Source: Kangiella sp. HZ709
GTDB lineage: Bacteria; Pseudomonadota; Gammaproteobacteria; Enterobacterales; Kangiellaceae
DNA length: 64,000 nt
Assembly: GCF_009674675.1 (NCBI RefSeq)
Contig: NZ_WKJC01000001.1
Coordinates: 937,031-1,001,030, forward strand
Direction of reading: 5' to 3'
Below are positions 1 through 64,000 of the stretch, one piece after another. How positions within the stretch are numbered: the stretch's first letter is position 1; every line of letters begins with the position of its first letter. Both the position numbers and the translations under genes were made by a program. Under the pieces are notes generated by a model that saw only the letters and a list, made by a program, of their open reading frames with translations, had not been told where the DNA came from and did no database searches.

Positions 1-392
1 ATTTGCGGTGTTTGATTAGCGGCTAACCACTCCAATGCTTTTTGATAACTTTTGAAAATCTCAGGGTGGGGATCCCACTGAGTCAAAAGCTTTAATAATA
101 ACTCATTAAGATATAAACCGCATATACTCGGGGTAGAGTGTAATTTAAAAGGCAGGCCTTTGGCTTCTATTTGATTTAGATTTTTTAAATTACTTTTGCC
201 AGACCAACTTATTTCTAGAGGAGTAAAAGGTTGTAATAGAGCTCGCTTTTGATTTTTTTTAGAGGCGGAGCGCGCGCCTTTTGCAACTAAGCTAACTCGT
301 CCTTCCGCATGAGTAAAAGCCTCGACTAACAGGCTGGTTTCCTTAAATGGTCTAGTATGCAGAATAAAAGCTTGGGTAGAGGTTTTTTGCAT
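1..392 (-). CDS. recO: DNA repair protein RecO, N-terminal part (cut by window edge)
   Basis: The reverse strand from an ATG at 392 reads MQKTSTQAFILHTRPFKETS and continues to the window edge, about 130 residues. RecO is a recombination mediator that helps RecR load RecA on SSB-coated single strands in the RecFOR pathway. The visible part is the N-terminal OB-fold, with the usual opening 'AFILHTRPFKE' and 'VSLVAKGAR'. It begins 17 bp after era ends, as in the rnc-era-recO order of enterobacteria, so it is probably the distal gene of that operon. The C-terminal part lies outside the window. Confidence 0.9.
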   Translation of the reverse strand, partial: MQKTSTQAFILHTRPFKETSLLVEAFTHAEGRVSLVAKGARSASKKNQKRALLQPFTPLEISWSGKSNLKNLNQIEAKGLPFKLHSTPSICGLYLNELLLKLLTQWDPHPEIFKSYQKALEWLAANQTPQ

Positions 393-409
393 TGTAGTTA
401 AGAAACGAG

Positions 410-1324
410 TTACAGGTGATCTTCAAAACCTAACGATCTCAAAGCACGCTCATCATCTGCCCAACCATCTTTCACTTTAACCCAAACCTCTAAAAATACC
501 TTTTGCCCAAATTGTTCCTCCATGTCTAAACGAGCGTCACGACCAATTTGTTTCAAACGAGAACCTTGCTTGCCAATAATAATGGATTTTTGACTGTTAC
601 GTTCCACTAGGATCAATGCGTTAACGTGCAAAACTCCATTATCCTGTTGTTTGAACTGCTCAATTTCAACAGTAGAAGAATATGGGATTTCATCCCCTAA
701 AGTACGCATCAATTTCTCTCGAACTAACTCTGCCGCCATAAAACGAGAACTGCGATCGGTAATATAATCTTCTGGATAAAATAAATCACCTTGCGGTAAC
801 CATTGTTTTAATGTTTTCAATAACGAATCTAAGTTATCACCTTTTAACGCTGAGCCAGGATAGACAATATCAAAGTTATGCTTCTGTCCGACTTCTTCTA
901 AAAATGGTAGTAATTCTTCTTTGTTCTTTATCTTATCGACTTTATTGACAAACAAAATGCTTTTGCAGTTTGCCTCTTTGAGCTTAGTCAGCGCATGCTC
1001 ATCATCTTCCGACCAAATGGTTCCATCGACTACAAACACAACAATATCAACATAATCAATCGAACTGGTTGCAGCTCGGTTCATATAGCGATTGATGGTT
1101 CTGGCTTCTTTCTTATGGATTCCGGGAGTATCAACAAACAAAATCTGCGCATCATCATCAGTATAGATACCCAGAACGCGATGACGGGTAGTCTGTGGTT
1201 TACGCGAAGTGATACTGACTTTTTGGCCAAGAATATGATTCATCAAGGTGGACTTACCCACGTTTGGCCGGCCTAAAACAGCCACATATCCGCAACGAAA
1301 ATCAGGATTGGAATCTTGTCCCAT
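410..1324 (-). CDS. era: GTPase Era
   Basis: Era is an essential GTPase that binds the 3' end of 16S rRNA and helps 30S subunit maturation. The 304-residue product is the normal length. G-domain motifs are all visible: G1 GRPNVGKST near residue 18, G3 DTPG near 65, G4 NKVD near 127. The C-terminal KH domain has IIGKQGSRLKQIG near residue 250. It lies 10 bp downstream of rnc and is probably co-transcribed with it. Confidence 0.98.
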   Translation of the reverse strand: MGQDSNPDFRCGYVAVLGRPNVGKSTLMNHILGQKVSITSRKPQTTRHRVLGIYTDDDAQILFVDTPGIHKKEARTINRYMNRAATSSIDYVDIVVFVVDGTIWSEDDEHALTKLKEANCKSILFVNKVDKIKNKEELLPFLEEVGQKHNFDIVYPGSALKGDNLDSLLKTLKQWLPQGDLFYPEDYITDRSSRFMAAELVREKLMRTLGDEIPYSSTVEIEQFKQQDNGVLHVNALILVERNSQKSIIIGKQGSRLKQIGRDARLDMEEQFGQKVFLEVWVKVKDGWADDERALRSLGFEDHL

Positions 1325-1334
1325 AAGTAAATCC

Positions 1335-2036
1335 TTATTGACTCTTTTGCAAGTCGAGCAATAAATTTAGCATAGTTTCTGCTGCTATTTGTTCAGCACT
1401 ACGACGACTTGCACCAGCTCCAACAGTAAGTTTTTTCCCCGAATACTCTACTTCACACTTTACCTCGAAATGTTGCTCATGAGCTTCACCAGTAACATTC
1501 GTAAGTTGATACTCTGGTAACTCCAGCTTTCTTGACTGTAGCCACTCTTGCAGGCGAGTTTTAGGATCTTTTACTAAGGTATCTATCGATAGTTGCTTCA
1601 ACCTATCTTCATATAAACCTAACGTGATGTCTTTTACTGATTCAAAACCAGAATCTTGATAAATAGCGCCTATTAGCGCTTCAAACGCATCGGCTAAGAT
1701 AGAGCCTCTGCGATAACCGCCAGTTTTGAGCTCTCCATCACCTAAAAACAAGCAATCTCCAAGTTCTATTTCTTGAGCAATAACCGATAAGGTTTTTCCT
1801 TTGACTAAGCTAGCCCTCAGACGGCTGAGCTTTCCTTCATCTACTTTAGGAAATTTTTCAAACAAGGCTTCGGCAATAACCATCCCCAAAATAGCATCAC
1901 CCAGAAACTCTAATCGTTCATTATGCTGACTGGAAGCGCTTCTGTGAGTTAAAGCTCGTTTAAAAAATGAAGTGTTTCTGAATTGATAACCAAGACGCCT
2001 TAATAAACGTTCTTGCAGATTTTTTTTTGCTGGCAT
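1335..2036 (-). CDS. rnc: Ribonuclease III
   Basis: RNase III cleaves double-stranded RNA in rRNA precursors and many mRNAs. The 233-residue protein has the signature ERLEFLGDAILG near residue 41, carrying catalytic acidic residues. A second acidic cluster, DAFEALIGAIYQD, lies near 116, and a C-terminal double-stranded RNA-binding domain starts at about residue 160 and ends in the alanine-rich helix RRSAEQIAAETML. Gene order lepB, DUF4845, rnc, era matches many gammaproteobacteria. Confidence 0.98.
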   Translation of the reverse strand: MPAKKNLQERLLRRLGYQFRNTSFFKRALTHRSASSQHNERLEFLGDAILGMVIAEALFEKFPKVDEGKLSRLRASLVKGKTLSVIAQEIELGDCLFLGDGELKTGGYRRGSILADAFEALIGAIYQDSGFESVKDITLGLYEDRLKQLSIDTLVKDPKTRLQEWLQSRKLELPEYQLTNVTGEAHEQHFEVKCEVEYSGKKLTVGAGASRRSAEQIAAETMLNLLLDLQKSQ

Positions 2037-2060
2037 TTATAGCATCTTAGTTATTAAAAT

Positions 2061-2432
2061 TTAGAGTTTTTGTTTATGTTCGAATTCTATTAATACCGAA
2101 ATATTACCAAACATAGATAGTTTTTTATCATAATCAACAATCAGATATTTCCCTGTCGCTTCCTGTTCAATTCTATAATTATCCTTGTTTAATAGTTTTG
2201 TCATTCTTGCAAAGCCAATTTTAGTCTGAAATTTCTTCAAAATTTCTTTGTTACTCTCTTGTGAAATACCGAGATCTGCAGTTGACTTCATCAAACTAAC
2301 AACATTTCCATTCTCAACGTACGCAGGAATAATCTTAATTGCTAAATAACTAAAAAATAAAACGACCGCAATAATAATCATCCATCCAGCAGCCGTCATA
2401 CCTGCAACTTTTCTTATATTTAATTCCTTCAT
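2061..2432 (-). CDS. DUF4845 family membrane protein
   Basis: A 123-residue protein with one N-terminal transmembrane segment (AAGWMIIIAVVLFFSYLAI, about residues 14-33) followed by a small soluble domain. Proteins of the DUF4845 family are found between lepB and rnc in many gamma- and betaproteobacteria, and this one sits exactly there, 24 bp upstream of rnc. Its function is not known. The membrane anchor with a periplasmic tail is a topology guess from the hydrophobic stretch. Confidence 0.8.
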   Translation of the reverse strand: MKELNIRKVAGMTAAGWMIIIAVVLFFSYLAIKIIPAYVENGNVVSLMKSTADLGISQESNKEILKKFQTKIGFARMTKLLNKDNYRIEQEATGKYLIVDYDKKLSMFGNISVLIEFEHKQKL

Positions 2433-2468
2433 TTATCTCCCCTTTGATCAGTAATAGTATCGATTTCC

Positions 2469-3392
2469 TTAATTGATAGTGCCTACTCTATCAAAACTTA
2501 TGCCTCGAGGTAAATACACGGGCTTATCAAACAATGGTATTGTGAAATCAGGTGTATCTTTAAAAGTCATGTATAACCACTTGCCCGCAGCACGGCCAAT
2601 AATGGCCTCTCTATCAATAAAGGCATTAGGATTGCGTTGATACCATGCTCTTGCATCAGTGCTATTGTCACGATGATCGCCCATAGCAAAGTATTTGTCT
2701 TTAGGGATTGTTATACTCCATTCGTTACCCAGTGCGCCTAAATAAGGTTTAGCCACAAAAAGTAGTTCATGATTTTTCTCGCCAATAGATTGCTCAAATA
2801 AGTTAAAATCATAGTTATCTTCCCTAACTAACTCAGGAGCTTCTAATGATTTCAACTTTGCTTGTACTACAATTGGAGCGCAGCTTTCACCTGTTCCGCA
2901 CTTGGGTGTAATAGTCAATACACCCTTATTCCAACTTAGCGTATCTCCCGGCAAACCATACAACCTTTTAATGTAAGCATCTTGAATAGCTTTCGTTGGG
3001 TCTTGCAAATTAGGCGGATGAAACACGATAACATCACCACGCTGTGGTTCGCCTACTGGAATAATCTGAGTATTGGTAATAGGTAGACGTATACCGTATG
3101 CATATTTATTGACGGTAATAAAATCTCCCGCATACAAACCCGGATTCATACTGGCCGATGGAATTCTATAAGGTTCATAAATAAACGAACGAAGGATTAA
3201 AATTACAAAAATAATTGGAAAAATGGAACGTGAAATATCCACATGAAAAGGCATCACTTCATTGCCTTTTTCATCATACTTTAAACCTTTTTCGACTCGC
3301 TGCGGACGCCACTTGTACTTATCAATAAGCGTTATAACGCCGGTTACTAAAGTTCCAATGGTTAAGTAAAATCCAAAATCGTAATAAATCAT
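2469..3392 (-). CDS. lepB: Signal peptidase I
   Basis: LepB removes signal peptides from secreted pre-proteins on the outer face of the inner membrane. The 307-residue product has two N-terminal membrane segments (about 5-22 and 58-75). The catalytic serine is in PYRIPSASMNPG and the catalytic lysine in YIKRLYGLPGD. The late conserved box MGDHRDNSTDARAW is present. It lies 21 bp after lepA, so the lepA-lepB pair is conserved. Confidence 0.97.
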   Translation of the reverse strand: MIYYDFGFYLTIGTLVTGVITLIDKYKWRPQRVEKGLKYDEKGNEVMPFHVDISRSIFPIIFVILILRSFIYEPYRIPSASMNPGLYAGDFITVNKYAYGIRLPITNTQIIPVGEPQRGDVIVFHPPNLQDPTKAIQDAYIKRLYGLPGDTLSWNKGVLTITPKCGTGESCAPIVVQAKLKSLEAPELVREDNYDFNLFEQSIGEKNHELLFVAKPYLGALGNEWSITIPKDKYFAMGDHRDNSTDARAWYQRNPNAFIDREAIIGRAAGKWLYMTFKDTPDFTIPLFDKPVYLPRGISFDRVGTIN

Positions 3393-3413
3393 TTATCGCC
3401 TTTTATATTGATA

Positions 3414-5219
3414 TTATTTATCTTTACCCACATGCAGCACTGCTAAAAATGCTTCTTGTGGGATTTCCACTTTGCCGACTTGCTTCATACGTTTTTTACC
3501 GGCTTTTTGTTTTTCTAGTAGTTTACGCTTACGCGAAACGTCACCACCGTAACATTTTGCCAATACATTTTTACGTAGAGCTTTAACTGTTGAGCGAGCA
3601 ATTACGTGGTTACCAATCGCCGCCTGAATAGCCACTTCAAACATTTGACGTGGAATAATCTCTTTCATCTTTTCAACCAATTCACGACCTTTGTATTGCG
3701 CTTGCTCGGTATGCAAAATCAACGCCAGCGCATCCACTCGCTCGCCATTAATTAAAATATCAGTTCTAACTAACTTATCTTCCTGGAAACGTTTGAAGCT
3801 ATAATCCAGTGAAGCATAACCTCGACTAACTGACTTTAATCGATCAAAGAAATCTAGTACGGCCTCATTCATTGGTAAGTCATAACTTAAGGCAACTTGA
3901 TTGCCTGCATATTGCATTTTAGTTTGTACGCCACGCTTTTCTACACACAAGGTAATCACTGCACCAAGATGTTCTTGCGGCACTAAAATGTTCGCTTCGC
4001 AAATAGGTTCTCGAATAGCCTTAATATTTGAAACTGGCGGCAACTTAGATGGGTTGTCGACATATAAAGTTTCGCCGTCTGTGGTTTCCACTTCATAAAT
4101 TACCGTTGGAGCAGTGGTGATTAAGTCCAAGTTATATTCACGTTCTAAACGCTCTTGGATAATTTCCATATGCAGCATTCCTAGGAAGCCGCAACGAAAA
4201 CCAAAACCTAGTGCAGTCGAGTTTTCTGGCTCATAGAAAAGAGAGGCATCATTGAGGCTTAACTTTGCTAAAGCATCACGGAAATTTTCATACTCGTCTG
4301 AATTTACCGGGAATAAACCGGCATACACCTGAGGTTTAACTTGTTTAAAACCAGGTAGCGCTTCTTCAGCAGGTTCTTTTAATAAAGTAATGGTATCACC
4401 AACCGGAGCACCTTGGATTTCTTTGATGCCAGCGATAACAAAACCCACTTCTCCAGCTTTAAGCGTATTAGTATCATGACGCTTTGGAGTAAAAATGCCT
4501 ACATGATCAACCACATGGCTTTTCCCTGTCGACATTACTTGCATCTTGTCATTTTTATTAATGGTTCCTTGCATCACTCTCACTAGCGACACAACACCCA
4601 AATAATTATCAAACCAAGAGTCAATAATTAAAGCCTGTAAAGGTGCGTCAGGATCGCCATATGCAGGCGGAACATCCCGCACTATCGATTCTAATAGCTC
4701 TTCGATACCAATGCCTGTTTTTGCAGAGCATTGCACTGCTTCCATCGCTTCAATGCCAACAATATCCTCAATCTCTTGAATCACTCTATCAGGATCTGCA
4801 GATGGTAAATCAATCTTGTTCAAAACTGGCACTACTTCGAGCTCTTGCTCAATCGCAGTGTAACAATTGGCCAAAGTTTGAGCTTCAACCCCTTGCGCCG
4901 CATCCACCACCAGTAAAGCACCTTCACAAGCAGCTAACGAACGTGAAACTTCATAAGAGAAGTCAACATGCCCTGGCGTATCAATAAAATTCAACTGATA
5001 AGTATTACCATCTTGAGCTTTATAATCCAAGGTCACGCTTTGCGCTTTAATGGTAATACCTCGCTCTCTCTCCAAATCCATCGAATCTAGCACCTGTGCT
5101 TCCATTTCGCGCTCAGATAAGCCACCACAATATTGGATCAAACGATCAGACAAAGTCGACTTACCGTGATCGATATGAGCAATAATGGAAAAATTTCGAA
5201 TAAAATCTGTATAAGCCAT
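3414..5219 (-). CDS. lepA: Elongation factor 4 (LepA), ribosome-associated GTPase
   Basis: A translational GTPase related to EF-G that acts on the 30S subunit and during stress. At 601 residues it is the standard length. G1 is [14 protein letters not shown] near residue 14, G3 DTPGHVDF near 80 and G4 NKIDLPSA near 134. The unique C-terminal domain carries the lysine-rich segment [19 protein letters not shown]. It is the first gene of the lepA-lepB-DUF4845-rnc-era-recO run, with about 190 bp upstream that hold the mucD terminator. Confidence 0.98.
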
Positions 5220-5365
5220 GTTTGGGGCGGTTTCTCTTTTAGAAAAATTCAGTTTTAGCTGATATTAAAGCGCCGTATTGTAGCTGAATTAACCTACAAT
5301 AAGAAGCATCAATGCAACGCTATATCACCTCATAAAATCTTTGTGCGCACTGAACAGTAAGCTAT

Positions 5366-5394
5366 AAAAAAGCCAGTCGTTAGTGACTGGCTTT
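5366..5394 (-). terminator. Rho-independent terminator after mucD
   Basis: An 8-bp stem, AGCCAGTC / GACTGGCT (5371-5378 and 5385-5392), with a 6-nt loop. On the minus strand it is followed by a run of seven T. It lies just after the mucD stop and separates that gene from lepA. Confidence 0.85.
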
Positions 5395-5409
5395 GCTCAA
5401 TTTACCCGA

Positions 5410-6699
5410 TTAATTCAAGTAAACAATTCGATAATCACTGCCTGATGCATCCGTGATTAAAATTAATAGCTTATTAGCTCGGCGGAAGTCTTCAAGTGCC
5501 TTATTAAAATCATTAGTATCTTCGATCTGGCGCTGGTTCAGCTCACTAATAATATCACCTTGTTTAATACCTGCTCTTTGCGCTGGGCTCCCTGGCTCAA
5601 CTTGAGTAACAACAACCCCACTTTCAACACCTAATTGCTGACGAATGCCATTGCCAATATTATTCACTTCAATCCCAAGACGATTTTCCTCGCTAGCGGC
5701 TGGTAACTGCTGGCCTGTTGCTTCTCGCGCAACCAGTTCAGCGAAAAAGTTTTTCGATTTACCATTTCGATAACCTTTTAATTTCACTTTGCTTCCAGGC
5801 TCTATTTGCGCAATGAAATAAGGTAAGTCTTGGTGACTTTTAATACGATTACCGTCCACTTCAGTGATAATATCACCGCGCTCAATACCTGCTTTTTTCG
5901 CTGGCGAATCGGCTTGTACATTATTAATTAATGCACCACCAACAGTAGGCAGTTCAAAGTAATCAACCACTCCTTGATCAACTTCCTCATAGCCTACGCC
6001 TAAATAACCACGGATAACTTGACCATTCGCCGCCAACTGGTCACTGACCGAATCGGCTAAATCAATTGGGATTGAGAATGACAAGCCCGTAGAAATCATG
6101 GGGTTATAAATCATCGAGTTAATACCCACTACTTCGCCATCAAGGTTAATTAGAGGTCCCCCAGAATTACCACTATTAATCGCAACATCCGTTTGAATAA
6201 AGGGCACAAACGGTGAGCCAACTTCACCACGGCCTTTAGCGCTAACAATTCCTGCTGTAACCGTTTGCTCAAGATTGAAAGGAGCACCAAATGCTAATAC
6301 CCATTCGCCAACTTTAAGCGTACGCGAACTACCGATTTTGACAGGTTGTAAATTTAATCCCTTTGGATCGATTTTAATTAGCGCCACATCACTAAATTGG
6401 TCGCTTCCAATAATCTTAGCTTGATACTCGCGACCGCTATTAAGTTTGACCGCCACTTTATCCGAATTAGCGACCACATGGTGATTGGTCAAAATATGTC
6501 CATCTTTATCAATAATAAATCCTGAACCGCCCGCCTGACCAATTCTACCGCGCTGTCTGACATCGACCTTGATGCTAACCACACTTGGTTGGATTTCTTC
6601 TACTAACTTCGTGAAATCGGGGAAGCGCTCTGCTTTGACGTTTCCGGTTAGGGCAAAAAGCCCGACTAACATGACCAGTAGTAAGGAAATTTTTTTCAT
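5410..6699 (-). CDS. mucD: Periplasmic serine protease of the DegP/DegQ family (MucD-like)
   Basis: A periplasmic HtrA-type protease/chaperone. Start chosen at 6699 (MKKISLLLVML, 429 residues): it opens directly on a signal peptide ending near NVKA and has a purine-rich upstream; the 13-residue-longer reading begins without a binding site. Catalytic His is in LTNHHVV, Asp in SDVALIKID and Ser in NSGNSGGPL. Two PDZ domains follow, at about residues 230-315 and 345-420. It sits downstream of rseC, as mucD follows mucC in pseudomonads, so a role in sigma-E-linked envelope quality control is inferred from family and position. Confidence 0.93.
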   Translation of the reverse strand: MKKISLLLVMLVGLFALTGNVKAERFPDFTKLVEEIQPSVVSIKVDVRQRGRIGQAGGSGFIIDKDGHILTNHHVVANSDKVAVKLNSGREYQAKIIGSDQFSDVALIKIDPKGLNLQPVKIGSSRTLKVGEWVLAFGAPFNLEQTVTAGIVSAKGRGEVGSPFVPFIQTDVAINSGNSGGPLINLDGEVVGINSMIYNPMISTGLSFSIPIDLADSVSDQLAANGQVIRGYLGVGYEEVDQGVVDYFELPTVGGALINNVQADSPAKKAGIERGDIITEVDGNRIKSHQDLPYFIAQIEPGSKVKLKGYRNGKSKNFFAELVAREATGQQLPAASEENRLGIEVNNIGNGIRQQLGVESGVVVTQVEPGSPAQRAGIKQGDIISELNQRQIEDTNDFNKALEDFRRANKLLILITDASGSDYRIVYLN

Positions 6700-6798
6700 T
6701 GGTAATATACTCTCTTTCTTAGTTATCCAATAGAACATCTATAAGGTTTGAGTTTATAAAATTCAATGGGTTCCAGCGTGAAACCAGTTAAAAATTGC

Positions 6799-7281
6799 TT
6801 AAGGTGTATCGATATGTTTCACATCAATCACTCTCTTGACAGTTCTTAACAAAACTGGTTCTAACGGTTTGTTTTTGTTCATTTTTTCGCCAAACTTGCG
6901 GACTAAATAAAAACTCAAACCCAAACTGATAATGGCCGCTAATATAAGAAACGGCTCAGCCAAAAGATAATTCACTTGAGCGCTTATAAATTGCAATAAC
7001 AATAGCATCACTAACATGAAAATTATGGGAAATAGATACACTAACAATGAAGTTTTGACAATTAAGTCTTCAGGGATCCCAACTTCAACTTGATCTCCGA
7101 TTTTTGCCTTAATGTTATTCGTCATTGGGGTAATAAAAGAGCGCTCACCAAAGGCTTTGCTGATAATGCCAGTGCCACAAGAACTATTAACCTTGCAACT
7201 GTTGCAAGAAGCTTTGCTTACGGTTTGCACCATGGCCATGGAGCCACTCAGCTCCACTACTAAACCTTGTTCTTTTATCAT
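6799..7281 (-). CDS. rseC: RseC/MucC family membrane protein
   Basis: A 160-residue inner-membrane protein. The N-terminal part carries the cysteine cluster CNSCKVNSSC (residues about 26-35) typical of RseC. Two transmembrane helices follow (about 77-100 and 107-126) and then a basic tail. RseC proteins modulate sigma-E and in some species take part in SoxR reduction through the Rsx electron-transfer complex. Here rseC is separated from rseA by 186 bp that contain a terminator, so it is probably transcribed from its own promoter, perhaps with mucD 99 bp downstream. Confidence 0.9.
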   Translation of the reverse strand: MIKEQGLVVELSGSMAMVQTVSKASCNSCKVNSSCGTGIISKAFGERSFITPMTNNIKAKIGDQVEVGIPEDLIVKTSLLVYLFPIIFMLVMLLLLQFISAQVNYLLAEPFLILAAIISLGLSFYLVRKFGEKMNKNKPLEPVLLRTVKRVIDVKHIDTP

Positions 7282-7381
7282 AATACGGGCTCTTTGATCA
7301 CAACGCTTCTATCTCATCGTCTTTTATCACAACCATAGGAATCTAGTTTCTGAATATAATGAACGACTAATAATTCTGGGC

Positions 7382-7413
7382 AAAAAAAACCCATCAATCA
7401 CTTCATTGATGGG
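7382..7413 (-). terminator. Rho-independent terminator after rseA
   Basis: A stem CCCATCAAT / ATTGATGGG (7390-7398 and 7405-7413) with a 6-nt loop. On the minus strand it is followed by eight T. It lies between rseA and rseC and so splits the usual rpoE-rseA-rseC transcript. Confidence 0.85.
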
Positions 7414-7467
7414 CATTATAGCTTGTTGAGCACTTATGAGGGCAATCGATAAGCGCTCAAAACTCGA

Positions 7468-8145
7468 TTATTTTTTTATATCCATAGATTTGGTTTTATC
7501 TGCTTCAGCTTTATCTTTAGTCTGTTTTTGAGTAAGAGGCTCATTCGTTGAAACCTTAACCGGTACTTTAATAGCTACTGCTTGCTGGTTAGAAACGGTT
7601 TGAATTACGGGCAAAGCAGTATTCGAATTAGCGATTTCGGTAAAGAGGCTATGAGCTTGTTGCAACTGCTCTCTATCCACAGCAGGAGCAGAAGCTTGAG
7701 TTAAAACTACTCCGCCGTTCGCAGTATTGGTTACGTCAAGGGCTGGATTACCTAAATTGATCAGTGCCACTAAGGCTACAGATGCAGCTATTGCCATACC
7801 ACCTAAGGGCTTTAAGAAGCGATTTGGCAAGGAAACAACATCAGCTGACTGCTTTGCTTTTGGGCTTGAAAGCTTTGTTTCTGTTGAAGACTCTCTCTCT
7901 GTTGAAGACTCTGTTTCGAATTGAGGTGATAATACGGTTGCCTCATGACTTAAAGCCGACATCACCGAGTCAGCAATACACACATCCGGCGTTACCGCGT
8001 TATTATGCATAAAGCTACGAATCATTTGATAACGGCTAAAAGTTTGCTTTGTTTTTTTATCCGCTATCAGTTGAGTGACGTCACTGTTCGACATCAAATC
8101 ACCATCAAGAAATTTGCTGGCCATTTGTTTCGAATCAAAAACCAT
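7468..8145 (-). CDS. rseA: Anti-sigma-E factor RseA
   Basis: An inner-membrane anti-sigma factor that holds RpoE inactive. The 225-residue product has the cytoplasmic N-terminal RseA domain (SKFLDGDLMSN... SRYQMIRSFMHN), a low-complexity Ser/Glu/Thr linker, and a single membrane helix (GGMAIAASVALVALINLG, about residues 114-131). The short, Gln/Lys-rich periplasmic tail is where RseB and DegS act in other species. It follows rpoE after an unusually long 253-bp gap. No rseB gene follows it, so how the tail is guarded is unclear. Confidence 0.9.
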   Translation of the reverse strand: MVFDSKQMASKFLDGDLMSNSDVTQLIADKKTKQTFSRYQMIRSFMHNNAVTPDVCIADSVMSALSHEATVLSPQFETESSTERESSTETKLSSPKAKQSADVVSLPNRFLKPLGGMAIAASVALVALINLGNPALDVTNTANGGVVLTQASAPAVDREQLQQAHSLFTEIANSNTALPVIQTVSNQQAVAIKVPVKVSTNEPLTQKQTKDKAEADKTKSMDIKK

Positions 8146-8398
8146 AATTAATCCTCTAAAAATCCAAATACTTGAATAAACACTAAGAAAATCAAATATT
8201 TAAAATAAAATAAATACTTCAAAAGGTGATTTACGGTGCATAAATTCAGCATAAATACCTAAAATAGTTAACCAATTGACTTAAGCTTTAGTAAAAAGTT
8301 CACAAAAAATGTAAATAATTTTGTCATTTCCCTATATTAAGCATTTATCGGCGCTGCTAGTTACTCTTGATAAATACGACACTAGGTATACAAACTAC

Positions 8399-9055
8399 TT
8401 AAGAGCGCCAGCCTTGCTCTAGTAAAGGCGCAATCTTTTGGTCTATCGCATCTCGAGCTCTAAAAATTCTGGAACGAACGGTTCCAACAGGACAATCCAT
8501 GACTTCTGAGATTTCTTCGTAGCTTAACCCTTCCATCTCACGAAGCGTGATGGCGGTTTTTAAATCTTCAGGTAATTCATCAATGGTCCCAAAAATCAGA
8601 TCTCGAATCTCGTCTCGAAACATTAATCGCTCTGGACTGCCTGTATCACGAAGAGCGTCACCGCCATCATATTGCTCCGCATCGATAGCATCGATATCTG
8701 AACCGGGCGGCCTCCGCCCTCGAGATACTAGGTGATTTTTAGCGGTATTAATGGCAATACGATAAAGCCAGGTATAAAAAGCACTGTCACCTCGAAAGCT
8801 AGGTAATGCTCGGTAGGCTTTAATAAAAGCCTCTTGCGAAACATCCAAGACTTCGTCTGAATCCTTAACGAAACGTGAAATTAAGTTGATAATTTTATGC
8901 TGGTACTTACGCACCAATAGATCGAACGCAGCCTTTTCACCCGCTTGAACACGAGCCACCAATTCTGAATCTTGATTAGGTTCCGGGCGTTTGGCCTTAA
9001 CCTGATTATTATCAATATCTGTTCTTTTAATAATTGTTCTCTTGCCGCTTAGCAT
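8399..9055 (-). CDS. rpoE: RNA polymerase sigma-E factor
   Basis: An extracytoplasmic-function sigma factor for envelope stress. The 218 residues are somewhat longer than the E. coli protein because of a 25-residue basic N-terminal extension. Region 2 is clear (AFDLLVRKYQHKI, SQEAFIKAYRALPSFRGDSA, FYTWLYRIAINTAKN), and region 4 ends with LSYEEISEVMDCPVGTVRSR. It is divergent from nadB, as in E. coli. A sigma-E-type promoter lies upstream (see 9192-9220), which fits autoregulation. Confidence 0.97.
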   Translation of the reverse strand: MLSGKRTIIKRTDIDNNQVKAKRPEPNQDSELVARVQAGEKAAFDLLVRKYQHKIINLISRFVKDSDEVLDVSQEAFIKAYRALPSFRGDSAFYTWLYRIAINTAKNHLVSRGRRPPGSDIDAIDAEQYDGGDALRDTGSPERLMFRDEIRDLIFGTIDELPEDLKTAITLREMEGLSYEEISEVMDCPVGTVRSRIFRARDAIDQKIAPLLEQGWRS

Positions 9056-9191
9056 AATGCACCGCTGATTGATTTATTGTATAGGCTTACCGCGATAAAT
9101 GAAAATCTGCTTGTTTCAATGGGATTGCTTGATGCCTTATGATAGAGTCCCCAATAATTAGCGATAGACCGTGATTTAGTCACATATAACT

Positions 9192-9220
9192 AATGACTGA
9201 AATAACTTATCAAAAGTTCC
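9192..9220 (-). promoter_or_regulatory. Candidate sigma-E promoter for rpoE
   Basis: On the minus strand GGAACTT (9220-9214) is followed after 16 nt by GTCATT (9197-9192). The known sigma-E consensus is GGAACTT, 15-17 nt, then a -10 of the GTCnAA/TCTGA type. The -35 is perfect and the -10 partial. It lies about 137 bp before the rpoE start, consistent with autoregulation; the start point is not shown by sequence. Confidence 0.6.
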
Positions 9221-9266
9221 GCAGAAAATTTTTCTTTACACTAATTTACTAAGAAAAGGTTAAGTT

Positions 9267-10871
9267 TTGCACTCTAACAAATCGCAAATACAAACAGACG
9301 TATTAGTTATAGGCTCTGGCGCGGCGGGTTTATCGGCAGCACTAAGATTATCTCATTTAGGCAAAGTCACTGTGCTAAGTAAAGCTGAAATTACAGAAGG
9401 CTCTACTTTCTATGCCCAAGGCGGCATTGCAGCAGTATTACACAAAAACGATAGCGTAGACTCGCATGTAGCTGACACTTTAATTGCTGGCGGTGGTTTG
9501 TGCGATGAAAAAGCCGTTCGTTTTACCGTAGAACACTCGACCGACGCGATTCATTGGCTAATTGATCGGGGAGTTGCTTTTAGTAAGCAGGATCAAGAGT
9601 ACCACTTAACTCGCGAAGGCGGTCACAGTCAAAGGCGTATTATTCATTCTGATGATGCTACAGGCAAAGCCGTTTCAACCACATTAGTCGCAGCCGTTAA
9701 AAATGAAACTAGTATTGAAATTTTAGAACATTACATCGCCGTGGATTTAATTACCGAGCATAAGCTTGGTAATGATGACAGAGAAAATCGCTGTATCGGT
9801 GCATACGTTTTAAATTTAGCACAAGATCGAGTTGAAACCATCAGTGCACGCTTTGTGATTTTAGCTACAGGCGGTGCCAGTAAAGTGTACCTATATACTT
9901 CAAACCCTGATGTTGCCAGTGGTGATGGTATCGCTATGGCCTGGCGCGCCGGTTGCAGTGTCACTAATCTAGAATTCAATCAATTTCACCCAACTTGTCT
10001 GTATCACCCTGAAGCCCGCAGCTTCTTAATTACCGAAGCACTCCGTGGTGAAGGCGCACTTCTACGACGTCCTAATGGCGAGCGCTTTATGCCTGATTAT
10101 GATGACCGTGCCGAATTAGCTTCTCGCGATATTGTCGCCCAAGCTATTGACCATGAGATCAAGAAACTAGGTATCGATTGTGTTTATTTAGACATTAGTC
10201 ATAAAGATCCTGAATTTATAAAAAGCCACTTCCCGACTATTTATAAAAAATTGCTGAATTACGGCATCGATATAACGGTAGATGCGATTCCTGTGGTTCC
10301 AGCAGCGCATTACACCTGCGGTGGGGTAACCGTTGATCTCAATAGTCAAACAGATATCGCAGGGCTCTACGCGATTGGTGAGGTCGCTTACACTGGTTTG
10401 CACGGAGCCAACCGTATGGCCAGTAATTCTTTATTAGAATGCTTGGTATTTGCACAGTCGGCTGCTAATAATATTGAACAGCATTGGCAAGCCAATCAAG
10501 GACAAAGGATCCTTCCTTGCTGGGATGAAAGCCAGGTTACCAACTCTGATGAAGAGGTGATTTTAAATCATAACTGGCATGAACTGAGGCAATTAATGTG
10601 GAACTATGTTGGTATTGTCAGAAGCGACAAGCGACTTGAAAGAGCATTGCGTCGAATTGAATTACTGCAGCAAGAAATTCATGACTACTATGCCAATTTT
10701 AAAGTTTCAAATGACTTGATTGAGTTACGTAACTTAGTAGTGGTGGCAGAGTTAATTGTTCGCTGCGCGCTAGAGCGCAAAGAAAGCCGGGGGCTGCACT
10801 TCACTTTGGATTACCCTTTAGTGCTTGATAACGCTGTGGAAACAGTTTTGAAGCCCAACAGCCTAATTTAA
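9267..10871 (+). CDS. nadB: L-aspartate oxidase (NAD biosynthesis)
   Basis: NadB oxidises L-aspartate to iminoaspartate with FAD, the first step of de novo NAD synthesis; NadA then condenses it. The 534 residues include the FAD-binding [18 protein letters not shown] at about 11-28, [15 protein letters not shown] near 44, and [13 protein letters not shown] near 115 with active-site residues. Translation most likely starts at a TTG (9267): AAGG lies 7 nt upstream and the family begins at this point. It is divergent from rpoE, the E. coli arrangement. Confidence 0.96.
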
Positions 10872-10903
10872 AAGCTTATCAATTACCTTAAATTAGCGAA
10901 TTG

Positions 10904-11356
10904 CTATTGAATTTGATCATTGTCAGTTGGTAGGTATCGTAGAGTTCGACAGAGATCGCGGTAGTTTTTATCACCGAGCGTATGTTTCGACAAAAGTAGC
11001 TGATGATTGACTAGTTTCATCGATTCATTAAATCGAAAGCTTAGTAACACCCAGCCCATTAACACTCGCGTGCCAGACAAAAGGTAAATGGCTATTTTCT
11101 GCTCTTCCACTAGCATATACCAGTTATCTCCATCCCAATAAATCCTCTGGAATTGACTTAGCTGTCGTCGGTGCAGCCATAGATGCAATAAACCTAACGA
11201 GAAGATCAAGACAATAATTAACAACTTCAGCAATATACTCAGTTCTAAATCAAGAAATAACAAAAAGGCTGATAAGATCAGTAACAGCAATAACCAAACA
11301 CTAGCGATAAAATAGTAATCGCTAGTAGAAGTTTGAATAGGTAACGATAGTTTCAA
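10904..11356 (-). CDS. ygfX: YgfX-like membrane protein
   Basis: A 150-residue protein with two close transmembrane helices (about residues 14-32 and 39-57) and a C-terminal cytoplasmic domain. It is encoded 32 bp after sdhE, the same pairing as sdhE-ygfX in E. coli, where YgfX (CptA) was proposed to act as a toxin on the cell-division and cell-shape proteins. The start is a TTG with AAAGGAAT seven bases upstream. Sequence similarity across this family is low, so the call rests on topology and neighbour. Confidence 0.7.
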   Translation of the reverse strand: MKLSLPIQTSTSDYYFIASVWLLLLLILSAFLLFLDLELSILLKLLIIVLIFSLGLLHLWLHRRQLSQFQRIYWDGDNWYMLVEEQKIAIYLLSGTRVLMGWVLLSFRFNESMKLVNHQLLLSKHTLGDKNYRDLCRTLRYLPTDNDQIQ

Positions 11357-11388
11357 GCAAATTCCTTTTGCTATTGAGCGTATTTATT

Positions 11389-11652
11389 TTAGCCTTTTGT
11401 TAACTTTTCTTTCAAGTAAGCTTGTATCTTATGCACTAAACTTGAAAATTCGGCAGTAGGGCTCTCATAACCCATAAGCCAAGCATATAAATCTGGATCG
11501 TCATTGGTTAGGAAATGCTTAAAATGATCCACTTCGGCGTCTTCCATCTTGGAAAAACTCACCTCTAGGTATGGCGCCAAAATTACATCAAGTTCGAGCA
11601 TTCCTCGACGCGAAGCCCATAGCAATGCTTTTAATTCTTCCTTTCGATCCAT
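11389..11652 (-). CDS. sdhE: FAD assembly factor SdhE
   Basis: SdhE helps covalent attachment of FAD to succinate dehydrogenase SdhA and fumarate reductase. The 87-residue product has the conserved RRGMLELD motif at about 15-22 (the RGxxE flavinylation motif) and DDPDLYAWLMGYE near 51. It is divergent from ygfZ across 145 bp, as in E. coli. Confidence 0.94.
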   Translation of the reverse strand: MDRKEELKALLWASRRGMLELDVILAPYLEVSFSKMEDAEVDHFKHFLTNDDPDLYAWLMGYESPTAEFSSLVHKIQAYLKEKLTKG

Positions 11653-11797
11653 ATATTTTAGTAAAGTTAACTTTAAATGCGTTATTCTTACCCCATTATA
11701 ACTTCATTGGTGTAAAAGCACTAAGTTTCAAAGGAAAAATTATTTCCGCTGAACTAGTGTAAATGTCACTCTAATAACTAAATACAGTATCTTTGCG

Positions 11798-12682
11798 ATG
11801 AATAATTCCAATCAATACCAAATCTTATCCGATTACCGAGTGATCCGAATTAGCGGTGATGACAGCGAAAAATTTTTACAGGGTCAATTAACCTGCGACC
11901 TCAAGGATGCCAATGGCGAAAAAGTCGTTATAGGCGGCTATTGCAATGTGCAAGGTCGATTACATGCAACATTCTATTTGGCAAAAATTAATTCTGGCTA
12001 CTTATTAGTTTGCCCTACGGTTGTTGCTGAGCACTTAACTGCAACCCTCGCAAAATATGCAGTCTTTTTCCAAACCTCGATTAACCTTGAAGAGTCACTT
12101 GCGCTTATAGCCTATACGAATAATCATCAACAAGAGGATTTAATGCAAATGAACCTGACGAAGGATATTGCATCTAAAGTCAAGGTGACCTTTGCCTTAG
12201 GTGAGTTGGCTGTTGCCATACTGGAAACCAACCACCTTAATGACTTGTTACAAACAAAATTAGCTGCTTATGAAACGACTTCGACTGATATTTTTGCTTT
12301 ACAGCAAATCCGTAAGCAAATCCCTATGGTTCAAGTTTCGACTATTGAAACGTTACTACCGCATTATATCGGTTTACCACAAGTAGGCGGCGTTAATTTT
12401 GAAAAAGGTTGTTATACCGGACAAGAGGTAGTAGCGAGAATGCATTACCGCGGTTCTTTAAAAACTCACCCATCTATAGCTGAAATTGAAAGCCAAGCAA
12501 ACCTCGAAGCTGGTACACCTATAGTAAATCATCTGGATAAAAAAGTTGGGGAGTTGATCAACAGCGCTGTTCAGAAAGGCTCAAAAAATAAGCTAGTCGC
12601 TTTGATAAGTCTTGCTGATAAAGCTTTACAAGATGAGCTGTCAGTTGCTGGACACCCTTTGCAGCTATTAAGTGCAGACTAA
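11798..12682 (+). CDS. ygfZ: tRNA-modifying / Fe-S maturation protein YgfZ (folate-binding)
   Basis: A folate-binding protein of the GcvT fold, needed for full activity of some Fe-S enzymes such as MiaB. The 294 residues include the family signature KGCYTGQEVVARMHYRG near residue 203 with the conserved cysteine. The N-terminal FLQGQLTCDL is also characteristic. It stands divergent from sdhE and is a single-gene unit that closes with a hairpin at its stop codon. Confidence 0.93.
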   Translation: MNNSNQYQILSDYRVIRISGDDSEKFLQGQLTCDLKDANGEKVVIGGYCNVQGRLHATFYLAKINSGYLLVCPTVVAEHLTATLAKYAVFFQTSINLEESLALIAYTNNHQQEDLMQMNLTKDIASKVKVTFALGELAVAILETNHLNDLLQTKLAAYETTSTDIFALQQIRKQIPMVQVSTIETLLPHYIGLPQVGGVNFEKGCYTGQEVVARMHYRGSLKTHPSIAEIESQANLEAGTPIVNHLDKKVGELINSAVQKGSKNKLVALISLADKALQDELSVAGHPLQLLSAD

Positions 12683-12699
12683 AGCCTGCACTTAATTTT
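12668..12699 (+). terminator. Hairpin terminator at the ygfZ stop
   Basis: A 10-bp stem TTAAGTGCAG / CTGCACTTAA (12668-12677 and 12686-12695) with the ygfZ TAA in its 8-nt loop, followed by TTTT. The weak T-run makes termination plausible but not certain. Confidence 0.6.
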
Positions 12700-12764
12700 A
12701 ATCCTTAATTGTCAAGTTTAACTTGATAAGGCAACCTTTAAATTATAAGAAGGAACTTAAATTC

Positions 12765-13403
12765 TCATTCTTCCAACGCATAACGAGCCGCGTCTAATAA
12801 CAACTCAGGCTTGATTCTCACGCGGAAATTTGGATTAACGTATTCAAACTGAATAACACCTTTTTGATCCAAAATAAATACCGCCGGAACCGGTAAAATG
12901 CTTCGCTCATCACCTTCTATCGATTGAGTTTTACCGCCAACCGATGCCACTCTATCTGAATAACTTTTAGGGATATAGAAACCTAAACCAAACTGACGAA
13001 TAGCATCTAAAGCAAAATCTGATGCCAATTGATAATCCAAATCCTTGTCAGACATAGCCTTTTTTAATGCATCTGGTGTATCTGGGCTAATGGCAATCAA
13101 TTGATAACCTAAGTCGCGAATTTGCTTTTCTACTTTCTGGATTTGGCTTAATTGAGCATTACAAAACGGGCACCAACCACCACGATAAAATAAGAGAATG
13201 GTAGGTTTTTCAGCCGCTTTTTCCAATAAGTTAAAAGGCGTTCCTTTCGCATCGAATAAAGTCACCGCAGGAATCGTCTCGCCAATCAAAATTGGTGAAA
13301 CTTGCGCAGCATTTTCAACGATTTCAGTTCTATCTCTAGCCTTCAAATCTGACACTAATGCAAAAGAAAAAACCAAAGAAAGGAAATAAGTCATTGTTTT
13401 CAT
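12765..13403 (-). CDS. Exported peroxiredoxin-like thioredoxin-fold protein
   Basis: A 212-residue protein with a signal peptide (MKTMTYFLSLVFSFALVSDLKA) and an AhpC/TSA-like redoxin domain. The redox site is FYRGGWCPFCNAQL near residue 77, a CPFC pair. Members of this peroxiredoxin-like group are thought to act on peroxides or disulfides; the substrate here is unknown. It is divergent from a TetR regulator across a region with a perfect palindromic operator, so it may be a target of that regulator. A membrane-anchored relative is at 27518. Confidence 0.85.
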   Translation of the reverse strand: MKTMTYFLSLVFSFALVSDLKARDRTEIVENAAQVSPILIGETIPAVTLFDAKGTPFNLLEKAAEKPTILLFYRGGWCPFCNAQLSQIQKVEKQIRDLGYQLIAISPDTPDALKKAMSDKDLDYQLASDFALDAIRQFGLGFYIPKSYSDRVASVGGKTQSIEGDERSILPVPAVFILDQKGVIQFEYVNPNFRVRIKPELLLDAARYALEE

Positions 13404-13525
13404 TAATTGTACCCTAGTTAAAGTATTGATTTACCGTCTTTAGATAAAGAAACAGCTTGATTATTACATTTTGGACTAGTTTTTATAAATGTAAAAGAAG
13501 GTTAAACCGAGCCGAATGAGTTTCA

Positions 13526-13546
13526 TAACTGACCAGCGGTCAGTTA
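13526..13546. promoter_or_regulatory. Palindromic operator in the redoxin / tetR divergent region
   Basis: A perfect 9-bp inverted repeat, TAACTGACC and GGTCAGTTA, around the centre AGC. The TGACC..GGTCA core is typical of TetR-family operators. It sits between the start of the exported redoxin (13403) and the TetR gene (13608), so autoregulation and control of the redoxin are likely. Confidence 0.75.
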
Positions 13547-13566
13547 CAATAACAATCAAATCTTGC

Positions 13567-13583
13567 AGCTGGTCATACCAGCT
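13567..13583. promoter_or_regulatory. Second palindrome upstream of tetR
   Basis: AGCTGGT and ACCAGCT flank the centre CAT, a perfect 7-bp inverted repeat ending 24 bp before the TetR start codon. It could be an operator or an mRNA hairpin. Its 11-base core TGGTCATACCA recurs at 27395-27405, upstream of the second redoxin/DUF885 pair. Confidence 0.45.
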
Positions 13584-13607
13584 TGCTTTGGTATAAATGA
13601 GGTCTTT

Positions 13608-14249
13608 ATGGTTGCTACTCGAGCTTATACAAAAGTTGATAAATTAGAGCGTAAACAAGAAATTTTGATGTCTGCTGAAGATTTGTTTATCAAGCAAGAT
13701 GGTCAGTTTCCTACGGTTAGTGCTATTTGCACATACAATTCTATGGCTAAAGGCACTGTTTATCTATACTTTTCGAATAAAGACGAAATCATTTTGGCCT
13801 TGTTGGAGAAATACTTTAATCAATGGTTAGATCCAAAAAATGTTAATGATTTTGATCTAAACATAGAAAAAGTGGTGGATTCTTTGCTTGGTTTCATCAC
13901 GCGAAATCCTTATAAATTTCGATTAATAAATACCAATAACTTTTTAGAGAATAATGCAGGATCAGAAAAAGTTATTAACTTCTATCAAACGGTTATGGAA
14001 TCTGTCGAGAAGTTAAGCAAGTACATTTCTAGAAATCTTGATCAACCAATTGAAGTTTGCCAACAATGGTTACAAGATTGCTATTATTATTTGCAAGGAC
14101 TATGGAAAATCGCTAACCCTAGTTATCAAAATAAGGTCGCTTTAAAAACAATTAATGAGGGAGTGAACTTTCAATCATTAGTTCCAGAATTTGAAACTGA
14201 AGCTAAACGCTTTATGACAAGACTTTGGCGACAAATGGCGCAATCATAA
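13608..14249 (+). CDS. TetR family transcriptional regulator
   Basis: A 213-residue repressor-like protein. The helix-turn-helix is at about residues 30-55 (VSAICTYNSMAKGTVYLYFS, then NKDEIILALLEKYF). The ligand-binding C-terminal domain is not of a recognised subgroup. Start chosen at ATG 13608 because TGAGG stands 5 nt upstream; a longer TTG reading would run through the palindrome at 13567. Two palindromes upstream suggest autoregulation. Likely targets are itself and the divergent redoxin gene. Confidence 0.9.
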   Translation: MVATRAYTKVDKLERKQEILMSAEDLFIKQDGQFPTVSAICTYNSMAKGTVYLYFSNKDEIILALLEKYFNQWLDPKNVNDFDLNIEKVVDSLLGFITRNPYKFRLINTNNFLENNAGSEKVINFYQTVMESVEKLSKYISRNLDQPIEVCQQWLQDCYYYLQGLWKIANPSYQNKVALKTINEGVNFQSLVPEFETEAKRFMTRLWRQMAQS

Positions 14250-14257
14250 ACTGCAGA

Positions 14258-14292
14258 TTAAAAAAGCCCTAGTAACTAGGGCTTTTTTAATC
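14258..14292. terminator. Bidirectional terminator between tetR and DUF885 gene
   Basis: Stem AAAAAAGCCCTAG / CTAGGGCTTTTTT around a 3-nt loop (TAA). It has a T-run on each strand and lies exactly between the two convergent genes. Confidence 0.92.
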
Positions 14293-16241
14293 TATTGAGA
14301 ACTCTCAATCCATTTTAGAATTTTAGTTTCTAAGATATTTAAAGGAAGGGAGCCATCTTTCAAAATTTGGTAATGAAACTCTCGTACATCGAACTTATCG
14401 CCTAACGTATTTTCAGCAATATTCCTTAGCTCACGAATTTTTAACTGACCGATTTTATAAGCCAACGCCTGGCTTGGAATGGCCATAAATCGCTCAGCTT
14501 CAGACACTCGTCTTGCTTCAGCAACTGGTGAGTTTTTTTCCATATAATCCAACACTTGTTGTCTGGTCCACCCTTTTGCATGAAAACCTGTGTCCACTAC
14601 TAAACGAATGGCACGCCACAACTCAGCAGCAAGAGCACCAAAGTATTGATAAGGGTCTGTGTAGACACCCATCTCTTTACCTAATGACTCTGAATATAAT
14701 CCCCAGCCTTCTATATAAGCAGTTGTACCCCCAAAACGTCTAAATTTAGGTAAGTCTTCTAATTCCTGCTGCGTGGAAATTTGAAAATGATGTCCAGGCA
14801 CTGCTTCATGCAAATACAGTGATTCAACTGCCCAGCTAGGCCGTGCGGATAAATCATAGGTATTCACATAAAATATTCCAGGGCGGGCACCATCAGGAGA
14901 AGCACTCTGATATGAAGCACCAGATGCTGATTGCTCTCTAAATGGCTCCACCGCGCGAATTTCAAACTCAGCTTTAGGAATCACTTTAAAAAAGTTAGGC
15001 GCTGCGGTATCAAGCTGTTCTCTTAAACTCTCATAGGCATTCAGCATGTCCTGTTTTGACTCAAAATGAAATTGCTTAGAGCTTTTGGTGAACTCAAAAA
15101 ACTCCTGTAAAGTGCCAGTAAACTCGACTTCTTTCATCACCTGGTTCATCTCAGCATGAATTCGCTTTACCTCATCAAGACCAATTTGATGAATTTGTTC
15201 TGGCGATAAATTGGTACTGGTGGTTTGCTTCACCTTAAATGCATACCAAGCTTTACCATTAGGCAAATCTACCATGCCATGAGTATCACGTGCTGCAGGC
15301 AGGTATTCATTTGCTATAAACTGATGCATCTTGTTATAACTTGGAACTACAATTGCCTTAATGGCCTTAACATAAGCTGAAGATAAACGCTTTTTATCCT
15401 CATTCGAAAAACTGTCAGGCATATTTTTAACTGGTCCATAAAATAGGCTCTTCTCAACATCATCAACAATATGAGCTTTAAGTTGCGGCAATACTTTTTG
15501 CATCAGAACTTTTGGCCGAATGATGCCTTTTTTCATGCCTTGTTTCATATTAGCAATAGTGACATCGACTGCCTGAGGAACTTCAGACAAGCGACCTAAC
15601 CAGTTTTCATAATCTTCAACAGTCTTAAAGGGTTGCGCTGACTGGCCAGAGCCAAGCATTGCGATAAAATTGAAGGGGTTACGGAATTGCTGTATTGGTT
15701 GTAGATGGTCCAAATACTGTTCAGAGGTTTTTTCAGCCAAACGTTCGTCTCTAAAAATTTGATAACTCAATAAGTCTTGTCCAGTCAATTTTGACGAATC
15801 AACTTGATTGATTTTGTTCAAATACTCTTGATTAAAAGCTCTTTGGGCAGCCAATCCTTCTGCGGAACCAAAATCTCCTAACTTATCATTGTATCGCTTG
15901 TCACCTCGGAAAGTTGCCATTATTGGGTTTAACTCCAGTGAACGCTCCCAATAATCACTATATATTTTTGCTGCTTTATCAGCTTCTGAAGTGGCTTTTG
16001 AAGCCGCTAAAGTGTGAGTTATTGAATCAGGTTCTAGAGTGTCTTTATTGGCATCTGCAACTGTGCTTTTTATAGCCTTTGCTTCCGCTTTTACAGCTTC
16101 GGCACTGCTTTCTAATAACTGCGTTTTAGTGGTTTGAGTATTCTCATCCCCAGATTTCGGGGCTTCTGAGCTACAAGCTGCTAATAGGGATAAAGAAATG
16201 ACAATGCTTAAGCCATGACCAACTAATCGATTCACCTTCAA
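14292..16241 (-). CDS. DUF885 family lipoprotein, putative zinc peptidase
   Basis: A 649-residue protein with a lipoprotein signal (LSLLAACSS, Cys near residue 23), an Ala/Lys/Thr-rich linker to about residue 85 and a DUF885 domain. The motif HEAVPGHHFQ near residue 482 is an HExxxH-type metal site, and EGWGLYSE supplies a further Glu. DUF885 proteins are thought to be metallopeptidases of the M3/M32-like fold; the substrate is unknown. A close paralogue of 625 residues lies at 28461. Confidence 0.85.
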   Translation of the reverse strand: MKVNRLVGHGLSIVISLSLLAACSSEAPKSGDENTQTTKTQLLESSAEAVKAEAKAIKSTVADANKDTLEPDSITHTLAASKATSEADKAAKIYSDYWERSLELNPIMATFRGDKRYNDKLGDFGSAEGLAAQRAFNQEYLNKINQVDSSKLTGQDLLSYQIFRDERLAEKTSEQYLDHLQPIQQFRNPFNFIAMLGSGQSAQPFKTVEDYENWLGRLSEVPQAVDVTIANMKQGMKKGIIRPKVLMQKVLPQLKAHIVDDVEKSLFYGPVKNMPDSFSNEDKKRLSSAYVKAIKAIVVPSYNKMHQFIANEYLPAARDTHGMVDLPNGKAWYAFKVKQTTSTNLSPEQIHQIGLDEVKRIHAEMNQVMKEVEFTGTLQEFFEFTKSSKQFHFESKQDMLNAYESLREQLDTAAPNFFKVIPKAEFEIRAVEPFREQSASGASYQSASPDGARPGIFYVNTYDLSARPSWAVESLYLHEAVPGHHFQISTQQELEDLPKFRRFGGTTAYIEGWGLYSESLGKEMGVYTDPYQYFGALAAELWRAIRLVVDTGFHAKGWTRQQVLDYMEKNSPVAEARRVSEAERFMAIPSQALAYKIGQLKIRELRNIAENTLGDKFDVREFHYQILKDGSLPLNILETKILKWIESSQ

Positions 16242-16431
16242 ACTCCATATTATTTATATTCTATCCAATCATACCCAACAGTGCTCGAATGGCAATAAAC
16301 TATTTCACGATAAGCTAAAAGAATTTTCTTAAGAAACAATTTGTTACATGCTAATTCGGTCTGGCTATAAACCTTTTAATACACCTCTACATCTAAAGAG
16401 TAACTCAACAACAAATGAATAGAGGGATCCC

Positions 16432-17205
16432 ATGCGAAATTTAATCAGTTCAATAGCGTTAATCTCAACTCTTGGCTTTTCAAGTAACTTGTTTGCGTTA
16501 CAAGATACCAAAGAATTAAACCTTGCAGCTAGTAGCCTAAAGTCTTTTTTTATCGATTCTGGTGCCGGTAGTTTAGAAGTAGTCGGTAAGCCTAATCTTA
16601 ACCAGATCCAAGTTACTGCCGATATCTACGTAGAAGGACTTGATGAAGACGATGCGCAAGAATGGTTTGAAGACAATATGAAACTCACGTTACAAGAGTC
16701 GCGTGGTCGCGCCACGCTTAAAGCTACTTTTAAATCTAACTCAAGTTTTTTTGGTTGGAATAAAGAAAAGAAAATCGACTTAACGGTTTATATGCCAGAA
16801 AATTTGGAATTAGAAGTCGATGACGGCTCTGGCTGGGCAAAAATAAGTGATATTAAAGCCAATGTAATGGTTGATGATGGCTCAGGCTCATTAGATATTG
16901 CCAATATTCAAGGCAGTCTAAAGGTTGAAGATGGCTCTGGTAGCTTATCTATTGAAAATGTCGATGGCGATCTCTGGGTTGATGATGGATCAGGCAAACT
17001 GGTTATAGACCAAGTTACTGGCAAAGCTGATATTGATGACGGTTCTGGCAGCTTAAAAATCAGCAATATCGGCAAAAACGTATATATTGTCGATGGTTCA
17101 GGGTCCATCGAGGCTTGCAACATCGATAACAAGCTCACCATTGATGATGGATCTGGCAGCGTTAAAACCTGCTCAGACTTTAAAGGCGAATTAGTACTGA
17201 AATAA
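16432..17205 (+). CDS. Exported DUF4097-like beta-helix protein with DDGSG repeats
   Basis: A 257-residue protein with a signal peptide (MRNLISSIALISTLGFSSNLFA). From residue 129 on, seven copies of a (V/I)DDGSGS-type motif recur every 18 residues exactly (codons at 16819, 16873, 16927, 16981, 17035, 17089, 17143), which predicts a right-handed beta-helix with one rung per repeat. An earlier related stretch, IDSGAGSLEV, is at residue 42. It resembles putative adhesins of the DUF4097 group. The function is unknown; a strong GAGGGA site precedes the ATG. Confidence 0.75.
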   Translation: MRNLISSIALISTLGFSSNLFALQDTKELNLAASSLKSFFIDSGAGSLEVVGKPNLNQIQVTADIYVEGLDEDDAQEWFEDNMKLTLQESRGRATLKATFKSNSSFFGWNKEKKIDLTVYMPENLELEVDDGSGWAKISDIKANVMVDDGSGSLDIANIQGSLKVEDGSGSLSIENVDGDLWVDDGSGKLVIDQVTGKADIDDGSGSLKISNIGKNVYIVDGSGSIEACNIDNKLTIDDGSGSVKTCSDFKGELVLK

Positions 17206-17292
17206 TAGTAAGCCGCAAATAATGCTTCCCTAGCAAGTCAAAGCGGTCTTTATCCTTCAACAGTACAACCAACTGTGGCTGCTTTGATCTTC

Positions 17293-17320
17293 GCCCTAGC
17301 TTTGGCTAGGGCTTTTTTTT
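17293..17320 (+). terminator. Rho-independent terminator before fabA
   Basis: Stem GCCCTAGC / GCTAGGGC with a 4-nt loop (TTTG), followed by eight T. It is about 90 bp beyond the beta-helix gene. Confidence 0.88.
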
Positions 17321-17349
17321 GCAAAATAACCTCATTTTGTTTGAATTCC

Positions 17350-17366
17350 ATCTGATCCAACCAGAT
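17350..17366 (+). promoter_or_regulatory. FadR-like operator at the fabA promoter
   Basis: ATCTGATCCAACCAGAT matches 14 of 17 bases of the E. coli fadB FadR operator ATCTGGTACGACCAGAT (recalled). A likely -10, CATAAT preceded by TG, lies at 17384-17389, which puts the site around -38. In E. coli FadR activates fabA from about -40, so the architecture agrees. Confidence 0.6.
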
Positions 17367-17428
17367 TAAGCCTATTATTTGTGCATAATAGCCATCCATT
17401 TAAATTAGGCAGCGTTTGAATCTGCCCT

Positions 17429-17980
17429 ATGAGTGTTATTATGAAGCTTGAACAACCAGAAGCTAAGCAGCGCCCTGCTATGCTTAGTAAAGAAGATTTA
17501 CTCGATTGCGGTCATGGCAAAATGTTTGGTGATGGCAATGCTAAATTGCCCCTTGGCAACATGTTAATGATGGATCGCATTACCAATATTCAAGACGATG
17601 GTGGAGAGTTTGGCAAAGGTCAAATCGTCGCTGAGCTTGATATTAACCCTCAGCAATGGTTCTTTGGTTGTCACTTCGAAGGTGATCCAGTTATGCCTGG
17701 CTGCTTAGGTGTTGATGCTTTATGGCAACTGTCAGGCTTCTTCCTTCCTTGGCTTGGTCACCCGGGTAAAGGGCGTGCTTTAGGCGCTGGCGAAATAAAA
17801 TTTACGGGACAAGTACTTCCAACTTCAAAGCTAGTCACTTATATTATCGATATTAAAAGAGTGATTACTCGCAAGTTGAAAATGGTTATTGCCGACGGCC
17901 GTATGCTAGTCGATGGTAAGCAGATATACACCGCTAAAGATTTACGTGTTGGGTTATTCCAATCCACTGAAAATTTTTAA
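17429..17980 (+). CDS. fabA: 3-hydroxydecanoyl-ACP dehydratase/isomerase FabA
   Basis: FabA dehydrates 3-hydroxydecanoyl-ACP and isomerises the trans-2 to the cis-3 enoyl product, the branch point to unsaturated fatty acids. The 183-residue protein is slightly longer than in E. coli because of the N-terminus; an internal ATG at 17441 is an alternative start. The catalytic His and Asp are in [20 protein letters not shown] (about residues 81-100). It pairs with fabB 65 bp downstream, so both are likely in one unit. Confidence 0.97.
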
Positions 17981-18045
17981 GCAAGCCATTTAAGTAGAAT
18001 ACTGGTAATCACAAATACCATAAAAACAAACAGCTAGGTTTTTTC

Positions 18046-19263
18046 ATGAAAAGAGTTGTAATTACAGGCATGGGCATAGTGTCTTGCCTTGGTAATAATG
18101 TTCAGCAAATAACTGATTCATTAAAAGCAGGTCGTTCCGGCATTAAAAAAATAGATGCATACGAAGAGTATGGCTTACGTAGTCACTTAGCAGGCAGGCC
18201 AGATATCGATATCAGCGAACATATCGATCGTAAAAAACTACGCTTTATGGGTGATGCCGCAGCCTACTCTTACATTGCCATGCAGCAAGCCATTGATGAC
18301 GCAGGTTTAACTGAAGACATGGTATCTAATCCACGTAGTGGGTTGATCATGGGCTCTGGTGGTGGTTCGCAAGGAACACAAGTAGAAGCCATTGATATTG
18401 CCAAAACGCGTGGTCCAAAACGTATTGGCCCTTATGCTGTTCCTAAAACTATGGGCTCCACAACTTCCGCTTGTCTTGCCACCCCTTTTAAAATACTTGG
18501 AATCAACTACAGCATTACCTCTGCTTGTGCCACTAGTGCCCATTGTATCGGTAATGCCTATGAGCAAATTCAGTTAGGCAAACAAGATATTATGTTTGCC
18601 GGTGGTGGTGAAGAAGAAGATTGGCGTTTAACGGTTTTATTTGATGCTATGGGCGCCCTTTCGAGCAAATACAATGATTCACCAGAGACTGCTTCTAGAC
18701 CTTACGATTCGACACGTGATGGCTTTGTTATTTCTTCTGGCGGCGGCTGTTTAGTGTTAGAAGAGTATGAGCATGCCAAGGCTCGCGGCGCAAAAATTTA
18801 TGCAGAGATCACTGGCTATGGCGCTACTTCAGATGGTTACGACATGGTAGCACCTTCTGGCGAAGGTGCTGCTCGCTGTATGCGGATGGCATTAGCAACA
18901 GCCAATCAAGATATCGATTATATTAATACTCACGGTACTAGCACCCCAGTTGGTGACACTGCCGAATTGGGAGCCATTCAAGAAGTATTTGCTGGTAAAG
19001 AAAAACTTCCTTATATAGGTTCGACTAAATCCCTAGCAGGTCATTCGCTTGGTGCAACCGGTGTGCATGAAGCTATTTACTCGCTAGTCATGATGCAAGA
19101 TAGCTTTATTGCCGCTTCTGCCAACATCACTGAATTAGATGAAAAGGCCGAAGGTTTACCTATTGTGAGAGAGCGCGTAGATAATGCTAATATTCAAAGT
19201 TTCTTATCCAACAGTTTTGGTTTTGGCGGTACTAACTGCTCGTTAGTGTTTGAAAAACTATAA
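18046..19263 (+). CDS. fabB: 3-oxoacyl-ACP synthase I FabB
   Basis: FabB elongates the cis-3-decenoyl-ACP made by FabA and is needed for unsaturated fatty acids. The 405 residues have the usual thiolase-fold sites: Cys in [13 protein letters not shown] near 163, His in [11 protein letters not shown] near 300 and His in [12 protein letters not shown] near 335. Its place behind fabA, as in pseudomonads, supports FabB rather than FabF. Confidence 0.97.
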
Positions 19264-19280
19264 TTCTAGTTCTAAAAATA

Positions 19281-19309
19281 AAAAAAGGCGCTTAAAGCGC
19301 CTTTTTTTA
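19281..19309. terminator. Bidirectional terminator after fabB
   Basis: Stem AGGCGCTT / AAGCGCCT-type hairpin (19286-19302) with A-run before and seven T after. It stands between convergent fabB and the methyltransferase-like gene. Confidence 0.9.
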
Positions 19310-19322
19310 TAGAAAGTGGAAA

Positions 19323-20093
19323 TTAAGGTTTCCTAAATTTTAGAGTCCAGCGATCCGTTTTACCTGTCACTGTTTCGTGCCCTACTTCTTTAGTTAAATC
19401 GTCCGCTTCTTTGTAGTGGAGCATTGAGTAGTCAACTAATACAAAGCCAGCATCTTGAATTTCTTTAATCGCTAAAACTGGATCAATTCGGCGACGCATA
19501 TCAGCACTAAAAGGCGTCATATGACGACGAGTGTGATCAATAACGCCATAGATACCGCCTGATTTAAGTGCTTTAAAAGCAGCTTTATTCATACTCATGC
19601 GGCCAGTTTTATCAAAGTTATGATAGTTACGGAATGTTAGCACCATATCCACAGGCTCAACATCAAACTCGAACTCTTCTACACTGCTTAAACGAAGCTC
19701 TTCATTACGACTCGCTTTAATTTCAGCGTCCAAAATCTCCATTTTTTCGAAGCCCGGTTTATCGGCTAAGCTTTTACCCATACGTCCAGCAAACATACCG
19801 GCATAATATTTACCCTTTTCGGCCAAAGTTGGCGCTAGTAATTTTGAATACCAACCGCCACCAGGGATCAGCTCAATGACCGACATATCATCACGGAAAT
19901 CAAAAAATTCTAGCGTTTCAATAGGCTTACGATTCGTATCGCGCTTAATATCGGCTTCACCACGAACTTCAGCTTTCATCGCCTTAGTCATAGTCACTTT
20001 CCAAGAAGCCATTTTCTCTTTTGCTATAAGGTTAGAACTAGTCAATGCTAAACCAAGCCCTAAAGCCACAGCTGCTGTAATCATTTTTTTCAT
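19323..20093 (-). CDS. Exported methyltransferase-like protein
   Basis: A 256-residue protein with a signal peptide (MKKMITAAVALGLGLALTSSNLIA) and a class I methyltransferase-like domain: motif I is VIELIPGGGWYSKLLAP near 69, and a later VDMVLTFRNYHNFD near 148. It resembles predicted SAM-dependent methyltransferases of the COG4798 type. The start at 20093 follows a GGGGA site 5 nt upstream. Export of a SAM enzyme is odd, because SAM is not expected in the periplasm; it may bind another ligand. Confidence 0.75.
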   Translation of the reverse strand: MKKMITAAVALGLGLALTSSNLIAKEKMASWKVTMTKAMKAEVRGEADIKRDTNRKPIETLEFFDFRDDMSVIELIPGGGWYSKLLAPTLAEKGKYYAGMFAGRMGKSLADKPGFEKMEILDAEIKASRNEELRLSSVEEFEFDVEPVDMVLTFRNYHNFDKTGRMSMNKAAFKALKSGGIYGVIDHTRRHMTPFSADMRRRIDPVLAIKEIQDAGFVLVDYSMLHYKEADDLTKEVGHETVTGKTDRWTLKFRKP

Positions 20094-20172
20094 TGGGATC
20101 CCCATTCATTAAAAGTCGACATATTAAACATTAAAGATGAATAAGCTGTCAAAACGCTACAATTAGTATTAA

Positions 20173-20430
20173 TTATTTTAACTGGTCTATTTTTAAAATT
20201 TTTTGATAGAAGTCTTCTTTTTCAAAAGCATTTTTGGCTTCAAGCTTATATTTATTGTGAAAGAACACCGATAAATGCACCTTATCATCGGTCAACTCAA
20301 TGGTGTAACCGTCGTAACTAGCCACCGCAAACAAGCCTTTATAGAAAGTACGAGCCCCTTGCTTCTCCCCTCTTTCCAAAACCTTCTGATAGACGCTTAA
20401 AATAGTTTTAATGTCATGTTCTATGCTCAA
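20173..20430 (-). CDS. Small DUF3081-like protein
   Basis: An 85-residue soluble protein with no signal or membrane segment. The middle part, ASYDGYTIELTDDKVHLSVF followed by FHNKY, resembles DUF3081 proteins of other marine gammaproteobacteria as I recall them. The function is unknown. It stands alone, about 80 bp upstream of the exported methyltransferase-like gene and in the same direction. Confidence 0.5.
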   Translation of the reverse strand: MSIEHDIKTILSVYQKVLERGEKQGARTFYKGLFAVASYDGYTIELTDDKVHLSVFFHNKYKLEAKNAFEKEDFYQKILKIDQLK

Positions 20431-20540
20431 TAGTTACACCTCTGCTTTGATAATGATATGAAATTAACGGTAAATAGGGTGTGAAAGCTATCGGCCTGAA
20501 TAGAAAAAAAGAAATAATAATCAAATTAACGATAGGCACA

Positions 20541-20569
20541 AAAAAACTCGCTTAAAGCGAGTTTTTTTT
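20541..20569 (-). terminator. Rho-independent terminator after the lipoprotein pair
   Basis: Stem AACTCGCTT / AAGCGAGTT (20545-20563) with an A-run and T-run on either side. On the minus strand it ends transcription just past the 140-residue lipoprotein gene. Confidence 0.88.
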
Positions 20570-20990
20570 ATTTAGAATGACAACTTACTCCACCTAAAGA
20601 ATCCTCAAAATCTACTCCAGTTACTTTATTATCATTTTTCTTAACGACTTCAATAAAGCAACCTCCTTGAAGCAACTCAAGGTTGACTATGTACTTTTGA
20701 TTTTCCAAAGGAATAAAAGATGCTTTAGGGCCACACGAATAACTCATGTAGCCATGATCCATATAGACCCATTTCATTATAGTAATTCTTTCATTAGCAG
20801 GCACTTTTAATAAACCTGACTTTTTATCTAATGGTACATCATAAAAAGTTGAGTCTTTACATATACTAACAGAACCTAAACCCATGTTTTCTACATAGGC
20901 AATTTTTTCACCGTCTTGGAACTTATACTTCTCCATACAACCGGTAAATAATAAACTGGCAAAAACAATGATAGTCAGCTTAATTTTCAT
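20568..20990 (-). CDS. Small lipoprotein of unknown function
   Basis: A 140-residue protein with a lipoprotein signal (FASLLFTGC, Cys near residue 18). The mature part holds four further cysteines that could form disulfides (SICKDST, YSCGPKA, GGCFIEV, VSCHSK). I do not recognise the family. Its start overlaps the stop of the upstream lipoprotein by 4 bp, so translation of the two is probably coupled. Confidence 0.65.
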   Translation of the reverse strand: MKIKLTIIVFASLLFTGCMEKYKFQDGEKIAYVENMGLGSVSICKDSTFYDVPLDKKSGLLKVPANERITIMKWVYMDHGYMSYSCGPKASFIPLENQKYIVNLELLQGGCFIEVVKKNDNKVTGVDFEDSLGGVSCHSK

Positions 20991-21430
20991 GATTTACCTC
21001 TCTTATTTTTTTCTTTTTTTGGCGGATTGACTATGTGATTATACTTTTCAATCACTTCATCAGCATTTAGAGAGTTTTCATTTGGGTTTTCTAACAACAA
21101 AACGTATGCAAATGCAGTTGGTTTGCCTCCCACAGAGCCAAGCATAACTGTATCACTTGTTATATCCTTTGAAGCATTTATCAAACTAGTATACATTTGG
21201 AAAAAGCTCTTCCCTTGTTCTTTTGTATATTCTGCTGAGCGATAAAGCGCATAAATTTTAGCTGTTTCATGCTCAATAAAACCATTACCTGAAAAGTATA
21301 CTTTTGTGAGTTTTCCTGGGCCTGGGGTTTCATCGAAGCCTCCAGACCAAGAAAATAAACCCGAGCTTTGATAAGGTGTTGCACATCCATTAAGCAATAA
21401 GAATATAAATATAATAATTATTTTTTTCAT
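20987..21430 (-). CDS. CC0125/CC1285-like lipoprotein
   Basis: A 147-residue protein with lipobox LLLNGC (Cys near 16) followed by ATPYQ. The pattern TPYQ, GGFDET, VYFSGNGF, ALYRSAEYT matches the CC0125/CC1285 lipoprotein family as I recall it; these are small envelope proteins of unknown role. AGGAGG precedes the ATG. It is the first gene of a two-gene lipoprotein unit and starts only 20 bp after lysS, in the same direction. Confidence 0.65.
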   Translation of the reverse strand: MKKIIIIFIFLLLNGCATPYQSSGLFSWSGGFDETPGPGKLTKVYFSGNGFIEHETAKIYALYRSAEYTKEQGKSFFQMYTSLINASKDITSDTVMLGSVGGKPTAFAYVLLLENPNENSLNADEVIEKYNHIVNPPKKEKNKRGKS

Positions 21431-21450
21431 TTTCCCTCCTAAGTTAGTAT

Positions 21451-22950
21451 TTATTCTGGTCTCATGTGAGGGAATAGTAACACGTCACGAATACTTGGCG
21501 AATCCGTCAACAACATTACCAAACGATCAATACCAATACCTTCGCCTGCAGTTGGTGGTAAGCCATATTCTAAAGCGCGTATATAGTCCGCATCAAAATG
21601 CATCGCTTCATCATCACCGGCATCCTTTGCTTCCACTTGCGCTTTGAAACGCTCAGCTTGATCTTCCGCGTCATTCAGCTCCGAGAAACCATTGGCTAAC
21701 TCGCGACCGCCAGCAAAAAACTCAAAACGATCAGTAATGAACGGATTATCATCATTGCGTCTTGCTAAAGGCGATACTTCCGCTGGATATTCTGTAATAA
21801 AGGTCGGTTGAATTAATTTGTCTTCTGCTAGTTCTTCGAAGATTTCGATTTGAACTTTGCCTAAGCCCCAAGAGTCTTCAAGTTTTACATGGAATTTTTT
21901 AGCCACTTCACGCGCCGAATCTATATCATTTAATTGCTCAAGGCTGATTTCTGGCTGATGTTTTATAATGGCTTCTAAAACCGACATACGTTCGAAAGGT
22001 TTACCGAAATCGTATGTAGCCCCAGCAGATTCAAATACCGTTTTTCCTAACACTTGTTCAACAGTGTAACGCAGCATATCTTCGGTGAGGTTCATCAAAT
22101 CTTGATAGTCTGCATAGCCCCAATAAAATTCCAACATAGTGAATTCAGGGTTATGACGAGTAGATAAGCCTTCATTACGGAAGTTACGGTTGATTTCATA
22201 CACTTTCTCTAAACCGCCAACGACCAATCGCTTTAAATACAGCTCAGGAGCAACACGCAAGAATAAAGGCATATCCAGTGCATTATGATGGGTTTCAAAT
22301 GGACGCGCAGTGGCGCCACCTGGAATCACGTGCATCATTGGAGTTTCTACTTCTAAAAAGTCACGTGCTTCTAAGAAATCACGAATCGCTTTAACCACTT
22401 TTGAGCGCGCCACAAAAGTTGCTCGCGAATCTTCATTCACGATCAAATCCACATAACGCTGACGGTAGCGAGTTTCTTGATCCGCAAGACCGCCCCATTT
22501 ATCTGGTAATGGACGTAACGATTTTGTTAATAGTTGAATCGATGAGGCTTTGACTGAAAGCTCACCTTTATTGGTTTTAAAAACAGTTCCTTCGATACCG
22601 ACAATGTCACCGATATCCCAAGTTTTAAAATCATCATAAACTTCATCGCCAACTTGATCTTTACGCACGTAAGACTGGATACGTCCTGACATATCTTGAA
22701 TGGTGATAAAAGAAGCTTTACCCATATTACGGAATAACATGATACGGCCAGCAACCTTCACCTTCTTACCGATTTCTTCTAATTCTGGTTTTTCAATTTC
22801 ACCAAATTCAGCAATAACATCAGCCGCAACCGTGTCACGTCTAAAATCATTCGGGAAGGCAATCCCCTGTTTTCGTTTTGCCGCTAACTTCTCTTTACGT
22901 AAAGTAATTTGCTCGTTAACGTCAACTACTGGGGTTTCTTGATTGCTCAT
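21451..22950 (-). CDS. lysS: Lysyl-tRNA synthetase, class II
   Basis: LysS charges tRNA-Lys. The 499 residues show an N-terminal OB-fold anticodon domain ([18 protein letters not shown]), class II motif 2 ([20 protein letters not shown], near 265-284) and motif 3 ([20 protein letters not shown] near 470). It follows prfB in the same direction, the conserved prfB-lysS pair, but with 194 bp between them that contain a palindromic element. Confidence 0.98.
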
Positions 22951-23019
22951 GTTTTTTGTTTCACCTCTTTCATCATTATGATGATAGTTTTTAAATTATC
23001 TCTCTAAATTTGTACCAAT

Positions 23020-23145
23020 ATCTAAGCGTTATGAGCGCAGCAAAGGCAAGGCTTTCATGAATTATAACGCGGAGATTACCTATAAGGTAATTGAGCATTT
23101 AGAATTCATGTATAACGCAGCACTTGCAAGCGCAATAGCTTAGAT
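23020..23145. repeat. 126-bp long imperfect palindrome (MITE-like element)
   Basis: Concentric inverted repeats share one centre near 23083: ATCTAAGC / GCTTAGAT (23020-23027, 23138-23145), CATGAATT / AATTCATG (23056-23063, 23103-23110) and ATTACC / GGTAAT (23075-23080, 23086-23091). Weaker pairing joins the arms between. It ends on the first base of the prfB stop codon complement. It codes for nothing and looks like a miniature palindromic repeat; copy number cannot be judged from this window. Confidence 0.6.
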
Positions 23146-24243
23146 TAAACGCCGGCTTTAAGGCTGGCCTCTATAAAGCTATCCAAGTCACCATCTAATA
23201 CCGCTTGAGTATTACTCGACTCGTGACCTGTTCGTAAATCTTTAATTCTTGATTGATCTAATACATAAGATCGGATCTGACTACCCCAACCGATATCCGA
23301 TTTACCATCTTCCATAGCTTGTTGTTCGGCTTGTTGCTTTTGGATTTCTAATTCGTACAACTTAGCTTTTAACATCTTCATCGCTTCAGCGCGATTTTTA
23401 TGCTGCGAACGGTCATTCTGACATTGCACTACCGTATTGGTTGGAATGTGAGTAATGCGTATAGCTGAATCGGTTTTATTGACGTGCTGACCACCTGCGC
23501 CTGAAGCCCTAAAAGTATCAGTTCTTAAATCCGCAGGATTAATCTCAATATCAATATCATCATCCACTTCTGGATAAACAAAAACTGAAGCAAATGAAGT
23601 ATGACGCTTACTGTTTGAATCAAAAGGCGATTTGCGCACTAAACGGTGAACACCTGTCTCAGTTCGCATCCAACCGTAAGCGTATTCACCGGAAACTTTA
23701 ATGGTCGCATTTTTAAGACCAGCCACCTCGCCTGCTGACTCTTCAGTAATCTCAACTTTAAAACCACGACTCTCAGCCCAGCGTAAATACATACGGAAAA
23801 TCATACTGGCCCAATCTTGGGCTTCGGTACCACCAGAGCCTGACTGAATATCAAGGTAACAATTGTTCTCGTCCATCTCACCAGAGAACATGCGACGAAA
23901 CTCTAGCTTGGCTAATCTCTTTTCGAAGTCACCGGCTTCTTCTTCAATCATCTCTACCGAATCAGCATCGTTTTCTTCAACTGACATTTCCAATAAATCT
24001 TGATTATCCGCGATACCTTCTTCTAGCTTAAGAATGGTTTCGACAACCTCTTCTAATTTAGCGCGTTCTTGGCCTAATGCTTGAGCTCGCTCCTGATCAT
24101 TCCATACATCAGGCTGCTCTAATTCGCGGGAAACTTCTTCTAAACGTTCTTGCTTAATATCGAAGTCAAAGGTACCCCCTCAGCGTTATCAAACGCTCAG
24201 CCATACCTTTTAAATGTTCTCTTATAGGATTTACTTCTAACAT
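23145..24243 (-). CDS. prfB: Peptide chain release factor 2, with programmed +1 frameshift
   Basis: RF2 ends translation at UAA and UGA. An ATG at 24243 opens a 25-codon frame that stops at TGA (24168-24166); reading continues in the +1 frame at GAC (24167-24165), giving 365 residues in total, the E. coli length. The shift site is CTT TGA C with AGGGGG (24180-24175) just upstream, as in the autoregulatory site known from E. coli. SPF tripeptide ([12 protein letters not shown]) and GGQ motif ([15 protein letters not shown]) are present. Confidence 0.97.
24163..24180 (-). promoter_or_regulatory. prfB +1 programmed frameshift site
   Basis: The minus strand reads AGGGGG TAC CTT TGA C. The internal Shine-Dalgarno-like AGGGGG, the slippery CTT and the in-frame TGA have the spacing of the E. 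coli RF2 site. Low RF2 slows stopping at this TGA and favours the shift, so the protein sets its own level. Confidence 0.95.
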
Positions 24244-24384
24244 TGTTATGATTCTTCTATATTACCGCCGGCAGAGCCACTATAGTCAATGCCATAAAAG
24301 TCGTGTATTTTATCGGATATAGTGAAAGGTGCCTAGCCAAATTCTGCTTGGAAAGTCACTAAATTCAATAAAATAGCAAACTTT

Positions 24385-25020
24385 ATGCCAAATCAAACTT
24401 ACCCGCCGTCAATCCACCTTGAAAATGACTTAGATAAACTGCTACCGCTCATCCAGCAGTTTCCTTTCGCCACCCTGATTTCTAGTCATAATGATGAAAT
24501 TGAAGTCACTCAAGCACCGCTAGTGATTGAACAATCGGCTGGCAAAATCTATCTGCATGGTCATCTGGCAGGCGATAACCCTCATGGCGACCTTTTAAAT
24601 AACAGCAAAGTCACCGTTATTTTTCACGGCCCAAACTGTTATATCTCTCCTAACGATTATGCCAGCAAGCAACTGCCTACTTGGAATAGCGTATCGGTGC
24701 ATATCAAAGGGAATTGCCAAACCACCAAAGAGCCCGACGAGCTTTATCGAATACTCAAAATAATGGCCGAGCAATTTGAACAAGATAGTCCATCCGCTCA
24801 ACCTAATTATCAGATACAGCGCAGCGAAGAAAAAACCGCCCGCCTCATCCACCATATTACCGGCTTTAAAATTGAAGTCGCCGAAATAATTGGGCGCTAT
24901 AAATTATCAAAAGATAAGTCCGAAGAGGATATGAAGTTAGCGGCCGAAAAATTAAAAGCCAATGCAAATCAAAGGGTAGATGAATTATTAAGCAAAGTCC
25001 TTCTACTACATGAAACATAA
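24385..25020 (+). CDS. FMN-binding negative regulator, PaiB family
   Basis: A 211-residue PaiB-like protein. Typical motifs are FATLISS near 28, LHGHLAGDNPH near 54, and PTWNSVSVHIKG near 92. PaiB proteins have a split-barrel FMN-binding fold and were named for repression of protease genes in Bacillus; DNA binding is not obvious from sequence. It is divergent from prfB and has no partner gene downstream in the same unit, because the cassette array follows. Confidence 0.88.
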   Translation: MPNQTYPPSIHLENDLDKLLPLIQQFPFATLISSHNDEIEVTQAPLVIEQSAGKIYLHGHLAGDNPHGDLLNNSKVTVIFHGPNCYISPNDYASKQLPTWNSVSVHIKGNCQTTKEPDELYRILKIMAEQFEQDSPSAQPNYQIQRSEEKTARLIHHITGFKIEVAEIIGRYKLSKDKSEEDMKLAAEKLKANANQRVDELLSKVLLLHET

Positions 25021-25225
25021 AGCTATCTTATTAAACAAAATAACCTCCCCTTTTCTTTTATTAAGCCCTTGATTTTGTTATGGTTTGTAAAACACTACGG
25101 GAACCAAATTGTCCGCTTTCAAGGGGTAATTAAGAGCAAAAGGGATCTGAGAAATAAATGTTTTATAAATCAATCAATTATGTGCGATGTCGCATATACA
25201 CCTGTTATGTGTCAAAGGAGGACTA

Positions 25226-25447
25226 ATGTCTGAGCCGAAAGATAGGGTGGTTGTTGCTAGTGATGTTAACCCTCGTGACGGCATTGGCGTTGAAATTTAT
25301 CGAGATGACGAACTTGTAGTTGAGATATTTCGAGATGATACAAATAGAACTCGTACCGTTACTGTTTTCAAAGAATCTATCTCTTTAGAACTAATGGAAG
25401 AGTGTATTCAAACTTTTAAAAAAAAGAAATTCCGTGGGATTTCATAG
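25226..25447 (+). CDS. Cassette 1 protein, unknown function
   Basis: A 73-residue soluble acidic/basic protein starting MSEPKDRVVVASDVNPRDGI. AGGAGG stands 5-10 bases before the ATG at 25226, which decides the start; a longer reading from 25187 would cross the cassette junction. There is a duplicated phrase (VEIYRDDELV then VEIFRDDTNR), and the tail is lysine rich. No signal or membrane segment. I do not recognise the family. It starts 21 bp after the recombination point, as cassette genes usually do. Confidence 0.75.
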   Translation: MSEPKDRVVVASDVNPRDGIGVEIYRDDELVVEIFRDDTNRTRTVTVFKESISLELMEECIQTFKKKKFRGIS

Positions 25448-25463
25448 ATTATGACGAGTAAAC

Positions 25464-25523
25464 ACATAACAAGAAAAGGCAGGATGCACGCGCTACCGCG
25501 CGTCGCTGCTTTAAGCGTTATGC
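25464..25523 (+). other. attC site 1 (cassette 1), 60 bp
   Basis: From ACATAAC to GTTATGC, with TAACAA at the left. Between the cores a hairpin forms: GCAG / CTGC and ACGCGC / GCGCGT around loop TACC, with unpaired GATGC against CG, the kind of extrahelical bases that set attC strand choice. Size and layout match short '59-base elements'. Confidence 0.82.
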
Positions 25524-25537
25524 GTCAAGAGGTTTTT

Positions 25538-26086
25538 ATGCGTAATTTAAGTATTGTTTTAATTTTTATTAGTTACCTCCCACTCGTTTCACTTGCTGAT
25601 CAACAAAGTGTTGTTCCGTTGAAAGTTGGAAATGAATGGAACTATGTCGTTAATAACAGCGAAGACAACATTCGTAAATCTGAAATCCTCAAGAAAGAAA
25701 CAATTGATGGTGTAGATTGGTATCTATCGCAAGAGTTTGGAGACTTGTTTTGGGTTTCAAACCAAGAAGCGGGGCAGTTTGAAGCGATAAATAGTTTTGG
25801 TGAGATGAAACTTCAAAGTGATCCTCTTGAACAAGAGCTTATACTCAAATTCCATGATGGTAAGAAGTTTTCATATAGCACCAGTGGTGGAGATATACAA
25901 GTTGAGCCATGTGAGGAAAAATTGGTAGTTCCCGCCGGCGAGTTTGAATGTGTAAAATACACGTTTGATCTTGGCGGAGGTGATTATTCAGTGAGTTACT
26001 ATTCAGTTGGAGTTGGCCTAATTAAGAACGAGTTTAAAACCAATGAATCAGTTGAAGTTTCTGAGCTCAGCTCATTTAAGCTCTAG
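25538..26086 (+). CDS. Cassette 2 protein, exported, unknown function
   Basis: A 182-residue protein with a signal peptide (MRNLSIVLIFISYLPLVSLA). The mature domain is rich in beta-type segments (KVGNEWNYVV, TIDGVDWYLS, FWVSNQEAGQF, GLIKNEF) and holds two cysteines (EPCEEKL, FECVKY). AAGAGG precedes the ATG at 25538; the longer frame from 25451 runs through attC1 and is rejected. I do not recognise the family; it resembles small outer-envelope proteins that read NEW(N/T)Y near the start. Confidence 0.75.
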   Translation: MRNLSIVLIFISYLPLVSLADQQSVVPLKVGNEWNYVVNNSEDNIRKSEILKKETIDGVDWYLSQEFGDLFWVSNQEAGQFEAINSFGEMKLQSDPLEQELILKFHDGKKFSYSTSGGDIQVEPCEEKLVVPAGEFECVKYTFDLGGGDYSVSYYSVGVGLIKNEFKTNESVEVSELSSFKL

Positions 26087-26088
26087 AC

Positions 26089-26229
26089 GCATAACAATGC
26101 AATGAAGTACGCTCCAGTACCTGACGATGCTTCCGCCGGACATTTCACTGCGGGTAGCAATTTGTGCGTTATTTCATTCTCGCACAAATTACGTCCCTCC
26201 GTAAAATGCCGCTTATTGCGACGTTAGGG
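26089..26229 (+). other. attC site 2 (cassette 2), 141 bp
   Basis: From GCATAAC to GTTAGGG. A 28-nt arm at 26141-26168 pairs with 26181-26208 at 22 of 28 positions, leaving a 12-nt loop; GCAAT near each end also pairs. About 28 bases on the left arm have no partner, so the fold is lopsided. The core sequences still match the flanking cassettes exactly. Confidence 0.75.
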
Positions 26230-26235
26230 CGCAAA

Positions 26236-26805
26236 ATGATCAAGAATCTAATTATATTTGGCCTTTTATTTCTTTCGGTTCAATCTTATGGAGCAGACTC
26301 GATGTTCATGAAATCTATTCCGGAGAACTTTAAGGCTCCAGATCCTGAAAGTGAATATGATATCCAGCTTCTAAAAAATATTGACGAGCTCGGTTGGTAC
26401 AATTTGCATGTTTCTGAGGAGGGTGGGAGGCCAGCCTTTGCCTTCTCGTTGGGCCACTTTCATAAGAAAAATCATCCAGAAATAATAGTGATTGGCCTTC
26501 CTGCAGAAGTTGCTCATCAACTGCTAAATATTGCGGTGGTTAAGATTGTTGGGGCACAAGAAAAAATTGAGCCCTACAAAAAATATACGGACTTTACAGA
26601 AGGTCTGTCCGTTGCATTTGTGCCCGTTGGTCTCGAGCATTATGGTGAATACTTAGGCTATGCAAACTGGTACTATGGGGCATTGGAAAAACCGTTTCCT
26701 GCCATACAGATGGTATGGCCTGATCGCGAAGGCAAGTACCCGTGGGAGAGTGGCTATGACAAACGCTATCTTTCAATTCAGCAAATCTTGGGGCCAATGC
26801 CCTAA
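26236..26805 (+). CDS. Cassette 3 protein, exported DUF4262 domain
   Basis: A 189-residue protein with a signal peptide (MIKNLIIFGLLFLSVQSYGA) and a DUF4262 domain: ELGWYNLHVSEEGGRPAFAF, HKKNHPEIIVIGLP, then IQMVWPDREGKYPWESGYD. DUF4262 proteins are small and mostly cytosolic; their function is unknown, so the signal peptide is unusual. The ATG at 26236 lies 12 bp from the recombination point and the AGGG of the core GTTAGGG serves as ribosome site. The TAA stop lies within the left core of the next attC. Confidence 0.82.
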   Translation: MIKNLIIFGLLFLSVQSYGADSMFMKSIPENFKAPDPESEYDIQLLKNIDELGWYNLHVSEEGGRPAFAFSLGHFHKKNHPEIIVIGLPAEVAHQLLNIAVVKIVGAQEKIEPYKKYTDFTEGLSVAFVPVGLEHYGEYLGYANWYYGALEKPFPAIQMVWPDREGKYPWESGYDKRYLSIQQILGPMP

Positions 26806-26847
26806 CAAGGCGCCCCAATATTTCCCTAGGTTACCGCGGCGTTAACG
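26800..26847 (+). other. attC site 3 (cassette 3), short
   Basis: From CCCTAAC, which is the reverse complement of the core opening the cassette, to GTTAACG. Only 48 bp, shorter than the usual minimum near 57, and the stem is weak. The right core departs from GTTRRRY and overlaps the stop codon of the thioesterase on the other strand. It looks like a decayed or truncated array end. Confidence 0.55.
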
Positions 26848-27333
26848 ACGTTTAGGAACCCAAGCCCAAATCATTTCTGCTTCAATCGGTTCTTTTCCCT
26901 CTTCATCGGTAACTGTCACAGCAACCGTGACCTCGCCTTTTTCGGTAGTTAGAATCGCATCAATTTGCTCTTGAGTAAGATGCGCTTTTGCGGTCAAAGC
27001 ACCAACGGCTCTTTTAACGTAATTAATATTCATGCTTTTTATCACAGGAATTTTATCATCTGGCACATGCATACCAACTACCATGCCTGTGGCTGTTTCC
27101 GCCAATAGCGCCATCGCTGCAGCATGTACTGAACCTATATGGTTTTGTACTTTAGTGCGGTTCTCAATTTTAAAAATAGATTCTTCTGCGGTTAGTTTAA
27201 TGGCGTCGACCTTAGCTGTGCCGACTAATTTGACCGTCTTTCTTAAAGCATAATTCAATGCTGGTCTTTGTAGAAACTTAGGTAACTTTTTAGTTTTGGC
27301 AATGGCGCGAACGAGTCGATTGGGCTTAGTCAT
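26842..27333 (-). CDS. DUF4442 hotdog-fold thioesterase-like protein
   Basis: A 163-residue hotdog protein: VQNHIGSVHAAAMALLAETATG (about residues 82-103) is the conserved N/D...H-x-G-type helix of the acyl-CoA thioesterase fold, followed by PVIKSMNINYVKRAVGAL. It resembles the DUF4442 group, related to the C-terminal domain of YiiD. Substrate unknown. The stop codon sits at the right boundary of the cassette array; the C-terminus (WAWVPKRR) looks natural. Confidence 0.8.
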   Translation of the reverse strand: MTKPNRLVRAIAKTKKLPKFLQRPALNYALRKTVKLVGTAKVDAIKLTAEESIFKIENRTKVQNHIGSVHAAAMALLAETATGMVVGMHVPDDKIPVIKSMNINYVKRAVGALTAKAHLTQEQIDAILTTEKGEVTVAVTVTDEEGKEPIEAEMIWAWVPKRR

Positions 27334-27396
27334 CTATCTTTTACAGGTAATGTGAATTGAATTTAGATTACCCTTTCAGAGCATTCCTGTAAAGTG

Positions 27397-27423
27397 GTCA
27401 TACCATTGAGGTTCGGGTATGAC
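27397..27423. promoter_or_regulatory. Inverted repeat in the thioesterase/redoxin divergent region
   Basis: GTCATACC and GGTATGAC are separated by 11 nt, about 95 bp before the redoxin start. Its 11-base TGGTCATACCA also occurs at 13570-13580, upstream of the other redoxin module. Possible operator; no direct proof. Confidence 0.4.
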
Positions 27424-27517
27424 TGTCTATTGAATAATAGCGATTTAACTATAACCTATTTGTAACATTTAGGGTTTGTGCTAGTTTGATCATTCATTGT
27501 TACTAATAAAAAATACC

Positions 27518-28366
27518 ATGAGCAATTTACTAAAATCTTTATTCATTAGCCTCGCTTCTGTTTTTGCATTTGTGGTTTCTATTCTGGCTATCCAGCAGCT
27601 TTTCTTGGGATTTAATTTAACTTGGTTAGGCACTTTAGTTGCGGCGGCGCCCTTTGCCCTATTGTTATCTTGGTTATTCTTGATTGGAACTGCGAGAACC
27701 AGCGCTAATTTAATGATGATGTTAGAGGTTTCAATTATCGGACTTATTGTTAGTGTGGTTGGTTTTATCTTGCACGATTTAAACGATTATTGGGCGCTCG
27801 TATTATCGATTACCGCGACATTAAGTGCTTTGGCTTACATCTTTTGGTACTCAAAATTTAACCAGCGAGATTGTTCAAAATTAGCTGTGGGTAAACAGTT
27901 ACCCAATGTGGAACTGGCCGATATTAATGGCCAACCAATTAACACCGACAGTTTTAAAGGCAAGAAAACGCTAATGATCTTTTATCGAGGTAATTGGTGC
28001 CCTTTATGTATGGTGCAAATTAAAGAATTGGCGAGCAGTTATCAAAAGCTTGCTGAGTCGGGCGTCAGAATTGCTCTCGTTAGTCCTCAATCACCGAAGC
28101 ACACACAATCTTTAGCAAAAAAATTTGAAGTCCCTTTCGAATACTATATTGATAGAAATAATCAGGCTGCCAAAAAGTTAGGGATATTTGCTAAGAATGG
28201 TTTGCCCTTTGGGCTACAGATTTTCGGTTATGAAAGCGACACTGTGATGCCAACGGTTGTGATCACCGATAGTAACAATCAAATTCATTTCGCTGATCTG
28301 ACTGATAACTATCGAGTCCGGCCTGAACCTGAAACATTTACTGAGGTTTTAGCCCAAATAAGTTAA
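27518..28366 (+). CDS. Membrane-anchored peroxiredoxin-like protein
   Basis: A 282-residue protein with about four N-terminal membrane helices (to residue 115) and a C-terminal redoxin domain. The redox motif is FYRGNWCPLCMVQIKELA near residue 155 (CPLC). The redoxin part is probably on one side of the inner membrane; which side is not certain. It is 94 bp ahead of a DUF885 lipoprotein and related to the exported redoxin at 12765, which also neighbours a DUF885 gene. Start chosen at ATG 27518. Confidence 0.85.
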   Translation: MSNLLKSLFISLASVFAFVVSILAIQQLFLGFNLTWLGTLVAAAPFALLLSWLFLIGTARTSANLMMMLEVSIIGLIVSVVGFILHDLNDYWALVLSITATLSALAYIFWYSKFNQRDCSKLAVGKQLPNVELADINGQPINTDSFKGKKTLMIFYRGNWCPLCMVQIKELASSYQKLAESGVRIALVSPQSPKHTQSLAKKFEVPFEYYIDRNNQAAKKLGIFAKNGLPFGLQIFGYESDTVMPTVVITDSNNQIHFADLTDNYRVRPEPETFTEVLAQIS

Positions 28367-28392
28367 TTATATTTACTGTAAAAATCTGTTTC

Positions 28393-28417
28393 AAAGCGCT
28401 TTTTTAGCGCTTTTTTT
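28393..28417 (+). terminator. Terminator between redoxin and DUF885 gene
   Basis: Stem AAAGCGCT / AGCGCTTT with a T5 loop and T-run behind. It suggests the downstream DUF885 gene mostly has its own promoter. Confidence 0.8.
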
Positions 28418-28460
28418 ATGCTAGTCTAACTGCTTATTCATTATTAACTGATTGATTACT

Positions 28461-30338
28461 ATGAAAATAAAATTAACCTTAACCGCGTTAGCTGTGTCAT
28501 TGGCTTTAGTCGGATGTAATGACTCAAACGAGCAAGAAAGAAGCATTCCTGAGCAAACAGCTACTCAAACATCTACCCAAGAATCAGCCAAGCAAGAAGC
28601 CGCTCAAAAAGCTGCTGCAAAACCAAGCATGACCGCCGAGCAAGCCTCAGCAAAACTGAACCAATTATTTGAAGAGAATTTCCAAGCGGGACTAAAACTA
28701 AATCCTATCCAAGCCACGGCAATTGGGATTCCCGGTTACAACGATAAATTACCCAATTTTCTATCGCCTGAGTTTCAAGAACAATCTCGTCAGTTTGGCG
28801 ATGAATGGTTAGCTAAAATTAAACAGATCGATCGTAATCTACTTTCGGGGCAAGACCGTTTAAGTTATGACATTTATCTTTATAACGCCGAGTTAGGCAA
28901 ACAAGGTGAAGAATTTCCTGGTGAGTTAATTCCAATCAATCAATCTTCTAATATTGCCAACTTCTTTGCCCAATTAGGTTCAGGACAATCTTTCCAACCT
29001 TTTAAAACCGTTGAAGACTATGACAATTGGCTTAAACGTATTGATGGTGGCGTTGCCATCATGCAACAAGCTAAAACTAACATGCAACTTGGTATCGAAA
29101 AAGGGGTGACTCAACCTCAAGCATTGATGGAAAAGGTATTACCACAATTTAAAGCGCATATTGTGGATGATGTGACTAAAAGTGTTTTCTATCAGCCGAT
29201 CACAAATTTTCCAGAAGACTTTTCTGAGGAAGATAAGAAGCGTCTAACGGAAGCTTACCGTTTAGCTATTAGCGAAAAATTGGTTCCAACTTATAAAGAG
29301 TTGCATCGTTTTGTTGAACAAGATTATTTACCTAAAGCTCGAACAAGCTTTGGTTTAAGCGAACATCCTAATGGTGAGGCTTGGTATAATTATCAGTTAA
29401 AAACCTTTACCACAACGGATCTAACCGCGGAACAAATTCATCAATTTGGCTTAAATGAAGTAGCGCGCATTCGTAGCGAGATGGAAGGCGTGATGAAAGA
29501 AGTCGAGTTTGAAGGTACTTTGGCTGACTGGTTTAAATATGTGCAGACTAATCCAGAGTTCTATTATGACAATGAAGAAGACTTGCTGCAGGGTTATCGC
29601 GATCTGCAAGACAAGGTTAATAAACTCTTGCCGTCGATGTTTGATATCCAGCCGAAAGCAGACTATGAAGTCAGAGCGGTTGAAGCTTTCCGCGCAGAAT
29701 CTGCTGCTGGCGCTTCTTATATGTCAGGAACACCTGACGGTTCACGCCCAGGCATTTTCTACGTCAATACTTTTAATCTAAAAGGTCAGCCTAAGTTTGG
29801 TATGGAAACTTTATCCATCCACGAAGCTGCGCCAGGTCACCATTTCCAAATCTCGCTTCAGCAAGAAGTGGAAGGTTTACCGATGTTCCGCCGTTTTGGT
29901 GGTTTGAGTGTGTTCTCCGAAGGCTGGGCACTCTATGCAGAATCTATTGGTAAAGAGATGGGTATGTTTACCGATCCTATGCAGTATTACGGTCGCTTAA
30001 GTGATGAAATGTTACGCGCCATGCGCCTAGTGGTGGATACCGGTTTACACGCCAAAGGATGGTCACGTCAAAAAGCTATCGACTATATGATGGAAAATTC
30101 ATCCATGGCCGATACTGACGTAGTGTCTGAAGTTGAGCGTTATATCGCTTGGCCGGGACAAGCGGTGTCCTATAAAGTTGGACAGCGTGAAATATCCAAT
30201 ATGCGGGCAGATGCTGAGAAACGCTTGGGCGATAAGTTTGATATTCGCGAATTCCATCGCCAGGTATTAATCGATGGTTCACTTCCAATGCCCGTACTTA
30301 AGACTAAAATTAACGAATGGGTTGAATCTAAGCTTTAA
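28461..30338 (+). CDS. DUF885 family lipoprotein, putative zinc peptidase (paralogue)
   Basis: A 625-residue protein with lipobox LALVGC (Cys near 19) and a Gln/Ala/Glu-rich linker before the DUF885 domain. HEAAPGHHFQ near 456 and EGWALYAE near 485 are the metal-site motifs. Long stretches match the paralogue at 14292 (for example LMEKVLPQFKAHIVDDV and GSRPGIFYVNTF). Start set at ATG 28461; an upstream TTG at 28452 adds three residues only. Likely an envelope-bound peptidase; substrate unknown. Confidence 0.85.
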   Translation: MKIKLTLTALAVSLALVGCNDSNEQERSIPEQTATQTSTQESAKQEAAQKAAAKPSMTAEQASAKLNQLFEENFQAGLKLNPIQATAIGIPGYNDKLPNFLSPEFQEQSRQFGDEWLAKIKQIDRNLLSGQDRLSYDIYLYNAELGKQGEEFPGELIPINQSSNIANFFAQLGSGQSFQPFKTVEDYDNWLKRIDGGVAIMQQAKTNMQLGIEKGVTQPQALMEKVLPQFKAHIVDDVTKSVFYQPITNFPEDFSEEDKKRLTEAYRLAISEKLVPTYKELHRFVEQDYLPKARTSFGLSEHPNGEAWYNYQLKTFTTTDLTAEQIHQFGLNEVARIRSEMEGVMKEVEFEGTLADWFKYVQTNPEFYYDNEEDLLQGYRDLQDKVNKLLPSMFDIQPKADYEVRAVEAFRAESAAGASYMSGTPDGSRPGIFYVNTFNLKGQPKFGMETLSIHEAAPGHHFQISLQQEVEGLPMFRRFGGLSVFSEGWALYAESIGKEMGMFTDPMQYYGRLSDEMLRAMRLVVDTGLHAKGWSRQKAIDYMMENSSMADTDVVSEVERYIAWPGQAVSYKVGQREISNMRADAEKRLGDKFDIREFHRQVLIDGSLPMPVLKTKINEWVESKL

Positions 30339-30349
30339 TTTAGATTACC

Positions 30350-30426
30350 GTCATCTCCGCGAAAGCGGAGATCTTGTTTAGATTTAGCAATCAACTAAAT
30401 TTGATTCCCGCTTACGCGGGAATGAC
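30350..30426. repeat. Palindrome doublet of REPIN type
   Basis: Two hairpins: ATCTCCGC-GAAA-GCGGAGAT (30353-30372) and ATTCCCGC-TTAC-GCGGGAAT (30404-30423). The pair is framed by GTCAT at the left and ATGAC at the right, so the two units are in inverted order. ATTCCCGC...GCGGGAAT palindromes are dispersed widely in proteobacteria. Here the doublet lies between convergent genes and may also act as terminator. Confidence 0.75.
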
Positions 30427-30437
30427 ATAATATTAGT

Positions 30438-30803
30438 CTATATCCAATCTAAGTCTTCAGCTTCTAGCCTTCGTTCATCAGAACTCTCGCCAGTGTTGAT
30501 CACTGATTTAGGCTCAATCATTAAAAAGTGTGTTTCTTCCTCAGCATAAGGACAATGCTGAACTCCTTTGGGAACAATAAACATTTCTCCGACATTTAAG
30601 ACAATATCCTGTGACTCTAGCTTTAAAGTTAATTGCCCTTTGAAAACAATAAACAGTTCATCAGCATCATCATGCTGATGCCAAACGAGTTCACCCTGAC
30701 CTTTAGCTATTTTAACTAGCTGTTCATTTGATTCTGCCAGCACTTTGGGAGTCCAATGCTCATCAAACAAACTGAATTTTTCTGCTAAGTTGATTTTTTT
30801 CAC
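30438..30803 (-). CDS. Cupin domain protein
   Basis: A 121-residue single-domain cupin. Metal-binding motif 1 is WHQHDDADELFIVFKG (His, His and Glu; about residues 45-60) and motif 2 is PKGVQHCPYAEEE. Such proteins are isomerases, dioxygenases or sugar binders; the sequence does not tell which. Its start overlaps the GNAT gene stop by 4 bp, so the two are co-translated. It is the last gene of the alkB run. Confidence 0.82.
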   Translation of the reverse strand: MKKINLAEKFSLFDEHWTPKVLAESNEQLVKIAKGQGELVWHQHDDADELFIVFKGQLTLKLESQDIVLNVGEMFIVPKGVQHCPYAEEETHFLMIEPKSVINTGESSDERRLEAEDLDWI

Positions 30804-31342
30804 TTTATAATTAAATCTCTTTTTAAGACCCCATATGCCAGTTCATCTTGCCATGTGTCACCAAACTTAAAATGCTCTTTAAAATGACCTTCTTGCTGCA
30901 TTCCATGGCGTTGCATCAATTTATAAGAAGCCGTGTTTCTAGGATCGCAATAAGCAACTAATTTATGAAAATCCCAATGCTCATTGATATGCTTAACCAT
31001 TGCATCAACGGCCTCGGTACCAAAGCCTTTACCATGGAAATCTTTATTAAACTTATATCCTAGTTCGATTTGCAAATGCTCTTTATTAGAATATCGAAAC
31101 CCGACATCGCCAATTAAAGCTCCACCATCAATTAATTCAACCGCTAACGCCATCCATTGTCCCTGTTCGCCTTGCCAATCTTTTTGAAAACCTTTAAAGG
31201 CTTCGTGAGTTTCTGCTTTTGAACCCACCGGCCGAATGAACTTCATCACTTCTGGATCTAAACCGTATTTGCAATAGTCCTCAAAGTCGGACTCCAGCAT
31301 TGGTCGTAAAATTAATCGTTCAGTTGTAATCGTTGGTATCAT
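30800..31342 (-). CDS. GNAT family acetyltransferase (RimJ/RimL-like)
   Basis: A 180-residue N-acetyltransferase: TERLILRPMLESDF near residue 5, LGYKFNKDFHGKGFGTEAV near 93 with the acetyl-CoA loop, and NTASYKLMQRHGMQQEG near 140. The target, protein or small molecule, is unknown. It overlaps the helicase gene and the cupin gene by 4 bp each, so it is part of a compact operon. Confidence 0.88.
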   Translation of the reverse strand: MIPTITTERLILRPMLESDFEDYCKYGLDPEVMKFIRPVGSKAETHEAFKGFQKDWQGEQGQWMALAVELIDGGALIGDVGFRYSNKEHLQIELGYKFNKDFHGKGFGTEAVDAMVKHINEHWDFHKLVAYCDPRNTASYKLMQRHGMQQEGHFKEHFKFGDTWQDELAYGVLKRDLIIK

Positions 31343-34300
31343 ATCACTTCCACAAATTTTTGATGCATAGGATAATAAAGTGCTTTTTTGATTTCACGGT
31401 TTTCTAGTTGTTGCAAAGCTGCTTGATACTTATCTAACTGCGGCTTGTAACGCTTCATTTCCGACTGTATAAAACCCTCTAAATCCGAGCCCAAATGTTC
31501 ACCTGATTTATAATCTATAATCCATCGTATATTATCTGCATCAACAAAGGTCCTATCAATGATCATATTTTGAATTTCTTGTTCGCCCTCTGCGTTAATC
31601 ACACAATGAGATAAAGACCACTCACAAAATGCTTGCTGATGTGGCTGTAGAATCCAAGACATTTTTGGATCAGTAGTCATCAACTCAATCGCTTTTAGAA
31701 TTTTCTTAAAGGCCTGTTGCTGCTCTTGCTTATCCGCCAATTGCTCAGCTAGGGCTGTTTTCACTAATGAATATTCGCTATTAACTAAATCAGCCCACTG
31801 GAGTTGACCGTTACCAATCGATTCCAATAGCTGATGTATTACTAACCCAGCCACTCGAGCGACATCACTCGCCCAATCAAAATCAATGTCTGTTTCAACC
31901 GGCTTCACCTTTTCAATCTTACCCAAAATTGAATCAACTTGCGGCAAGGAAGTATTAGCTTTAACTCTATACCACTCATAACTTTCATTTTGATTAGTCG
32001 CATCATTCTCAACTTCAAAGCTTAAATCATTGAAAGTCTCCTCAATCGAACTATTATAAAAAGGAGTCAAATAATGTAGTAAGGATTGTTTAGACACTGG
32101 ATTAAATGTCCATTCATCTTTTCTATCGTCATATTTAGTTTTTAACTCGCAACTCAGATACAAACGCTTTTTAGCACGAGTAGCAGCCACATATAAAACC
32201 CGAGCATCTTCATACTGAGATTTCTTGTTCTGAATATCACGTGCCAATTGATAAATAGGTTCTTTGGTTTCTTGCGCTTGGATGGGTGCTAATAGATAGT
32301 GTTGCTCATACCCTGAGGTAAACTCTTCCCAAATTAATAATTGATGATCATCCGCTCGTTTACGCTTTTCTAACGAAGGCAAGAAGACGGTATCAAACTC
32401 TAAGCCCTTGGATTTATGCATGGTCATAATTTCCACATCATCATCCAACTTTTTCTGCTGTGCATAAAGTTGCGCTAAGGCTGATTCGATAACATCTATG
32501 GTCACGATTTTTTGCGCTTGCTCTTGCTTGAGCAGCACTGTAAAGAAAGATTCAGCTTCAATTAACGCAACTTTATTAAGAAGAGCACTGGGGCCTCCCA
32601 CTGACAGCCATAGAGTTTCGAGTACTTGTGACAAAGGTTTACGGCCGGTTTGATCTAGCGCATCTACTAGATACTGGGCTTTGCTTGCCAATATCTTATA
32701 AGCTAATTCACTAAGTCCTGTAACTTTATCAAATTGAGTTAAAAAACTTAAATAATGAGAGCCGAATCTTTGTTGCAGTTGGCTGATGTCTGCTAAAGGT
32801 AATCCAAAATATGGAGATTTTAATGCCGCAACAAAAGCAATCGCATCAAACGGTTGTAGTAAAAACCTTGCCATACTGATCAAGTCAGTAATGACGGCTT
32901 TATGCTTTAGAAGCTGCATATCCTTGGCATAAAAACCAACTCCAGCTTCATTCAAAGCTTTCGCAATCGGCTCTGCATGACTGCGACCACGAACTAAAAT
33001 AGCAATAGACTGCTCGGGGTTTTGTTCCTTTAGTTGTGTAATTTGCTGAGCGATATTTTCTGCTTCTGAAACCTCTGACTCATCAAAACTGCTGATAAAG
33101 TTAACCGAATCATTAGTAACCATTGGCTTCATAGCTATTGCCGGTGAATAACTCACGGCGCCTAACAAGGCATCATTAAATTCTGGGAAAATTTTCGAGA
33201 ACTTATCATTCACCCAATCGATAACCACTTGTGACGATCTAAAATTAGCCGTAAGTGTTAACGGCACTATATCTATATCGCCAATGCCATCTTGCTGCGT
33301 TTTAATAAACAAACCGACGTTAGCTTCTCTAAATCGGTATATCGATTGCATCGGATCGCCGACTAAAAAAAGCGTTCGCCCGTCATGTCTTTGCCAACCG
33401 GCAATCAGCTTATTCAATAATCGATATTGGGTAAAAGAAGTGTCTTGAAACTCATCCACTAATATGTGAGAAATCTGGTAATCCAGCTTTAAGGCCAAAT
33501 CACTGGGCTCATCAAAATAGCCAAGTGCTCTATCAGCTGCTAAAGAAACCTCAATAAAATCAGCTTCCGAGCGAGACTGAAAATCTATATTGAGTTCAAT
33601 CGTTGCTAGTCGCAAGAGTTTCAACAATGAACTCAATAACTGTTGTTGATTATCACTATAGATGGCTAAAGGAAAATTATTAATATCCGATATTGCTTCA
33701 GCAAAACCCTTAACTTCTGACCAAGTTTCAAATTGCGCTTTTAAGTCCGCTTTAATTTGTTTACCAACGACTTTATCCTCGCCTTCAAGATCTTTATCTG
33801 CCAACAGACCTTGGTTTTTATTCAGGCTCTTTCTAAAAGTCCCAGATGCAGTTAAACAAAAATCAGCAATGGCTTTCCATTGAAGGAGATGATCTGCATT
33901 AAACTCAGGCAAGGTTTGAATTTGCTTTAGTTCTGCTGACGGATGTGATTTATCGATAAAACCTGCTGCAAATTGAATCGCTGTAATTAATGAAGATGCT
34001 TCAAAACTGGTTTTAAATTGAGACAGCTGCTGTAAGCGTAAGTTAGCAATTTCGGTAATACCTTGCTGAAGTATACTGATATCTAAATCGCCAGCACCTA
34101 ATAAGCGCAACCATTGATCACGCTTTGCTAACATCTTTGCCAAGAGACCAATCAAGCGCTCTACTTGATTATCCAGATGGCTTAATAGCAAAACTAAATC
34201 TTCAGAGTAATCATCATCGTTTAAGTAACTCAACACCGCTTGAGCAGCATCTTGATAGGATTCTTGTGGAAATTCAGTAATCCCTAACGAACCTCCAAGG

Positions 34301-34710
34301 TTACTAATCAATGGCATTTGATTAGCGATCAAACTAGACAAGGAATCTATCGTCAAAATTCTTAATCGGTGCGAGTTCTTTAATAAATTCCATTGCAATT
34401 GTGCATCGCGTTTTAAAACTTGATTGGCGAGTTGCCAACTTCTTTTTTCATGCTCCAACTCTGGTTCTGGGCCTGATGCCTGATGTAAAGAGTCAATCAA
34501 GCGATGACGCATCTCTGCAGCGGCTTTTCGAGTAAAAGTTACGGCAACAATTTCTTCTGGATTATCGACAATGGTTAAAAGATTTAAAATCCTTTGCGTT
34601 AAAAGGCTGGTTTTACCTGCTCCCGCTGGGGCTTGCACAATAAAGGATTGCTTTACATCAATCGCCATATCACGAACCATTTGATCAGGCGCTAAAACTG
34701 CATTACTCAT
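31339..34710 (-). CDS. AddA-like UvrD-type helicase with RecB-family nuclease
   Basis: A 1123-residue superfamily 1 helicase: Walker A APAGAGKTSLL near residue 25, motif II VDEFQDTSFTQY, motif III LFLVGDPMQSIYRFRE, motif V MTMHKSKGLEFD and motif VI VAATRAKKRL. The C-terminus has a RecB-type nuclease: GLVIHQLLE, then IDRTF, IDYKSGEH and the Q-Y of LDKYQAALQ. Start at 34710 (MSNAVLAP), 8 bp inside the upstream gene. Together the pair at 31.3-37.4 kb is an AddAB/RecBCD-like repair machine for broken ends. Confidence 0.87.
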   Translation of the reverse strand: MSNAVLAPDQMVRDMAIDVKQSFIVQAPAGAGKTSLLTQRILNLLTIVDNPEEIVAVTFTRKAAAEMRHRLIDSLHQASGPEPELEHEKRSWQLANQVLKRDAQLQWNLLKNSHRLRILTIDSLSSLIANQMPLISNLGGSLGITEFPQESYQDAAQAVLSYLNDDDYSEDLVLLLSHLDNQVERLIGLLAKMLAKRDQWLRLLGAGDLDISILQQGITEIANLRLQQLSQFKTSFEASSLITAIQFAAGFIDKSHPSAELKQIQTLPEFNADHLLQWKAIADFCLTASGTFRKSLNKNQGLLADKDLEGEDKVVGKQIKADLKAQFETWSEVKGFAEAISDINNFPLAIYSDNQQQLLSSLLKLLRLATIELNIDFQSRSEADFIEVSLAADRALGYFDEPSDLALKLDYQISHILVDEFQDTSFTQYRLLNKLIAGWQRHDGRTLFLVGDPMQSIYRFREANVGLFIKTQQDGIGDIDIVPLTLTANFRSSQVVIDWVNDKFSKIFPEFNDALLGAVSYSPAIAMKPMVTNDSVNFISSFDESEVSEAENIAQQITQLKEQNPEQSIAILVRGRSHAEPIAKALNEAGVGFYAKDMQLLKHKAVITDLISMARFLLQPFDAIAFVAALKSPYFGLPLADISQLQQRFGSHYLSFLTQFDKVTGLSELAYKILASKAQYLVDALDQTGRKPLSQVLETLWLSVGGPSALLNKVALIEAESFFTVLLKQEQAQKIVTIDVIESALAQLYAQQKKLDDDVEIMTMHKSKGLEFDTVFLPSLEKRKRADDHQLLIWEEFTSGYEQHYLLAPIQAQETKEPIYQLARDIQNKKSQYEDARVLYVAATRAKKRLYLSCELKTKYDDRKDEWTFNPVSKQSLLHYLTPFYNSSIEETFNDLSFEVENDATNQNESYEWYRVKANTSLPQVDSILGKIEKVKPVETDIDFDWASDVARVAGLVIHQLLESIGNGQLQWADLVNSEYSLVKTALAEQLADKQEQQQAFKKILKAIELMTTDPKMSWILQPHQQAFCEWSLSHCVINAEGEQEIQNMIIDRTFVDADNIRWIIDYKSGEHLGSDLEGFIQSEMKRYKPQLDKYQAALQQLENREIKKALYYPMHQKFVEVI

Positions 34711-37402
34711 GACCATGATCCTCAGCAAATGCTTGTACTGCCTTTTGATACTCATCATCTCTTTCTAACCAGCGACTAACAGGATAATGGTCAGCGAAGT
34801 TACCACTGTAATCCGTAAGTTTAGCCTCGCCCTTTTTAAAAGATTCAGCAATTTCATTGAGCATTTTACGCCATTGCTTTATTGCTAATTCGAATTCCTC
34901 AGCGTAGGGGTTACTAGCTAAATCTTGTAACGCTTTCACACCAGGTATCATTTCAGAGGCTTCAGTAAAACCAATATATTTACTACCTTTCAAATGCGCT
35001 TGATAAAATAAAACGCCTGCTACAGGTTGAGATTCTTTATGCTCGCTAATGGCATATAATAAAAGCTGAGGCTCACCAATAGGATCATTCATTAAATCAA
35101 TTAAACGTGGCACACCGGTTTTATAATCAATAATGATCAAGCTGCCATCGTCTAGCTGATCAATCCTATCGATGCTTATATTCAATAATAAACCACCTAC
35201 TTCGACTTGTCGTTTTGCTTCAGTGGCAATCACTTCAAAAGCCACTCGCTTTTTATCAAGCTCTAATGCCGACAAAACTAAACTTTTCAATCTGGATTGT
35301 TCAGATTCAAAAAAGCCTTGATGATTAAGCAGGTATAAATGCTTAGATTCAATATTCAATGTCGTGGTTATAGTTCTATCCACTAAGGAATGAAGCTCAG
35401 TATCCGAAAGGTTTAGTAAAGCCTGCTGAGTTTTTAGGTGCTGCCAAATGATTTGCATCACTTTATGAAAAATATTTCCTCTATCCATAAAAGAAACACC
35501 CAAGTCATCGGTTTGCAAAGGGTATAAGTTCAATCGATAGCGAAGGTAAGCATCAAAAGGCGAAGCAGCTTGTGCTTTTAATAGGCCTGTACCACCAGCG
35601 GTATAACCATCATTTGATAAGGGCAAACCATTATCATCACTATAAGTTTCCACCTCTGATAAAGGCCAATCACTGATATATGCTGGTAACTCTGTTGCTA
35701 AAGATAAAGGCGATATTCCTACTTCATCGACCAAAGGATTCAGTAGTGGACTTAACAATTGTTCTTGTTCTTCATCATGTAGAGCGTAACTGAAAATTAA
35801 CTCGTCCTGAGCTTGTAAAGAAGCTAACACCGCTTCAGCATACTCAAGTTCACGTTGATGTGATGAACCCGGTAAATTGTATTTCAGCTGTAATGCTTTT
35901 GATAAAAAAGGATTAATGGTAGCTTTGGCAGGCAATAACTTATCGGTCGCTCCAACCATCCAAATAGCATCAAAACCAATCGTCATGGCCTCTAGCATAC
36001 CCATAACTTTTATCGCCGCTTGTGGCGTTTCTTGATGAAAATTCTGCTCTTGAATAAAATTCTGCAATAGATTTAATGCTTGCGACCAATTAAGTTTCGA
36101 ATTACTGACAAGCGCTAAACTAACCGCAGCTTTGATAAACTCCATCAGTTTTTGTTGCAGTTGAAACTCTCGACTTGACAAGGATTGATAACCGCTCCAA
36201 TGCAAAGCCTCTAAATTCGATAATACTGACTGAATAAATTCTTTGAAACTGATCGACTTGAGTTCATCACTGCTTTGCATTCGCGCATTTATCAGGCTAA
36301 GCCAATTAAATTCCAACTCGCGCTTTTGACACAAAAGATTAATCGCTTCTAATGAGTAAAACTCTTTATTGGATTTTCTGATTTCAAGCTCTAATTGGCG
36401 AGCTTGCCATGACTGTTCTTGTGTTGAATAAAGATAAGGCGTTAGTAATAAGGTTTGTAATTGAGGTTTATTTAAACTGTTATCAAATAATTTTAGCCAT
36501 AAAAACACCACCTCTATCATAGGTTGCTGCTCTATATTTTCAGCCACCGAAATATCGTGCCAATGATGTGTGGTTTTTCCTGCTAAAGATTCATCTGGGT
36601 ACAACTCTCTTTGAATCATTCGCTCTATTTTAGAGCGCTGCTGCTCAAGATCAGGAACTAGAATAGCGATGCTTTGTTCACGATTAGTTTCTAACCGCCC
36701 TATTGCCCAGCGAACAGCACTGAGGATTTCTTGATCTTGGGTGTCGGCTGAGAATACTCTTTGTTTACAAAGATTAGTTGCTTCCTGCTTTAATTCTAGC
36801 TTCCCTTTTTTGAAATGAATGGCATCAATAATGATCTTTTGTTGAGGCGTTATTTGTTGAAAGCCATAAAAGGCGATGTTTGTCGGTAACTGATTAATAT
36901 AGTTGCCAATCTTGTCAGCCAATACTGAGCCTATTTGGTAGCTATCGAGCCATCGGTTTTCTGATAATTGCTTTTTATATTCAAAGTACCACTCTGCAAA
37001 AGCTTCTTGATCAGTATCCCCATGAATAAAACTAAAATCTTTGATTTGCCACTGATTCAACATTCTCCAAGCGTCAAAAGACAACTTAATGGTTTGCTTA
37101 ACATTCAGTAAGTCATTGGTATGTTTGGAGCTTGTAACTATGGTCTGCCATAAGTGCTGGCTTTGCGCTTTATTCAGTCTTATCGGTAAAGTATCTTTAG
37201 CTGTTAGGCTATAAAGTCCCCAACACTTATCCAAAAACGCATTCCAAGGCATAATCGTCAATGCCTGCCAAGCGTTTTTACCTTGAGCGATTTGCTGCTG
37301 CTGATATAGCTCCCTAAGATAGCGAGCTTGCCGATTACTAGCCGTGACAATAAGACTCTGATTGGCTTCTAAAGTGCTAGATTCGAATGAGCTAAAATCC
37401 AT
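34703..37402 (-). CDS. AddB-like PD-(D/E)XK nuclease, 'probable DNA repair protein'
   Basis: An 899-residue partner of the helicase. The N-terminal half has the helicase-like fold but its first motif (IVTASNRQARYLREL) lacks GKT, so ATP hydrolysis is doubtful. The C-terminal RecB-type nuclease is intact: RGNIFHKVMQ, ISIDRIDQL, IIIDYKTG and QLLLYAIS. Proteins of this type in gammaproteobacteria are called probable DNA repair proteins and sit next to a UvrD-like helicase. I see no Fe-S cysteine set as in Bacillus AddB. Confidence 0.82.
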   Translation of the reverse strand: MDFSSFESSTLEANQSLIVTASNRQARYLRELYQQQQIAQGKNAWQALTIMPWNAFLDKCWGLYSLTAKDTLPIRLNKAQSQHLWQTIVTSSKHTNDLLNVKQTIKLSFDAWRMLNQWQIKDFSFIHGDTDQEAFAEWYFEYKKQLSENRWLDSYQIGSVLADKIGNYINQLPTNIAFYGFQQITPQQKIIIDAIHFKKGKLELKQEATNLCKQRVFSADTQDQEILSAVRWAIGRLETNREQSIAILVPDLEQQRSKIERMIQRELYPDESLAGKTTHHWHDISVAENIEQQPMIEVVFLWLKLFDNSLNKPQLQTLLLTPYLYSTQEQSWQARQLELEIRKSNKEFYSLEAINLLCQKRELEFNWLSLINARMQSSDELKSISFKEFIQSVLSNLEALHWSGYQSLSSREFQLQQKLMEFIKAAVSLALVSNSKLNWSQALNLLQNFIQEQNFHQETPQAAIKVMGMLEAMTIGFDAIWMVGATDKLLPAKATINPFLSKALQLKYNLPGSSHQRELEYAEAVLASLQAQDELIFSYALHDEEQEQLLSPLLNPLVDEVGISPLSLATELPAYISDWPLSEVETYSDDNGLPLSNDGYTAGGTGLLKAQAASPFDAYLRYRLNLYPLQTDDLGVSFMDRGNIFHKVMQIIWQHLKTQQALLNLSDTELHSLVDRTITTTLNIESKHLYLLNHQGFFESEQSRLKSLVLSALELDKKRVAFEVIATEAKRQVEVGGLLLNISIDRIDQLDDGSLIIIDYKTGVPRLIDLMNDPIGEPQLLLYAISEHKESQPVAGVLFYQAHLKGSKYIGFTEASEMIPGVKALQDLASNPYAEEFELAIKQWRKMLNEIAESFKKGEAKLTDYSGNFADHYPVSRWLERDDEYQKAVQAFAEDHGHE

Positions 37403-37417
37403 TAATAGCAGTCCTTA

Positions 37418-38401
37418 TTACTGACAATTAACGATCAATCTTCCATGATGTTTTTTATCAATCAGCTGATCAAAATAAGGAGAGACATCTGCTAACTTTA
37501 TCTCTTCGGAAACAATTTTTTCAAAATCTGGCAGCGGCAATTCATTACCAAATTGTTGCCAAATTTTAGTCCGCAAATCCATTGGACAGTTGGTTGAACT
37601 TATTCCCAGTAGACTGACGCCTCTTAAAATAAAGGGAAACACCATCGCGTTTAATTTAGGACTATCGGCTAAACCAATACTGGCAACATTTCCCCATAAG
37701 TTGGTATGAGCAATAATTTTAGATAAGGTTTCACCACCAATGTTATCAATGGCCCCGCCATAGACAGCCTTAGCCAAAGGCTTATCCGACAAATCGAGCT
37801 TATCCAGTTCTGTAATTTGGCCTGCTCCTAAACCTTGTAAATAATCGCGCATTGATTGGCGGCTGGTTAGAGCAATGGTTTCATAGCCCATTTTACTTAA
37901 TAAGTTAACCGCGAAGCTGCCAACTCCGCCACTCGCACCAGTTACTACGATAGGGCCTTTATCTGGCGTTTGACCATTTTGCTGCATACGATAAATCGCC
38001 AACGCCGCGGTAAAACCAGCCGTTCCTATAATCATCGCTTGGCGTGTGTCATAAGCTTCTGGTAATGCAATCAACCATTCACTTTTGACTCGGGCATATT
38101 CGGCTAAGCCACCATCATGATTTTCGCCAATACCACAGCCATTAACTAAAATTTTCTGCCCGGCTTTAAAGTTAGGATTGGAAGTTTGTTCAATTGTGCC
38201 TGCCAAATCGATTCCTGCATTTAGCGGAAATGATTTCATGATCTTGCCACGACCTGAAGCAGCTAAGGCATCTTTGTAATTAATACTGGAGTAATCCACC
38301 TTGATGACGGTGTCGCCATCAGATAAGTCATTCAGCTCTAACTGAACGAGTTGATGGTTAACTTCTGGGGAATCAAAAACACGACACGCTAAAAACGGCA
38401 T
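37418..38401 (-). CDS. YhdH/AcuI-type quinone oxidoreductase (acrylyl-CoA reductase-like)
   Basis: A 327-residue medium-chain dehydrogenase/reductase with the YhdH pattern: INYKDALAASGRGKIMKSFP near residue 40, VTGASGGVGSFAVNLLSKMG near 152 (NADPH-binding), and LLGISSTNCPM near 261. E. coli YhdH and Ruegeria AcuI reduce acrylyl-CoA with NADPH, which would fit a marine DMSP-rich habitat. It has no catalytic zinc cysteines. It sits 8 bp after alkB and 15 bp before the AddB-like gene. Confidence 0.85.
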   Translation of the reverse strand: MPFLACRVFDSPEVNHQLVQLELNDLSDGDTVIKVDYSSINYKDALAASGRGKIMKSFPLNAGIDLAGTIEQTSNPNFKAGQKILVNGCGIGENHDGGLAEYARVKSEWLIALPEAYDTRQAMIIGTAGFTAALAIYRMQQNGQTPDKGPIVVTGASGGVGSFAVNLLSKMGYETIALTSRQSMRDYLQGLGAGQITELDKLDLSDKPLAKAVYGGAIDNIGGETLSKIIAHTNLWGNVASIGLADSPKLNAMVFPFILRGVSLLGISSTNCPMDLRTKIWQQFGNELPLPDFEKIVSEEIKLADVSPYFDQLIDKKHHGRLIVNCQ

Positions 38402-38409
38402 ATAAAATC

Positions 38410-39018
38410 CTAATGATTAATAATATTTCTAAAAGTTAGGTTTATTCTTGGCTCTAAGATCTTAGGTTCTTTTGGGATTTGATGAACCCAATGAGTCTGA
38501 GTCTGACCTTTCATGATTAATAGACTACCAGATGTTAAAGAAATTTTATGCCTTAATTTAGGCTTAACCCTATGTTTTAAATGAAAATTGCGAGTTGCAC
38601 CATAACTGATTGAGGCAATAACTGGATTTACCCCAAGCTCTTTTTCATTATCACTATGCCAGCCCATACTATCTTGGCCATTTCGATATAAATTACACAA
38701 ACAACTATTAAATTGCTCGCCTGTTATTTGCTCTAGTTGAGTTTTAATCTTTAAAAGCGATTGGTTCCAAGGAGTGGTTATATGATCCACCCCTGAATAG
38801 CGATAGTGCACTCCTTCATCGCCATACCAAGCAACTAATCTAGGTACTACCCTTTCAACGCCATAAATCTTGAGGGTTTCTTCTTGCCAGCTAATTGAAT
38901 CCATCAACTCTTTGAAACTTGGCTTACCATTAAATAAGTTTGGCCAATATAAAAGCTCTCCACCTTCTAAAACAATGGATTCCCCTTTATCAGAATTGAT
39001 TAAATCGAATTGCTGCAT
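38410..39018 (-). CDS. alkB: Alpha-ketoglutarate-dependent dealkylase AlkB
   Basis: AlkB removes 1-methyladenine and 3-methylcytosine from DNA and RNA by iron/2-oxoglutarate oxidation. The 202-residue product resembles the ALKBH2/3 type: CNLYRNGQDSMGWHSDNE carries H-x-D, and the distal His is in THWVHQIPKE; the 2-oxoglutarate-binding Arg is in EPRINLTFRN. Start at ATG 39018 with AAGG just upstream; a TTG at 39042 has no site. First gene of the run down to 30438. Confidence 0.9.
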   Translation of the reverse strand: MQQFDLINSDKGESIVLEGGELLYWPNLFNGKPSFKELMDSISWQEETLKIYGVERVVPRLVAWYGDEGVHYRYSGVDHITTPWNQSLLKIKTQLEQITGEQFNSCLCNLYRNGQDSMGWHSDNEKELGVNPVIASISYGATRNFHLKHRVKPKLRHKISLTSGSLLIMKGQTQTHWVHQIPKEPKILEPRINLTFRNIINH

Positions 39019-39040
39019 AAACCTTAAATTCAATACCTTC

Positions 39041-39074
39041 AAAAAAAATGGCCAAGCATTAATGCTTGGCCATT
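39041..39074 (-). terminator. Rho-independent terminator after the POT transporter
   Basis: Perfect 14-bp stem AATGGCCAAGCATT / AATGCTTGGCCATT, directly abutting, followed on the minus strand by eight T. It ends the POT transporter transcript before alkB starts. Confidence 0.9.
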
Positions 39075-39099
39075 TAATTTATAACAAAGAATTAAGAGT

Positions 39100-40608
39100 T
39101 TATGAAGCCTCTTCTTTTTCCTTGTACTCAACCACTTCTTGCTCCCACTTTTTACTAAACATACCTATTAGTAAAACTACAGCGCCGATACCGATACTGA
39201 AGGTCGCGATGAATTGGAATAAGCTAGGTAACTCTTTTACATTATTAGGATCGAAGTTACCTGCCATTAAGCCAGCAATGATGTTACCTATAGAGTAGGT
39301 AAATACAAATAAGCCCATCATCTGCCCCATATAACGTCTTGGAGACAACTTACTTACCGCACTTAAAGCGATTGGGCTTAAGCATAACTCACCAACTGTA
39401 TGTAAGAAGTAAGTTAAGATTAAATAGAAGGCTGCAGATTTACCGCCGCCAGCCGCTACTTGTGCTGCAAATACCATAACCACAAAGCCACTACCCATGA
39501 TAATCAAACCAACGGCCATCTTTAAACCATAGCCAGGTGTTACCATACGTTTGCCTAATCTAATCCAGAAAGCGGCAAAGAATGGCGTTAATAGGATAAT
39601 GAAAGCTGAATTGATAGATTGGAACCAAGTGGTAGGAATTTCAAAAGTCCCAATAAATCTATCAGTATAATCACGAGTGAATAAATTCAGTGAAGAGCCA
39701 GCTTGCTCAAAGCCTGACCAGAAACAGGCCGAAGCTACACAGATGAGCAGTAAAGCCCACATGCCTTTCTTTTCGACTTGATTTAAGTTTCCGCGGAAAT
39801 AAATGACGGCAAAAAAGATAAAGAAAGTAGCGGTCAATACGATAGCTGTTTGTTTAGCAAGACTGACTGCGTTAATTGAAATAGTGCCTGCCAAAGTTAA
39901 GGCTGTAACTACCGCAACGGCAAATAAGAATATACCAATACCTGCCCAGCTTTTCTTACGAGCGCTTTCAGTTATCTCAACAGAAGGCTTAGCACTCACT
40001 TCTGGTAAATTACTATTGGTTAAATAGAATTGAATTAAGCCTAATGCCATACCTACTGCTGCTGCACCGAAAGCCCAGTGCCAGCCAACATTTTCCATCA
40101 AGTAACCACAAACAAAATAACCAATCAGTGAACCGATATTGATGCCCATATAATAAATGGAATAACCCGCATCACGGCGTTCATCTTCACTGCTATAGAG
40201 CTGGCCAACCACTGCGGTAATATTAGGCTTTAATAAACCGGTACCCAAAGCAACTAAAATCAGGCCGACAAAGAAACTACCCTCATTAGGAATCGCTAAT
40301 ACTATGTGGCCACACATAATAATAATACCGCCATACCAAATGGCTTTCTGTCCACCAATTAAGCGATCAGCGATCCAGCCGCCTGGTAAGCCCATGAAAT
40401 ATACCGAGCTGGTATATAAACCATAGATTGCAGTAGCGATTGCAGCTGTCATTCCTAAACCGCCTTCTTGAATTGCAGCGGTCATGAATAGAACTAAGAT
40501 TCCTCGCATGCCGTAGTAACTCATGCGTTCCCACATCTCGGTCATAAATAAGGTCTGCAGACCTTTAGGATGCCCAAAGAAGGACTTGTCTTTTGTTTGA
40601 TTTGTCAT
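39100..40608 (-). CDS. POT family di-/tripeptide transporter
   Basis: A 502-residue proton-coupled peptide importer of the MFS type with about 12-14 membrane helices. The proton-coupling motif EMWERMSYYGMRGILVLFM is at residues 25-43, and YSIYYMGINIGSLIGYFVCG is the second POT signature (about 149-168). C-terminal FLHTVGELCLSPIALS is also diagnostic. It is a single-gene unit bounded by a terminator. It would feed peptides made by the secreted peptidases of this window. Confidence 0.95.
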   Translation of the reverse strand: MTNQTKDKSFFGHPKGLQTLFMTEMWERMSYYGMRGILVLFMTAAIQEGGLGMTAAIATAIYGLYTSSVYFMGLPGGWIADRLIGGQKAIWYGGIIIMCGHIVLAIPNEGSFFVGLILVALGTGLLKPNITAVVGQLYSSEDERRDAGYSIYYMGINIGSLIGYFVCGYLMENVGWHWAFGAAAVGMALGLIQFYLTNSNLPEVSAKPSVEITESARKKSWAGIGIFLFAVAVVTALTLAGTISINAVSLAKQTAIVLTATFFIFFAVIYFRGNLNQVEKKGMWALLLICVASACFWSGFEQAGSSLNLFTRDYTDRFIGTFEIPTTWFQSINSAFIILLTPFFAAFWIRLGKRMVTPGYGLKMAVGLIIMGSGFVVMVFAAQVAAGGGKSAAFYLILTYFLHTVGELCLSPIALSAVSKLSPRRYMGQMMGLFVFTYSIGNIIAGLMAGNFDPNNVKELPSLFQFIATFSIGIGAVVLLIGMFSKKWEQEVVEYKEKEEAS

Positions 40609-40923
40609 TGATATACCCTTAAATACTCAAAACTTACTGCTGATATCTTGATACCCATTCAGTAAGTGGAGGTGATTTAGTGCTTTTTATCTAATTGAAT
40701 TCTTATCGTTGAACTGAATACTAAATAAATCGCTAATTATTTTAATATTTATTTGAAGGCCTTAGATTAGGCTCAAATAAAGCAATCCATTGTTATATAA
40801 CGACTAGAGTTCGTCCAGTCCTTTTTAGTAGCAAAACACTAGTCGAACCAGATTAGCCTTATAAAACACTGATTTTTAATTGCAAGTGATGACTTAAAGG
40901 GATTGATTCTAGAGGTAATGCCT
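40609..40923. other. 315-bp intergenic region upstream of the POT transporter
   Basis: AT-rich and non-coding; no open frame of note. Within it CGACTAG at 40801 and CTAGTCG at about 40843 are inverted, and a CTAGAGG / CCTCTAG hairpin (40909-40927) crosses the stop codon of the next gene. Nothing else recognised; the POT promoter must be near 40620-40800. Confidence 0.5.
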
Positions 40924-41433
40924 CTAGTTGTTCGACGTGGCTTCATGCTCAAAACTCAAAGATTCTTTAAGTAGCCATTGTCCATCGACGAAAATCCAGA
41001 CATGGGTAAACTTTGCTTTTCCCGTTTTATACAGTGGCTTCCCTGCTTCTTTTCTATAAAACTCATGATCCGCTCTTTGTATAATCCCATAAAGCTTGCC
41101 ATCTTTTTTAAGCTTAAATACTTCAATGGTTCCATCAACTAATTTGCGAATAGGCTTGGCGCCGGTTTTCGGACAGATGTTTTTGGCCATCGCCTCCATA
41201 AATTCGGACTTATTCTGAGTGCCGCCAATATCATGATAAAAATCTAAATCTTGATGCAAGAGTTCCGCTAACTGTTCTAGCTGACACTGATTAAAGCCCA
41301 ATTCAAACAATTGATAATCCAGCTTTTGTACTATCGCTTTTGCGTCATTTTTATTTTGGATTGGAGATTCTGCAAAACTTGTTGAGCTGATAAGAACGCT
41401 TACCACTAAAGCTATATAGGAAAATAATTTCAT
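40924..41433 (-). CDS. Exported NTF2-like (DUF4440-type) protein
   Basis: A 169-residue protein with a signal peptide (MKLFSYIALVVSVLISSTSFA). The mature part looks like a SnoaL/DUF4440 cone: LAELLHQDLDFYHDIGGTQN near residue 59, then a beta-rich end with KFTHVWIFVDGQWLLKES. Such proteins bind small hydrophobic ligands or act as isomerases; the role here is unknown. It lies about 100 bp downstream of queF in the same direction. Confidence 0.75.
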   Translation of the reverse strand: MKLFSYIALVVSVLISSTSFAESPIQNKNDAKAIVQKLDYQLFELGFNQCQLEQLAELLHQDLDFYHDIGGTQNKSEFMEAMAKNICPKTGAKPIRKLVDGTIEVFKLKKDGKLYGIIQRADHEFYRKEAGKPLYKTGKAKFTHVWIFVDGQWLLKESLSFEHEATSNN

Positions 41434-41534
41434 CGAGGTGCCTGTTTGTTATTATTGACACTTTCATTTTGCAAAATCATTGATCTTACAGCAATAACAA
41501 AGATGTATGATTTATCTTAAATATGTAACAAAGC

Positions 41535-42356
41535 CTATTGTCGACTTAAACGAAGATTCTTTACGGTTTGCTTTTTATTAGTTCTAAAAGGGTTAATGTC
41601 TAAACCACCGCGACGAGTATAACGTGCATAAACGGTTAATTCTTGCGGCTGGCAGCGCTGCATAATGTCGTTGAAGACTCGTTCAACGCACTGCTCATGA
41701 AATTCATTATGAGTCCGAAAAGATATCAAATACCTTAGTAATGCAGCACGATCGATCCTAGAACCTTTGTATTCAACGCTTACGCTTGCCCAATCTGGTT
41801 GATTGGTTATAAGGCAGTTACTTTTGAGCAAGTGACTAACTAATGTTTCTTCTACTATTTCTTGGTCCGACTCTAAACACAAGAGTCCTTTATCGTAGTC
41901 ATAGTCTTTTACTTCAATATCCAACTCATCAATACATAAACCATCAAAATCTACGATCGGAAACTGCTGCTGATAATCTTTTAAGGTTAATAATGTTACT
42001 TGAACTTGCCCAACTGTGACTGAACTTAAATCATTAATTAAAACCTTCTCGACGGCTTGCCAAGTTTGGAATTTCGATTGATTAAACGAATTCAAATAGA
42101 GTTTAAACGACTTAGACTCCACAATATTGACGGTATTGAAATCAAACTCAAAAATGCCAATTGCTACTTGCGGCTTACCTTTTGCATTCAACCAAGACAT
42201 TTCATAAGCATTCCAAATATCGCTGCCTTTAAATGGTAATTCACCACTAAGTGCTAGTTCATCACGCTTAATCTGACGCGCAACTGGGAACAGCAGTGAA
42301 GCATCATAAGTTTGCGGATATTCAGTCTCTTTGCCTAATGGAATTTCGTTATTCAT
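41535..42356 (-). CDS. queF: NADPH-dependent 7-cyano-7-deazaguanine reductase QueF
   Basis: QueF reduces preQ0 to preQ1 in queuosine synthesis, a T-fold enzyme. The 273-residue protein is the long, two-domain type. The N-terminal half carries ESKSFKLYLNSFNQ and the C-terminal catalytic part holds LKSNCLITNQPDW with the active-site Cys, then SFRTHNEFHEQCVERVF. It is 50 bp downstream of rlmM in the same direction. Confidence 0.95.
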   Translation of the reverse strand: MNNEIPLGKETEYPQTYDASLLFPVARQIKRDELALSGELPFKGSDIWNAYEMSWLNAKGKPQVAIGIFEFDFNTVNIVESKSFKLYLNSFNQSKFQTWQAVEKVLINDLSSVTVGQVQVTLLTLKDYQQQFPIVDFDGLCIDELDIEVKDYDYDKGLLCLESDQEIVEETLVSHLLKSNCLITNQPDWASVSVEYKGSRIDRAALLRYLISFRTHNEFHEQCVERVFNDIMQRCQPQELTVYARYTRRGGLDINPFRTNKKQTVKNLRLSRQ

Positions 42357-42406
42357 ATTATGTCTATCTAAATGGTTTATCTAAATGATCTAGCTCATTT
42401 GTCTAA

Positions 42407-43504
42407 CTAGTTTAATTTTGGCATCTTACGTCTAAAATAAACGGTTATTTCTTCGCGGTCATGATATAGATGTTTTGCTTGCCAATAATAATTTATCTCA
42501 TGCTCATCAAGCTGATCGCACATATCACCAATACAATCAGAAACTTCTTGGAAGCGCTTTTTCATCGGTAATTTTAAATTAAAAATAGCTTGTTCAGTTT
42601 TAGCTTGAATAAGCCATTTGGTCATAAGTTGTGCTACTAATGACGGTTTTTCTACCATATCACACACTAGCATTTGTACCGGTTTTTGTGGCAACCAAGT
42701 TAAAGCGTTTTCCTTTAAATGGATCACATGTTCAGTCGCCATCAACTTCTTATCCATAGGGCCATTATCAACCGCCGTTACTTGCATCCCACGTTGAACC
42801 AGTTGGTAAGTCCAACCACCCGGTGCAGCCCCCAAATCAACGGCAGTATGCCCTAGTCGAAATATAGCCTGACTTTGTTTCTTAGACATTAATACTTGAA
42901 TCGCTTCATCTAATTTCAGACTCGAACGACTAGGCGCATCTTTCGGCGATTTTAAGCGCAAGATCCCGCCTTTCAAATTAGAGGCTTTGCCCACTAGTGA
43001 ACAGCCTAAATAACAATGGTCATTAGCCATAAACAATATATGCAGCTGTAATTCAGCTTGCAGCTCAGATTCTTTCAGTTTTTTTGCTTTTTGAACAATC
43101 CCCTGTTTTTCACAAGCAATGGTTAAAGGTGTGCTTATTTTTTTGCAAAACTTGGATAATTCGCGCCCCGAGTCGTTATCAAGATGTTCTACCAAAAGGT
43201 TCTGACACAACCCAAATTGGCCTGCAGCCTCAAGAATTGGTGTCACCCGGTCAGCAGGATCTAAGTTTGTTAATTCTGCTTTTGCCCAGAACCATTGACG
43301 TGCAAAGATCAGCTCAGACAAATCCAATTCTTTGAAGAATATTTCTTCGCTGGTTTGATCCAGAACGTAAAAACGTACGTAGCCATCGTTCAGTTTAGTA
43401 TTAGCATAACCGGGAAGATTATACTCATTGGCAAATGCCTGAACTTCTGCAGCGCAGTCATTTTCAAAACCAGGACGACAAAAGAACAGAAAAGGCCTTT
43501 GCAT
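42407..43504 (-). CDS. rlmM: 23S rRNA C2498 2'-O-methyltransferase RlmM
   Basis: RlmM methylates C2498 of 23S rRNA with SAM. The 365-residue protein has an N-terminal THUMP-like domain and a Rossmann methyltransferase from about 200 (AVDLGAAPGGWTYQLVQRGM, then AVDNGPMDKKLM). ENALTWLPQKPVQMLVCDMV and the C-terminal NLKLPMKKR complete the catalytic set. It is divergent from a methyltransferase at 43636. Confidence 0.95.
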   Translation of the reverse strand: MQRPFLFFCRPGFENDCAAEVQAFANEYNLPGYANTKLNDGYVRFYVLDQTSEEIFFKELDLSELIFARQWFWAKAELTNLDPADRVTPILEAAGQFGLCQNLLVEHLDNDSGRELSKFCKKISTPLTIACEKQGIVQKAKKLKESELQAELQLHILFMANDHCYLGCSLVGKASNLKGGILRLKSPKDAPSRSSLKLDEAIQVLMSKKQSQAIFRLGHTAVDLGAAPGGWTYQLVQRGMQVTAVDNGPMDKKLMATEHVIHLKENALTWLPQKPVQMLVCDMVEKPSLVAQLMTKWLIQAKTEQAIFNLKLPMKKRFQEVSDCIGDMCDQLDEHEINYYWQAKHLYHDREEITVYFRRKMPKLN

Positions 43505-43635
43505 GAATAAACCGAAATTGGATAAGGATAATAATTAGCGCGCATTCTATCACAAGACTTTTAGCGATGAGATAAATTAGGGTTTATTGTTAGCTGGTGA
43601 TAAAATCAGCTCAGTTTTTATCATATTCAAATACC

Positions 43636-44232
43636 ATGGCGCACTATACTAAAGAACAAATTGCTGATCTTAAAAACGATCTGTTAATTAAAGATTCCAT
43701 TTGCGGATTTCCAATGAGCTTTAAAACCACATGGGGTCTCTTTTCTCCTAAAGCCATTGATGATGGTTCAGTGATGCTGTTGAAATACCTCGATATAAAA
43801 CCTGAAGATAAATGTATCGATTTAGGTTGTGGTTACGGGGTACTGGGCCTTGCAATGGCCAAACAAGCCAATCAAGGCCAAGTGATTATGGTCGATAAAG
43901 ATTATTTGGCTGTCGATTATGCCAACACCAATGCTAAATTGAATAATCTTGCTCACGCGTCTGCTCGTTTGAGCAATGGTTTCAGTGATATCCCCGAAAA
44001 AGAGTTTGATGTTATTGTTTCGAATATACCTGCAAAAGTCGGCAACGAGTTGTTATATATCTTTTTGAATGATGCTTATGAGCGCTTAAAACCCGGTGGA
44101 ACCTTTTATGTCGTCACCATTACTGGCCTTAGAAACTTTATGAAAACTGGCTTTAAAGAAGTCTTTGGTAACTATAAAAAGCACAAACAAGGCCCTGCTT
44201 ATACCGTCGCCAGTGCCACAAAACCAACCTAA
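43636..44232 (+). CDS. RsmC-like class I SAM-dependent methyltransferase
   Basis: A 198-residue methyltransferase of the small RsmC/RsmD type: motif I CIDLGCGYGVLGLAMA near 60, then IMVDKDYLAVDYANTNA and the catalytic VIVSNIPAK (an NPP-like motif, NIPA). It resembles the C-terminal domain of 16S rRNA guanine methyltransferases, so an RNA guanine or similar amino group is a likely target. Start set at ATG 43636; an upstream GTG at 43597 would add 13 residues. Confidence 0.82.
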   Translation: MAHYTKEQIADLKNDLLIKDSICGFPMSFKTTWGLFSPKAIDDGSVMLLKYLDIKPEDKCIDLGCGYGVLGLAMAKQANQGQVIMVDKDYLAVDYANTNAKLNNLAHASARLSNGFSDIPEKEFDVIVSNIPAKVGNELLYIFLNDAYERLKPGGTFYVVTITGLRNFMKTGFKEVFGNYKKHKQGPAYTVASATKPT

Positions 44233-44655
44233 GCTTACTTGCAGAGTCATAAACTTATATTAATCAAGAAGCTGAGTGTCATCTGACCACTTAGCTACTT
44301 TTGTCTTGTAATAATTTCTTCACAAATTCTGTGGATAACTTTGGGGAAAAATTCTCTAAAAAGGCTCAAAAGCAATAAAATCAAGGGTTCTAATTCAAAC
44401 TGCTCATTTTTTAAGCTATATTTTAAATAACCATTAATATCAATAACTTAACTCTTAAAATAAAGCTTTTTTATTCACTGCTTAAATTATAATCGGCTTG
44501 AAACCCTTGTTTTTACTACCTTTGCTGTTACTTGTGGACTTCTTGCATCTGCGTCAGAATTTTTTTCAGGATTTCTATGTATTTTTCTTGACAATTACAA
44601 AGTCATATTTGACTTAGGTTAAGTTGTAAGTGTCCACTTTTTTAACATCTACAGC
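44233..44655. other. 423-bp non-coding region with a DnaA-box match
   Basis: Convergent intergenic region with no recognisable gene and no clear hairpin terminator. It is very AT-rich between 44400 and 44510. TGTGGATAA at 44330-44338 is a perfect DnaA box (TTATCCACA on the minus strand), and weaker matches are at 44533 and 44628. Confidence 0.5.
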
Positions 44656-45885
44656 TCAAGCGAAGAACCAATAGCTCAATAGTATTGCTGCGATGATTCC
44701 AGCCAGATCTGCCAAAAGACCACAGGCAAGTGCATGGCGTACTTTTTTGATGCCCACCGCGCCGAAATAGACGGTTAACACATAGAAAGTAGTTTCGGTA
44801 CTGCCTTGAATAATCGACACCAAAGTTCCAGCAAAAGAGTCAACACCATGAGTTTCCATCGCCTCCAACATCATAGCCCGTGAGCCGCTACCGCTAAAAG
44901 GTCGCATCAAGGCCGTTGGTATTGCATCCACAAAGGCGGTGTTACCGCCAAAATAAGTCACCACTTTACTAATAAAACTAGAAAAGGCATCCAAAGCGCC
45001 TGAGGCCCTTAGTGCACCTATCGCCGTTAGCATTGCCACCAAATACGGAATAATGTTAACCGCGACTTTAAAACCTTCTTTAGCACCGTCAACAAAGTCC
45101 TCGTAAACTGCTACGCCCTTTCGCAAGCCATATAACAGAATGGCTATAATGGAAAACATTAATAAAAAATTACCCATGGCTGAACTAAGATCTGTCATCT
45201 GCTGAGTCGGTAAACTCGTTAGGCCATATACTATGCCCCCTATGATGGTGGCAAACACCAAACCATAGGCTGCTATCACTCGGTTAAAGAGTGATATTTT
45301 TTGAACCATCGAAACAGCTAATAAGCCCACCAAAGTTGAAGCACAGGTGGCGAGCAACAAGGGTAAAAATATCGCTGCAGGATCAGCAGCGCCCATTTGG
45401 GTTCGATAGACCAAAATCGTGATGGGGATAATAGTAACGGCAGAAGTATTGAGTACCAAAAATAAGATTTGAGCGTTTGAAGCAGTATTTTTTACTGGAT
45501 TAAGCTCTTGCAGCTGTTCCATTGCGCGAATACCCATTGGGGTGGCTGCATTATCGAGTCCCAACATATTAGCTGCCATGTTCATGCTTATGGAGCCTAG
45601 CGCAGGATGCCCGGTAGGAACTTCTGGCATCAACTTCCTAAATAAAGGCGCCAAGGCTTTTGCTAACAAATTAACCAAGCCACTTTTTTCTGCGATTTTC
45701 AGCATCCCTAACCAGAATGCTAAAACCCCTACTAAGCCTATAGAAATCTCAACACTTAGCTTTGCCATATCAAAAATAGCTTTGACTAACTCAGGGAAGG
45801 ATTGGGCGTTGCCGAGGAATAGCCACTGATACAGAGCCAATAGGAAAGCTATAAGAAAGAAAAATAACCAAAGCAGGTTTAGCAT
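44656..45885 (-). CDS. SpmA-SpmB fusion, nucleoside-recognition (Gate) membrane protein
   Basis: A 409-residue inner-membrane protein in which two Gate domains that are separate in Bacillus (SpmA, SpmB) are joined: the first around GLVGVLAFWLGMLKIAEKSG and SMNMAANMLGLDNAATPMG, the second around VAVNIIPYLVAMLTAIGALR and GSTETTFYVLTVYFGAVGIK. About 9-10 membrane helices. Such fusions are common in gammaproteobacteria, which do not sporulate; the substrate is not known. Confidence 0.88.
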   Translation of the reverse strand: MLNLLWLFFFLIAFLLALYQWLFLGNAQSFPELVKAIFDMAKLSVEISIGLVGVLAFWLGMLKIAEKSGLVNLLAKALAPLFRKLMPEVPTGHPALGSISMNMAANMLGLDNAATPMGIRAMEQLQELNPVKNTASNAQILFLVLNTSAVTIIPITILVYRTQMGAADPAAIFLPLLLATCASTLVGLLAVSMVQKISLFNRVIAAYGLVFATIIGGIVYGLTSLPTQQMTDLSSAMGNFLLMFSIIAILLYGLRKGVAVYEDFVDGAKEGFKVAVNIIPYLVAMLTAIGALRASGALDAFSSFISKVVTYFGGNTAFVDAIPTALMRPFSGSGSRAMMLEAMETHGVDSFAGTLVSIIQGSTETTFYVLTVYFGAVGIKKVRHALACGLLADLAGIIAAILLSYWFFA

Positions 45886-45943
45886 TTATTATTAATTGTC
45901 GAGAAGAGATTGGATAACTTCAAAATACCCTAATTTGCCCAGA

Positions 45944-46156
45944 ATGAAAAATAAAAACCCCGTAAATCGCTTTACAGGGCTTGGGGTCTTAGAAGCTATT
46001 GTTATATCCTTTCTACTTATATTGTTTTTATTATCTTATTGTCACTCCATTGACAGTTATTTTAAGCAGAAACTAGAACTCCAGTTATCATCATTAGGAC
46101 ATAAAATTATAAAATTAGGACATCTTAACGGCTTACTCTACCATTTGCCTTATTAA
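45944..46156 (+). CDS. Possible small membrane protein (doubtful)
   Basis: A 70-codon frame from an ATG at 45944 with one convincing hydrophobic helix (GVLEAIVISFLLILFLLSYC). It overlaps the 3' end of the opposite gene by about 30 bp and has no clear ribosome site. It may be real or chance; there is no similarity that I recognise. Confidence 0.25.
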   Translation: MKNKNPVNRFTGLGVLEAIVISFLLILFLLSYCHSIDSYFKQKLELQLSSLGHKIIKLGHLNGLLYHLPY

Positions 46157-46478
46157 CTCTCTTGTCATCACTCATTAGTAAGGATGGCTCTACATCAAAG
46201 GCTTTGAGCTTGACCTTTTTATACTTTTCCTTACCTAAGCTTTTGAACAATTGCGGGCTAATATCTCGACTAAGTTTATAAAGATATTCTACTTGATCTT
46301 TACGAGTTTTAAGTTTTAAAAAATCTAATTTCACATTATATTTTTGTTCAATTAAAGCCTTTACTATATCCAGTTCAACTTTAGATAATTCAGACCTCAA
46401 TAAGACTCTTTGCTCAGCTTTAACCGTAAAACTGGAACAGATTATAACGAACAATGTAACATTCAATAATTTTTTCAT
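46125..46478 (-). CDS. Small exported protein of unknown function
   Basis: A 117-residue protein with a signal peptide (MKKLLNVTLFVIICSSFTVKA) and a lysine-rich helical mature domain. ATG at 46478 has TTAGGAG upstream, and that site contains the stop codon of the preceding DUF11 gene, so the two are coupled. I do not recognise the family. Confidence 0.6.
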   Translation of the reverse strand: MKKLLNVTLFVIICSSFTVKAEQRVLLRSELSKVELDIVKALIEQKYNVKLDFLKLKTRKDQVEYLYKLSRDISPQLFKSLGKEKYKKVKLKAFDVEPSLLMSDDKRVNKANGRVSR

Positions 46479-46489
46479 ATACAAAACTC

Positions 46490-48313
46490 CTAATAATCTG
46501 CAGCATCTGAGCTGTACTGAATTGGTATAGTTAACGTTATAACTCCTTGATCTAAAATATCGGCAGTTAGATTAACACTAGTATCGCCAATTAAGCCTCC
46601 AGAGCTGGCTGAACAGCTTGAACCAGCAGTTGATGCGCAAGTCCATTCAGCTGATAACGTAACTCCGGACGGTAAGCTATCGCTAATTACAACACCGGAT
46701 ACATCACTAGGCCCGCCGTTTGTAATGGTAATAGTATAAACACTGTTACCACCAGGAACATAATCCGTAGGTGTATCACTTTTAGTCACCGAAATATTAG
46801 CGGAAATAAAAGGTGTGATAATTACGCTAGTTTCATCATCGTCAGCCACGCCATCAGATAAATCATCAGTGGCAATTCCTATTGTGAAATCTGAGTCAGG
46901 ATCTACTCTATCAGAATTAGTGATGGTAGCTTCATTAGTTATTGTCGAAGCTGAAGTAACTTCAGCTGTTATTTCTAAAATTACTGAGTCTAAATTTGCA
47001 ACAGTCCCAATATTCCAGAGCCCAGTTGTCTCATCGTATGTTGTGCCTGAAGGAACCGTCGCTGAAACAAAATCTAAACCCGCAGGTAATAGATCATTTA
47101 CTGCAACGTTATTGGCATCGTCAGGTCCACCATTAGTTAACGTCAGAGTAATGGTAATATTTTCACCAACAGCAGGACTCGTTTCGCTAACTAGCTGAGC
47201 TAAAGAAAGATCTGCTTGAGGAACACAAATTACATACTCCATAGCGTCTCCACCCGCCCCTTCAGGACCGCCACCATCAAGAGCCAAATTAACAGAGCTA
47301 TAAGCGCCGGACAAGACTACAGAGCCAGCAGCAGTTCCTGTTGCAGAATCTAAACTTGATTCTGTATTACTAGAGGTAGCAAATAAATCTCTGTAAAAAC
47401 TATTATTGCTGTAAGTTTCAAAATGACTAGGGCCAGCTAATCGGCCTAAAGTCACTCCCGAAGTTGTTATTGTATGACGTGCACTATTTGCAGTGGTACC
47501 ACTAGTACCACCCACTCTATCAATATGAAGAATGGCATTATAAACTGTCCTACCACCAAAACTTAAGGTGATGTCCCCAGTTGTTCCATCACCACCACCA
47601 GTCGTGCCGTCTGAGGCTAATGACGAATAAATTGCCTCTCCACCTGCACCTACTGTTGAGTCCCACTCAAAAGTTACTCCCAATGAATCAGCGCCTTGAA
47701 CATTTGTATCGCTCCATGCGTTAATGGCGTTCATATTTTCATTCAGAAAATCAACCCACGCTCCTGTAGTGCTATCAACAGCAAAGTTCATAGACACAGG
47801 AATAGAGCCAGATGTTGCAGTCGATGTTAAACCCGTTGACCAGGCCCCTGTCAAAGATGAAGTAGAACAAGTTTGAGTTGTTACCGATAACTGGGTGTCA
47901 GTTACTGTGAAAGCAATATTCTCTGCGGAGCCTCCAGCCGGACCAGTAGAGTTAACAACTTGGGTGCCATTTACTCTCACCCTCACGTAAGCACCGGCAC
48001 CATCCCAACCGTCTCCGAAATTATCTAGAATTCGAATATCATAATCGGCGGCAGGAACATCATTAAAAGTAAAGGTGAGAGGGCCGTAAGGAGTATTTGC
48101 AGCGTTGTTGAAGCAATTAGTAGGATTACAAATATAGTTAGTGCCCCCGTTAAGGGTCGTAACACGGTTGCCCAGCGCATCTCGAAAAATAACAGCATTT
48201 TCTGTTGACCATTCAGGCCAATTAACTTCTATCTCAACGGTCGCAGCAAAAGCAATCCCACTAGATAACAGTAGAAAGCCTATAATAAGTAATTTATATG
48301 CACTTTTTATCAA
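46490..48313 (-). CDS. DUF11-repeat surface/secreted protein, C-terminus missing
   Basis: A 607-residue exported protein (signal MIKSAYKLLIIGFLLLSSGIAFA). An N-terminal beta domain with Cys pair (YICNPTNCF) and DNFGDGWDGAGAYV is followed by a Ser/Thr/Gly-rich section and two DUF11 repeats: LSLAQLVSETSPAVGENITI... from about 372 and ISVTKSDTPTDYVPGGNSVY from about 506. The second repeat stops before its usual last strand (…SSDAADY, stop), with no sorting tail. It starts at a TTG with AAAGG upstream. Probably cell-surface, perhaps adhesive. Confidence 0.75.
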   Translation of the reverse strand: MIKSAYKLLIIGFLLLSSGIAFAATVEIEVNWPEWSTENAVIFRDALGNRVTTLNGGTNYICNPTNCFNNAANTPYGPLTFTFNDVPAADYDIRILDNFGDGWDGAGAYVRVRVNGTQVVNSTGPAGGSAENIAFTVTDTQLSVTTQTCSTSSLTGAWSTGLTSTATSGSIPVSMNFAVDSTTGAWVDFLNENMNAINAWSDTNVQGADSLGVTFEWDSTVGAGGEAIYSSLASDGTTGGGDGTTGDITLSFGGRTVYNAILHIDRVGGTSGTTANSARHTITTSGVTLGRLAGPSHFETYSNNSFYRDLFATSSNTESSLDSATGTAAGSVVLSGAYSSVNLALDGGGPEGAGGDAMEYVICVPQADLSLAQLVSETSPAVGENITITLTLTNGGPDDANNVAVNDLLPAGLDFVSATVPSGTTYDETTGLWNIGTVANLDSVILEITAEVTSASTITNEATITNSDRVDPDSDFTIGIATDDLSDGVADDDETSVIITPFISANISVTKSDTPTDYVPGGNSVYTITITNGGPSDVSGVVISDSLPSGVTLSAEWTCASTAGSSCSASSGGLIGDTSVNLTADILDQGVITLTIPIQYSSDAADY

Positions 48314-48383
48314 GACTAAGCCTTTGAAATTAATATAGAAATATAATATTTAATTATTATTACGGTACTTTTTTTGATATGCA

Positions 48384-48397
48384 ATGCAAATTTGCAT
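48384..48397. promoter_or_regulatory. Perfect 14-bp palindrome upstream of ttcA
   Basis: ATGCAAATTTGCAT, in the divergent region between the DUF11 gene and ttcA, about 95 bp before the ttcA start. It is framed by TTGAT (48374) and ATCAA (48396), but the spacing is far larger than in FNR sites. Possible operator. Confidence 0.4.
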
Positions 48398-48461
48398 CAA
48401 TTTTAACTTTTTTACAATGAAAATGACTATAATTTGTATCCAAACTGACGATGGAGTGCGG

Positions 48462-48467
48462 TATAAT
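48462..48467 (+). promoter_or_regulatory. Likely -10 element of ttcA
   Basis: A perfect TATAAT 23 bp before the ttcA ATG. No good -35 is seen at 17 bp, so an activator or a short leader is possible. Confidence 0.5.
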
Positions 48468-48490
48468 TTCGCCCACTTTAATTAAGCACC

Positions 48491-49384
48491 ATGATGATGC
48501 TAAACCCAAAAGATAAGACTGACTTTACTAAACTGCACAAACGTTTACGACGAAATGTTGGCCAGGCCATTGCCGATTTCAATATGATCGAGGATGGCGA
48601 TAAGGTCATGGTCTGTTTATCTGGCGGCAAAGACTCTTATACTTTGCTGGATATATTGATGAGCTTGCAGAAAAGTGCACCTATCAACTTTGAATTAATA
48701 GCTGTTAACCTTGACCAAAAACAACCAGGCTTTCCCGAAGCTATACTGCCAAATTATCTTACATCTATTGAAGTACCCTTCGAAATCATCGAAGAAGATA
48801 CCTACAGCATCGTAAAAGATAAAACTCCAGAAGGGAAAACCACCTGTGGGTTATGTTCAAGACTACGCAGAGGTATTATCTATGGCTGGGCAAAGCGCAA
48901 CGGCATTAATAAGATTGCTTTGGGTCATCACCGTGACGACATTATTGAAACATTATTTTTGAATATGTTTTTTGGCGGCAAATTAAAATCAATGCCCCCT
49001 AAACTCAATAGTGACAATGGTCAACATATAGTCATCCGTCCTCTAGCTTATGCCAAAGAAAAAGATATTGCCCAATACGCTAAGATTAAAGAGTTTCCAA
49101 TCATTCCTTGTAATCTTTGTGGTTCACAGGAAAATCTGCAGCGTCAAAATATAAAAATGATGCTACAAGACTGGGACAGAAAATATCCAGGTAGGATTGA
49201 AGCCATTTTCAAATCTATTACTAACGTAGCCCCTTCTCATTTGGCGGATACCGAGCTATTTGATTTTGTAAATTTAAAACAGGTATCTACTGACGAAGAA
49301 CTACTATTTGATTCTCCAGAGTTTAAAAGCGCAAAAATAGGCACGGATAACAGTCAAAATTTGAATATCGTAAACTTAAACTAA
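48491..49384 (+). CDS. ttcA: tRNA 2-thiocytidine(32) synthetase TtcA
   Basis: TtcA thiolates C32 of some tRNAs with an Fe-S cluster and ATP. The 297 residues carry the PP-loop motif [13 protein letters not shown] near 44 and the two cysteine pairs [10 protein letters not shown] (about 119-128) and CNLCGSQ (about 212-218) that hold the cluster. [20 protein letters not shown] is also typical. Three ATG codons open the frame; the first is used here. Confidence 0.96.
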
Positions 49385-49421
49385 ATTAACCCGCAAAACT
49401 TACAACCCGAGTGACGACACT

Positions 49422-49871
49422 ATGACATTTGAAGAATTTAAACAGGCTTTCCCAGTTATTGTTCCCGTCAATGTGGCTTGGGGTGAAATGGATGCATTTC
49501 AACATCTCAATAATGTTATCTATTTACGCTATTTCGAAACAGCTCGTATTGCCTATATGCAAAAGATTGGTCTTAACATTAATGTAGCCGATGCTAAAAA
49601 TAATGAGAATCCTATTGGCCCGATTTTAGCGGACTCTTATTGTCGTTACCGCAGGCCGGTAACTTTTCCTGATACCTTATATATTGGTTGCCGTATTTCA
49701 GAACTACAGGAGTTTGGCTTTATGATGGAATACCAAGCCTTTAGTGAACAGCAACAAACCATCGCAACCATTGGCAATAGCCGAATCGTTATGTTGAATT
49801 ACTTTACGGGGCAAAAAGAGCAGCTGCCCGAAAAACTGCTCTATGCTATAAATCAATTGCAGAGCCTCTAA
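49422..49871 (+). CDS. Acyl-CoA thioesterase, 4HBT hotdog family
   Basis: A 149-residue thioesterase of the YbgC/4HBT kind: VAWGEMDAFQHLNNVIYLRY (residues 18-37) has the Asp/His active-site pattern, and FETARIAYM follows. Its substrate is an acyl-CoA of unknown kind. It starts 37 bp after ttcA and probably shares its transcript. Confidence 0.9.
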   Translation: MTFEEFKQAFPVIVPVNVAWGEMDAFQHLNNVIYLRYFETARIAYMQKIGLNINVADAKNNENPIGPILADSYCRYRRPVTFPDTLYIGCRISELQEFGFMMEYQAFSEQQQTIATIGNSRIVMLNYFTGQKEQLPEKLLYAINQLQSL

Positions 49872-50026
49872 CTTAAATTCTTACTCTAAACTTTATCTCT
49901 GGTAATACTCTGTTACTAATACGAACGCTAGGGTACTTCCCATAACGATTTGTTCTGCTAGTATGATCTGCTGAATTAACATTATTTCTAAATATCAATA
50001 ACTTAGAGTAAATAATAGGTGTTCTT

Positions 50027-52126
50027 ATGAAAAAATTTATAGTCAGTGCAGCGTGTTTAGCTGTTGTAGCTGCATGTTCTGATAATTCCAATCACGCTGA
50101 GCAAAAGGCAAAAACAGCAGCCAAAACTGAAGCTCAAGCGCAAGCCAAGCTAGACAAAAAAGTAGAAGCGCCAAAAGCATTAGTCTCAGGTATCGATCTT
50201 GCTAACTTCGATAAGTCAGTTCGCCCGCAAGATGATTTATTCCGTCATGTAAATGGATCTTGGTTAGAAAATTTTGAAATCCCGGCCGATAAATCCAACT
50301 ATGGTTCATTTACAAAGTTAGCGGAAAAAGCCAAAGAAGATGTCAAAGCTATCATTGAAGATTCTGCGAAAATGCAGGCAGAAAAAGGTTCTGATGCGCA
50401 AAAAGTTGGCGATTTATATAAAAGTTATATGAATACCGATTTAATTGAGAAGTTAGGAGTATCCCCTTTAACACCTGAATTTGCCAAAATCGATGCGATT
50501 AAAAACGCCGAAGATTTATCTAAGTACCTTGCCTATGCGCAAATGATTTCAACTGGTCCATTCGGCGTTTTTGTTTATGCAGACCCGCGTGATCCTGAAA
50601 CCTACATTACACAAATGGGACAAGGGGGATTAGGGTTACCCAGTCGTGAAACCTATATCGATGACGACGAAAAAAGCGCCGATATTCGTAAAGCTTATGT
50701 TGAGCATATGACTAAAATGTTTGATCTGGCAGGGGTAGATAATGGAGCAAAGCATGCTTCACAAATCATGCAATTTGAAACCGAGTTAGCTGAGAAACAA
50801 TGGCCAAAAGAAAAAATGCGAAATCCGGTCGCTCGTTATAACAAAAAGTCACTATCTGAACTGAAAACCTTAATGCCAAACACTAATTGGGATGCTTGGA
50901 AAGCAGAAGCTCAACTCGATGATATGCAACAAGCTATTATTGGTCAGCCTGATTATTTTGTGGCCGTTGATAAGATGATGGCGGACGTCGATTTAGAAAC
51001 TTGGAAAAGCTATTTCAAGTGGCACATGCTATCAGGCGCAGCGCCTTTCTTAAATTCTGCTATCGCAGATGAAAACTTCCGCTTCTATCAAGGTGTTTTG
51101 AGTGGCGTTGAAGAGCAAGAACCCCGTTGGAAGCGTGGTGTTGATGTGATTAATGGTGTTTTAGGTGAAGTCGTAGGTAAGATTTATGTACAAAAACACT
51201 TTAAGCCTGAAGCAAAAAAGCGCATGACGGTGTTAGTTGAAAACCTACGCAAAGCTTATGGTGAAGGCATTAAAGGTTTAGACTGGATGGGCGAAGAAAC
51301 CAAGAAGCAAGCTTTAGATAAGTTAGCTAAATTTGATCCTAAGATTGGTTACCCTGATAAATGGAAAGATTACTCTGAATTAACCATCGAAGCAGATGAC
51401 CTAGCGGGCAACATGCGTCGAGCCACAATGGTTTCTGTGAAACAAAACCGTGAAAAGCTGGGTCAGCCTATTGATAAAACTCAATGGTTTATGACACCGC
51501 AAACCGTTAATGCTTATTACAACCCTGTGATGAATGAGATCGTATTCCCTGCAGCTATTTTGCAACCTCCATTCTTTAACCTTGAAGCCGATGACGCGGT
51601 AAATTATGGTGGTATTGGTGCTGTAATTGGCCATGAAATGGGACATGGTTTTGACGATCAAGGCTCTCAGTTTGATGGTGATGGTAAGTTACGTAATTGG
51701 TGGACAGAGACTGACCGTGCGGAATTTGAAAAACGCGCCGATAAGTTAGTAGCGCAATACAATGACTTCACTGTGCTAGATGATGTCCATGTTAATGGTG
51801 AATTTACCTTAGGTGAAAATATTGGTGATTTAGGTGGCATGACCATTGCTTATAAAGCTTATCAATTATCCAAGCAAGGCAAACCAGCACCCGTCATTGA
51901 TGGGATGACAGGCGATCAAAGAGTATTTGTAGGCTGGGCTCAAGTTTGGGCACGTAAATATCGCGATGAAGAACTGCGCAAGCGTATTAAAACCGATTCG
52001 CATTCACCTTCAGAATACCGCGCTAATGGTACTGTTATGAATATGCCTGAGTTCCATGAAGCCTTTGATGTAAAACCTGGTGACAAGATGTATAAAGCTC
52101 CAGAACAACGCGTCAAGATATGGTAA
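50027..52126 (+). CDS. M13 family zinc metallopeptidase, lipoprotein
   Basis: A neprilysin-type peptidase of 699 residues anchored as a lipoprotein (LAVVAAC, Cys near 17), followed by an Ala/Lys linker. The N-terminal M13 domain starts near FDKSVRPQDDLFRHVNGSWL. Zinc site: VIGHEMGHGFDDQG (HExxH, near 537) and ENIGDLGG (ExxxD). NAYYNPVMNEIVFPA is the substrate-binding NAYY. Such enzymes cut peptides under about 40 residues. Single-gene unit. Confidence 0.95.
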   Translation: MKKFIVSAACLAVVAACSDNSNHAEQKAKTAAKTEAQAQAKLDKKVEAPKALVSGIDLANFDKSVRPQDDLFRHVNGSWLENFEIPADKSNYGSFTKLAEKAKEDVKAIIEDSAKMQAEKGSDAQKVGDLYKSYMNTDLIEKLGVSPLTPEFAKIDAIKNAEDLSKYLAYAQMISTGPFGVFVYADPRDPETYITQMGQGGLGLPSRETYIDDDEKSADIRKAYVEHMTKMFDLAGVDNGAKHASQIMQFETELAEKQWPKEKMRNPVARYNKKSLSELKTLMPNTNWDAWKAEAQLDDMQQAIIGQPDYFVAVDKMMADVDLETWKSYFKWHMLSGAAPFLNSAIADENFRFYQGVLSGVEEQEPRWKRGVDVINGVLGEVVGKIYVQKHFKPEAKKRMTVLVENLRKAYGEGIKGLDWMGEETKKQALDKLAKFDPKIGYPDKWKDYSELTIEADDLAGNMRRATMVSVKQNREKLGQPIDKTQWFMTPQTVNAYYNPVMNEIVFPAAILQPPFFNLEADDAVNYGGIGAVIGHEMGHGFDDQGSQFDGDGKLRNWWTETDRAEFEKRADKLVAQYNDFTVLDDVHVNGEFTLGENIGDLGGMTIAYKAYQLSKQGKPAPVIDGMTGDQRVFVGWAQVWARKYRDEELRKRIKTDSHSPSEYRANGTVMNMPEFHEAFDVKPGDKMYKAPEQRVKIW

Positions 52127-52156
52127 ACCGTAGATATTCTAGACTTTTGTAAGATT

Positions 52157-52185
52157 AAAAAGGCCTGCAAATGCAGGCCTTTTTG
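52157..52185. terminator. Bidirectional terminator after the M13 peptidase
   Basis: Stem AGGCCTGCA / TGCAGGCCT with a 2-nt centre, A-run before and T5 after. It lies between two convergent genes. Confidence 0.9.
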
Positions 52186-52207
52186 CTATTTAGCTTTTTA
52201 CATTTTA

Positions 52208-53317
52208 TTAGTTTTTTTCAACCTGATAACTCACTCGATAAATAACACTAAAACCATCATCTGAAATAAGAACAGAACCATCGGGCAAGGTAATCAAATC
52301 CACTGGCCGTCCTAATACTTTTTCGCCATCTAACCACCCAGTCACAAAGTCATTCTGCGCAATCACATTACGGTTCTTATCAAGCTGCATGTTAACTATT
52401 TTGTAACCGACTTTCTTAGAACGATTCCAGGAACCGTGTTGCGCCACTAAAATCGAATTTTGATACTTTTTGGGAAACTGCTTACCTTGATAAAAGATCA
52501 TGCCCAAAGGGGCTACGTGAGCTTGATATTCCCATTGCGGAAGCACAAAGTCGGTATTACCTTTGTCCTTTTTGAAGCTACTGAAAAACTCAGGATCTTT
52601 TACAGCATTTCCATGAACATATGGAAAGCCAAAAAAATCACCACTCTTACTGACCTTATTCAATTCACAGGGTGGTACATCATCTCCCATCCAATCACGA
52701 CCATTATCGGTAAACCAAAACTCCTTTGTTAAAGGGTCCCAATCAAAACCAACACTATTCCTAACACCGGTAGCTATATATTCAAACTCACCAGATTCAA
52801 CATCTAAAGCAATAATAGTGCCAAAACGTTTATCTTCCTCATTACACACGTTGCATGGCACGCCGATCGGAATGTATAAACGCCCATCAGGACCAAATTT
52901 TGCGTACTTCCAGCCGTGATGAGATTCATCGGGCAAATTATCAAACACAATTTCGGGCTTTGGAGATTTATCGTAGTTTTTGTCGATATCTTTAAAGCGC
53001 AAAATTTTATCTACTTCAGCAACATAGAGATCGCCGTCTTTATAAGTCAATCCCGAAGGCATATAAAGATCATCAATGATTAAAACCGTCTTATCAGCTT
53101 TGTAATCACCGTTGGAATCAATGACTGCATGGACTTTCCCAGGTCGTCTTGAACCTACATAAATAATTCCTGTATCAGATAAAGCCATTTGTCTGGCCCC
53201 ATCTACTTTTTCGGCAAAAACTTCAATTTTGAAACCTTCTGGTACTGTAGCAGCATGTAGTAAACCTGGAAGCGTTGCTAAAAACGTCAGAAACAAGAGC
53301 TTTGTTGGATTGTTCAT
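52208..53317 (-). CDS. Exported sorbosone dehydrogenase-like (PQQ sugar dehydrogenase fold) protein
   Basis: A 369-residue secreted protein (signal MNNPTKLLFLTFLATLPGLLHA) with a six-bladed beta-propeller: repeated blade segments such as VEKIDG-type, FGPDGRLYIPIGVPCNVC, TGVRNSVGFDWDPLTKEFWF and TLPDGSVLISDDG. It resembles the L-sorbosone dehydrogenase and PQQ-dependent glucose dehydrogenase group. The substrate and cofactor are not shown. A CxxC (CNVC) is unusual and could be a disulfide. Confidence 0.85.
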   Translation of the reverse strand: MNNPTKLLFLTFLATLPGLLHAATVPEGFKIEVFAEKVDGARQMALSDTGIIYVGSRRPGKVHAVIDSNGDYKADKTVLIIDDLYMPSGLTYKDGDLYVAEVDKILRFKDIDKNYDKSPKPEIVFDNLPDESHHGWKYAKFGPDGRLYIPIGVPCNVCNEEDKRFGTIIALDVESGEFEYIATGVRNSVGFDWDPLTKEFWFTDNGRDWMGDDVPPCELNKVSKSGDFFGFPYVHGNAVKDPEFFSSFKKDKGNTDFVLPQWEYQAHVAPLGMIFYQGKQFPKKYQNSILVAQHGSWNRSKKVGYKIVNMQLDKNRNVIAQNDFVTGWLDGEKVLGRPVDLITLPDGSVLISDDGFSVIYRVSYQVEKN

Positions 53318-53394
53318 AGTATTTGATTGACCCCTTGGAGGTGAAACTTTAATATCAAGCTTAGCGTTATCAAGAATATTAAAATACTAAACTA

Positions 53395-55722
53395 ATGTCA
53401 GAAAATACAGGCTTCTTTTCACAAATCACAAAACGCAGAATCCCTCAATTTTTAGGAATATATTTAGCTGCCAGCTGGACCGCTATGGAGTTTACTCAAT
53501 GGGCAGTCGAAATATATGGTTTATCCAGAAACTGGGAACAGTTGCTAGTAGTATTACTTTTACTTTGCTTACCCCTAGTAGTCGTTCTAGCATGGCAGCA
53601 CGGAGCTCCAGGAAAACAGAAATGGAGTTTATTTGAGAAGATTTATATTCCAATCAACCTTTTGGCAATTCCTTTAGTATTGAGCTCTATTTATTTAAAA
53701 ATGGATTTTTCGCCTTCTACTAATAATATTGCAAGCTCCGAAATTAGTGCTTTCAAATCCACCTCAAAGCAAAGCAGTATTAAAAAAATACTGGTATTCC
53801 CTTTAAATAACATTAGCAAAGATGAATCATTAAACAGCGTAGCTATAGCCAGTTCAGAAGTTTTAAGAAGAGACCTTAGTCAAAATAAATATATTATAGC
53901 AGGCGATAGTTTTGCCTTGATCAACGATTTACAAACAGCACGAGCGCCAATTGATTCCATACCACTCTCTCTGCAGATAAAGCTAACAAAAGAAAAGTAT
54001 CTAGATTACTTTGCAAACGGGACATTAAACTTCGCTGGCCAACAATATCAATTAAAAGTCTCTCTATACACTTCTGTAACGGGTAAAAAATTAAAAGAAT
54101 TTATTGCAGAGTCAACCGACTACTTCACTGCTATAGATATCATATCAGAACAAGTAACAAACCATTTATTAGATGAACAAGATCGCCAACAAACCGACTT
54201 ACCGATAGGCGATTTATATACCTATAACTTCAAAGCTTTTAAAACTTATGCCAAATCTCGAGTGTTAATGACCGATTATGGCAATCATGAAAAAGCAATT
54301 GCTTTACTTATAGATGCTGCTGAACAAGATGACAAATTTGCATTAGCTAATCTTACACTTGTTACTTATTATGCTGGTCAAAATCAGATAGCCAATGCTA
54401 AAAACAGACTTGATAAGGTTATGCCTTACAAAGAAAGTAAGTTCACCGAAAGAGAAAAGTACTCTTTGTCTTTAGTGCAATTAAGCTTAACCAATCAACT
54501 TAGTAAAACGCCAAGTCTGGTAGAACGATGGATAACTGCATTCCCAGACGAGCTTGAGCCTTATCAAGCCAAAGCTAGCATAGCTAGAGTGCTTCTAAAG
54601 AAAGATAAAGCGATTAAAGCTTCAATTGACGCCTATGAAAACATATTACGAATTGACCCTACCCTAGTAGCCTACTGGGGTGCAATCGGTGACGTTTACC
54701 TGTCCCAGGCTGACTACGATAACGCCATTATCGCTTACAATAAATTTATAGATCTAGACCCTACTAATCAAGATGCCTACCGCAAATTAGGTAACTACCA
54801 TTTCCAACTGGGAAAGTACGACTCTTCCAATAACTACTACCAGCAAATTCTTCTTCTTAACGCAGAAGACACTAATGCCCTTTCAAGATTAGCGCTATCT
54901 AATGCAAGACTTGGTAAATTCGAAGAGTCTCTACGGTTTATTAATCAAGCTATTGAACTAAGCTTAAACCCTGCTCAAGAACATAGCTTTTTATCGCAAA
55001 AATCTCGACTATTTTGGAATTATGGGCAGTATCAAAATGCTATCAAAAGTCATGAACAATCCGTTGATGCATTTAGAAAAGTCACTACAACTAGTAGCTT
55101 GGCCCTTTACGAAAGTCAGTTTGCAGTTAAATATTTTGTTGCAGGCGAAGCGACCAAGGCGCAAGAAACTCTTAAATTCTATCAAGACTGGGCTAAACAA
55201 AACAATGCAACAGCTATTTTACTAAACATCGATTTGCATAGAGCTGAATTATTAGCAGAGCAACAAAAATTTGACGATGCCATTGAACTAGCTCAAAAAG
55301 CCAAAATTTCAGCACAACAGCTTGCAGAAAATACTTCGGATAGCTATATAGAGTATTTAACCGGAAGATTTTACGCCTTCAAAGGTGATGGGGAAAAAGC
55401 AATCTCTTCTATAAAACCATACACAGAAGAGAACCCGGATAATATCAATAATCTGAAGTGGTTGGCCAGAGCATACATGGTCGATGGTCAATATACTAAA
55501 GCCCAAGAAACCCTCAATTTTATGCTGAGGATTGCTCCTGGTTACCCTGAGTATAACTTACTGATGGCTAAAATCCTCATAGCTTCTGATAAAGCTAATC
55601 TCGCAAAAGAATACTTAGCGAAGTCGCTTGTCGGCTGGAAGCTTGCTGATGAAAATCATATGGAGCTTGAGGAAACCAAAGTCCTGATTAGCCAATTAGA
55701 AAAAAAGAGTCGTAGCATTTAA
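53395..55722 (+). CDS. Membrane protein with C-terminal TPR repeats (paralogue A)
   Basis: A 775-residue protein. The N-terminus (FFSQITKRRIPQFLGIYLAA to about 90) has two to three membrane helices and is of the kind seen in many gammaproteobacterial FlgO/TPR proteins; a periplasmic domain (about 110-260) and then at least eight TPR-like repeats follow, clear in YWGAIGDVYLSQADYDNAII and AYRKLGNYHFQLGKYDSSNN. There is no DNA-binding or cyclase domain. It is likely an envelope scaffold or sensor. A paralogue follows 70 bp downstream. Confidence 0.8.
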   Translation: MSENTGFFSQITKRRIPQFLGIYLAASWTAMEFTQWAVEIYGLSRNWEQLLVVLLLLCLPLVVVLAWQHGAPGKQKWSLFEKIYIPINLLAIPLVLSSIYLKMDFSPSTNNIASSEISAFKSTSKQSSIKKILVFPLNNISKDESLNSVAIASSEVLRRDLSQNKYIIAGDSFALINDLQTARAPIDSIPLSLQIKLTKEKYLDYFANGTLNFAGQQYQLKVSLYTSVTGKKLKEFIAESTDYFTAIDIISEQVTNHLLDEQDRQQTDLPIGDLYTYNFKAFKTYAKSRVLMTDYGNHEKAIALLIDAAEQDDKFALANLTLVTYYAGQNQIANAKNRLDKVMPYKESKFTEREKYSLSLVQLSLTNQLSKTPSLVERWITAFPDELEPYQAKASIARVLLKKDKAIKASIDAYENILRIDPTLVAYWGAIGDVYLSQADYDNAIIAYNKFIDLDPTNQDAYRKLGNYHFQLGKYDSSNNYYQQILLLNAEDTNALSRLALSNARLGKFEESLRFINQAIELSLNPAQEHSFLSQKSRLFWNYGQYQNAIKSHEQSVDAFRKVTTTSSLALYESQFAVKYFVAGEATKAQETLKFYQDWAKQNNATAILLNIDLHRAELLAEQQKFDDAIELAQKAKISAQQLAENTSDSYIEYLTGRFYAFKGDGEKAISSIKPYTEENPDNINNLKWLARAYMVDGQYTKAQETLNFMLRIAPGYPEYNLLMAKILIASDKANLAKEYLAKSLVGWKLADENHMELEETKVLISQLEKKSRSI

Positions 55723-55792
55723 TATAAATAGTTTGACCCTATAAGGGCTAACCCTTAGTATTTTATTAAATAATCGATTCTTTAGTAGTTAA

Positions 55793-58090
55793 ATGTCAGA
55801 AAATACAGGCTTTTTCTCAAAAATTTTAACAAGGCGTATCCCGCAATTCTTCGGTATCTTCTTAGCAGGCAGCTGGACGGCGCTCGAATTCACAGGCTGG
55901 GCGGTAGAGCGTTATTCCCTATCTCCCAATTGGGAAGAAGTCCTGATAGTTACCTTGTTGCTTTTTTTACCTATGATTTTAGTGCTGGCATGGCACCATG
56001 GCGCTCCTGGCAAGCAGAAGTGGACCTTATTCGAAAAAATATTCTTACCTCTATACCTATTGGTTATTCCTCTGACATTGCACCATTTATACAAAGATGA
56101 AGACTTAGGGAAAACCGTTGAGATGGTGATGGTAGAAGATGAAACAGGGAAAATGCAAGAAAGAGAAATTGTTAAGTCTCAATTTATTAAGCCTATTATT
56201 CTTTTCCCATTTCAAAATAAAACAAACGACTCTAAGTTTGATATTTTAGCAGGGATAACTTCGAATGTACTCAATAGAGACCTGAAGCAAAATATTTTTT
56301 ACTCCAGTCCTGAAATAGGTCAATTAAGCGAATCAATTAAAAATGATAAGCAAAGTATAAAAAGGCTGCCGCTTTCTTATCAGCTCAATCAAGCTAAAGA
56401 ACGTGGTAGAGACTATTTGCTCTCAGGCGAATTATTACAAGCTGGGGCTAATTATAAAATCAAAGTCAGTATTTATAATGCTAGTAACGGTAGAAAAGAT
56501 CTGGAATTGATTGAGGAGAACTCCAACTACTTCTCGGCAATTGATCAGTTAACAATAAAAATCAATGAACACTTTAAAACAGGTTCTGAGTATACCGACT
56601 TACCCATTGAAGACTTGTTTACTTATAACTGGGATGCATTCAATGACTACGCTCAGGCCGTTTTAATTTTTAATTTTGGGGACAATGTCCAAGAAGCCGA
56701 GCCATTATTTATATCCGCGATTGAAAAGGACGAAACCTTCTCTATTGCTGCGTTTAACTTTGCATTATTCAGCATTCGTCAAAACAAAGTCGTCAAAGCA
56801 AAAAAATACACTCAGTTAGCGCAACAACATCAGACTTATCGCTTAACAGAAAGAGAAAGATTTCCCATCAATGCGACAGCCTACTACCTTAATCAACAAT
56901 CACAAAAAGGCTTTGGAGTTCTAGACCAATGGATCAAACTTTATCCAACGGATACTTTTGCCTATTTGCTCAAAGCTGAGTTTTTAAGGTTCAATACCGA
57001 TAGTTATGAAGAGTCTATTGCCAATCTGAAAAAAGTCATTGAGCTAGATCCTTCACAACATGCGCTATGGGATGCTATTGGCGATATCTATAATAGTGTG
57101 GGTCAGTATGATAAAGCCTTAGATGCCTATGAAAAATATTCTATCAAGAATTCATCTAATCCTATTGCTTACAAAAACTTAGGTGATCTCTATAAGAAAA
57201 CCGGTAACTATGACTCCGTTATCAGTAACTATCAATCTGCACTTGGTTTAGAGCCTAATAATCAAGCTGTACTATCAAATTTGGCTGATGCCTACTCTAG
57301 GATTGGTCGTTTTAGAGATGCTGAAGCTACCTTTAAAAAAGCTATTCAAAATAGTAATACTTCAGCCAGTATCGTTAACAATAAAATACGGCTATCTCAA
57401 TTTTATTGGGATTATGGCGTCCGAGAGTCTTCAACAAAGTACCTACAGGAAGCTTTTAAAGAGTTCGCCGAAACCCAAAGTGTTGATACCAGTTTACAGA
57501 GAGAAGCACTATTTGCATGGCAATACCATTTAGCAGGCCAAACAGAGTTAGCTCAAACCACCATCGATAAAGCGGTAAAACTTGGCGTAGACTCTGGTGA
57601 AGATATTTTATTTATTAATACTCAAATCGCTCAAGGCATGTTGCTTAATTATCTAGGAAAACCTGAAGAATCATTAATTGTATACGATGAATTGTTAAAA
57701 ATTGGCGGTGCCTACTCTTCAGCAAATATAGCGATTATCAATCACTTTAAAGGTAGAAGTCTTTACTTCAATCAGCAGTACGAAGAAGCTCTGATTGCGT
57801 TAGAGCCTATATTAGAGCGTTCGCCTGATCGTACGGACTTCCTTCTTTGGACAGCGATGAATTATTTAGCATTAGGTAATTTAGAAAAGTCTGAATCACT
57901 TTATAAAAGACTACTTATCCTTGCTCCAGCTATTCCGACCTATAATCTTGGAATGGCCAAAGTGCTACTAGCTAAGAATGAAGTTTCTGGTGCTAAAGAG
58001 TATTTAGAAACAGCCATCTCGAATTGGCAATATGCTGATATGGAAATAGCCGAACTCACAGAAGCACAAAACTTACTCAGTTCGCTATAA
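55793..58090 (+). CDS. Membrane protein with C-terminal TPR repeats (paralogue B)
   Basis: A 765-residue paralogue of the upstream gene: the first 80 residues align closely (SENTGFFSKILTRRIPQFFG against SENTGFFSQITKRRIPQFLG) and DNA identity at the start codon region is high. Domain order is the same; TPR units such as LWDAIGDIYNSVGQYDKALD and AYKNLGDLYKKTGNYDSVIS are well kept while the periplasmic domain has diverged. It is probably co-transcribed with paralogue A and closed by a strong terminator. Confidence 0.8.
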   Translation: MSENTGFFSKILTRRIPQFFGIFLAGSWTALEFTGWAVERYSLSPNWEEVLIVTLLLFLPMILVLAWHHGAPGKQKWTLFEKIFLPLYLLVIPLTLHHLYKDEDLGKTVEMVMVEDETGKMQEREIVKSQFIKPIILFPFQNKTNDSKFDILAGITSNVLNRDLKQNIFYSSPEIGQLSESIKNDKQSIKRLPLSYQLNQAKERGRDYLLSGELLQAGANYKIKVSIYNASNGRKDLELIEENSNYFSAIDQLTIKINEHFKTGSEYTDLPIEDLFTYNWDAFNDYAQAVLIFNFGDNVQEAEPLFISAIEKDETFSIAAFNFALFSIRQNKVVKAKKYTQLAQQHQTYRLTERERFPINATAYYLNQQSQKGFGVLDQWIKLYPTDTFAYLLKAEFLRFNTDSYEESIANLKKVIELDPSQHALWDAIGDIYNSVGQYDKALDAYEKYSIKNSSNPIAYKNLGDLYKKTGNYDSVISNYQSALGLEPNNQAVLSNLADAYSRIGRFRDAEATFKKAIQNSNTSASIVNNKIRLSQFYWDYGVRESSTKYLQEAFKEFAETQSVDTSLQREALFAWQYHLAGQTELAQTTIDKAVKLGVDSGEDILFINTQIAQGMLLNYLGKPEESLIVYDELLKIGGAYSSANIAIINHFKGRSLYFNQQYEEALIALEPILERSPDRTDFLLWTAMNYLALGNLEKSESLYKRLLILAPAIPTYNLGMAKVLLAKNEVSGAKEYLETAISNWQYADMEIAELTEAQNLLSSL

Positions 58091-58119
58091 AAAAAGCCCT
58101 TCAAATGAAGGGCTTTTTT
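58090..58119. terminator. Bidirectional terminator after the TPR pair
   Basis: Stem AGCCCTTCA / TGAAGGGCT around AA (58095-58114), with A6 and T6 runs. It lies between convergent genes. Confidence 0.92.
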
Positions 58120-58130
58120 AAGCTTTGATA

Positions 58131-60359
58131 TTATTTTAAATGTTTCTCAAAATAATCGGTAATGGTATTAAACACATGAGTTCGAGTTTTCTTTCCCCAA
58201 ATTGAATGCTTTGAACCTGGATAATTCATTTGGTCAAAAGGTTTATTCGCGTCTTGCAAAGCTTTATATAACTTAGTGCTATTGGTAAATAATACATTAT
58301 CGTCGGCCATGCCATGGATTACCATTAAATTACCTTGTAAGCCTTCTAAATAAGGGAACACATTAGATGCTTCATAACCTTCCTTATTATTTTTAGGGTG
58401 ATCTAAGTAACGTTCAGTGTAATGAGTATCATACAAGTACCAGTCGGTAACAGGTGCAACAGAAACCCCTACTTTAAAAATTTCAGGATTTTTAAACATC
58501 GCCATAATGGTCATGTAGCCGCCATAACTCCAACCAAACATGCCAATTTTGTCTTTATCCACATAAGGCAGAGAAGTTAAATACTCAACGCCCTTAACTT
58601 GATCCACCAGTTCAATATTACCGAGCTTACGATAAATAGGGTCTTCAAATTTTTTGCCACGATTCCATGAACCACGATTATCTAAAGAAAAAACAACAAA
58701 ACCTTTGCTAGCCATTAAGTGATGCCAGTAAGTGTTACGGGCACCCCAAGTATTGCGCACACGCTGGGCATGTGGACCACCATAAACATCAACAATTACT
58801 GGATATTTTTTATTAGCATTAAATGGTACCGGCTTGTAAATTCGATACTGCATTTCTTGGCCATCTTCCGCTTTTATTGTGCCAAATTCTGGTTTAGAGG
58901 CCTTTTTATAATAGTCATAATAAGGATGTGTTTTATCCAGTTTATTTTGTTCAAGCCAAGTTACTAAATCGCCATTTGCTTTTCGCAAACTCACCTGTGA
59001 AGGCTGAGTGGTCGAAGAAAAATAATCCACGAATACGTCCATCGATTTTGCAAAGGTTACGCCGTGCACGCCACTTTGTTGAGTAATTTTTTTAAGCTCC
59101 CCGCCAGCTAGCGGAACTGAATACAAATGCTGTTCTAGGGGACTTTCCTTGTTAGCATCAAAGTAAACCAAGCCATTCTTTTCATCGACTCCGTAAACAT
59201 TATCAACTACCCAGTCGCCTTGGGTTAATTGCTTGATAAGTTTACCCTCTAAGTCATACAGATAAATGTGTCTAAAACCATCTCGCTCCGATGTCCAAAT
59301 AAATTGTTTCGACTTCTTTAAAAAACGAAGATCTTTAGTCAGGTTTATCCAAGTATCAGCAGCTTCAGTTAATACCTTCTTAAATGAGCCATTTGCTATA
59401 TCTGCAAAGCGCAACTCTAAAGTTTTTTGGTCACGACTTTGCCATTGATAAGAAACGCTTTTGGAATCTTTAAGCCACTTAACTCGCGGAATATAAATAT
59501 CAGTTTTTTTACCAGTATCGATCCAAGTTGTTTTATTCGAGTCTAAATTTAATACCCCCAATTTAATGGTCACATTATTGGTACCAGTACTGGGATAGCG
59601 TTGCTCGAAAACTGTAAAATCTTCAGCATTAATTTCATAGCGCTTTTCAATATTCACTGGCGACTCGTCAACTTGTAAGTAAGCAACTTTTTTTGAATCC
59701 GGTGACCACCAATATCCCGTTAAACGCCCCATTTCTTCTTGCGCCACAAACTCTGCCATACCATTTTTGATGGTACCTTCACCATCGAAGGTTAGCTGTG
59801 TTTCTTTGCCAGTTTTGACATTAACCATAAAAATGTTCTGGTCACGAATGAAAGAAACATAGTCACCATTGGGTGATAGCTTAATATCCGTTTCATAGGT
59901 TTCAGTTTTGGTTAATTGCTTGGTAGCGCCATTACCTGCTTTAGTAATATCGTAAGCAAAGATATCGCCGCCTAAAGGAAATAACAATGTCTTACCATCA
60001 TCACCCCAGTAGTAGCTAATGATACCCTTAGCAAATAATCGCATTCTTTCACGACGCGCCTTTTCTTCATCTGACAGGTTTTCTTCGCCCGGCAATAAAT
60101 CACGAGAATCAACTAACATACGTGACTTCTTGTCTTTGAGATTGTATTCCCATAAGTCCAAGCGCTCTTGTTCATCCTCCTTGCCCTTTAAAAAAGTCAC
60201 GCGCGAACCATCAGGTGACAGCTTTACAGATCTAGGCGCTGGCCCATCTAAGGAAGGATCTGAGTAGATTCTTTCTACGCTTAATTCTTTTGCCTGCGCG
60301 ACAGTAGTTGAAGCCATACCTAAAGCTCCTATCAGAATGGTTGTAATTATTTTTTTCAT
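58131..60359 (-). CDS. Dipeptidyl peptidase IV-like serine peptidase (S9 family), exported
   Basis: A 742-residue exported peptidase (signal MKKIITTILIGALGMASTTVA; ATG at 60359). N-terminal beta-propeller to about 470, with the DPP-IV-type double Glu in FVAQEEMGRLTGYWWSPDS that binds the substrate N-terminus. Alpha/beta-hydrolase domain: catalytic Ser in MFGWSYGGYMTIM, Asp in MADDNVLF and His in GSKHSIWG. Removes X-Pro/X-Ala dipeptides in relatives. Would supply peptides to the POT transporter. Confidence 0.93.
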   Translation of the reverse strand: MKKIITTILIGALGMASTTVAQAKELSVERIYSDPSLDGPAPRSVKLSPDGSRVTFLKGKEDEQERLDLWEYNLKDKKSRMLVDSRDLLPGEENLSDEEKARRERMRLFAKGIISYYWGDDGKTLLFPLGGDIFAYDITKAGNGATKQLTKTETYETDIKLSPNGDYVSFIRDQNIFMVNVKTGKETQLTFDGEGTIKNGMAEFVAQEEMGRLTGYWWSPDSKKVAYLQVDESPVNIEKRYEINAEDFTVFEQRYPSTGTNNVTIKLGVLNLDSNKTTWIDTGKKTDIYIPRVKWLKDSKSVSYQWQSRDQKTLELRFADIANGSFKKVLTEAADTWINLTKDLRFLKKSKQFIWTSERDGFRHIYLYDLEGKLIKQLTQGDWVVDNVYGVDEKNGLVYFDANKESPLEQHLYSVPLAGGELKKITQQSGVHGVTFAKSMDVFVDYFSSTTQPSQVSLRKANGDLVTWLEQNKLDKTHPYYDYYKKASKPEFGTIKAEDGQEMQYRIYKPVPFNANKKYPVIVDVYGGPHAQRVRNTWGARNTYWHHLMASKGFVVFSLDNRGSWNRGKKFEDPIYRKLGNIELVDQVKGVEYLTSLPYVDKDKIGMFGWSYGGYMTIMAMFKNPEIFKVGVSVAPVTDWYLYDTHYTERYLDHPKNNKEGYEASNVFPYLEGLQGNLMVIHGMADDNVLFTNSTKLYKALQDANKPFDQMNYPGSKHSIWGKKTRTHVFNTITDYFEKHLK

Positions 60360-60489
60360 AGCATACACCTATTTTTATAGTGCCCTAATCATAGAAGCAA
60401 TAGTTTGAATATTCAATGCCAGATATGGCTAGTTTCATACCTGGATATACTGCATAATCGACACTCTCTCTTTAAGACAGAACAGTCTT

Positions 60490-61422
60490 ATGCACAAAGT
60501 ATCAGGAAACTGGAAATTAGGTCTAACCCTATCATTAACCACCGCTTTTTTATGGGGTTTATTGCCGATTGCTTTAAAAGGATTACTGTTGCAAATGGAT
60601 GCGGTCACTGTGACCTGGTATCGTTTTTTAAGCGCCGCAGTATTGGTCTTTTTGTTTTTAGCATTACGTAAACGCCTACCGAGCCTTAAGCAATTAAAAG
60701 GCGTTGTAGGACTCTTAATGCTAATAGCTATTTTAGGGCTTGGTTCTAATTATGTCTTCTACCTAGTTGGGTTGGAATTAACCAATCCTAGTTCCGCTCA
60801 GGTCATGATCCAAACAGCTCCTATGATGATGCTAATTGGTGGCTTAGTTATTTTTAAGGAACCTTTTAGTAAGTGGCAGTGGCTTGGCTTTACTACTTTT
60901 GCGTTAGGTTTAATTTTATTTTTTAACCTACGCTTTGGAGAAATTTTTAATTCATTAGGAAGTTACACTATAGGTTTGTTATGGATATTCGCCGCCGCTG
61001 TTACCTGGGCGACCTATGCCCTAGCTCAAAAACAATTACTGAATGAATTCTCATCCAATCAAATCATGTTTATGATTTATTTGGCCTGTGTCCCTTTATT
61101 GATACCAATAAGTAATCCTGAACAAATCATGGATATCAATGGTCTAGGCTGGTTCTTGCTTATATTCTGCTGCTTAAATACCTTGGTAGCCTACGGTGCC
61201 TTTGCTGAGGCTCTTGCTCACTGGGAAGCAAGCCGTGTTAGTGCGCTTCTGGCTATAACACCATTACTCACCATAGTATTTATGAAAATCTGCGCCTACT
61301 TCTTCCCAGACTATCTAATCGCAGAGCCGCTTAACGCCTTAAGTTTAATCGGCGCAGGAATGGTGGTAACAGGTTCGGCCATCACAGCTTTAGCTGGAAG
61401 AAAGAAAAGTAACCACTCTTAA
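60490..61422 (+). CDS. EamA/DMT family transporter
   Basis: A 310-residue inner-membrane protein with ten hydrophobic helices in two EamA repeats (LSLTTAFLWGLLPIALKGLL at the start; LLWIFAAAVTWATYALAQKQ opening the second). Conserved features are WYRFLSAA and NPSSAQVMIQTAPMMMLIGG in the first repeat, and EALAHWEASRVSALLAITPL in the second. Substrate unknown; such carriers move amino acids or metabolites. Single gene between two convergent/divergent neighbours. Confidence 0.9.
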   Translation: MHKVSGNWKLGLTLSLTTAFLWGLLPIALKGLLLQMDAVTVTWYRFLSAAVLVFLFLALRKRLPSLKQLKGVVGLLMLIAILGLGSNYVFYLVGLELTNPSSAQVMIQTAPMMMLIGGLVIFKEPFSKWQWLGFTTFALGLILFFNLRFGEIFNSLGSYTIGLLWIFAAAVTWATYALAQKQLLNEFSSNQIMFMIYLACVPLLIPISNPEQIMDINGLGWFLLIFCCLNTLVAYGAFAEALAHWEASRVSALLAITPLLTIVFMKICAYFFPDYLIAEPLNALSLIGAGMVVTGSAITALAGRKKSNHS

Positions 61423-61435
61423 AGTGACATGACAC

Positions 61436-61464
61436 AAAAAAAGGCGCTCAAGGCGCCTTTTTTA
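61436..61464. terminator. Bidirectional terminator between EamA gene and lpdA
   Basis: Stem AGGCGC / GCGCCT (61442-61447, 61453-61458) with A-run and T-run. It closes both convergent genes. Confidence 0.88.
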
Positions 61465-61476
61465 TATTAAGAATAT

Positions 61477-62895
61477 TTATTTCTTTTTGCGAGCTGGTGG
61501 AAGGTCGGTACAAACTCCCTCATAAACTTCTGCTGCAAAACTAATTGATTCAGAAAGTGTTGGGTGAGCATGAATCGTTAAACCAATGTCCTCAGCATCA
61601 CAACCCATTTCAATTGCCAAACCGACCTCAGCAATTAATTCACCAGCGTTCACGCCAGCAACAGCACCACCGATAACACGATTGGTTTTTTTATCGAATA
61701 ATAACTTAGTCATACCTTCAGAGCGGTTGGCACCAATAGCACGGCCAGAAGCTGCCCATGGGAAGTTGCCTACGCCATATTCAATACCTTCTGCTTTGGC
61801 TTCTTTTTCAGTGTAGCCAACCCAAGCTAACTCAGGGTCAGTATAAGCTACTGAAGGGATAGTAATTGGGTCGAAGTAATGTTTTTTACCAGCGATAACC
61901 TCTGCAGCAACATGAGCTTCAGCCGTTGCTTTATGCGCTAACATTGGTTGCCCTACAATATCTCCAATCGCATAAATGTGCGGAACGTTAGTACGCATTT
62001 GCTTATCTGTTTCGATAAAGCCACGATCAGAAACGGTAACGCCAGCTTTTTCAGCATCAATCAAATCGCCATTTGGACGACGACCTACTGCTGATAAAAT
62101 CATGTCGAACTTAACCGGGTCAGCTGGAGCATTCTTACCTTCGAAAGTCACGTATAAACCATCTTTCTTAGCTTCAACAGCGGTTACGCTAGTCTCGAGC
62201 ATGATGTTTTCGTATTTTTTGCTAACAAACTTTTGAAGTACTTTAACGACGTCTTTATCAGCTGCTGGAATTAATTGGTCAGCCATCTCAACCACAGAGA
62301 TCTTTGTACCTAGAGCGCGGTAAACGGTTGCCATCTCTAAACCGATAATCCCGCCACCCAAAACTAACATGCTCTCAGGAACTTGGCGAAGCTCTAGAGC
62401 ACCAGTTGAATCAACGATACGATCGTCTTCTGGCAAGAATGGTAGTTGAACCACGCGAGAACCAGCTGCAATGATCGCATGTTCAAATTCTACTGTTTGT
62501 TTGTTACCTTCGTGCTCAACTTCTAGAGTATGAGAACCCGTAAATTTACCGTAACCTTGCACAGTTTTTACTTTGCGCATCTTGGCCATACCGGCAACGC
62601 CTTGAGATAAACGACCTACCACACCATCTTTATAAGCACGGATTTTATCGATATCAATTTCAGGCTTACCAAAACTTACGCCATGTTTTGAAGTTTCTTC
62701 TGCTTCATCGATGACCTTAGCTGTGTGTAGCAGTGCTTTTGAAGGGATACAACCCACATTCAAACATACACCACCTAAGTCGGCGTACTTTTCTACCATT
62801 ACCACATCTAGACCTAAATCCGCTGCACGAAATGCCGCTGAATAGCCGCCAGGACCACTACCTAAAACAACAACTTGAGCTTTGATATTACTCAT
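61477..62895 (-). CDS. lpdA: Dihydrolipoyl dehydrogenase (E3)
   Basis: The E3 flavoprotein of pyruvate and 2-oxoglutarate dehydrogenases, 472 residues. FAD motif VVLGSGPGGYSAAFRAADLG near 8, the redox disulfide GGVCLNVGCIPSKALLH near 40, NAD motif VLGGGIIGLEMATVY and the C-terminal IHAHPTLSE with the catalytic His-Glu. Start at ATG 62895 with AGAGGAA upstream. It follows aceF by 120 bp, as in aceEF-lpd operons. Confidence 0.97.
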   Translation of the reverse strand: MSNIKAQVVVLGSGPGGYSAAFRAADLGLDVVMVEKYADLGGVCLNVGCIPSKALLHTAKVIDEAEETSKHGVSFGKPEIDIDKIRAYKDGVVGRLSQGVAGMAKMRKVKTVQGYGKFTGSHTLEVEHEGNKQTVEFEHAIIAAGSRVVQLPFLPEDDRIVDSTGALELRQVPESMLVLGGGIIGLEMATVYRALGTKISVVEMADQLIPAADKDVVKVLQKFVSKKYENIMLETSVTAVEAKKDGLYVTFEGKNAPADPVKFDMILSAVGRRPNGDLIDAEKAGVTVSDRGFIETDKQMRTNVPHIYAIGDIVGQPMLAHKATAEAHVAAEVIAGKKHYFDPITIPSVAYTDPELAWVGYTEKEAKAEGIEYGVGNFPWAASGRAIGANRSEGMTKLLFDKKTNRVIGGAVAGVNAGELIAEVGLAIEMGCDAEDIGLTIHAHPTLSESISFAAEVYEGVCTDLPPARKKK

Positions 62896-63015
62896 GAGTT
62901 TCCTCTGAAAATTCTTTTTTAAATGACCAACACCGACCAAAACCAGTGTTTTATAGCCACCTCAATTTTGAAGTGGCGTATTTTACCTTAATTGGGCGAA
63001 AAATCACCACCCTAA

Positions 63016-64000
63016 TTACAATATTATCCGTCGAATATCTTCTAACACTTTCGATAAATGCACGATAAACCTTGCGGCAACAGCGCCATCGATAACCCTA
63101 TGGTCATAAGATAATGACATAGGCAACATCATGCGCGGTTGAAATTCCTTACCATCCCATACCGGTTGCACCTTGTTTCTGGATAAACCCAAAATCGCTA
63201 CATCGGGCCAATTAACGATTGGGGTAAAGGCTGTGCCACCAATTCCACCCAAACTTGAAATGGTCATGGAGCTGCCTTGCATGTCTTTAGCGGTCAGTTT
63301 TTTATCGCGAGCTTTTGCGGACATTTCACCAAGTTCATTCGCTAACTCATAGACAGACTTTTTGTCCACATCACGAATTACCGGTACTACAAGCCCATCA
63401 GGGGTATCAACTGCCACGCCAATATTAAAGTACTTTTTCAAGACCAATGTTTCGCCGTCTGCCGCCAAGGAACTATTAAAGGTCGGAAAGTCCTTCAAGC
63501 TGGCAACTAATGCTTTCATGATAAACGCTAAAGGTGTTAAGCGTACACCAGATTGAGCTGCCTCTTCTTTCATCGATTTTCTAAATTTATCCAACTCAGT
63601 AATGTCCGCATCTTCATGCTGAGTGACATGCGGAATCAAATTCCAGTTACGCTGCAAAGTGACGCTGGAAATTTTTTGAATACGAGTTAACTGCGTCGTT
63701 TCCACTTCGCCAAACTTAGAAAAATCGATTTCAGGCAAATCAGGAGCCGCTTGCGCTGAACCAGCAGTGGCTTTTGGACGCGATAACTCAAACTTAATGA
63801 AAGCCTGAACGTCTTCTTTAAGAATGCGATTTTTCGGGCCTGTCCCGTTTACTTTGGATAAGTCAGCGCCAAACTCTCTTGCTAGCCTTCTTACCGCAGG
63901 ACTTGCATGAATAACGCCATCTTTTTTAGGCGCTTGAACTGGGTAATCTGATACTGGAGCTTTTGCCGGAGCTTTAGCGGGCTTTTCAGCCTTAGTTTGC
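63016..64000 (-). CDS. aceF: Dihydrolipoamide acetyltransferase, pyruvate dehydrogenase E2 (cut by window edge)
   Basis: The last 328 residues are in the window. From the edge: an Ala/Lys/Pro linker, the E3-binding domain (SPAVRRLAREFGADLSKVNG, about 63860-63915), another linker, and the acetyltransferase catalytic domain ending with MLPMSLSYDHRVIDGAVAAR with the catalytic His-x-x-x-Asp. The lipoyl domains and the start are beyond the edge. It is upstream of lpdA and probably downstream of aceE. Confidence 0.95.
   Translation of the reverse strand, partial: QTKAEKPAKAPAKAPVSDYPVQAPKKDGVIHASPAVRRLAREFGADLSKVNGTGPKNRILKEDVQAFIKFELSRPKATAGSAQAAPDLPEIDFSKFGEVETTQLTRIQKISSVTLQRNWNLIPHVTQHEDADITELDKFRKSMKEEAAQSGVRLTPLAFIMKALVASLKDFPTFNSSLAADGETLVLKKYFNIGVAVDTPDGLVVPVIRDVDKKSVYELANELGEMSAKARDKKLTAKDMQGSSMTISSLGGIGGTAFTPIVNWPDVAILGLSRNKVQPVWDGKEFQPRMMLPMSLSYDHRVIDGAVAARFIVHLSKVLEDIRRIIL

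Follow-up and report, generated by a model that had tools for sequence, protein, structure and literature searches.

The window, a 64,000-nucleotide stretch of a Kangiella genome (G000; 2.41 Mb in 11 contigs, completeness 100; window at positions 937031-1001030 of contig C3), carries three genes on the + strand between a paiB-like and a thioesterase-like gene. The sequence and the open reading frames (ORFs) were read directly; the three attC sites lie on the + strand in array order. The features of the interval are as follows (R1 and R3 are attC models and R2 is an attI model, all described below):

24385..25020, + strand: left flanking gene, paiB-like FMN-binding protein (Pfam FMN_bind_2, 6e-37), outside the array
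25101..25207, + strand: satellite attI (R2 67.9 bits, E 4e-20; homology to native attI spans 25089-25207)
25204..25210, + strand: attI/cassette 1 crossover core GTTATGT, the reverse complement of ACATAAC at 25464-25470
25226..25447, + strand: cassette 1 gene, 73 aa, no family above cut-off
25464..25523, + strand: attC site 1 (R1 20.7 bits, R3 26.9 bits)
25538..26086, + strand: cassette 2 gene, 182 aa, weak DUF3108-like match below cut-off
26089..26229, + strand: attC site 2 (R1 20.7 bits, R3 30.3 bits)
26236..26805, + strand: cassette 3 gene, 189 aa, DUF4262 (Pfam 9.3e-39)
26800..26847, + strand: attC site 3, short and weak (R3 17.0 bits, R1 3.4 bits)
26842..27333, - strand: right flanking gene, thioesterase-like DUF4442 (Pfam 6.6e-28), outside the array

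In addition to the pair of cores in cassette 1, exact pairs are formed by GTTATGC (25517-25523) with GCATAAC (26089-26095), and by GTTAGGG (26223-26229) with CCCTAAC (26800-26806). With GTT/AAC taken as given, four free bases in each core and uniform base composition assumed, the chance of three such matches is ~4^-12. The cassettes of the window thus have the reciprocal cores of a sedentary chromosomal integron. The R' of attC site 3, GTTAACG (26841-26847), overlaps the stop codon of the thioesterase gene and forms the right edge of the insert. The array also has what defines a CALIN, i.e., at least two attC sites in one direction and no intI nearby. The three cassette genes gave nothing against PADLOC at E <= 0.01, a BLASTN search of the array against plasmids gave no match, and Rfam returned one irrelevant sub-threshold match only.

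The attC sites were evaluated with two covariance models. The training set of R1 consisted of 39 attC sites located next to intI genes, from other integrons of the class. TIGR02249 was found above cut-off in 137 of 369 genomes, and 17 stretches were used; from 48 picked sites, 5 were dropped by eye as false, and 4 of the remaining 43 for poor alignment. MAFFT misaligned L' on full-length attC; trimmed and N-loop versions of the alignment were made, and the N-loop version was used. When R1 was run on 24300-27500 with filters off, sites 26089-26229 and 25464-25523 were the best two of 17 matches (E <= 10), both with an E of 5e-4 for 3.2 kb. With default filters over the 64 kb, 26089-26229 was the sole match up to E 10 (E 0.011). 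On the intI-adjacent array of the sister genome, G014, R1 gave 21.1, 19.6, 19.6, 17.5 and 11.7 bits, and 12.4 bits for the attC at the paiB locus of that genome, hence 20.7 bits is a normal score for the genus. At E <= 0.1, a genome search with R1 missed even the intI-adjacent array of G014 and returned no site in either G014 or G000. R1 is therefore insensitive for the genus, and a genome-wide blank is no evidence of absence. R3, a Kangiella attC model, was built from 62 attC sites found by R1, with no window site in the training set. On 16000-36000 with filters off, the three window sites were the top three of 11 matches, and the next one scored 14.6 bits. Over 40 sources, R3 gave 42 matches at E <= 1; at this threshold the 15 congener paiB-thioesterase loci without a recognised array had none, nor did that locus in G013 or G009, nor comM in G000 (L148). 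An attC search demanding complementary outer cores found nothing in the window; it is unsuited to arrays, in which R' is part of the following cassette. A search that required a strict stem likewise failed to recover the window sites. The three cassettes, three attC sites and exact reciprocal cores described in the sequence-only reading were confirmed by direct reading and by the covariance models.

The same reading held that the array has no integrase, and none was found above the TIGR02249 cut-off among the ORFs of 22000-30000 or in the whole G000 genome, where 8 weak matches lie below the cut-off. An intI gene above cut-off is present in 9 of 20 Kangiella genomes, including the sister G014; the other 11 genomes, G000 among them, lack one. 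A comM homologue lies beside intI in all nine cases, and the outer flanks also match in eight; in G007 the match is confined to comM and intI and spans about 0.9 kb. The cores of the native attI sites are 244-251 bp from the intI start. In G000, comM is followed by a 114 aa ORF and then, as read by eye, by one relic cassette, whose attC ends where the last attC of G014 does; intI and the remaining array are missing. The suggestion that the cassettes were captured by an integrase since lost is thus borne out, with the sister genome still carrying intI. Since G000 now has no integrase, its platforms are at present inert.

What had been overlooked in the otherwise accurate description of the array is the attI at 25089-25207, to the left of cassette 1. 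It was detected with R2, an attI sequence model made from nine integrase-adjacent (native) attI sites of congeners. Over 119 bp, the window attI shares 88% identity with the attI beside intI in G011; its identity to the corresponding site of G015 is about 81%. The sole other R2 match in the window up to E 10 is at 16290-16358 (13.1 bits, E 0.005), and is probably due to chance. That the left edge is a secondary (attG) site is disfavoured by its homology to the native attI of congeners: the entry site matches both native attI and R2, and is not of the attG kind. The window array is headed by an attI, as is a sedentary chromosomal integron, and has no functional intI beside it. The earlier designation as a CALIN is right about attC sites without intI, but it is incomplete, because the array is headed by a homologue of the attI native to the genus. 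Judged by its sequence, the array is an integron platform minus the integrase gene, and more than a CALIN.

We then define as satellite an attI copy away from the native comM locus; all counts are lower bounds at the cut-off used, E <= 1e-6, as 150 candidates per genome were scored. In the 20 Kangiella genomes R2 found at least 93 sites: 9 native ones, 3 at comM with decayed or lost intI, and at least 81 elsewhere. The comM copies with decayed intI were kept out of the satellite count (3 at this cut-off, and a fourth, L260, at 4e-5). One of the 81 sites (G009:C1:86501) lies 51 bp from a contig end, and a native intI beyond it is possible. Satellites occur in 20/20 genomes, with at least 2 to 10 copies in each. 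G000 has at least three: the window copy, C4:405884 and C3:1539078. With the native attI of G014 as BLAST query, five further places were found in G014 at E < 1e-7; in G000 only C3:1538999 scored well and the window copy was missed. The 112 non-Kangiella genomes of the order gave no R2 match at E <= 1e-6, and five at E <= 0.001 (best 2e-4); this run used stricter filters, with which seven Kangiella genomes in the same run kept strong matches. The genome set contains many MAGs or drafts, with one genome per species.

To search for attC, 80 attI loci were taken, a few of them with copies just above 1e-6. R1 detected 62 attC sites in 33 of the 80 loci (E <= 3), and R3 a further 23 in 20 of the other 47 (E <= 0.5); in 27 of the 80, no attC was found with R1 and then R3. 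All 85 attC sites are downstream of an attI copy and on the same strand: 77 accompany satellites, and the other 8 belong to comM sites whose intI has decayed; the strand is the informative part of this result, since more downstream than upstream DNA was taken. The 60 bp before the core are conserved across the attI copies, which is partly an effect of model selection, and conservation stops just past the core. Upstream of satellite attI sites such as L200, L203, L211, L216, L222 and L224, about 100-130 bp before the core, there is a TGATTTTGCTACTATC-like stretch, possibly an outward promoter; by eye, none was seen beside native attI sites.

The paiB-thioesterase locus was compared among congeners. 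The thioesterase gene was found in 19 of the 20 Kangiella genomes, including G000; G012 had no match and is not among the loci compared. The order lysS, prfB, thioesterase is the same in the 18 congener loci compared, and the three window cassette genes are absent from all 18, and also from the other loci compared (L030 and up), except for G000's own. G000 and G014 share 95.8% identity as far as position 24962, which lies within the 3' end of paiB; homology returns at 26839 with the same GTTAACG, and the thioesterase genes are 99% identical. At the same spot G014 has another attI copy and one different cassette of ~3.2 kb, which is bounded by GTTATAC and GTATAAC and ends at the same GTTAACGACG as the window array. 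The comparison with relatives that had been proposed in advance thus came out in favour of an array, with a different cassette in G014 and the three genes missing from congener loci. The G014 cassette (L030 616-3830, G014:C1) carries SMEK, MC6 and DUF2326 genes, which make up an ABC-three component system. With PADLOC, its first gene matched Aga_REase-PNTD1-PNTD2 (residues 3-170) and its last PDC-M68B; this ABC-3C cassette is a candidate defence system in cassette form.

At the paiB locus of G014, the attI copy shares 81% identity with the native attI of the same genome across 180 bp. The G013 copy at this locus matches the native attI of G016 at 72% (134 bp) and that of G013 itself at 82% (68 bp). 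In G009, an attI-like piece of 21-29 bp is left. An array behind the G013 copy was read by eye; its attC sites were confirmed neither by R1 (best 10.7 bits) nor by R3 (nothing at E <= 1). Since R3 was silent here and at L148, visual inspection is the basis for both the G013 array and the relic comM attC. Content at the window locus differs between G000 and G014, but left homology already breaks in paiB. This break, together with the differing attI types of the two genomes, suggests that a larger segment was likely exchanged there by homologous recombination. In congeners without cassettes (L037-L042 and L046), the thioesterase gene is preceded by long imperfect palindromic repeats, many of which have a centre resembling GGAGTTTACT...AGTAAATGAC; there was no attC match in them.

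If cassettes enter by site-specific recombination at attI, homology between orthologous sites is predicted to break at the attI core. We assembled 11 groups of orthologous satellite sites with 1.2-1.5 kb of left flank common between species; for a group to be chosen, homology had to reach the core, and what lay beyond it was ignored. As predicted, left homology ended 0 to +11 bases from the end of the attI core in 17/17 pairs, with a gap from -226 to -51 in the pair L245/L262. In all these pairs, from 11 groups other than the window locus, variable content lies behind the conserved left flank. The right flank resumes within the DNA taken in 14 of the 17, e.g., at +2762 in G014 and at +1353 in G000. 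In three pairs (L203/L232, L216/L238 and L229/L237) the resumed right flanks begin with a AATAANTGGGGTCAGAGTA-like motif. Furthermore, a cassette of the native array of G010 recurs at the head of a satellite array of G017, with 91.6% identity over 1109 bp, from the GTT core in both. Among the loci compared, no Kangiella genome was found to have a near-identical cassette in both its native array and a satellite array.

Two genomes outside the genus, G101 and G367, were tested with their own native attI regions. G367 has a single attI copy, with further matches at E 0.09 or more. G101, which belongs to another family, has two extra attI copies of 58 bp, 91-93% identical and ending at the core (L269 4959-8994 and L270 7013-7385). 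One of them heads seven attC sites, and the other is followed by an attC of 53.5 bits. Two cassettes that are adjacent at the start of the G101 native array recur behind the copy with seven attC sites, 100% identical over 405 and 628 bp; each begins at its GTT core, and another cassette lies between them. In contig coordinates, ~1.5 Mb separates this site from the native array. A single intI match was found in G101 at E <= 1e-60, and Kangiella IntI found no match in its two satellite stretches. From sequence comparison, these identical cassettes are the most direct sign of traffic between native and satellite platforms.

Many attI copies share roughly 80-300 bp with native sites, and some retain remnants of intI beside them: residues 11-174 of 330 in L218, two separated parts in L204, 26 residues in L260 and the last 19 in L188, the last three loci being at comM. 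In L218 (1616-2338, G007:C5) a second attI has the N-terminal half of intI attached, and this apparently represents an intermediate in intI loss. The satellites are probably copies of integron fragments in which intI was truncated or lost and attI was kept. The remnants are also what would be expected if the loci were dead relics, i.e., old integron copies that lost intI and whose arrays have since been inherited and exchanged by homologous recombination only. The exchanged segment at the paiB locus, which includes the paiB 3' end, and the 11 of 20 genomes without intI above cut-off, G000 included, fit this explanation as well. We nevertheless consider it unlikely, because homology breaks at the crossover core in every one of the 17 pairs, identical cassettes are separately placed in the native and the satellite array of G101, the cassette common to the G010 native and the G017 satellite array is shared from the core on, and the 60 bp before the core are conserved across copies, even if partly through model selection.

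That the window array is an ordinary CALIN, with cassettes put into a non-attI site (attG type) by a past integrase, would agree with attC sites lacking an integrase and with a right edge that is plain chromosomal GTTAACG; given a left edge that matches native attI over 119 bp and reaches 67.9 bits with R2, which was trained on sites beside intI, it appears very improbable. Slighter still is the chance that the attI-like sequence is a general dispersed intergenic repeat with cassettes beside it by coincidence: it is multi-copy and 27 of the 80 loci showed no attC, but the attC sites found are without exception downstream on the same strand, conservation stops just past the core, and nine copies are the attI of integrons with a full intI.

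We conclude, with a probability of about 0.83, that the window locus is an integron platform without intI, consisting of a satellite attI and three cassettes, on which IntI would have acted in trans. Such action in trans on satellite attI is inferred from the core breaks and the common cassettes. In the proposed mechanism, IntI made elsewhere would join a circular cassette by recombination, through its attC, to the G/TT core of the satellite attI, and cassettes would thereby enter behind a fixed left flank; in G000, the trans integrase presumably acted before the native intI at comM was deleted. With some reserve, we also lean towards a broader proposal, a distributed integron in which one integrase, or at times none, would serve stand-alone attI sites across the chromosome, several of them at the same loci in different species and each gaining its own cassettes. 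G101 would follow the same design, and such sites may be the hidden reason for recurring CALIN/SALIN places.

Integrons are described as one integrase beside one attI. The platforms reported here are like a sedentary chromosomal integron (intI-attI-array) in their attI, cassettes, attC sites and array direction, but here intI is missing, there are several attI per genome, and G000 is without any intI above cut-off. They are also like attG insertion sites, reportedly the subject of Loot et al. 2024, in having cassettes away from the main integron. However, attG sites are neither attC nor attI, as cited in the retrieved text of PMC12444791 and PMC12901181, and the Kangiella sites are attI copies. 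A further likeness is found in class 1 and 2 integrons, whose Delta-attI-type cassettes have an attI that is displaced from intI and still recognised by IntI1 (PMC12901181, partial text). As far as that text goes, these are mostly short attI pieces that replace attC inside an array, whereas in Kangiella the attI is some 60-120 bp long or longer and stands at the head of a separate array elsewhere in the chromosome.

CALINs and SALINs (single attC) share with the window array attC cassettes without a neighbouring intI. Scattered CALINs/SALINs are described in Shewanella (PMC9229058), and in Xanthomonas CALINs occupy seven loci, as against a broad spread of attG insertions (PMC12444791); the latter source also describes CALINs as mobilisable in trans. 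The window array differs in starting at a native-like attI, none being described at the Shewanella and Xanthomonas clusters in the retrieved parts of these two papers. The output of IntegronFinder comprises complete integrons, In0 and CALIN (PMC9024848). In a literature search of titles and the starts of abstracts, with subscription papers and preprints mostly outside it, no report was found of an orphan, second or dispersed chromosomal attI. In the retrieved text, the phrase "second attI site" occurs once in PMC7056807, and "attI-like" twice in PMC10127599.

If this interpretation is true, a single distant integrase supplying many attI sites would extend the gene bank of an integron from one locus to the whole genome. 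A cassette could then land beside different chromosomal genes, and an integron could outlive its integrase. A search for intI and attC alone would miss satellite platforms, which a lineage-specific attI model reveals. Satellite attI sites could also explain the fixed genome positions of CALINs, for which they offer a testable reason.
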